A stretch of 30,355 nucleotides of DNA from a virus, in IMG/VR virus record IMGVR_UViG_3300046000_010144, positions 1 through 30,355 of that record; one strand, written 5' to 3'. The translations under genes were made by a program, and so were the position numbers. Below the pieces are notes generated by a model. That model searched no databases. It was given only the letters and a program-made list of their open reading frames with translations, and had not been told where the DNA came from. This document shows, in pieces, positions 1 to 30,355 of this stretch; the stretch's first letter is position 1; each line of letters starts with the position of its first letter.

Positions 1-949
1 AGACTATCTCAAACGAAGTTGATGGGTATGTTGTATAAACCCTATACGTTGTTCTAGCAATTGTACTACCAGTATAAGTAAATGTATTACCATAAATTGT
101 CGGTTCCATCTTAACACTTGTGAAGACATTTGGATTAACAACCCCTAAATCAATTTCCGTTTGATATTTGTAATTTGTTAAATAGGTAGGTATTATCCAA
201 GTGTACCAAGATTTTGAACCTACAGTATTTTCACTAATTTTGGTAGTGGTAAAGTTGTAAGCAATAATTGGATTACCATAGATGTCTAAAGTACTTGATG
301 TAAATGGAACTGTTTGTTTAACAATTGTAGGAAACAATCCTGTAGTCCATCCTGAAAAATCAGTGTACTTGTTCATATCAAAATTAAACGTTGTTGATGA
401 AGTACTTGGTGAACTTGTATTTGTAAATCCGTAAAAACTTGACCCAACAGAATTCATATATGAACCAATCGAACTTGAACCTGAATATGGTTCAATAAAT
501 AAATAAGCGTAAATTGGTGCTTCAGATGTAGATGTCGGTGTAGGTGTAATTGTATTTGTAGGTGTAACTGTATTAGTCGGAGTAATACTCGGAGTAACAG
601 TATTTGTTGGGGTGATACTTGGAGTAACCGTGTTAGTCGGTGTAATACTTGGTGTGACACTAATTGTTGGAGTAACTGAAGGTGTTGGAGGAATGGTTGG
701 AGTAACCGATGGTGTTGGGGTTGGTGTGGTACAAGTATAATTTTGGGTATAAACACAACCCGTAGAATCAATAATTTTAATTAGGAGTATTGGGGCATAT
801 GTATAACCACTCGGAACCGAAAAAGTCAAGGATGGTGGTACATAGTCAAAATACGTTGTAATGAAAACACAATTGATTTCAAAAATATCACAAATATAGA
901 TTTGATAAGGGGGTGTCCCAGCAATACTATCAATAGTAATTAAACTCAT
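1..949 (-). CDS. Tail-fibre-like protein with Thr/Pro-rich linker (C-terminus outside window)
   Basis: The frame is open from an ATG at 949 to the left edge, giving 316 residues without a stop, so the C-terminus is missing. Residues 1-73 resemble one SprB/Ig-like module (AGTPPYQIYI near the start, a Gly-Cys pair at 64-65, Cys 73), as in the protein encoded just upstream. Residues 74-142 are a Thr/Pro-rich linker with a ten-residue period (TNTVTPSITP). From 146 on there is a Ser/Thr/Asn- and aromatic-rich region with no recognised domain. No signal peptide or membrane segment is visible. It starts 26 bases after the 714-residue gene, behind a stop-centred palindrome and a TATTTAT motif. The likely role is an adhesion or fibre protein; this is inferred from composition and neighbours, not from a recognised family. 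Confidence 0.8.
   Translation of the reverse strand, partial: MSLITIDSIAGTPPYQIYICDIFEINCVFITTYFDYVPPSLTFSVPSGYTYAPILLIKIIDSTGCVYTQNYTCTTPTPTPSVTPTIPPTPSVTPTISVTPSITPTNTVTPSITPTNTVTPSITPTNTVTPTNTITPTPTSTSEAPIYAYLFIEPYSGSSSIGSYMNSVGSSFYGFTNTSSPSTSSTTFNFDMNKYTDFSGWTTGLFPTIVKQTVPFTSSTLDIYGNPIIAYNFTTTKISENTVGSKSWYTWIIPTYLTNYKYQTEIDLGVVNPNVFTSVKMEPTIYGNTFTYTGSTIARTTYRVYTTYPSTSFEIV
524..730 (-). repeat. In-frame Thr/Pro repeat (period 30 bp)
   Basis: Codons for residues 74-142 of the left-edge CDS. The regular core is three near-identical 30-base units encoding TNTVTPSITP, flanked by degenerate TPTP and SVTPTI units. Units differ mostly at third codon positions, so the peptide is better conserved than the DNA. 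This is expected to be an extended, rigid linker. Confidence 0.85.
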
Positions 950-954
950 TAATG

Positions 955-961
955 ATAAATA
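955..961 (-). promoter_or_regulatory. TATTTAT motif before the Thr/Pro fibre gene
   Basis: TATTTAT on the coding strand, 5 nt before the ATG at 949 and 8 nt after the palindrome at 970-984. It is one of six such motifs before starts in this window. The function is unknown; the spacing is short for a conventional -10 box unless the transcript is nearly leaderless. Confidence 0.3.
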
Positions 962-969
962 CCTTTGAC

Positions 970-984
970 AGAACTTTAAGTTCT
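970..984 (-). repeat. Perfect palindrome centred on the stop codon of the SprB-repeat gene
   Basis: AGAACTTAAAGTTCT on the coding strand: two 7-base arms around one central base. The TAA stop (978-976) is exactly in the middle. It can form a small hairpin at the mRNA 3' end. There is no U-tract behind it, so a role as an intrinsic terminator is uncertain; processing or 3'-end protection is possible. Confidence 0.6.
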
Positions 985-3120
985 ACAAGAAATTGAATAA
1001 TAAATTCTAACATTTATAGTTAACAATTCATCCTTGTAAACTTCAACTCCACCAACAACTGCAGATTCTACAATTATAGTATTAGTATCCAAATTAACTT
1101 CATAATAACTTAAATCAGGTATCGTAGATAAAAGTGTTGTCAAACTTGAACCAAAAACACTTAACGATGGAACCGATGTTAAAACTTTAGATGTATAAAA
1201 AGAACCTGAATACGTTACACCAGCAAGTTCTATTTCACAGAAAAATCTTGCATAATTTAATTTACAATCTTGGTGACCACTTACTAAATCAGCGTAACCT
1301 GTACATAACATATTAGTAAAGTCATAAATTTTACTCGGTAGATAAGTTGGTATTGATGTTTTAACAGGTTGAGTTCTACTAAATGAAATTAAAGGATTAC
1401 AACTGATAGTTTTACTTTTACTTACCATACATCCTGTAGCCGCACTTACTGTTAAAGTATAAGTTCCAGCGGTTAACCCTGTTAAATAAACACCTGTTTG
1501 TCCATTAACATTACTACTCCAAATTAAATCTACAGGAAATTCTGTGTAATTAACCATAGCGCTTATAGTTCCACCACTTCCATTACCACAACTTGTACTA
1601 TAAAGTAATACGTTAATTGGTTGGTCATACTCAATAGTTACACTGTATAATTGACTACAATAGTTTGAGTCTGTTACAATTATATTATAGTTACCAGCTG
1701 TTAAATTAGTAAATGTGTAAGACGTTGATGATGTTTGAATTGAAGTAAACCCATTTGATATTGAATACGTGTATGTCAAACCTGTTGTAATTGGTGTAAC
1801 TTCTACATACACACTACCTCCATTATAACTACATGTTGTAGTACTAGCGGTAAGTTCAACCGTAAATGAAGGTGTTGATGTTATTGAGAAGTTTTCAGTA
1901 AATGAACATCCTGAAGATGCGTCACTAATTGTAACTGAATAATTACCCACACCTAAATTACCAAATGTTTGAGTTGGTGTACTTACAGAATTAATAAGTG
2001 TGTAACCACTGTTGTTTGTAAATGTATAATAATAAGGTGTAGTACCACCTTGTAATTGAATAGTATAACTTCCTGATGTGTTGTTACATCCTGAGTCAAT
2101 AATTTCTTGTGAGACAACATAGAATGTACCAGGTACTTGTAATGAAGCCTCAAATGATGCGGTACATAACGCAGCGTCTGTCACATCGAGTGTATAGTTA
2201 CCCGCAGATAACCCACTAAATGTTAAAGATTGGTCATAACTAACCAACGTATCTCCATTACTCAAAAGATAAAAATACGGACCTGTCCCACCCGATATAT
2301 AAAAAGTCAATGAACCTGTAGCACCTGAACATGACGGTTGAACTAAAGTATAAGTTATTAACCCAATTGGACTAGCATCATTAACGGTAACCGTTTTAGT
2401 TAAAGAACATCCTTGTGAATCAGTAACTGTACAATAATAGTTACCTGAAGTTAAACCTGTAACTGATGATGTAGTTGGTGAACCACTTATATTAGATGAC
2501 CAAACGTAAGTATATGGTGGTATTCCTGTTACACCTGTAACAAATATTTTACCCGCAGTTAGTGAACAAGCAGGATTATCAACAACATAAAATCCAAAGT
2601 CCATAGAACTTGTATTATACAACACTACATTTTCAGATTGTCCAAAACAACCTCCATAGTTAGTACAAGTCGCATAGTAAACACCTTCAGGTAAGTTTAT
2701 AAAAGTATATTGATTAGCGTAATTTACAGTTGACGAAGTGTACTGTAGATTATCTTTAAATAACGTAATTTCATTTGACCCATAGTTAGTGTAGGTGTTA
2801 ACCGTTATCGTTCCATTGGAAAGTCCACAGGAAGTATTTGTCACATTCTCAATAAACAACGTACTCGCCGAAGTAATATAAACTTGTATTACTCCTGAAG
2901 ATTGATTATTTGGTACTGATGAGTCATTAACATAAAATTGATATGTACCAGCACTTAATCCTGTAAGTGAATAATAACCAGTTGTTGATGCCGAAGCGTA
3001 TAATGGATTCAACCAATTAACAATATAAGGGGTATTTCCACTTGTAAAATTAATATTGAAACTACCTAAATTACTATTTGTACAATCTCCATCGACTGAT
3101 ATGTTGTAAAAAAATGACAT
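976..3120 (-). CDS. Tail adhesin-like protein of about seven SprB-like repeats
   Basis: 714 residues. Residues 1-573 split into about seven modules of roughly 80 residues. A typical module has a Ser/Ala-Cys near its start, a GGTxPYxY-like strand (GGTTPYYYTF, TGIPPYTYVWSS), then TGLTSGNYYCTVTD and a closing GC (SQGCSLTKTVTV). This is the pattern of SprB repeats, known from the Flavobacterium gliding adhesin SprB and other Bacteroidota surface proteins. Residues from about 575 on lack the repeat and include five cysteines; they may form the attachment or tip domain. No signal peptide is visible, as expected for a virion protein. It starts 1 base after the stop of the 984-residue gene. The repeat family is recognised by eye; the role in host adhesion is inferred. 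Confidence 0.85.
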   Translation of the reverse strand: MSFFYNISVDGDCTNSNLGSFNINFTSGNTPYIVNWLNPLYASASTTGYYSLTGLSAGTYQFYVNDSSVPNNQSSGVIQVYITSASTLFIENVTNTSCGLSNGTITVNTYTNYGSNEITLFKDNLQYTSSTVNYANQYTFINLPEGVYYATCTNYGGCFGQSENVVLYNTSSMDFGFYVVDNPACSLTAGKIFVTGVTGIPPYTYVWSSNISGSPTTSSVTGLTSGNYYCTVTDSQGCSLTKTVTVNDASPIGLITYTLVQPSCSGATGSLTFYISGGTGPYFYLLSNGDTLVSYDQSLTFSGLSAGNYTLDVTDAALCTASFEASLQVPGTFYVVSQEIIDSGCNNTSGSYTIQLQGGTTPYYYTFTNNSGYTLINSVSTPTQTFGNLGVGNYSVTISDASSGCSFTENFSITSTPSFTVELTASTTTCSYNGGSVYVEVTPITTGLTYTYSISNGFTSIQTSSTSYTFTNLTAGNYNIIVTDSNYCSQLYSVTIEYDQPINVLLYSTSCGNGSGGTISAMVNYTEFPVDLIWSSNVNGQTGVYLTGLTAGTYTLTVSAATGCMVSKSKTISCNPLISFSRTQPVKTSIPTYLPSKIYDFTNMLCTGYADLVSGHQDCKLNYARFFCEIELAGVTYSGSFYTSKVLTSVPSLSVFGSSLTTLLSTIPDLSYYEVNLDTNTIIVESAVVGGVEVYKDELLTINVRIYYSISCRT
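1402..3120 (-). repeat. Tandem SprB-like protein repeats
   Basis: Encodes residues 1-573 of the 714-residue protein. Approximate module limits are 1-80, 82-168, 170-247, 248-328, 330-413, 415-497 and 498-573. The most constant elements are (T/S)GL(T/S)(A/S)GxY before the last strands and a Cys pair in most modules. The DNA of the modules has diverged, so this is an old array and not a recent duplication. Confidence 0.75.
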
Positions 3121-3121
3121 G

Positions 3122-6076
3122 TTATATACAGCTTGTTGTTAAGTTAACTATAATGTTTATGTCTGTAGACGTAGGTGCTGTTTCAAAGAAAGCAACATTG
3201 TTAGATTCTAATATGTAATAAAGCATATCATTCTCTAAAGTATAAGTTGCTAAAATACCCTCATTAAACAACTGAGATTGTATAACAGTAAAACCATCAA
3301 TAACAATTTGTTGCCATTCAGGATTTGTAATAGTTGCCCCGTTAAAGTAATTTGTAGGGTCTCCTTGATAAACAAAATTCACTCCATTAATATTAAATGA
3401 AAATCCGAAATAAACACTTACATTATTTGGGTTAGGGTTACATTCATTTTCTGTAATCCATTCTTGTAATGTTAAATTATACGCCTCTATAACCGCTTCT
3501 TGGTCGGCAAATAAAATTGGATAAGTTATAGATGGAGCACCTAAAGTACCTTCAACCGTACCCGTACTAATAGGACCAACTGTATCTTCAGAAACAATCT
3601 GACATGTACGTTGTCTTCTATATACAAATTTTTGTCTATGAAAAATAGAGTTTTCGAACTTAGTACCTGTATTCCAAATAGTCGTCGCAGGTATAAATTG
3701 TTCAACCAATCGTATCCATGAATCACCTAAACCATTAATGTATTCAATCATGTTTTGATAATTAAAGTTACTATTTTCAATACCAACATCTTGATACATA
3801 GTTAAATATTTCCAAAATAAAGATTGGAGTGTTGGATAACCACTTGTCTTACCATCAGAGGAGAATTGTCTATTTCTCACATTAATCATGTTACTCCAAA
3901 AAGTTTTGTAAAACTCAAAGAAAGTTTCATATTGTGGTTGGGGATTAATAAATGTCCAATCTATACCACCAACTTGTGGATATGGATTAGACAATCCTGT
4001 CAAAGGTATTGGATAGTTTTGAGTATTTGATAGATACCAAACATCGTAAGTTAAAGCTTGAGCAGGATTTAAAAATAAATCAACATTTTTAACATTTAAC
4101 ACCAATCTATCATCACTAACATTATAATAAGCGTCAAATAAATTATCAATATTTTTTCTTAATGGTGGTTGAGAATCACTCCAACTCTTTTTATTATCAT
4201 TTACTTTTTTAAGTGAAAATCCGTAATTTAAGAACGGAAAATCTCTGAAAGTTTCTAAATATTTTTGACCATATGTAAATGGTTCTAATTGTGTTTGAAC
4301 ATTTAAATTTTGTCCAGTATAAGAGTTAGTAGTTATTATTAATTCTTCAGGAGACCTATGGTCAGGTGTTTGTTCAAACCATCCTTCACCTTTTTGAAAA
4401 AACATGTTTTCCGTGTTAACTCTTGGACTTGGGTACCCCTCACTATCAATTGGGTAATCATCAATTGTTGTTGTAACCGTTTCTATTGTTGTTGTTGAAG
4501 TATAAGCAGTAAATGGGTTACCTTGGAAACTATATGTGTTTAATGGGTCTAATTCCGGTGACTCAGGAATAAAAACCCCTCCCGTAATTTGTTCAAATAA
4601 CTCATTAAATCTTTCTATATTAATAGGACTATCCGCAACATAAACATTCTCATTAAATTCTATTAGTGCTTCAGGAGCTCCGATGTAATTCATTAAAAAA
4701 TCAATAGCCTTTCTAGTACCTTTTGACTTATACAAATAAGCTGAGTTTAGAATTAAATTTCTGTAAAATTGACTATTTAAATCATCGATAGTTTGACTCG
4801 TTGAATACCCAGGAAAAGCATTTTGAGTCGTTCCATAGACCGAAGTAATATAATCAACATTTGTTATCGGTGATATGTTTGTTGACCATCCTAACGTTTC
4901 CGCCAAATTTGGTAATAACTTAGATGGAATATCATTTCCAACATTGTAATTAACAGAAGTCATGAATGAAAGAGCATCTATATATTTTTTACTTTCGTCA
5001 AAACTCCTTCCGTATATTTTTAAAGTTTTTTCTACTTTTCTATCAACCGTGTCAAATTCTTGGAAAGCATCTGTTACATAAAATCTCGATAATAAATCGG
5101 TTTGTTGACTATCAAACTCATTACCAATCGTATTTAACTTTTCAATATAGGCAGAAAAGTTTTCAGTTCGTATATCTAAGTTCCAAGAACCATCTAAAGG
5201 CCAAGTAACATTTTCATATCTAGTAAAAATATTTCCGTTATCTGCCTCAGTGGGTATTTGAAACTGAGCAGTATAGATTGGTGTGACGTATCGATATAAA
5301 AGGAATTCATCAACCTCATCCAAATTAAGATTAAAAACCTCATTAACAATAACGTCATTTGGTCTAATAACTATTGTATCAATTGACGTTGAGTTACCTG
5401 AGAACGGATTACCATCAACCTGTATTGTTAATGTACCAGCAGTTAAACTTTGTGAAGGAAATAAATAAGATACGGTATATTGATTTCCATTTACTATTAA
5501 AACATATGCGGGATATGTTTCTTTAAGATTTCTATATTTTGAAATTGAGAATGGTAAACTATTAATATCATTAGTTGCATTTACCGTAAAATTAATTTCA
5601 AAGGGATTTCTCATCGCACTTATTGGTAAATCTAATTCTGTAACATTTTCATTTGAATAAAATGTGATGTTTTCAGCGGTATTACCTGTGGCATATCCTT
5701 CTCTTAAATTATTTATTTCTAAAGAAGCGGGAAAATAATTAATAATATTAATTATTGATGATTCAAATCTTTTTGTTAAAGACCCGTAGGCCGTGAAATT
5801 AGTAATTTTTGTACTATCAAAGTTAGGTATTACTCTAAAATTGTTTTGGAAAACCTGAAATGATTTTTCTAAATCAATACCTAAATTATCTAATGATATT
5901 GGACTTGAAAATGTCCCGATATCAAAACTTCGATTAACTTTTTCAACAACTGTTGTTGTCCAATCAAAAGTAGCGGTAGTTAAACCCCCACCTTGCACAA
6001 GTTGTAATCCAACAATATTGTCAGAAAACGTACTGGCCCCTGTAGGCCCTTGTGGTGGACATTTATATGTTGCCAT
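3122..6076 (-). CDS. Large baseplate/tail protein with P2 gpI (T4 gp7)-like motif
   Basis: 984 residues starting at ATG 6076, 2 bases after the stop of the 301-residue gene. Residues 386-397 (KLLPNLAETLGW) and 438-468 (YRNLILNSAYLYKSKGTRKA, then IDFLMNYIGAP) match the layout of the P2 tail protein I family: a (L)LPxLA stretch, then a helix with a KGT..A motif and a Leu-Gly end. In P2 and T4 this protein partners baseplate J/gp6 in the wedge; both gp6-like and gp25-like genes are in the same module here. The rest is larger than P2 gpI (about 175 residues). It includes a Thr-rich stretch near 525-540 and a C-terminal part with LVEQFIPATTIWNTG. A structural role is solid; the gpI/gp7 assignment is an inference from motif and context. 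Confidence 0.8.
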   Translation of the reverse strand: MATYKCPPQGPTGASTFSDNIVGLQLVQGGGLTTATFDWTTTVVEKVNRSFDIGTFSSPISLDNLGIDLEKSFQVFQNNFRVIPNFDSTKITNFTAYGSLTKRFESSIINIINYFPASLEINNLREGYATGNTAENITFYSNENVTELDLPISAMRNPFEINFTVNATNDINSLPFSISKYRNLKETYPAYVLIVNGNQYTVSYLFPSQSLTAGTLTIQVDGNPFSGNSTSIDTIVIRPNDVIVNEVFNLNLDEVDEFLLYRYVTPIYTAQFQIPTEADNGNIFTRYENVTWPLDGSWNLDIRTENFSAYIEKLNTIGNEFDSQQTDLLSRFYVTDAFQEFDTVDRKVEKTLKIYGRSFDESKKYIDALSFMTSVNYNVGNDIPSKLLPNLAETLGWSTNISPITNVDYITSVYGTTQNAFPGYSTSQTIDDLNSQFYRNLILNSAYLYKSKGTRKAIDFLMNYIGAPEALIEFNENVYVADSPINIERFNELFEQITGGVFIPESPELDPLNTYSFQGNPFTAYTSTTTIETVTTTIDDYPIDSEGYPSPRVNTENMFFQKGEGWFEQTPDHRSPEELIITTNSYTGQNLNVQTQLEPFTYGQKYLETFRDFPFLNYGFSLKKVNDNKKSWSDSQPPLRKNIDNLFDAYYNVSDDRLVLNVKNVDLFLNPAQALTYDVWYLSNTQNYPIPLTGLSNPYPQVGGIDWTFINPQPQYETFFEFYKTFWSNMINVRNRQFSSDGKTSGYPTLQSLFWKYLTMYQDVGIENSNFNYQNMIEYINGLGDSWIRLVEQFIPATTIWNTGTKFENSIFHRQKFVYRRQRTCQIVSEDTVGPISTGTVEGTLGAPSITYPILFADQEAVIEAYNLTLQEWITENECNPNPNNVSVYFGFSFNINGVNFVYQGDPTNYFNGATITNPEWQQIVIDGFTVIQSQLFNEGILATYTLENDMLYYILESNNVAFFETAPTSTDINIIVNLTTSCI

Positions 6077-6078
6077 TA

Positions 6079-6984
6079 TTAAGCTGTAATTGTTTCAAAG
6101 TTTTTAGTGAAATCAATATTATCTCCTCTATCTTGTCTAACCTCATATAACAATTGATTTAATTGGTCTCTAATTTCATACAAGTTATATTGTTTGTAGA
6201 TGTTATTAGAAGTATCGTAAATAGTATAAATTCCATCATCAATAGATTTGGTTTGGTTACCATAAAGAGCAATTGCTAATGTTGAGATATCGTGTTCAAC
6301 AATTTCAACTTCCATGGATATTGGATTAAAAAATGTATTAGTAATCACAATACCTTGGTTTGGTTGTCCAATATTAGGAATTGCGTTTGGTCTATTTGTT
6401 GGAGCCGATGATGGAGATAATGTACAAAAAACTAAATTAGACGAACCTTGAGAATAAATGTATCTAATAGATTTATCTTGTGTATTAGTTAGGTTTTGAG
6501 TAACAGGTTCACAATAAAAATTAGAAGTAATAATTCTATAAAAATTAGGAATTTTTGTATTGTCCGTCGGGTCATAATATTCAACCCTAAATCCAACTAA
6601 TCCTTGATTTGCAAAGTTTGTTAATTGACCTGATGGTACATTTGATAAATCAATTACAATACCTTTAACATTAGGTAATGAACTTAAAATACCACAATCA
6701 GTAATAATTGTATTAATTTGAGTAGGTCTTAAAATTATTGTATAAATCCCCAAATTGTTAAACTGATTAGCAGGTAAATTTAAATTATATAAACCACCTA
6801 AGATTTGGTTAGTATCTCCACCAGTATTTGTGTTATTAAAATATGGTGTAAGATTAGAATTAGGTATCGTAAAAAGATTAAAATCTTCTGTTTGGTCGCG
6901 CGATGCCGTATAATGAACTATTATTTCAACATCAGCGGGACTTACATCCGCTAGTCTTATTGTTCCGTAATTACCTGTAGCCAC
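6079..6984 (-). CDS. Tail-module protein of unknown function (GTG start)
   Basis: 301 residues. The only good start is GTG at 6984 (V/M-ATGNYGTIRLADVSP). No family is recognised. It is predicted to be mostly beta-strand and Asn/Thr-rich, with four cysteines, no membrane segment and a charged C-terminal helix-like end (YEIRDQLNQLLYEVRQDRGD). It sits between the PKD-domain gene and the gpI-like gene. It is preceded by a 51-base AT-rich gap with a TATTTAT motif, so it may begin its own transcript. It is probably a virion tail or baseplate-periphery component, judged only from position and composition. Confidence 0.75.
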   Translation of the reverse strand: MATGNYGTIRLADVSPADVEIIVHYTASRDQTEDFNLFTIPNSNLTPYFNNTNTGGDTNQILGGLYNLNLPANQFNNLGIYTIILRPTQINTIITDCGILSSLPNVKGIVIDLSNVPSGQLTNFANQGLVGFRVEYYDPTDNTKIPNFYRIITSNFYCEPVTQNLTNTQDKSIRYIYSQGSSNLVFCTLSPSSAPTNRPNAIPNIGQPNQGIVITNTFFNPISMEVEIVEHDISTLAIALYGNQTKSIDDGIYTIYDTSNNIYKQYNLYEIRDQLNQLLYEVRQDRGDNIDFTKNFETITA

Positions 6985-7012
6985 AAATTTTTATTTATCT
7001 ATGTTTATTTTT

Positions 7013-7019
7013 ATAAATA
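7013..7019 (-). promoter_or_regulatory. TATTTAT motif before the 301-residue gene
   Basis: TATTTAT on the coding strand 28 nt before the GTG start, in the 51-base gap 6985-7035. The opposite strand reads TATAAATA (7012-7019), the exact T4 late-promoter word but pointing away from the gene. Confidence 0.3.
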
Positions 7020-7035
7020 GTAATAATGATTTTTT

Positions 7036-8130
7036 TTAACTGTTAACCACGTTGAAAAAACCATATCCGTATCTAACTAATGCCGGTGCAGTATTAACTT
7101 CACCAATTCTTCTAAAATTTTCTAACCCACTATTTACCCCTCTCTCAACCAAAACAGTAGTTTCGATTTGGAAATCGTCAATAACATTCATTAAAACCTC
7201 ATTTTTTGTAATCGCACTATACTCTAACATTGACTCAGTTAATCCTGAAGAATATGCAACAAATACTGAAGTACCTCCTGAAAAATCTATGTAATCAATA
7301 TTATTAATTGTGTATGCGGTATATCCATTCTGTATATTTGTAACAGTTCCTGTACAACCTGAACAGTTTGGAATTGATATATCAACACCAATCTGATATG
7401 GGTTTGAACCATATAGTGCTAATTCACGTATCCTTGATTCAGTTGCACCTGAAATAACATAAGGTACTGATACATAAGCTGGCGTTGATTGTTGGTATAA
7501 ATCAAGGTTAGAATCACCAGTCCATGTAAAGTTATATGATGATGGAGCAGTACTCCAGTTACCTCCTTGAGAAACAAAAGTAACCGTACCTAATGGATTT
7601 AATATATCAATATTAGTGAATGGAACCTCGATAGTTTTTTCTACCGTTAGAACACCAAAACTATTAAACTGAGTAAGGGTTATTGTATAATTTTGAGGGT
7701 TGTTTACGTCACACTGAGAATATACGTGACTTATATAATCAGGTGAAAAATTTGTAATATTTTGAATTGGTGTACCATCACCCCAATCAACTTGATATGT
7801 TGAATCTTGTAAATAATTAATTGTACTTTCTGTGGTGTTATAAACATAATAGGTACATGGTGACCCAGTTGTCGCACTAAATATAAAATTAACATTAACA
7901 TTTTGTTGACTGATATCACCATCAAAAACTGAGTAATAACCAATATCATGATAATCTTGTGTTAAAACTATTGGTATTGTTAATCCTGTAAATAATGAAG
8001 AACCATTTGTCCCACCACTTAACATCTGACTTAAACCTGAGTATACACCAAAAGTATTACCACTATAAGTTTCACTAATAATATCAGTACTTAAAAATTC
8101 AGGTGATATTTTTATTTTAATAGTATCCAT
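7036..8130 (-). CDS. Tail protein with a PKD-like domain
   Basis: 364 residues, ATG at 8130 sharing one base with the preceding stop (TAATG), so translation is probably coupled. Residues 112-171 look like a PKD domain: YQVDWGDGTP, then SHVYSQC, then NYTITLTQFN. This is the WGDGT...H.Y...Y.ITLT pattern of PKD folds, common in Bacteroidota surface proteins. The flanks are beta-rich with a CSGC motif near 254-258. The C-terminus is a conserved-looking helical end (LENFRRIGEVNTAPALVRYG) followed by YGFFNVVNS. The likely role is virion decoration or host-surface contact; the exact position in the tail is not known. Confidence 0.8.
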   Translation of the reverse strand: MDTIKIKISPEFLSTDIISETYSGNTFGVYSGLSQMLSGGTNGSSLFTGLTIPIVLTQDYHDIGYYSVFDGDISQQNVNVNFIFSATTGSPCTYYVYNTTESTINYLQDSTYQVDWGDGTPIQNITNFSPDYISHVYSQCDVNNPQNYTITLTQFNSFGVLTVEKTIEVPFTNIDILNPLGTVTFVSQGGNWSTAPSSYNFTWTGDSNLDLYQQSTPAYVSVPYVISGATESRIRELALYGSNPYQIGVDISIPNCSGCTGTVTNIQNGYTAYTINNIDYIDFSGGTSVFVAYSSGLTESMLEYSAITKNEVLMNVIDDFQIETTVLVERGVNSGLENFRRIGEVNTAPALVRYGYGFFNVVNS

Positions 8131-9317
8131 TAAGAATTATTTTGTGGTGGGTTTATATATTCATACCATTCCAATACCGGTAAACTTTGGACTGACACTC
8201 CAGAAGAACCATTTGACCCATCAGACCCAGATGTACCTGAATTTGTAATGTCATATAAGTAATTTACAAAATCAAAAGTTACTTCACGATAAAAATAATC
8301 GTTATTAACTCTAAATGGATTATTTACATTAATCTCTGTTTGTTTTTTTGTTGTAAAAGTTGTAAACTCTCCTGTTTTACCATTAAAGAATTTAACTCTC
8401 ATATAAAGTTTATCGAGTTTTAAAATGTTAAAATCTTTAAACCAATAGATAAAATATGATTCTTTTAAACCTATATGGTCTAAAATAAAAATTGGACTTA
8501 CAGATTCAATAACGGTGCTAAGTGCGGTAGTATTAACATTAGATACCGTACCATCAGGATTAAGACAAGCACAATCTTCGATATAAGTTAAAGTATATTC
8601 CTGTAATGTGTCTTCAAAGTAATTAGTTCCAGTGGTAGTGTCTATTTCGTAAACCACATTAGCATTTGATGTTACCAAAATATCCTCTCCGTTTTGTAGA
8701 CAAAAAGTCGCCAAAAACCATCCGGTATTTGGGTCAATATTTCCAGGCTCATATTCCTTTGATTCGGTAGTACCACAACAATTTTTAAATCTAATTGCCC
8801 TTATATTCTTACTTAGAATTTGATATTTTTTACACTCATATGTCGTAACAGAATCGGTTATAACAATTTGGTCAGGTAATCCTTGTGTCGTATTTAAAAT
8901 AATAGTTAAATAATTTTTTTGTTTTTTTGCATCTTTTGTATCGTATAGGTCTATCTTGAAAAAAGATTTTTGAACGGATTTCACATTTTTATATAATTCA
9001 TCAGATGTAAATTCATTACCTCCAATATAACTATTTTGCCAAGTAGATGGTAGATTTAATGGAGTTGTTGTATTCTGTGTATAATCCGCAAAGAAAAATT
9101 TATGTGTCACAGAAGTAATATACCCATTACTAGTTGATAATCTTTTTCTTGAAAATCTAGCCATTTCGAAATTTTGTGGTTTACCAACCATTTCTTCAGC
9201 AACAATAGTTTCATATTGGTCTATTAAATCTCCACGATTGAGAAAATCCCAAGTAGTAGGAATTGACACCTGTAAGTGTTTATCTTTGTTATTATTTAAT
9301 AATTTATATTTATTCAC
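8130..9317 (-). CDS. Tail-module protein with collagen-like C-terminal triplets
   Basis: 395 residues from GTG at 9317; a TTG at 9326 would add three residues. GTG is preferred because it gives an 8-base stop/start overlap with the previous gene, like the next overlap upstream (ATGTCTGA), and GTG starts are used elsewhere in the window. There is no ATG candidate. No family is recognised for the main body, which is Lys/Asn/Thr-rich with several Cys (ECKKYQIL, KNCCG, EDCACLN). Near the C-terminus are five Gly-X-Y triplets (GTSGSDGSNGSSGVS) and then a short aromatic tail (LEWYEYINPP). Short collagen-like stretches are common in phage fibres and can drive trimerisation. A structural role is inferred from these and from position. 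Confidence 0.75.
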   Translation of the reverse strand: MNKYKLLNNNKDKHLQVSIPTTWDFLNRGDLIDQYETIVAEEMVGKPQNFEMARFSRKRLSTSNGYITSVTHKFFFADYTQNTTTPLNLPSTWQNSYIGGNEFTSDELYKNVKSVQKSFFKIDLYDTKDAKKQKNYLTIILNTTQGLPDQIVITDSVTTYECKKYQILSKNIRAIRFKNCCGTTESKEYEPGNIDPNTGWFLATFCLQNGEDILVTSNANVVYEIDTTTGTNYFEDTLQEYTLTYIEDCACLNPDGTVSNVNTTALSTVIESVSPIFILDHIGLKESYFIYWFKDFNILKLDKLYMRVKFFNGKTGEFTTFTTKKQTEINVNNPFRVNNDYFYREVTFDFVNYLYDITNSGTSGSDGSNGSSGVSVQSLPVLEWYEYINPPQNNS

Positions 9318-11157
9318 ATCCGTCAATTATTGGGTCGTTTACTGAAGTACTTATACTTAATGAATTTGTACCTTCAGGGATTATTTTAAAAAAGAAATTT
9401 TCATATAAATAATGTCTACCATTCATAAATGTGTAGTCCACACCAATATTTGATTCATCTATAAAACCATAAGGATATATGTCTCTCCACCTAAAATTTT
9501 GGTCAGCTGTCGAGAAATAAGCATAATTTGGGAAATTTTCAATTCTGTAATTTTGAGGGTTTCCTTCGTTACTTACTTCCACATAAGGTGAGTAAACCTT
9601 CATAGTTAACTTATTGTGTGGTTTATAATAATAACCTAATTGATTCGCACGTGGTCCTATTGAAAAGTTATTAGAATTAAATTTTAATTTGTGATAATAA
9701 TCCGATATCACTCTCTCTGTTTGTTCAAAATCATTCCATTCACAAAAATCACCAAGTATTGTATCCCCAACTTGTAAATCTCTATTATAAAAAAACTTTA
9801 GGTTTGAAATTATCGGGTCGCTACCCTCAGAAATATAATTTGTAAAAGGAGTAGTATTTGTCCAAAAATTTGTTGGGATTTGTGTTAATGAAGTTTGGGA
9901 TAACCACCAGTTATTTAACTCAGGACCTAAATTAAATTCCCATCCTTGTTTTAAAGCGGGTTGGTTTGGTTTAATAGGTTTATTAAACCATCCAAAATAT
10001 CCTTTATTAACTACCGTAACAAAAACTTCCGTAAGTGGTCTTCGTTGATTATCAACCATACCTTGTATATCCAAATATTCCTGAAAAGAAACATTATAAG
10101 ATTGACTATCTTCTTTAATTGAAACTCTTCCCTTGTTACCAAAATATGGTGGTTGTAATGATTTAGATTCAAATTTTCTTGTTGTCCTAAGAGCGTTAAA
10201 CTCAAAACCTGAATTGGTAACAACCGCTTGATTATATGGGGTTAAAATTTTGTGTATTCTTACATAATATTTTGATGTTGTTTCACCAGTATTTAGAATA
10301 TTAGTAATTCTCTTAAAGGTACCTTCATTACCATCAAATAAAACTCCACATGAATACCCAACATCATAGACATTAAAAATCTTTAATTCAGAATCTAAAT
10401 AACCATTACCTAAACTATAAACTTCAAATGTTGTTATACCGTCACAAGATGTTCCATTTTGAATGTTTATTACAACACTTTCACCAACATTCAACCCATG
10501 AGACATAGGACAAGTAAATCTAATAATTGGTTTACCATCACCATCAATAAGTTTACTTATCATGAATGGTATTCCATCGCCAGCAACCCATGTAAAAGAA
10601 TGGTCTTGATTAATTTGGTATTGCATTGTTGAGGCAGTTGTAGAACTAAAAGCGTAAGTTAAATGAAAATACCAATTATAAAATGTACTTTGGTCAGGTT
10701 GGAAACTTAAATGTTTGTTTTCACCTGTTGTCCATCCTGAAATGTTATAATCTGTTCTAATAAATTTAAACTCGTCATATTGAGGATAACCTTGCCAAGC
10801 AATTGGTTCGGTACAATTATAATTAATTTGTGATTGTTTATCCGCCAAAGCATTTGAATAATAAAGGTTATTATTAAATGGTGGGTAAGGATATGTTTCG
10901 TTAGAATTTAAAAGTCCTGCGGTACCAAGATATGAATTTTTAAAAATTAAATTAAATTTACATGTAGGAATAAACAACGTAGATTTTTGTCTTTCATTAT
11001 CAAATAACAAAGCCAAATTCAAATCTGTATTTCTTGAGTATTCTTCTAACTCTTTGTCGGTTCTCTCCAAAGATATTGGTAAACCGATGTTCTCATCAGT
11101 CGCCCCCTTAAATCTTAGGGAACCTTTAATATATTTTATGTTACCTAAATCAGACAT
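9310..11157 (-). CDS. Large tail/baseplate structural protein, family unknown
   Basis: 615 residues from ATG at 11157. An in-frame TTG one codon earlier is less likely. The start overlaps the stop of the 1854-residue gene by 8 bases (ATGTCTGA), which suggests translational coupling and a shared complex. The sequence is rich in aromatic residues and Asn, with no membrane segment or signal peptide. A CPMSHGLNVGESVVIN stretch near 235 resembles the HGL..GD.V strand found in phage baseplate and fibre beta-domains. The C-terminal third is Tyr/Phe/Asn-rich (FRWRDIYPYGFIDESN). No enzyme motif was found. Probable virion component. Confidence 0.8.
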   Translation of the reverse strand: MSDLGNIKYIKGSLRFKGATDENIGLPISLERTDKELEEYSRNTDLNLALLFDNERQKSTLFIPTCKFNLIFKNSYLGTAGLLNSNETYPYPPFNNNLYYSNALADKQSQINYNCTEPIAWQGYPQYDEFKFIRTDYNISGWTTGENKHLSFQPDQSTFYNWYFHLTYAFSSTTASTMQYQINQDHSFTWVAGDGIPFMISKLIDGDGKPIIRFTCPMSHGLNVGESVVINIQNGTSCDGITTFEVYSLGNGYLDSELKIFNVYDVGYSCGVLFDGNEGTFKRITNILNTGETTSKYYVRIHKILTPYNQAVVTNSGFEFNALRTTRKFESKSLQPPYFGNKGRVSIKEDSQSYNVSFQEYLDIQGMVDNQRRPLTEVFVTVVNKGYFGWFNKPIKPNQPALKQGWEFNLGPELNNWWLSQTSLTQIPTNFWTNTTPFTNYISEGSDPIISNLKFFYNRDLQVGDTILGDFCEWNDFEQTERVISDYYHKLKFNSNNFSIGPRANQLGYYYKPHNKLTMKVYSPYVEVSNEGNPQNYRIENFPNYAYFSTADQNFRWRDIYPYGFIDESNIGVDYTFMNGRHYLYENFFFKIIPEGTNSLSISTSVNDPIIDGCE

Positions 11158-14100
11158 CAATATCAGTATTTACATATTTCTTTATGAATATATCCATAGC
11201 ACTTGAACCTTTAATCAAACCAAAATAAAAATAGAATGGTGCCCCAACTAAAAATTTATTGAATTGACCTTGAGGTGGATTTACTGTTGGGTTTCCATTA
11301 GAATCAAAGTTTATTTGTGTACCAGGAATTAAACTTGCGTTACCTTGACCATCTTGGAAATAATTAGAACTTGGATTTAATCTATCTAATGTTTGATATT
11401 TGTTAGAAAAGAAAATTGAGTCGTCAGTATCATAATTGTTATTTTGATTTCCAATTATTGTATTCGTTGAATTAAGAGACCATTGATAAAAAGGAATCTT
11501 TTGAGAATTTGTTTTTATATTTGTAAACCAACAATCTAAAATTTGTGAATTAGACGGAAGTGGAACGGTTGCGTTTGGATTCCATATTGTTCTTCTCGGA
11601 GTTAAATAATCTCTGTCTTGTGTAAAACCAGTTAACAATAAACCAAAAACAGGGAACTGATTTGAAGGCCCAAAATAAACTGATTGATTTGTATAAGATT
11701 CAGGTGAAAACTCTTGCATACCAAACTGTGAATTAATTGCAATCATTTGAGAGTAATCACCATCAATATAACCAGGTATTGGTGTCGCTCCGTTATTGTT
11801 CCATCTTTTATTTTGGAATAGAGCTCTAACCGTCGGGTCAAAATCCCCCTCATCTGGGTCATCACTTGCCGGAATTAATGATTGGTTATAATTGGTGTTT
11901 ATTAACCTACTTAAAACAAAAAGATTTAAAATATCTGTAACATTCTGAAAAGAAGTAGATTTAATTTTTGAGACAATATAACCATCATAATCATCATTAT
12001 AAACTATCTCCTGAATAAATGAAACTTTTGGTCCCAAATCCATAATTGTTGTTGGACTTCCTAAAAATTTATTATTACCTGTACTAGTTGAATTACCTTT
12101 TGCATTTTTCTTACCTGTAAATTCACCTCCATTTATATCATTAATATCAAATGAATAAGGACTACTTCTATAGTAAAAATTATTGGTAGGTGAGTGTAAA
12201 TAAATTAAATCAGTACAATAAACACTTGACGGATTATTATCCAAATCAAAAATTCTTTGGTTTTGGAATGGATATGCATATAATGTTCCATTAATATATT
12301 GGTTTGTAAAATTGTGAGACGCAACATTAAAACATAGAGCTAAGTTCAAATTTAGACGTGTATTCCACTCAACAAGATTTCTAACATCTCGACCAATATT
12401 TCTAAGTGGTCTTGAAACAAAATTGTAACAACCATAACCTTGTAAAAAATATTTGTAGTCATCTGATGGGTCCATGTAATCAGAAGCACAATTAGATTTT
12501 ATAAATGGTATACCATCAGAACCAACATCGTAACAAGATAGTGGTACTGCCGAAAAACATTCACTAACACTGTTAAGGATAAAAGTATAACTTGGTGGTA
12601 TAAAAATTTGTGAAGATTCAGTATTACTTTGGGGTGTAGTATCAATAACAATAGGATTTGATACTTGACCTTCTTCGCTAACTTTTAGAATTGCAAATTG
12701 TGAATTTTGATGTAGTAAAAAACTGTTTGGACCTGAGTACTGAGTAGTTGTTGAAGTAGGTAATCTATCCGACCTGAATACTATGTTCAATCGATTACTC
12801 AAACTATGTGTCATACCCGTTGAATACTGAAACGAGAAAAACTTAGGATTTCCAATATATTTGTCAATATTAGAAAGATTAACATTAGCACCTGTTCCAT
12901 CTGTTAAAATTGGATAACTAGAACCTATTGGAGGATTAACAGTTTGTCCCATATCTGCGAAGTTACTTCTCATAAATGACGCTCCATCAACTATTTCATC
13001 ACCCTGATAACCTAACACATTTCGATATTGAGTACATCTATTATCAGCTAGTTGTTCATATAAAACAAGTGCTCCCTCTGATGTTATCTGAGTATTAGAA
13101 TTTATAAATACTTTCGTCATTGAGTTAGCAATATATGACGTAGGATTTGCATTACAATTGTTATTGGATGATACAGATAATACTTGACCATCAGAAACAC
13201 TTAAACTCTCAACAATACTCGTACCTACTATGTTAGTTGAATCATTCAAATTAGGCCAAAAAATATTTCCGTCAATATTAATACCATTCCAATTTAAAGT
13301 TCCATCAGTATTGAATGTATCAGAATCCACGGAAGAATAGTAAGAAGGAAGATTAGTTGTTCCATTATCTATGAAATCATTTTGAGAATATGTGAAAGTA
13401 TAACTTGGTCTAAATAAGTTGGACGATGTATTATCTAATACATCATCATGTTTATCAGTTTTTATTGTACCCGTTATTGGATAATTCATTTTAAACTCAC
13501 CCTGAATAACATAAGTTGGGTCATCAAAAAATTGACTGTAATTACCAAAACCAAATAGTTTAGATAAATCTACTTTTTGGGGTATTCTTGGTGAGTGAGC
13601 ATCAACTCCTCTAAATAAGAATAACAATTTATAGTCATCATAGTCAGTAATATAATTTGTTAAAGTATTATACCCTTGGTCAATAACACCTATGTTTGGT
13701 ATGATTTTAACAAATTGAACATTTTTAATACTTTCTTGTCCTGGTGGTGTAAATCTTTGTAGATATCTAACACCAAAACTCATTATGTTTGAAAATGGGT
13801 TTGCCAAACTTTCATACTGACCAATAGTCATTCCTGTTATTACTTGGAAGTACTCAACATCCGCAGCAAAACTTGTAGTAGTATTAAAACTTGTTTGAGA
13901 TGATAGAATAGGTACGTTATAATATTGTGTTAGATTAGTTACAGATAATGGAGAGTTAGGGTCAGCGTATGTAACTTCTAATGCTGAAGGGAAAATAGTT
14001 GTTCCTGTTGTTACTGTTCTATTCAAATCACCACTTAAAGTTACGTCTTGGAAAGCAATTAAATCACCTGAGTTATATTCAGGTGTTGTTTTATCCAACA

Positions 14101-16714
14101 CTAAAACCATAATATTATCAAAGTGATAATCGGTTAGTGAAGTATTAATTTCAGGAAACCAGTTAACTTTTACTTGATTCCATCCGTCTACTGACCCATT
14201 TCCAAAATTTGGGACGTTATTAAAATATTTGGATTTTGTATTAAATAAATTATATAATTCGGAAGGTGGAAGTGCGGTCGTTGTGTAGTATTGATATAGC
14301 GGATAAACTTCATAAGTTGTTGTATTAACACTTGTTAAAGGATTTATAGGGAATCTTCTTGTTAATATTCCATCAACAGCACCTGTCATTAATTGAGAAA
14401 GATTACTAATTGAATTTTGAGGTATTCCATTATATGTTGGTGTTGATGTTGAATTTATCAAATAAGACGTTTGAGCGTCACCCTGAACTTGTAATGACAC
14501 GGATATTGTGCTATCAATTGCATTATCTATTCCTGTTGAAGAATTACATTTACATTTTTCACACCCATCATCAGTATATAATACTAAAGGTAAAGTAAAG
14601 TTTTTTAATTTTTTTCCAGCGTCTCTGAAATCATCATAAAGAGTTGCTAAATAAATTCCTAAAGCAATTGCCACACCCGCAGCTACAGCGTATCCTATAC
14701 CCGCAAAAATTTGACCAACATTAACTACGACAACAGGTCCAGTTAGTCCTACACCATATCCTGTAACAGAATTAAAAGCATTAATTGATTGGAGTACAAA
14801 TAGAACTGCAAGATAAGCTATAAGTCCCTCTATTATACTAAATAATATAGGGAAACCTGTAATCATTAACCATGAAAAAACATGTAACACAAATAAAATA
14901 ACAATTGCTAAAAATTTGAATATGAGTAAAAAAAACGATACAACTAAATAAACAAAATCAACTCTGTAAAAAACGTCATTGGTTGGAAAAGTATTAAAAT
15001 CACCTTGACATGTTGAGTCTGTAATTTTTTTAATACCTAATGTATTCCAAGCAAATTTTGTACCTTGGTATCTATCAATCAATTGAGTTGTCGTATAAAC
15101 TTTATTATACGACATATCATAAAATGTGTCTTCACAATTAATAGCTTCTTCAGGAACCGCATAATCATTCCAATCAAAACTAAAAGCATAAGAACCTTCT
15201 AACATAAATTTAGCGGCAGGAATCTTTTCTAATTCAAATACAAATGGAGCACCTATATCATCTCTAAAAAAGGTAAACGTGAATATACCAGGTGTTCTAA
15301 AAATTTGGCTAGTATATGGGTTACCATCAGGGTCAGTAATTGATAAGTCAATAACATTTTGAACCCTAACTATTCTAAAAAACTCATTTTCACCTACAGG
15401 TAATTGTGCAGTAATCTGTCCTACTCCACTACCTGCATTATCAGGAATTAATATCGTAGTAGTGTTTAAATTTAGTGGGTCAGCATCAATACTTGCCCAA
15501 CCTCTTTCTTTAATATTTGGAACTAAAAAATAAGCTCTTTTAGTTGGTTCTGATAATTCAGGAGATTGTTGCCACTTTATTTTAAATCTATACTTACCTC
15601 TTGTTGGTACCCCTATGTCAGGATTCCCACTTAACTTTCTTTCACCATTTTCATCGGTATAAACGTAATCCAAGTTCATCGGTACCTCTAATACCCATAC
15701 ACCATTCTCATCAATTACTTTCCCATCATTATCTAAGACCGCCCTTTCTAAAATAGGTCTTCCATTCTCATCATTATATATTGTTTGACGTAATGCAATA
15801 ATTTCGCCAGGACCCTTTGTTAAAGAACACATTTCTCCAGCAGTTCTTTTAACAGAACAAGCACTTGTCTGTCCTAAAAATGAAAGTTTTTTACCTACTC
15901 TTTGTGTATCATCATTAGAAATAAGTGACCCCATAAAAACTGCTGTAGGTTCTAATTTAATACCATTTTCCGATGTTAAATCAAAGTCAACACGAGCAAT
16001 ATTATAGTTGCAAATTTCAAACTCACCAAACAAAGGTTCTATTTGAACTGTTTTTTGTGATGTAACAATTTGAGGAAGTTCACCGTAATTTGTTGAGAAA
16101 TTAAATCTAGGTCCATCAACAGATTGTTCTGTTGCAATACCCATTCTTATCAAATCTTGAGGTGTTAATGAAAACTCACCGATGTCAGACAAGTCAACTT
16201 GCATAAATAATGTTTGTTGTCCCGTAGGAACTCCAAAAATCATGTAGTCACCCGACTCATTTGTTTTTACAGTAAACTTATAATATTTCTCATAAACCTG
16301 AATTAATAGATTGTCAGTTAAAACATCTTCCCTTTCAGGAAAAGTTCCAACAGGAACGTGACCTGAATGTGATTGTGTATATGGTAATAAGTTATATCTA
16401 TACCCATCATCATTAATATCAACAAAACTTGTATAAGGATATAATGTTGAGATATAATCATTTTGAGTGTCAATATCTTCTATTGGTACAAATATTGAAA
16501 CTCTTGCATTAGGGATACCAAAACCATTATTACAAAATATTCTACCGCAAACTACCCCGTAGTTTGCACAACTCCTAATATAAACATCATCAGGACGAAT
16601 TGCTAAAGACAAAATTTCTAACGTATCAAAATTTTGTTCTAAAACAATAGGTATCTTAACAGGAATATTTTGATTGATACCTAACTGTGTACGTATTCTA
16701 TATGACTTCGGCAT
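11150..16714 (-). CDS. Giant tail/baseplate protein with internal membrane-like segments
   Basis: 1854 residues, the largest gene in the window, directly downstream of gp6. Residues about 53-175 contain a split carboxypeptidase-regulatory/Ig-like pattern (VVCGRIFCNNGFGIPNARVS and later GDYMIFGVPTGQQT). Residues about 586-640 and 659-692 are strongly hydrophobic and read as three or four membrane helices (VVSFFLLIFKFLAIVILFVL, then AGIGYAVAAGVAIALGIYLA). They are followed by a basic stretch and a Cys cluster GCEKCKC (717-723). The remaining 1100 residues are Asn/Thr/Ser-rich and beta-like. By position it could take the place of T4 gp7 or another wedge part, but no clear family match is seen and membrane segments are unusual in such proteins. 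Its start is preceded by a palindrome and a TATTTAT motif. Confidence 0.85.
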   Translation of the reverse strand: MPKSYRIRTQLGINQNIPVKIPIVLEQNFDTLEILSLAIRPDDVYIRSCANYGVVCGRIFCNNGFGIPNARVSIFVPIEDIDTQNDYISTLYPYTSFVDINDDGYRYNLLPYTQSHSGHVPVGTFPEREDVLTDNLLIQVYEKYYKFTVKTNESGDYMIFGVPTGQQTLFMQVDLSDIGEFSLTPQDLIRMGIATEQSVDGPRFNFSTNYGELPQIVTSQKTVQIEPLFGEFEICNYNIARVDFDLTSENGIKLEPTAVFMGSLISNDDTQRVGKKLSFLGQTSACSVKRTAGEMCSLTKGPGEIIALRQTIYNDENGRPILERAVLDNDGKVIDENGVWVLEVPMNLDYVYTDENGERKLSGNPDIGVPTRGKYRFKIKWQQSPELSEPTKRAYFLVPNIKERGWASIDADPLNLNTTTILIPDNAGSGVGQITAQLPVGENEFFRIVRVQNVIDLSITDPDGNPYTSQIFRTPGIFTFTFFRDDIGAPFVFELEKIPAAKFMLEGSYAFSFDWNDYAVPEEAINCEDTFYDMSYNKVYTTTQLIDRYQGTKFAWNTLGIKKITDSTCQGDFNTFPTNDVFYRVDFVYLVVSFFLLIFKFLAIVILFVLHVFSWLMITGFPILFSIIEGLIAYLAVLFVLQSINAFNSVTGYGVGLTGPVVVVNVGQIFAGIGYAVAAGVAIALGIYLATLYDDFRDAGKKLKNFTLPLVLYTDDGCEKCKCNSSTGIDNAIDSTISVSLQVQGDAQTSYLINSTSTPTYNGIPQNSISNLSQLMTGAVDGILTRRFPINPLTSVNTTTYEVYPLYQYYTTTALPPSELYNLFNTKSKYFNNVPNFGNGSVDGWNQVKVNWFPEINTSLTDYHFDNIMVLVLDKTTPEYNSGDLIAFQDVTLSGDLNRTVTTGTTIFPSALEVTYADPNSPLSVTNLTQYYNVPILSSQTSFNTTTSFAADVEYFQVITGMTIGQYESLANPFSNIMSFGVRYLQRFTPPGQESIKNVQFVKIIPNIGVIDQGYNTLTNYITDYDDYKLLFLFRGVDAHSPRIPQKVDLSKLFGFGNYSQFFDDPTYVIQGEFKMNYPITGTIKTDKHDDVLDNTSSNLFRPSYTFTYSQNDFIDNGTTNLPSYYSSVDSDTFNTDGTLNWNGINIDGNIFWPNLNDSTNIVGTSIVESLSVSDGQVLSVSSNNNCNANPTSYIANSMTKVFINSNTQITSEGALVLYEQLADNRCTQYRNVLGYQGDEIVDGASFMRSNFADMGQTVNPPIGSSYPILTDGTGANVNLSNIDKYIGNPKFFSFQYSTGMTHSLSNRLNIVFRSDRLPTSTTTQYSGPNSFLLHQNSQFAILKVSEEGQVSNPIVIDTTPQSNTESSQIFIPPSYTFILNSVSECFSAVPLSCYDVGSDGIPFIKSNCASDYMDPSDDYKYFLQGYGCYNFVSRPLRNIGRDVRNLVEWNTRLNLNLALCFNVASHNFTNQYINGTLYAYPFQNQRIFDLDNNPSSVYCTDLIYLHSPTNNFYYRSSPYSFDINDINGGEFTGKKNAKGNSTSTGNNKFLGSPTTIMDLGPKVSFIQEIVYNDDYDGYIVSKIKSTSFQNVTDILNLFVLSRLINTNYNQSLIPASDDPDEGDFDPTVRALFQNKRWNNNGATPIPGYIDGDYSQMIAINSQFGMQEFSPESYTNQSVYFGPSNQFPVFGLLLTGFTQDRDYLTPRRTIWNPNATVPLPSNSQILDCWFTNIKTNSQKIPFYQWSLNSTNTIIGNQNNNYDTDDSIFFSNKYQTLDRLNPSSNYFQDGQGNASLIPGTQINFDSNGNPTVNPPQGQFNKFLVGAPFYFYFGLIKGSSAMDIFIKKYVNTDIDV
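14639..14959 (-). other. Coding segment for hydrophobic membrane-like region
   Basis: Encodes residues 586-692 of the 1854-residue protein. The runs 586-613, 614-640 and 659-692 are almost free of charges, apart from K600, H611 and E629, and rich in Val, Leu, Ile, Phe, Ala and Gly. This is enough for three or four membrane-spanning helices. Confidence 0.75.
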
Positions 16715-16726
16715 TTTACTTTTTTA

Positions 16727-16733
16727 ATAAATA
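16727..16733 (-). promoter_or_regulatory. TATTTAT motif before the 1854-residue gene
   Basis: TATTTAT on the coding strand, 12 nt before the ATG at 16714 and 7 nt after the palindrome 16741-16759. It is followed by an A-rich leader (TAAAAAAGTAAAATG). Confidence 0.35.
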
Positions 16734-16740
16734 GTTTAGC

Positions 16741-16759
16741 TACTATTTTCAAAATAGTA
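16741..16759 (-). repeat. 19-bp palindrome between gp6-like and giant protein genes
   Basis: TACTATTTTCAAAATAGTA: 9-base arms around one base. It lies in the 60-base gap 16715-16774, 15 nt after the gp6 stop. It could be an RNA hairpin (six stable pairs and a 7-base loop) or a DNA operator-like site. It lacks a GC-rich stem, so a terminator role is weak. Confidence 0.55.
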
Positions 16760-16774
16760 AATTATGTTCGAAAG

Positions 16775-18613
16775 TTAAGAGAAGTTAACCGTACTTAGAT
16801 TTAAAGTACTTACGGTAATATCTTTGTTTGGAAATCTAATTTGATAAATTTGTGATGGTGTTGCAAATAATGTATCGTTAATCAATCCAATTTGTTTTGT
16901 AGTATTATTAATATACGCCTGTGAGGTTTGATTTGACGAATACTGACCACCGACTAAATTGAAAACATTTATCTCGCTAATAGATAAAACACCATTTAAT
17001 GATTGTATCAATCTTTTCAATTCTGAGATATACACATTTTCACCCATCTCTCGATTTAAAGGACTAAAGAAGGTATCAACAGTATTAACAATATTTGTAA
17101 TCACGGTTCCTTGGTTTTGTGTCGAATCTAAAACCACACTAATTTCAAGTTTTAAATCAATAACCTCAGCACTTTCAACTGTAATATAATCATTAATCAT
17201 TCTATAATTAGATAAGTAATTTGCAACACTTGTTTTTAATGAACTTGAGATATTTGATTGTAATTTACCCTCATCATTATACGATAACATTTTAACTTTA
17301 ATCTTATTATCTTCTTCAGTTATCGCAACTTTAGCAGGTGCCCCGTATTGAGAAGGCATTTTTCTTATCACTGAATTATAATCATCAATAGTAACCGCTC
17401 TGTTTTGAGACGCAAAATTAAATCCAATTAAATTTCTAACTTCTTCAATTGTCGGTACGTTCGCTCCACCTATTGCCGCAGTCACATTAGTACAAGATAT
17501 ACTATTAATAACTGAACTATTAATTGTTTGATTTGGACCATTAACCGCAAAATTTATAGTTCCTATTTGATTAATAACATTTGTTCCTAAATTAGTACCT
17601 AATCCACCGCCAATTCTATATTGAACAAATAAAGTTGTATTTGGAATAATCGTTGAACCTAATGATAGGTTGTTTGAATATTTTGATAAATCTAAAGGTG
17701 TACCATTTCTTGCAAACTCTCTTAAAAGTTCATCAGTCGATTGACTTCCCCCACCAAACGTCATTTTTAAAAATCCTTGTGGTGTATATTCTGTTATAAA
17801 TTTATTACTTGTTTGAATATACTTACCAACTTTTTTACCCGCAGTACTTTGTGGACCTGCTGGGTCTTCAACAAATATTCTGTCTTGTGCCAAAGCGTCT
17901 ACCTCATACCATCTGTTATTTAATCCTAAAAATTCTTCAACAGATGGAACATTATTATAACTTAACCCATCTTTTAATAAAACACTTGTAACACCTAAAA
18001 CATTTTTTTCAGGTAAAAATAATTCTAAAAATGGTCTTGATTCAGAAGTAGTTATTGTCTTTCTAAAAACTTTAGTAATACCATTAACTACAGGTTCTCT
18101 TTTAGTAATTCTATAGTTTATTATAACATTGTTAGCATTAAAAATTGGAGTTTTAGTTCTATTTCTAACACCTTCAGCGTTTGTTTCACTTGCAAAGTTA
18201 ACATCACCAACAAGTTCAAAAACTTGACCAGCACCATATACTTGAGACCCTCTTCTTAAAATTCCACAATAATCAATATTTTCTTGAGCTCCATTAGCCG
18301 GAACCACAATTGAGAAATCTACTAAAGCAACAGATGGTCTTTGACCCGGAATTTTAAGTCCATATGTTCTTGCAATATTATATAATGATGAACTCTGTTG
18401 AGCATATTGTAATACAGTTTCTTGTATACTTCTGTCAATATGATAATGTAAATTATCAGTAACCGCAGCATTAAGGTCTAAAAATACCGAAAAAACCGCA
18501 GCGTCATTAACATTTTGAACTAACTCAGGGTAATACGCTTTGACAAAATTTACTAATTCCTGTCTTATGTTTTGGAAATCCCTTGTTGTGTATGATATTT
18601 GTTTGTTTGCCAT
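16775..18613 (-). CDS. 6: Baseplate wedge protein, gp6 / baseplate J-like
   Basis: 612 residues, about T4 gp6 size (660). Typical features are the N-terminal YTTRDFQNIRQELVNFVKAY, a region at 40-60 with DLNAAVTDNLHYHIDRSIQE, and the baseplate-J signature at 388-425 (ASQNRAVTIDDYNSVIRKMP). These are followed by YLSNYRMINDYITVESAEVI (467-486) and the C-terminal wedge part MGENVYISELKRLIQSLNGV (523-542). In contractile tails this protein forms the iris-like ring of wedge dimers around the hub and transmits the contraction signal. The ATG is separated by one base from the gp25 stop, so the two are co-translated. The pairing gp25 then gp6 is the same as P2 gpW then gpJ. Confidence 0.94.
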   Translation of the reverse strand: MANKQISYTTRDFQNIRQELVNFVKAYYPELVQNVNDAAVFSVFLDLNAAVTDNLHYHIDRSIQETVLQYAQQSSSLYNIARTYGLKIPGQRPSVALVDFSIVVPANGAQENIDYCGILRRGSQVYGAGQVFELVGDVNFASETNAEGVRNRTKTPIFNANNVIINYRITKREPVVNGITKVFRKTITTSESRPFLELFLPEKNVLGVTSVLLKDGLSYNNVPSVEEFLGLNNRWYEVDALAQDRIFVEDPAGPQSTAGKKVGKYIQTSNKFITEYTPQGFLKMTFGGGSQSTDELLREFARNGTPLDLSKYSNNLSLGSTIIPNTTLFVQYRIGGGLGTNLGTNVINQIGTINFAVNGPNQTINSSVINSISCTNVTAAIGGANVPTIEEVRNLIGFNFASQNRAVTIDDYNSVIRKMPSQYGAPAKVAITEEDNKIKVKMLSYNDEGKLQSNISSSLKTSVANYLSNYRMINDYITVESAEVIDLKLEISVVLDSTQNQGTVITNIVNTVDTFFSPLNREMGENVYISELKRLIQSLNGVLSISEINVFNLVGGQYSSNQTSQAYINNTTKQIGLINDTLFATPSQIYQIRFPNKDITVSTLNLSTVNFS

Positions 18614-18614
18614 C

Positions 18615-19076
18615 TTATATATTAATTATTACAAAACTACTTGAGTTAAAAACATCATTTGTTACTTGATAGTCAATTCTTACTTTAGCAGTATATTCTT
18701 TAGTTGCTAATCCTGGTATTGTTAATTGTGTATTTACAACATTTCCCTCTGTTGTAACATATGGTCCAGCCTCTTCAGATGAAAGAGCTGTAACTTTTAT
18801 TGATGTTATTAACAAATTAGGTATATATATCTCAACAGATTCTTTAATCTCTGATTCAATATCATTGAATGTTGGTCCATCTAATGGTTCAAAAATATAT
18901 TCATACAATCTTGTACCAAAATCAGGTAAAAAATATCTACTACCTTTTCGAGTTAATAATAAGTGTATTAAATTATTTTTAATCTCATCAGTAGGAGTTT
19001 CAGATAAATTAAGATATTTTCCAGTTAAGGAATCACCAAAAGGAAAATTAATACCGTATGTTACACCATTACCCAT
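18615..19076 (-). CDS. 25: Baseplate wedge protein, gp25 / gpW-like
   Basis: 153 residues, close to T4 gp25 (132). The gpW/gp25 domain covers residues 27-98: DEIKNNLIHLLLTRKGSRYF, then LPDFGTRLYEYIFEPLD, then a helix ending in YIPNLLITSIKV. The RKG.R...P.FG..L..Y.FEP motif is diagnostic of this lysozyme-like-fold wedge protein, which joins the sheath initiator to gp6. It is the first gene after the terminator behind nrdA, so it opens the tail transcription unit. A hairpin ends directly at its start codon. Confidence 0.95.
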   Translation of the reverse strand: MGNGVTYGINFPFGDSLTGKYLNLSETPTDEIKNNLIHLLLTRKGSRYFLPDFGTRLYEYIFEPLDGPTFNDIESEIKESVEIYIPNLLITSIKVTALSSEEAGPYVTTEGNVVNTQLTIPGLATKEYTAKVRIDYQVTNDVFNSSSFVIINI

Positions 19077-19097
19077 ATTTCATAAATACTATGAAAT
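19077..19097 (-). repeat. Hairpin directly upstream of the gp25 start codon
   Basis: Inverted repeat ATTTCATA/TATGAAAT with 8-base arms and a 5-base loop (19085-19089). In the mRNA the second arm ends right at the AUG (19076). It contains the TATTTAT motif in its loop and second arm. It could limit ribosome access, be a processing site, or be an operator. Confidence 0.5.
19082..19088 (-). promoter_or_regulatory. TATTTAT motif before gp25
   Basis: TATTTAT on the coding strand, 5 nt before the ATG and 14 nt after the terminator stem. This is the expected place for a promoter of the tail unit, though the distance to the start is short. Confidence 0.35.
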
Positions 19098-19122
19098 TAA
19101 AAATCCCGACCTAGCTCGGGAT
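19093..19122 (-). terminator. Intrinsic terminator after nrdA
   Basis: On the transcribed strand: ATCCCGA, loop GCTAGG, TCGGGAT, then TTTTAATTT. The 7-base stem (19103-19109 / 19116-19122) is GC-rich in an AT-rich genome and is followed by a U-rich tract. It lies 17 nt after the nrdA stop and separates the replication/nucleotide operon from the tail operon. Confidence 0.85.
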
Positions 19123-19139
19123 AACACATCGGATTTTTT

Positions 19140-21572
19140 TTAAGAAGAACATCCAAAACAATCAAATTCACTATTTTCAGGTTTGTCTGGTAAATTCATA
19201 TAACTGTAATCTACCTTTGGTGGTTCAGGAGTTGGTTTTGGTTTATTAACTTTTGAAGTGTCAATTGCCAAATGTTTTGCTCCTGTTGAGATTGCCTTTG
19301 TTCTAACATAGTAACAAAGTGTTTTCAATCCTTTTTCCCATCCATAAAAATGTGATGATGAAATCTTGGATAATGTTGGATTACCCATATAAATGTTCAT
19401 TGATTGTGATTGGTCAATAAATGGTGCTCTATCAGCTGCCATCTCAATCAAGGATTTTTGTGAAATCTCCCAAATTGTTTTATACTTCTCAATCAGTCTT
19501 TCAATTCTATTAACTTTAAAGTTATATCTTTTATCTTCAGGGTCCAAATAATTCAAGAAATTAATTCCTTGTACCGACCCTTCATTCATAATGATTTCGT
19601 TTTTCAAGTCTTCAGACCAAATACCAATTTTTTCAAAGTCACTAATCAAATACTTGTTCACAATCATAATTTCACCACCAACAACACGTCTGTTAAAGAT
19701 TGCCGAATGTGCCGGTTCAGTCATTTCATACGAACCTGTAATCTTCGCTGAAGATGCCACAGGCATTTGAGCTGTAAATAATGAGTTACAAACACCGTAT
19801 TTACTAACATTCTGTTTCAAAATTCCCCAAGGCCATTTTCCTGATAACTCATCTTCTTTCAACCCCCACATATCAAATTGGAATACTCCTTGTGACATCG
19901 GTGACCCTTCAAAGTGAGTATATGGTTCGTATTTACCGTCCATACACAATCTATTACTTTCAGTGATTGCCGCAAAATAAATTGTTTCAAAGATTTCTTT
20001 ATTTAACTTACGAGCTTCATCAGATGTAAAGATGTAATCCATCAAATAGAATACATCCGCCAATCCTTGAGTTCCAATTGCAATTGCTCTTTGTTCCAAT
20101 CCACCTTTACGTCCTTTTTCAGTTGAGTAATTGTTAATGTTAACAACCTTGTTTAATGCTCTAACAACCTTACGTGTCTCTTCATATAACCCCTGAAAAT
20201 CAAACTCTTTATCTTTAACGTAGTTCTTTAACACCATAGATGATAAAGTACAGATAGCGGTAGTTTCCTCATCAGTATACTGATAAATCTCATTACAAAG
20301 ATTTGATTGTTTAATAACACCGATGTTCTGATGGTTTGTCTTTTTGTTAGCACTATCTTTAGAACATAGGTACGGAACACCTGTTTCAATTTGTGATTCA
20401 ATAATCTTATTCCAAATCTCTTGAGCTTTAACTTTTTTACCAAGACCTTTATTTACCGCCAACTGATAATTCTCTTCATATTCAGTACCGTAACTTTCTT
20501 GTAATGGTTTGATACCTGCTTTTATAATATCGTTTGGACAGAACAAATACCAATCATCATTATCTTTAACCGCTTTCATAAAGTTATCGGGAATCCAAAG
20601 TGCAGTAAACAAATCACGAGCTCTCAATTCTTCAGCACCTGTGTTCTTTTTAATCTCCAATAAATCCATAATATCTTTATGCCAAGGTTCCAAGTAGATT
20701 GCCGCAGAACCCGGTCTACGTCCTTGTTGATTAAAGAAACGAAGTGATTCGTTAACAATCTTCAAATACTTTAAAAGTCCACCAGCGTGTCCACCTGAAG
20801 ATGAAATACGACTCTCCTTACTACGAATGTTCGACATTGATAGTCCAATACCCGCAGCGTCAGATGAATATGTAGAGATATCTCTCATGGTGTTTAACAA
20901 ACCTTCTCTTGAGTCTGAGTCGTTGTAATGTAATACACAAGAAGCAAGTTGTGGAACTTTAGTACCAGCGTTAATCATGATAGGTGTTGCCGGAGATATT
21001 TTTTGATTTGACAAAGATTGATAATATTCAATAGCCTCTTCAAATGTATCGGTCACCCAAAGAGCAACTCTCATATACATATGTTGTGGACGTTCAACTA
21101 CTTTACCTTCTGATAATTTCAAAAGATACATTTCAGCAAGTGACCTCCAAGCAAAGTAATCAAAGTTATAATCGTTATCGTGATTGATAACCTCATCAAT
21201 TTTAGAAGGACCGTATTTCTCAATAGTCTCCATTAACCTGTCATTAATGATACCTTCACTATGTAACAAATGCATTGTGTTTGAGAAACTTGGGTCAGTT
21301 TCTTTGTGATAAGATGAAATAGCAACTGACGAAGCCAATCTTGAGTAATCGTGATGACTACCTGTAAATGCCGCAGCAATTTCATAGATTAACTTATCTA
21401 ATTCTTTTGTTGTAATAATACCCACAGTTGGTACTGAAGTAATAACCTTAATAAAGATTTCATCGGAGTTGACACTCAACCCCTTTGAAGCTCTTTTAAT
21501 ACGGTTATAAATTTTTTGTGGATTAAATGACGCATCATCTCCACCTCTCTTTTTAATTTTAAGTGACATCAT
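19140..21572 (-). CDS. nrdA: Ribonucleoside-diphosphate reductase, large subunit (class I)
   Basis: 810 residues. It reduces ribonucleotides to deoxyribonucleotides with NrdB. It carries an N-terminal ATP-cone-like region (about 4-90, KIKKRGGDDASFNPQKIYNR), so dATP feedback is possible. The catalytic set is complete: C212 (QLASCVL) and C441 (TTAICTLSS) form the redox pair, N424, C426 and E428 lie in SNLCNEI with the thiyl-radical Cys, Y754-Y755 (LCYYVRT) form the radical path, and the C-terminal pair C805/C808 (DCFGCSS) takes electrons from thioredoxin or glutaredoxin. MPVASSAKITG (603-613) is the phosphate-binding region. Two in-frame ATGs open the gene; the first is taken. It lies 20 bases after nrdB and is the last gene of its operon. 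No thioredoxin or glutaredoxin gene is in the window. Confidence 0.98.
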   Translation of the reverse strand: MMSLKIKKRGGDDASFNPQKIYNRIKRASKGLSVNSDEIFIKVITSVPTVGIITTKELDKLIYEIAAAFTGSHHDYSRLASSVAISSYHKETDPSFSNTMHLLHSEGIINDRLMETIEKYGPSKIDEVINHDNDYNFDYFAWRSLAEMYLLKLSEGKVVERPQHMYMRVALWVTDTFEEAIEYYQSLSNQKISPATPIMINAGTKVPQLASCVLHYNDSDSREGLLNTMRDISTYSSDAAGIGLSMSNIRSKESRISSSGGHAGGLLKYLKIVNESLRFFNQQGRRPGSAAIYLEPWHKDIMDLLEIKKNTGAEELRARDLFTALWIPDNFMKAVKDNDDWYLFCPNDIIKAGIKPLQESYGTEYEENYQLAVNKGLGKKVKAQEIWNKIIESQIETGVPYLCSKDSANKKTNHQNIGVIKQSNLCNEIYQYTDEETTAICTLSSMVLKNYVKDKEFDFQGLYEETRKVVRALNKVVNINNYSTEKGRKGGLEQRAIAIGTQGLADVFYLMDYIFTSDEARKLNKEIFETIYFAAITESNRLCMDGKYEPYTHFEGSPMSQGVFQFDMWGLKEDELSGKWPWGILKQNVSKYGVCNSLFTAQMPVASSAKITGSYEMTEPAHSAIFNRRVVGGEIMIVNKYLISDFEKIGIWSEDLKNEIIMNEGSVQGINFLNYLDPEDKRYNFKVNRIERLIEKYKTIWEISQKSLIEMAADRAPFIDQSQSMNIYMGNPTLSKISSSHFYGWEKGLKTLCYYVRTKAISTGAKHLAIDTSKVNKPKPTPEPPKVDYSYMNLPDKPENSEFDCFGCSS

Positions 21573-21592
21573 AGTTCTATATAAGTAATAAA

Positions 21593-22552
21593 TTAGAAAT
21601 CGTCTGTAAAGGACAAAGTTTCATTCAATTTAGCTTTTTGGTATTCAACAGTTCTTGACTCAAAGAAGTTACCCTTTGTTTCAACTGCGATTTGTTCCAT
21701 AAATTTGAACGGTTGTTCAACGTTGAATTGTTTTTTACAACCAAACTTTGCCAATAATCCATCAACAACAAACTCAAGATATTGTTTCATTAAGTTTTGG
21801 TTCATACCAATCAAAGAAACTGGTAAAGATTCTGTGATGAATTCTTTCTCAATCTCAAGAGCTGAAAGTAGAATTTCTTTAATTCTCTTTTCACTCGGTT
21901 TGTTTTCAATGTGATTGTTTAATAAATGAATTGCAAAGTCACAGTGTAGGTTTTCATCTTTGAAAATCAAAGAGTTAGCGTTACATAGTCCTTGCATAAT
22001 TCCTCTAGACTTTAACCAAAAGATAGAACAGAATGAACCTGAAAAAAAGATACCCTCAACCGCTGCGAAAGCAACTAATCTTTCTTGAAACGATGCGTTC
22101 TCAATCCAATCCAAAGCCCATTTAGCCTTCTTTTGAACTGCAGGTAGGTTGTCTAATGCCGTAAAACATTTGTTCTTTTCATCCTCATTTGATACGTAAG
22201 TATCAATAAGAAGTGAGTACATTAGACTATGAATGTTTTCCATTGCCAACTGAATACCATAAAAGAATTTGGCTTCAGGATATTGTACTTCTCTGTAGAA
22301 ATTCTCAGCCAAGTTTTCATTAACGATACCATCTGACGCAGCGAAAAACGATAAAATATTTTTTACAAAATACTGTTCATTTTCTGATAAGTTTTCCCAG
22401 TCACGTAGGTCACCGCTTAAATCTATTTCTTCTGCCGTCCAAAACGCAGCCTGATGCATCTTATAATATTCCCAAATATCATTGTATTTGATTGGGAATA
22501 TTACAAAACGATTTGGATTTTCTACTAAAATTTTTTCCATTTTTTCTTCCAT
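21593..22552 (-). CDS. nrdB: Ribonucleoside-diphosphate reductase, small subunit (class I)
   Basis: 319 residues, a usual size for class I R2. It houses the diiron centre and tyrosyl radical that start catalysis in NrdA. Visible ligands are D74 (ASDGIVNEN), E105 and H108 (MENIHSLMY) with radical Tyr Y112, then E166 (VEGIFFSG), E200 and H203 (KDENLHCDF). The D-E-H-Y spacing (31, 3, 4) agrees with known R2 proteins. The [10 protein letters not shown] motif at 37-46 is of the type found in eukaryotic and many Bacteroidota and phage enzymes. The C-terminus ends in SFTDDF, the tail that binds NrdA. An internal ATG at 22540 would also give a plausible N-terminus. It follows the helicase gene by 13 bases. 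Confidence 0.98.
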
Positions 22553-22565
22553 ATTGTTTTAATAA

Positions 22566-23936
22566 TTATACTGATTGTTGTTTTCTTTTTTCCATAATTT
22601 CTTTAATTCTGCTTCTATTTCTTTCTTCCTTCTGTTCCTCAAGTCCCAAGAATGTTGTAGTACTTTCAGTGTCAATTTCTAACATTTCGTTATTAAACTT
22701 ACAGTTTTCAAATACCACCCCGTCTTTACCAATTCTTGACTTTGTAATTGCAATAGTAGCAAGATTTAATTCTTTTTGTTGTAGTGATTTAGCCACAGTG
22801 ATGATAACGTGTCCCACTTGAGCTTTCTTAATAGACCCACCCATTTGGTCAGTTGTTACAACATCAGATGATATTGAACTTCTGTTACCTTGTGTTGCCG
22901 TCCAACCAGCGATATCTAATTCATTACACATCGCTTCAAATGCTCTCATCACCGAACCTTCAGATTTCCATTCATCGTCCATCATCTTTTCAGGTGTAAC
23001 ACAATCAATATAATCTAAAATAACCACATCAATCCTATTACCATCAGCAATCATCTTTCTAATCTGATTTTTAATCTGATTCATGGTCATTGTATCAGAT
23101 GGTAATTTTTTAAGGATTAACTTGTTCTTCATCGTATTCTTGATTTCATCAAGTTTCTTAATAACGATTTCTCTATTTTCACCTAATGAATCAGGAGAAA
23201 TTCCTGTCCAACATGTGAAATGTTTTCTTTGAATAACTTTTGGGTTATCCTCAAAGAAAATTTGTAAAACATTAAATCCTAAATTAAAAGCGTGATTAGC
23301 AATCTTTGTCGTTAACGTTGATTTACCAACACCTGTGGGGGCTAATATAACGCCAATTTCTCCTTTTGCCAAACCACCCTTCAGAAGATTATCAATACCC
23401 GGTATTCCCATAGGGATTGGATGTCTATAATCATCCGCTAAAACTTCATCTAAATTTTCAAATACTTCCCCTGTTCCTCTATCTACGTTTCCAACCTGTA
23501 AAGCTTCTCTAACCATCTCTTCCAAAGTGTCATAGTTTTCAAACTCACCATGGTCAATAATTTTTTTAGCCTTATCCATAACCTTTTGAAGTTCCTGTTG
23601 TTTACAAAACTTCAAAGCTTTCTCTTGGACGAAATGAACACCATCATCTGTTACATTCTGTATATCAGAAATAGTGTCAAGAGTTATCTTTAATAATAAC
23701 TCCTGACTAATTTCACTCTTAGCTTTTTGTTGAATTGTCTCAAAACTTGGGCTGTGGTCAAACTTCATGTAATACTCCTTCACCATTTGAAGAAATAATC
23801 TAAAGTATTTGTTTTCAAAGTAGTTAGGTTCCATCACCTCAATAATTGAGTGTGCGAAGTCTTTATCAACTATCGTTTGGTTAAGGAGTTGTAGTTGAAA
23901 AGTTTCCCCTAAATAATCAAAATTTTTGTCAGCCAT
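22566..23936 (-). CDS. 41: Replicative DNA helicase, gp41 / DnaB-like
   Basis: 456 residues, close to T4 gp41 (475). This ring helicase unwinds the fork 5'-3' on the lagging strand. The N-terminal helical domain covers about 1-150. The RecA-like domain starts near 165 with IPMGIPGIDNLLKGGLAKGE. It contains Walker A APTGVGKST (200-207), the conserved FFED (227-230), Walker B VVILDYID (304-311) and the sensor-like TATQGNRS (346-353), then GGSIKKAQVGHVIIT (366-380). A charged C-terminal tail (EEQKEERNRSRIKEIMEKRK) may contact primase or loader. No primase (gp61-like) gene is in the window. The start is preceded by an A-rich leader AAAAACAAACATAAT and a TATTTAT motif. Confidence 0.94.
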   Translation of the reverse strand: MADKNFDYLGETFQLQLLNQTIVDKDFAHSIIEVMEPNYFENKYFRLFLQMVKEYYMKFDHSPSFETIQQKAKSEISQELLLKITLDTISDIQNVTDDGVHFVQEKALKFCKQQELQKVMDKAKKIIDHGEFENYDTLEEMVREALQVGNVDRGTGEVFENLDEVLADDYRHPIPMGIPGIDNLLKGGLAKGEIGVILAPTGVGKSTLTTKIANHAFNLGFNVLQIFFEDNPKVIQRKHFTCWTGISPDSLGENREIVIKKLDEIKNTMKNKLILKKLPSDTMTMNQIKNQIRKMIADGNRIDVVILDYIDCVTPEKMMDDEWKSEGSVMRAFEAMCNELDIAGWTATQGNRSSISSDVVTTDQMGGSIKKAQVGHVIITVAKSLQQKELNLATIAITKSRIGKDGVVFENCKFNNEMLEIDTESTTTFLGLEEQKEERNRSRIKEIMEKRKQQSV

Positions 23937-23954
23937 ATTATGTTTGTTTTTAGA

Positions 23955-23961
23955 ATAAATA
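23955..23961 (-). promoter_or_regulatory. TATTTAT motif before the helicase gene
   Basis: TATTTAT on the coding strand, directly after the TGA stop of the 150-residue gene and 18 nt before the helicase ATG. This is the only one of the six motifs with no hairpin next to it. Confidence 0.3.
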
Positions 23962-24414
23962 TCAACGAGCTAGCTGATAACCCATGTATTCGTGTGTTAA
24001 ATTTCTTGCTGACAACACGTCAGTAAGGCCAAAAAGGATACCTTTTAGGAACGGGCGTATGTCTACGGTGTATCTTACCTTCGGTGGGTAAAGTTTAGCA
24101 TCAAACGTATAATGACACATTGTCGTATCTCCATTTTTGATGTAGATGTTAAACGACTCAGGTCCGTCAGTGAATGATGTGTTTAAAACCTCAGGGTCTT
24201 CACTAATCTGATATTGATTGTCTAACATGTAGTTTACAGTTTTCATTTTGAAATTTTGTTTCAAATCTGAAATAAAACCATCCATAATGTCAATTAACTC
24301 AGCCGAGTTATGAGCCTTTGGGTTATACCCTTTAACGTTAAAAAAACGTTGTACGATAAAGTTGTTGTTTACCGTCATCAAGAATTCCAATTTGGTAATG
24401 TCTTGTTCTTTCAT
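23962..24414 (-). CDS. Unknown 150-residue protein in the replication operon
   Basis: 150 residues, ATG at 24414, 8 bases after the nuclease gene and 25 before the helicase gene. No family is recognised. The N-terminal half looks helical (LEFLMTVNNNFIVQRFFNVK; then a helix around 39-60), the middle is beta-like (DGPESFNIYIKNGDTTMCHY), and a C-terminal helix region ends in SARNLTHEYMGYQLAR. It has one Cys, no membrane segment and no enzyme motif. Its fixed place between a FEN-type nuclease and the helicase makes a replication accessory role possible, for example helicase loading in place of T4 gp59. That is inference from position only. Confidence 0.8.
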   Translation of the reverse strand: MKEQDITKLEFLMTVNNNFIVQRFFNVKGYNPKAHNSAELIDIMDGFISDLKQNFKMKTVNYMLDNQYQISEDPEVLNTSFTDGPESFNIYIKNGDTTMCHYTFDAKLYPPKVRYTVDIRPFLKGILFGLTDVLSARNLTHEYMGYQLAR

Positions 24415-24422
24415 AATTTAAT

Positions 24423-25427
24423 TTATTTTTTGTTTGTTTTTGTTTTTTCTTTTCTTGTTAACTTCATAAATGGTTGAATGAAGTATGTCCACGCATCATC
24501 CCCTTTTGGTAGGTACTTAAACAACCCGTCTTCAACCATATACTTAATTAAGTTCTTATAACTTCTACCTTCAATATCTAATTTTTCAGTAACAACTAAT
24601 CGTATCTCTTCTTTGTCTTCATCCCTTAATAGTGGATTCGACAAATCAACAATCTGTTCATTAACTTGGAAAAATTCTTGTTCAAAAATACCTGATTTGG
24701 TTTTACCTGTTAAAAGATTTTTTAAAGTCTGATTGTCTTTTTGTTCTTTTAATAAGTCTTCAGCCTTTGTTAAAATATCGTTATAAGAAACTTCTTTTTC
24801 AAGTATTTCAGGGAAAAACTTAACTAAAGTTTTTTCACCCAAAAGATAGATACCTTCAATGTTATCTGATTTATCACCAGTTAATATCTTTAAAGTTTTT
24901 ACGTTGTAGTGTGGAAACTCAAAATCATCAAATTTAATCTTATCCCCGTGTTTAAACGTAGCTTTGACTGATGGTGAGTATATTGACACGTTTTCGGAAA
25001 TAAGTTGTGTTAAGTCTCTGTCTGATGAAAAAATAAGTTTGTCTTCATTTTCAGATACTTGACAATAATAAGCAATTAAATCATCAGCTTCTCTTCCACT
25101 AATCTCTAATTGTCTAATATAGACTTCTTCCAAATATTGTTTGATACGATTTTTTTGTTTTAGGTAGGACATAAAGATTGCTTCCTCCATAACCAATCGT
25201 CGGTTTTGTTTGTATTTGGGGTAAAGAATTCCACGTAAACTCGTAGAATCTTCACCATCCCAAAATACTACTACCTTGTCAAAGTTTTGTTCATTAATGA
25301 ATTTACGTAAAGTATTCATGAAATGATACAACGCCCCAATGTGTTCTCCATTGTGGAAGTAGTCCTTCACACCATGAAACCCAATTTTCATTAGGTTGTT
25401 TCCGTCAACAAGTAGTGTTTTTTTCAC
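24423..25427 (-). CDS. 5'-3' exonuclease / flap nuclease (FEN family, T4 RNase H-like)
   Basis: 334 residues, near T4 RNase H (305). It is expected to remove RNA primers and 5' flaps on the lagging strand. All acidic metal ligands of the FEN fold are present: D8 (LLVDGNNL), D57 (VVFWDGED), E113/D115/D116 (GREADDLIAYY), D136/D138 (FSSDRDLTQLI) and D185/D188 (LTGDKSDNI). YPKYKQNRR (69-77) is the typical helical-arch entry, and GIYLLGEKT (192-200) is the helix-turn-helix DNA contact. The C-terminus is very basic (LTRKEKTKTNKK). The start is GTG at 25427, 8 bases after the uvsX stop; no ATG gives an intact N-terminal Asp motif. It is a stand-alone nuclease, not fused to a polymerase. Confidence 0.94.
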   Translation of the reverse strand: MKKTLLVDGNNLMKIGFHGVKDYFHNGEHIGALYHFMNTLRKFINEQNFDKVVVFWDGEDSTSLRGILYPKYKQNRRLVMEEAIFMSYLKQKNRIKQYLEEVYIRQLEISGREADDLIAYYCQVSENEDKLIFSSDRDLTQLISENVSIYSPSVKATFKHGDKIKFDDFEFPHYNVKTLKILTGDKSDNIEGIYLLGEKTLVKFFPEILEKEVSYNDILTKAEDLLKEQKDNQTLKNLLTGKTKSGIFEQEFFQVNEQIVDLSNPLLRDEDKEEIRLVVTEKLDIEGRSYKNLIKYMVEDGLFKYLPKGDDAWTYFIQPFMKLTRKEKTKTNKK

Positions 25428-25435
25428 GAACTAAA

Positions 25436-26428
25436 TTAAAATGGTTCGTTTGTAAAAGTTTCTTCAGTCTCGTCAAGAGTTATTTCACCTGTTCCTGAAA
25501 GGATTGCGTTCCAATATTGTGAATACTCTTTCTTGTATGTTTCAAGAGCATCTTTATCGTCAGCAATATATCCTTGTGGTGTGGCAATAATCTTACCATC
25601 TTTATACCCTAATCCATTGATATGGTTCTTTAGAACAGAGATTTTGGTTCGGATAGCATAAGATACCGTTCTACCATTTTTAGTTGCCGTAATGTGATTG
25701 ATACCAGCATTCTTTTGATTACCAAATAAGAACACAAGAGCTGATGCTAACCATAGAGCTTCACCACCTTTTGCTTTAATTGTTGGTTGTCCGAATGGAT
25801 TATCAGGTAACTCAACCCAAGGTTGATTAACTACCACCATAGTATTTGTATATGGGTAATCTTCTTTACGAGATTTAGTAATACGAGCTTGAATACCCAT
25901 ACCAATCTTATCCGCCAATACAGATGCGTTGTGTTGTTTACCACCCTTACCATCATAAGTCATCTTACATGGTACTGAACCAACTGAATCCCAAAGGAAA
26001 CAAAGAGAATAAGGAATATTACCTTTTTCTTGTTCGTCTAATAATTCATTAATGTAATCAGTTACTTGTTCAATGTAGTCAAAGTTGTCGTTGAAGATGA
26101 ACTGTCCGTCCCACTCACCATCGGTCATCTCCGCCACCAAACCGAGTTCCACTGCGTGGTCCCAACTCCATTTTTTCTCGGTGATAATGAAAACAGGCAA
26201 ATGCCCCTTCTTCTGAGCAGACACAGCGGCTTTGACAAGCGCAGTCGTTTTTGAAGAGTTCGAGTGACCGAGGAACATATTGATGTTACCCAAAGCAGGA
26301 CCAGGTATACCGCAACTATTATGGAAAGCTTCACCGACTTCATAAAAGTCTGTTTCTTTATATTTTGTTTTTGTGGAATATTTGTCTTTGATTGCATCTA
26401 ATGAAAATTCTTTTTTCTTTATTGCCAT
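25436..26428 (-). CDS. uvsX: RecA/UvsX-like recombinase
   Basis: 330 residues. It forms filaments on single-stranded DNA and drives strand exchange and recombination-dependent replication with gp32. The Walker A is GHSNSSKT (54-61), of the UvsX type (T4 has GPSKSFKS) and not the GPESSGKT of bacterial RecA. E84 in TEKKWSWD is the likely catalytic Glu. Walker B is LCFLWDSVGS (142-151). The L2-like DNA loop and following helix are IKAKGGEALWLASALVFLF (217-235). The C-terminus is acidic (GEITLDETEETFTNEPF), as in other UvsX/RecA proteins. It is the first gene after the gp32 terminator and is spaced 8 bases from the nuclease gene. No clear promoter is visible in the 40 bases after the terminator. 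Confidence 0.95.
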   Translation of the reverse strand: MAIKKKEFSLDAIKDKYSTKTKYKETDFYEVGEAFHNSCGIPGPALGNINMFLGHSNSSKTTALVKAAVSAQKKGHLPVFIITEKKWSWDHAVELGLVAEMTDGEWDGQFIFNDNFDYIEQVTDYINELLDEQEKGNIPYSLCFLWDSVGSVPCKMTYDGKGGKQHNASVLADKIGMGIQARITKSRKEDYPYTNTMVVVNQPWVELPDNPFGQPTIKAKGGEALWLASALVFLFGNQKNAGINHITATKNGRTVSYAIRTKISVLKNHINGLGYKDGKIIATPQGYIADDKDALETYKKEYSQYWNAILSGTGEITLDETEETFTNEPF

Positions 26429-26468
26429 AAATGTCTATGATTTAAATTGTTTGTTGTTTAAAAATAAC

Positions 26469-26507
26469 AAAGGGTAGGCACTTTGTCTATACTTGTACCT
26501 ACCCTTT
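26469..26507 (-). terminator. Intrinsic terminator after the gp32 gene
   Basis: Transcribed strand: AAAGGGTAGGTAC, 13-base loop, GTGCCTACCCTTT, then GTTATTTTTAAA. The stem has 13 pairs including one U-G. On the opposite strand this pair would be a C-A mismatch, so the fold favours the leftward transcript. It starts 7 nt after the gp32 stop. It should end most gp32 transcripts and leave some readthrough into uvsX. Confidence 0.88.
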
Positions 26508-26513
26508 TATAAA

Positions 26514-27356
26514 TTAGAATGGTAAATCACCATCTGGCTCGGCTTCTGCCTGTGGGTCATTGTATGAACCACCACCAATAGTTTCTTCGTTTGCGGTACT
26601 GTCACCATAAACATACTTACCTAAATCAGATGACCATCTTGGAGTCTCTCCACGAGCGATTGCTTCCAAATACTCAACAGGCTTCTTAGAGTAAACATCA
26701 GCCCAAGTAAGTGGGTCTTCAGTCCAAGTCTTAGCAGTTTCAGTATCTGTGTGAACAGGTGATGGGTCGTCATGCATTACAGTTTGGATAACTGTGTAGG
26801 TAGCACCTTTAGGAGTTTTCGCTTTAGCCAACTCGATGATTAAATCACGTCCGTTAACAGGGTCAGTGATATCACCTTTAGCTTTCCAAATAGGAATAAT
26901 TTTATCAAGGATACCTTCGTTTTTGTAATTGTGTTTAAAACGCCAGAACTTAACTCCGTCCGCTTCGTTATCACGGTCAATTACTTTAACGATATAGAAC
27001 TTACGAGGTTTGTATGATTTTGCAAGTTCTTTGTCAGACTCTTTACCTGTTGACATTAATTCATCGTGAATTTCAGTCAAAGGTGAACGCTCATTGTCGT
27101 TCTTTCCTGGGTCATAGATTTTATTCCATTTACCCTCAACTTGTACTTCGTGATACCATACTTCTTTGAAGGGTGAAGACCCATCAGGTGTAGGTAAGAT
27201 ACGAAGACGTTTCTGTCCTGAGTTTTCATTTTGCGTTAAGATTGCCGCAAAATATTTTTTCATTCTGTCTTCTTGAGACATTTTGTTTGCAGAGCTACCT
27301 CCGCTTTTCGCTTTTTCATACTGAGCGAGTACAGCATCTAGGGAATTTGTCGCCAT
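26514..27356 (-). CDS. 32: Single-stranded DNA-binding protein, gp32-like, without zinc site
   Basis: 280 residues (T4 gp32 has 301). It coats single-stranded DNA at forks and recombination intermediates. The layout is as in gp32: N-terminal cooperativity part (1-35), OB-fold core (RLRILPTPDGSSPFKEVWYH at 50-69, KFYIVKVIDRDNEADGVKFW at 119-138, then FRFKHN-like strand and DKIIPIW), and an acidic C-terminal tail ending EAEPDGDLPF, the partner-binding tip. Where T4 gp32 has its His/Cys zinc ribbon, this protein has GKWNKIYDPGKNDNERSPL, and there is no Cys in the whole protein. It forms its own transcription unit: a promoter about 30 nt upstream, an ACAAACAAAATG leader and a terminator just behind. 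Confidence 0.9.
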   Translation of the reverse strand: MATNSLDAVLAQYEKAKSGGSSANKMSQEDRMKKYFAAILTQNENSGQKRLRILPTPDGSSPFKEVWYHEVQVEGKWNKIYDPGKNDNERSPLTEIHDELMSTGKESDKELAKSYKPRKFYIVKVIDRDNEADGVKFWRFKHNYKNEGILDKIIPIWKAKGDITDPVNGRDLIIELAKAKTPKGATYTVIQTVMHDDPSPVHTDTETAKTWTEDPLTWADVYSKKPVEYLEAIARGETPRWSSDLGKYVYGDSTANEETIGGGSYNDPQAEAEPDGDLPF

Positions 27357-27385
27357 TTTGTTTGTATAATTTATTAGTTAATATT

Positions 27386-27417
27386 CAAGTATAAGTGTGT
27401 CAGCCGTGATAGTCAAA
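27386..27417 (-). promoter_or_regulatory. Bacteroidota-type promoter for the gp32 gene
   Basis: Coding strand: TTTG (27417-27414), 20-nt spacer, TATACTTG (27393-27386). The Bacteroidota consensus is TTTG, 19-21 nt, TAnnTTTG; the -7 box differs by one base. The expected transcript start is near 27379, giving a leader of about 22 nt. It implies early transcription by the host RNA polymerase. Confidence 0.65.
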
Positions 27418-27439
27418 TTTGAAATTTTAGAATTTCAAA
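27418..27439 (-). repeat. Perfect inverted repeat centred on the stop codon of the coiled-coil gene
   Basis: Arms TTTGAAATT and AATTTCAAA (9 bases each) around a CTAA loop that contains the TAA stop (27429-27427). It abuts the TTTG box of the gp32 promoter. It may end or process the upstream transcript; the stem is AT-rich and the U-tract is weak. Confidence 0.6.
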
Positions 27440-28095
27440 GGTTTGTATTGTGTTTCATCTCCAAAGTCATTAAAAGTACCTTTAATTTCTGAAGGAGTAA
27501 AATCTTCTATTTCATCTGTAGTTAAAACATATTCATTTTTTCCTGATTTTTCCATATCTTGTTCTTTATCAACAAAGAAATCAGATAGTTTTTGATTATA
27601 GGGTCCTGAATCTAAACTTCTTAATTCAAGTTTTTCTTGTGGTGTTTTTTCACGATATTTTTCAATCTTAGCTTCAATATCATTTAACTTTGTGAAAATA
27701 CCTTCCATATCACTTAATTTATTTTCTAAACTAGAAAGTTGATTAAATAAGTTATTAAAGTATTCTTCTTGTTTCGTTTCAATATTTTGTTGTGATTTTA
27801 CCAAATCAGTAATTTCTAATTCTTCGGTACCTGTTTCTTCAGAACCTTCATCACCAACTTTTTCAACATCTGGGTCATTTGCAATATCAACAGGTTCAGT
27901 TTCTGCCGGTGGGGGTGTAGTACCTTCCTCAGCACCTGCTGCCGGAGGTGTTGTAGCCGTATCCTCAGGAGCGTCACCAGTAACCGCACCAGGTGGTGGT
28001 GGGGGAATTGCAGGTCCTGCCTCTTGTTCTAAAATATAATTATTAATTTTATTATATCTTCTTAACTCTTCAATAATTGTCTGAGAAATTGCCAT
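27427..28095 (-). CDS. Pro-rich, acidic, coiled-coil protein (probable virion protein)
   Basis: 222 residues, starting 2 bases after the previous stop. Four zones are visible: a helical N-terminus (EELRRYNKINNYILEQ, 9-24); a Pro/Ala/Gly-rich stretch (28-67, with five prolines in a row at 32-36); an acidic stretch (68-95); a coiled coil at about 96-155 (NLFNQLSSLENKLSDMEGIF), then a charged C-terminus. No Cys, no membrane segment and no enzyme motif. The family is not recognised. It lies next to the hub-like protein and before gp32, so it is probably a minor structural or assembly (chaperone or scaffold-like) protein. The assignment is by composition and context only. Confidence 0.75.
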   Translation of the reverse strand: MAISQTIIEELRRYNKINNYILEQEAGPAIPPPPPGAVTGDAPEDTATTPPAAGAEEGTTPPPAETEPVDIANDPDVEKVGDEGSEETGTEELEITDLVKSQQNIETKQEEYFNNLFNQLSSLENKLSDMEGIFTKLNDIEAKIEKYREKTPQEKLELRSLDSGPYNQKLSDFFVDKEQDMEKSGKNEYVLTTDEIEDFTPSEIKGTFNDFGDETQYKPLKF

Positions 28096-28097
28096 TA

Positions 28098-28322
28098 TTA
28101 TCCGTTTAATAGTTGTTTGAAACCTTGTGTTGTTTCTACGTTTATTTTTTTATTAGTATGAAGAGTATTATTAACTCTTTCAATTAAACCATCTTTCATT
28201 CTGATTGTATAACAATCTCCGGTATCTAAGTCACAAACTTCCTTAAAACCATTTCCTTTATCGGTTTCAGTTATTCTTGTACTTTTACCAAGATATCTGT
28301 CTAAAATTTCTTTAGTACTCAT
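28098..28322 (-). CDS. Small unknown protein (74 residues)
   Basis: ATG at 28322 after an AAAAAACAATT leader. 74 residues, charged, with two cysteines close together (EVCDLDTGDCYTIRMKDG), which could pair or bind metal. No membrane segment or known domain. It is between the hub-like gene (29-base gap) and the coiled-coil gene (2-base gap), so it is co-transcribed with the latter. The motif TATTTAT and a direct repeat lie just upstream. Coding status is supported by the tight spacing on both sides and the absence of other good frames. Confidence 0.7.
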   Translation of the reverse strand: MSTKEILDRYLGKSTRITETDKGNGFKEVCDLDTGDCYTIRMKDGLIERVNNTLHTNKKINVETTQGFKQLLNG

Positions 28323-28330
28323 AATTGTTT

Positions 28331-28361
28331 TTTATTATAAATATATCTTTATTATAAAGAT
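28331..28361 (-). repeat. Stop-centred palindrome plus 11-bp direct repeat at the hub/74-residue gene junction
   Basis: ATCTTTATAATAAAGAT on the coding strand: 8-base arms (28345-28352 / 28354-28361) around the middle base of the hub stop TAA. The word TTTATAATAAA occurs twice (28348-28358 and 28331-28341), the second copy within the leader of the next gene. Possible RNA processing or regulatory site. Confidence 0.6.
28337..28343 (-). promoter_or_regulatory. TATTTAT motif before the 74-residue gene
   Basis: TATTTAT on the coding strand, 14 nt before the ATG at 28322, inside the second copy of the direct repeat. The opposite strand reads TATAAATA at 28336-28343. Confidence 0.3.
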
Positions 28362-30355
28362 GACACTCTGTCAAAATACTTTTTAATGTTATTTTGTAAT
28401 TTTTCTAATTCTGTTTTATTTTTTTCTTCAAATAAGTTATAATCTATATCTGTAGTATATGGAAAATATTTTAAATAACATTTTGCAAATTCTTTTGCGT
28501 ATTCCGTTGAATCAATAAAGTTATTAACTTCTCGTTTAAATATCGGTCCAAATCTAGCATTTAATAATTTAACACTTTCTTCTAAATTTTTAAAAACAAA
28601 ATAACCCTGACTAACATTTTTTATCTCTAAACAAATATATTGTTTATCAATAATATATTTTTTATTAGTTCCTCCAATAATGTCAGTACTCGCCGGAACA
28701 TTACCCAAATTATTGTTATAAACTGTTAATCCAGAACCATTATCATTCTCTAAAAGTATTAAAGTATATATTAATTTTTTTATTTCCGAATCACTAATTA
28801 AACTAATAACAAAAAATTTAATTTCGGAATAAGATTTAGGTGTTGTTATTATTTCAGTAATAACAAATTCTGAGAATGTTGTAGAAGTAAGAACACAATT
28901 TGCCGTTGATGGTTTAGGTTGATTATTAATATTATCAATTGCTGTAGATGATATTTCACTTTGAGTTCTATTAGGTAATGGGGTAATAGAATTTTGAGAT
29001 GTTTTGCTTTGTGATATAATATTTTGTAAAAGTTCTCGTTTAATTGTTTGTAACAATTGGTCAATTGTCGGTAATGTAAATACACTCATCCTAGTACCTG
29101 TAAAACTTGTGTCAAAATTACCACTACTTATTGTATGTGATACACTTGTAATTAAATATGTACCACCAAATAATGGCATATTTCTTAAAATAAAATACAT
29201 TGTAGGTTGTATCATAACATTACCAAATGTATTAACCGAAGCCTCGTAACTTCTTAATTTATACAAATTATATAATGAAACGTTTTGAGTAGATGTTTGA
29301 GTACCATTTGCCAAATTCGCCATTTCATATTCACGATATAATGATTCACTTGTTGGTTTTCCTAAATCTTGAGAAACTGTAATGTTTTTAAAAACACTTT
29401 GATTTTGAAGTCCGAAATCAACCGCAAAACCAACTACTTTATTTGATAGTCCGTAATCAGTTTTATCTGTTAATTTGTCAACTAATGGTTGTTGAGCGGC
29501 TCTTTTTAAATCAAACCCGTCATTATTATACCCATTTGCAGTATCAGGATTTGCCAATTGTTTAGAAGCTTGGTCAACATATATACAAACAAATTTTGTT
29601 TTTGTTGACTGATAATCAACATTAGTAAAAACACCAAAAAGTGAATCCGCAAAACTACCTCCACCAAGGGCTTGTGGTTGAGCATTTAAATCAGGAGTGT
29701 TTACCCCATAAAAATTAATATATCCTGGAATTACAAACGGTTGGAAATGGTGGTCTAAGACTATTGAGTTTATCACATCAAATAAATTAGCTTCATATTT
29801 CTTTAAATAATTTTTTACTTTAAAAATATCAACATAAATTTTATCACCTATATTTCTATTCGCCCTATCAACAAATAAAAAATCTTCAAATAAAGTTTCG
29901 GAATTATAGTTAGTACCCGCCACCCAAGTATCGTTAATTGCTTTGAACTTTTCATACTTTTCAACTTTAGATTGTAATCCATCAATAGGTGCCGGGTCAG
30001 AACTATAAGGATTTATTTTTCTTATTACTGGTAAATTTTTTGATAATTCTATAAACGTTTGATTAAATAAACTTGATAGTTCATTATTAAAATCACTTAG
30101 TATATTATCAATAACAAATACAAACCTGTCTTTAGTGAATGGAGCGGATGTCATAGTTACCTCGCTAAAATCCTTAAATCCTAATTTTTTTGTAGCAAAA
30201 ACTTTAATAACATTCTGATAATATATTATATTATTACTATTAAACTCAATATTCATTGTTGGGAAGAAATCCGTAATAAATGAACCATTACTACTGTAAA
30301 CTAATTCGGGTATAGTTGAAAATCCTACATATAGTTCTAAAGTTTTCCAAGCATT
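28352..30355 (-). CDS. Baseplate-hub-like protein with possible cell-wall hydrolase end (N-terminus outside window)
   Basis: The frame is open to the right edge: 33 codons (ending SFITDFFPT) precede the first Met at 30256, so that Met is probably internal. 667 residues lie in the window. Counting from that Met, residues 349-395 (MYFILRNMPLFGGTYLITSV then SHTISSGNFDTSFTGTRMSV) resemble the C-terminal beta-domain of tail hub/late-control D proteins (G.Y.I..V.H.I..G.F.T.F). A Ser/Asn/Pro-rich linker follows (about 415-450). Residues 480-600 look like a lysozyme- or glucosaminidase-type domain, with E503 in LLENDNG as candidate catalytic acid and YNNNLGNV (513-520), then GYFVFKNLEESVKLLNARF. A hub with a hydrolase matches the T4 gp27/gp5 job of piercing the cell wall. 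The hub call is moderate, the hydrolase call weaker. Confidence 0.7.
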   Translation of the reverse strand, partial: NAWKTLELYVGFSTIPELVYSSNGSFITDFFPTMNIEFNSNNIIYYQNVIKVFATKKLGFKDFSEVTMTSAPFTKDRFVFVIDNILSDFNNELSSLFNQTFIELSKNLPVIRKINPYSSDPAPIDGLQSKVEKYEKFKAINDTWVAGTNYNSETLFEDFLFVDRANRNIGDKIYVDIFKVKNYLKKYEANLFDVINSIVLDHHFQPFVIPGYINFYGVNTPDLNAQPQALGGGSFADSLFGVFTNVDYQSTKTKFVCIYVDQASKQLANPDTANGYNNDGFDLKRAAQQPLVDKLTDKTDYGLSNKVVGFAVDFGLQNQSVFKNITVSQDLGKPTSESLYREYEMANLANGTQTSTQNVSLYNLYKLRSYEASVNTFGNVMIQPTMYFILRNMPLFGGTYLITSVSHTISSGNFDTSFTGTRMSVFTLPTIDQLLQTIKRELLQNIISQSKTSQNSITPLPNRTQSEISSTAIDNINNQPKPSTANCVLTSTTFSEFVITEIITTPKSYSEIKFFVISLISDSEIKKLIYTLILLENDNGSGLTVYNNNLGNVPASTDIIGGTNKKYIIDKQYICLEIKNVSQGYFVFKNLEESVKLLNARFGPIFKREVNNFIDSTEYAKEFAKCYLKYFPYTTDIDYNLFEEKNKTELEKLQNNIKKYFDRVSSL

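Follow-up and report, generated by a model that had tools for sequence, protein, structure and literature searches.

We describe a giant protein of 1854 residues, encoded directly after the gp6-like baseplate gene of an apparently T4-like phage, in which a nearly charge-free helical module interrupts otherwise soluble, beta-rich sequence. We propose that this protein (hereafter the giant) is an accessory component of the baseplate cluster and that its module, residues 586–692, enters the host membrane, a task placed here instead of in the tape measure. We put the probability of this reading at about 0.48.

The giant gene and its locus

The window, meaning the whole 30,355-nucleotide stretch that we analysed, is by its gene content a fragment of a T4-like phage. 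It encodes gp25, gp6, a UvsX-like recombinase, a gp32-like protein, a DnaB-like helicase and ribonucleotide reductase (RNR). A 136-kb contig (G001) holds counterparts in the same order for 18 of 19 window genes compared, all from 976 to 30355, and a second contig (L001) encodes the giant itself at 99.6% identity. The tail genes of the window are as follows.

3122–6076, minus strand: gp7-position protein, 984 aa, with a KGT motif; 54% identity to G1_75835
9310–11160, minus strand: 616-aa protein immediately downstream of the giant, overlapping its end by 11 nt; 40% identity to G1_71141
11150–16714, minus strand: giant baseplate-locus protein, 1854 aa; open reading frame with ATG start
16775–18613, minus strand: gp6-like baseplate wedge (Baseplate J); PF04865 8e-09, phrog_219 9e-15
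18615–19076, minus strand: gp25-like baseplate wedge; PF04965 1e-10
28352–30355, minus strand: hub-like tail protein, C-terminal part, cut by the contig end; 37% identity to G1_45757 residues 1798–2377

This arrangement recurs wherever the giant is found. The gp6 gene lies beside it in 96 of 96 loci, within 300 nt in 91, and gp25 is present at all 70 loci with enough upstream DNA. Downstream, a homologue of the 616-aa gene (598–616 aa) occurs in 52/52 loci with enough DNA on that side, and a gene of 984–1014 aa in 33/33 with enough flanking DNA. Judged by this gene order, the giant gene belongs to the T4-like baseplate wedge cluster (gp25–gp6). That the giant is itself a wedge or fibre protein is unproven.

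Other parts of the window bear on the phage at large. The hub-like tail protein reaches 2–2.5 thousand residues at full size, and its family matches phrog_52 (tail, 2e-4). Between its gene and gp25, at 19140–28095, lie genes for RNR, the DnaB-like helicase, a 5'-3' exonuclease and the UvsX-like and gp32-like proteins; of the 31 relatives whose upstream DNA is long enough, 28 have the RNR large subunit. At 976–3120 a protein with SprB repeats scores above the PF13573 cut-off. The SprB repeat is named for a Flavobacterium gliding protein, and its occurrence hints at a Bacteroidota host. Among relatives, one very large tail-block protein (L118:6153-11201, 1682 aa; its G1 homologue is L111:328-5442, 1704 aa) contains a weak OmpA-like stretch at residues 904–979 (PF00691, E 0.0055, below the cut-off) that might bind peptidoglycan.

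A hydrophobic module and its conservation

The original prediction placed a near charge-free stretch at residues 586–692 of the giant, which correspond exactly to window positions 14639–14959 on the minus strand, and charge count, hydrophobicity and shuffling agree on it. The stretch contains three D, E, K or R residues (D586, K600 and E629) against about 17.5 expected from composition. Kyte-Doolittle hydrophobicity in 19-residue windows (KD19) peaks at 2.98 (591–609), 2.56 (623–641) and 2.15 (669–687). Mean hydrophobicity over the 107 residues is 1.82, compared with a maximum of 1.29 among 20,000 residue shuffles, and a 107-residue window with at most two charges, present in the giant, was found in one of 20,000. 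The third peak is unremarkable alone: in a protein so poor in charge, 19% of shuffles reach it. Among the other 18 window genes the best KD19 is at most 1.38 in 17 and 1.77 in the RNR small subunit, so that the stretch is the sole one of its kind among the window's tail genes. Likewise, in two relatives with contigs of 127–136 kb, the giant is the only tail-block gene with KD19 peaks of at least 1.8. The parts of the giant are these.

15497–16714, minus strand: N-terminal beta-rich domain, residues 1–406; 60% mean pairwise identity (45 representatives), beta-rich in the AlphaFold2 (AF2) model
15134–15136, minus strand: invariant Cys527, in a CEDTFY motif (57 aligned homologues)
15008–15010, minus strand: invariant Cys569 (57 aligned homologues)
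14975–14989, minus strand: FPxND motif, residues 576–580, directly before the hydrophobic stretch (45 representatives)
14639–14959, minus strand: hydrophobic helical module, residues 586–692, defined by KD19 peaks, conservation in 192/192 homologues and AF2 helices
14864–14956, minus strand: core hydrophobic segment 1, residues 587–617, from the alignment; H611 kept in 40/45 representatives
14792–14860, minus strand: hydrophobic segment 2, residues 619–641; KD19 2.56, 18% mean pairwise identity, variable among homologues
14639–14710, minus strand: hydrophobic segment 3, residues 669–692; KD19 2.15, absent or replaced in many aligned homologues
14546–14563, minus strand: CxxCxC motif, residues 718–723, directly after the hydrophobic stretch; three Cys invariant in 57 homologues
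11153–14545, minus strand: C-terminal region, residues 724–1854, beta-rich, with a conserved GAPFYFYFGL end; AF2 mean pLDDT 64

The giant belongs to a large family of uncultivated viruses. It had no match in Pfam, PHROG, PDB or INPHARED, three diverse homologues had none in INPHARED, and no cultured-phage relative was detected; among bacterial genomes, 74 candidate stretches yielded no relative. A Foldseek search of a viral library returned one clear family member, the uncharacterized A0A8S5LA66 of Myoviridae sp. ctPuP5, which joins the family by both fold (1e-41) and sequence (41% identity over 410 columns); it is an unstudied record, and the library holds just part of the protein. By contrast, three IMG/VR scans gave at least 600 rows each. 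Homologues for analysis came from four such scans, which together gave well over 200 loci, with the best 80 loci per scan examined. One homologue (L064:2236-10776) is enlarged to 2846 aa.

Hydrophobicity at this position is constant among the homologues examined. The first two scan rounds gave 96 homologues 900 aa or longer, all of which carry one to four segments in the same place. Among the best 80 loci per scan, the KD19 peak in the region is at least 2.01 in 192 of 192 distinct homologues that cover it (median 2.69), while the remainder of these proteins has a median peak of 1.30. The original prediction had named homologues without hydrophobicity here as evidence against it, and these 192 include none. 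CxxCxC follows the stretch in 190 of the 192.

The sequence of the module, unlike its hydrophobicity, drifts. Across 45 representatives, mean pairwise identity is 60% over residues 1–406, the most conserved part of the giant, 56% over 508–585 and 49% over 706–725, but falls to 29% over 587–620, 18% over 621–641 and 20% over 642–692. Segment 1 is the only one recognisable in every aligned representative, and the estimated number of membrane passes varies (one in 6, two in 22, three in 11 and four in 6). Individual positions are strictly kept: P577, D580, C718, C721 and C723 in 45/45, N579 in 44/45 and H611 in 40/45. Hydrophobicity retained under such drift fits lipid contact, and the invariant FPxND and CxxCxC flanks suggest a defined module. 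Cysteines 527, 569, 718, 721 and 723, invariant in 57 aligned sequences, flank the module on both sides, possibly as a single metal or disulfide site; in that case the two flanks would be brought together.

A stretch of this kind might also have no direct membrane role and serve as a handle for a chaperone or as a flexible hydrophobic spacer. There is a precedent in lactococcal phage TP901-1, where hydrophobic regions of the tape measure have been suggested to serve chaperone recruitment, not membrane entry (PMC5099701). A handle would not need position and flanks to be so strictly conserved in a family this diverse, and none of the neighbouring genes, several of unknown kind, was recognisable as encoding a chaperone. 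We regard this explanation as the least probable of those considered.

Structure prediction supports helices in the module and leaves their setting ambiguous. An AF2 model of residues 1–790, built with 57 sequences (mean pLDDT 75), is beta-rich through much of 1–540 and places two long helices at 587–648 and 666–704, joined by a beta hairpin (651–664); block pLDDT over the helices is mostly 74–91 and is low past residue 709. The model of 700–1854 is weaker (mean pLDDT 64) and also beta-rich. The soluble, beta-rich flanks that had been read from the sequence thus reappear in both models, with lower confidence for 724–1854, while the three or four helices expected earlier become two long ones in the AF2 model and three hydrophobic segments by sequence. 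Foldseek against the PDB gave no match at E <1e-3 for either half; the N-terminal part, examined as a possible carboxypeptidase-regulatory-like or Ig-like domain, had only weak matches, to Ig-like pilins and PA1324 (E at least 1e-3), and no Pfam match. The helices are long enough for a bilayer and their hydrophobicity is conserved, as expected of the membrane type, with insertion itself a prediction. At 62 residues, helix 587–648 is much longer than a bilayer, which counts against the membrane reading, although AF2 models no membrane.

Those same long, confident helices and their hairpin are what a packed bundle might show. In such an arrangement the helices would never contact lipid and would instead be buried against one another or against adjacent wedges, holding the baseplate together. 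We consider this rather unlikely, and the comparison with T4 gp7 below is what bears on it most.

Tape measures and gp7

Hydrophobic stretches of this sort had been linked to tape measures, and the comparison upholds that link for two outgroups. The window stops short of its own tape-measure gene, and the comparison was therefore made in relatives with longer contigs. In these contigs the sheath and tube genes are followed by a gp26-like gene (PF12322), then by a gene for a helical protein of 546–676 aa, and lastly by genes for two very large tail proteins. The product of the helical gene matches the 1348-aa post-tube protein of Microcystis phage Mel-JY01 (BLASTP 2e-11 for G1 and 6e-9 for G3; hhalign 94.8%), which in turn matches the annotated tape measure of Flavobacterium phage immuto (6e-16). 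By these similarities the helical gene (614 aa in G1) is a tape-measure candidate. In 11 giant-carrying relatives its KD19 peak is at most 1.28, that is, without a hydrophobic segment, whereas the tape measure of Mel-JY01 has seven KD19 segments of at least 1.5 (best 2.37) and that of immuto eight (best 2.24). Conversely, neither tblastn over the phage collection nor a profile search of their tail regions found the giant in Mel-JY01 or immuto.

Other assignments were considered and set aside. The giant is not a plausible tape measure, being beta-rich in phages where another gene has the features of one. The two largest tail-block proteins (1704 and 2478 aa in G1) were also rejected for this role, as it is the 614-aa helical gene that matches the Mel-JY01 protein; neither has a strong hydrophobic segment. 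A search with the Mel-JY01 query found no tape measure in LR756508, which therefore adds nothing to the contrast. The contrast is between a single lineage and two outgroups, and one evolutionary event may account for it. Against it also stands T4, whose tape measure gp29 has only one hydrophobic segment (2.2).

The T4 baseplate offers a closer parallel. Wedge proteins had been thought free of such stretches; this is not strictly true, for T4 gp7 has one, with a KD19 of 2.07, and its GenBank record describes the C-terminus as a "predicted integral membrane domain". No other T4 wedge or hub protein tested exceeds 1.66. Like the giant, gp7 is large, is encoded directly after gp6 and has a predicted membrane stretch; unlike the giant's, its stretch is single and conserved in sequence, and the two proteins share no detectable homology.

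We found no grounds for equating the giant with gp7. In hhalign comparisons its probability is below 1% against T4 gp7 and likewise below 1% against gp7-position proteins of Mel-JY01, immuto and LR756508, and the 370–430-aa proteins that follow gp6 in those three phages gave no signal as homologues. A better gp7 candidate, on profile similarity, is the 984-aa gene. The family of its counterpart G1_75835 matches gp7-region proteins of Mel-JY01 (91.5%), immuto (87.1%) and LR756508 (55%), and these matches are carried by the KGT motif, which resembles FYSTKGI of T4 gp7; a direct comparison of the family with T4 gp7 was not significant.

The gp7 stretch speaks to the buried bundle in both directions. 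As a wedge of a soluble particle, with baseplate structures solved, gp7 shows that a conserved hydrophobic stretch can occur in such a protein. Across T4 and three relatives, however, that stretch (residues 880–905, L140:5061-8159) is almost unchanged (FVHPVGFGFI-LLT-FIN) with overall identity down to 33%, as a packed core expects, whereas the giant's segments are among its least conserved parts and vary in number. Indirect as it is, this difference is our main reason for preferring lipid contact over a packed core.

Proposed role and known systems

We infer a sequence of events in which the giant becomes part of the virion, its conserved beta-rich N-terminal domain, likely a docking domain, fixing it in the baseplate or tail tip. 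Attachment or contraction would expose the helices. These would then enter the host envelope, where they would either assist in opening or lining the DNA route or fasten the tail tip to the membrane. Given a short tape-measure candidate without a hydrophobic segment and a giant that has several, the membrane-breaching job may have moved from one to the other. In its full form, with the baseplate itself building a pore or seal for DNA, this relocation seems doubtful to us.

Topology and position complicate the proposed insertion. Positive charge is enriched past the last segment, somewhat ahead of the first, and poor inside, and a positive-inside reading weakly favours both ends of the giant on the same side of the membrane. 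Single-stretch members contradict this: their soluble parts would lie on opposite sides, unlike those of two-stretch members, which makes the topology inconsistent. Furthermore, a wedge-side protein would sit nearer the outer than the inner membrane.

The module could alternatively act before release, anchoring the giant to the infected cell's inner membrane while baseplates assemble there. Internal hydrophobic segments without a signal peptide are normally inserted during synthesis, as this scenario would have it. The virion would then need to be freed from the membrane, for which no release factor was seen, and the tape-measure contrast would become a coincidence. We judge such a tether distinctly improbable, and continue to favour insertion into the host membrane at infection.

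It is poorly understood how phages with contractile tails get through the host membrane once the tail has contracted; suspicion usually falls on the tape measure, for which the evidence is mixed. A lineage with hydrophobic segments in a tail-tip protein and not in the tape measure would make length measurement separable from membrane crossing, so that each could be tested alone. As the family is large and without functional annotation, its placement in the baseplate cluster is also useful for annotation.

Several known systems resemble the giant in part. Hydrophobic tape measures (TP901-1, Mel-JY01, immuto) also cluster hydrophobic segments in an otherwise soluble protein of the tail cluster, but the giant is beta-rich and adjoins gp6, and the phages that carry it have a separate tape-measure candidate. 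T7 gp14 and gp16, both of the virion, employ predicted transmembrane helices at infection, those of gp14 being assigned to the outer membrane (PMC8954989); unlike the giant, they are released from the head interior of a short-tailed phage. In two further cases, Cis13 of a thylakoid-anchored contractile injection system and CisA of Streptomyces, a contractile machine is tied to a membrane by a transmembrane segment (PMC8894136, PMC12237407). Cis13 differs from the giant in being fibre-like with a C-terminal helix, and CisA in being a separate bitopic protein. Both act on membranes of the producing cell, whereas the giant would act on those of the host under attack.
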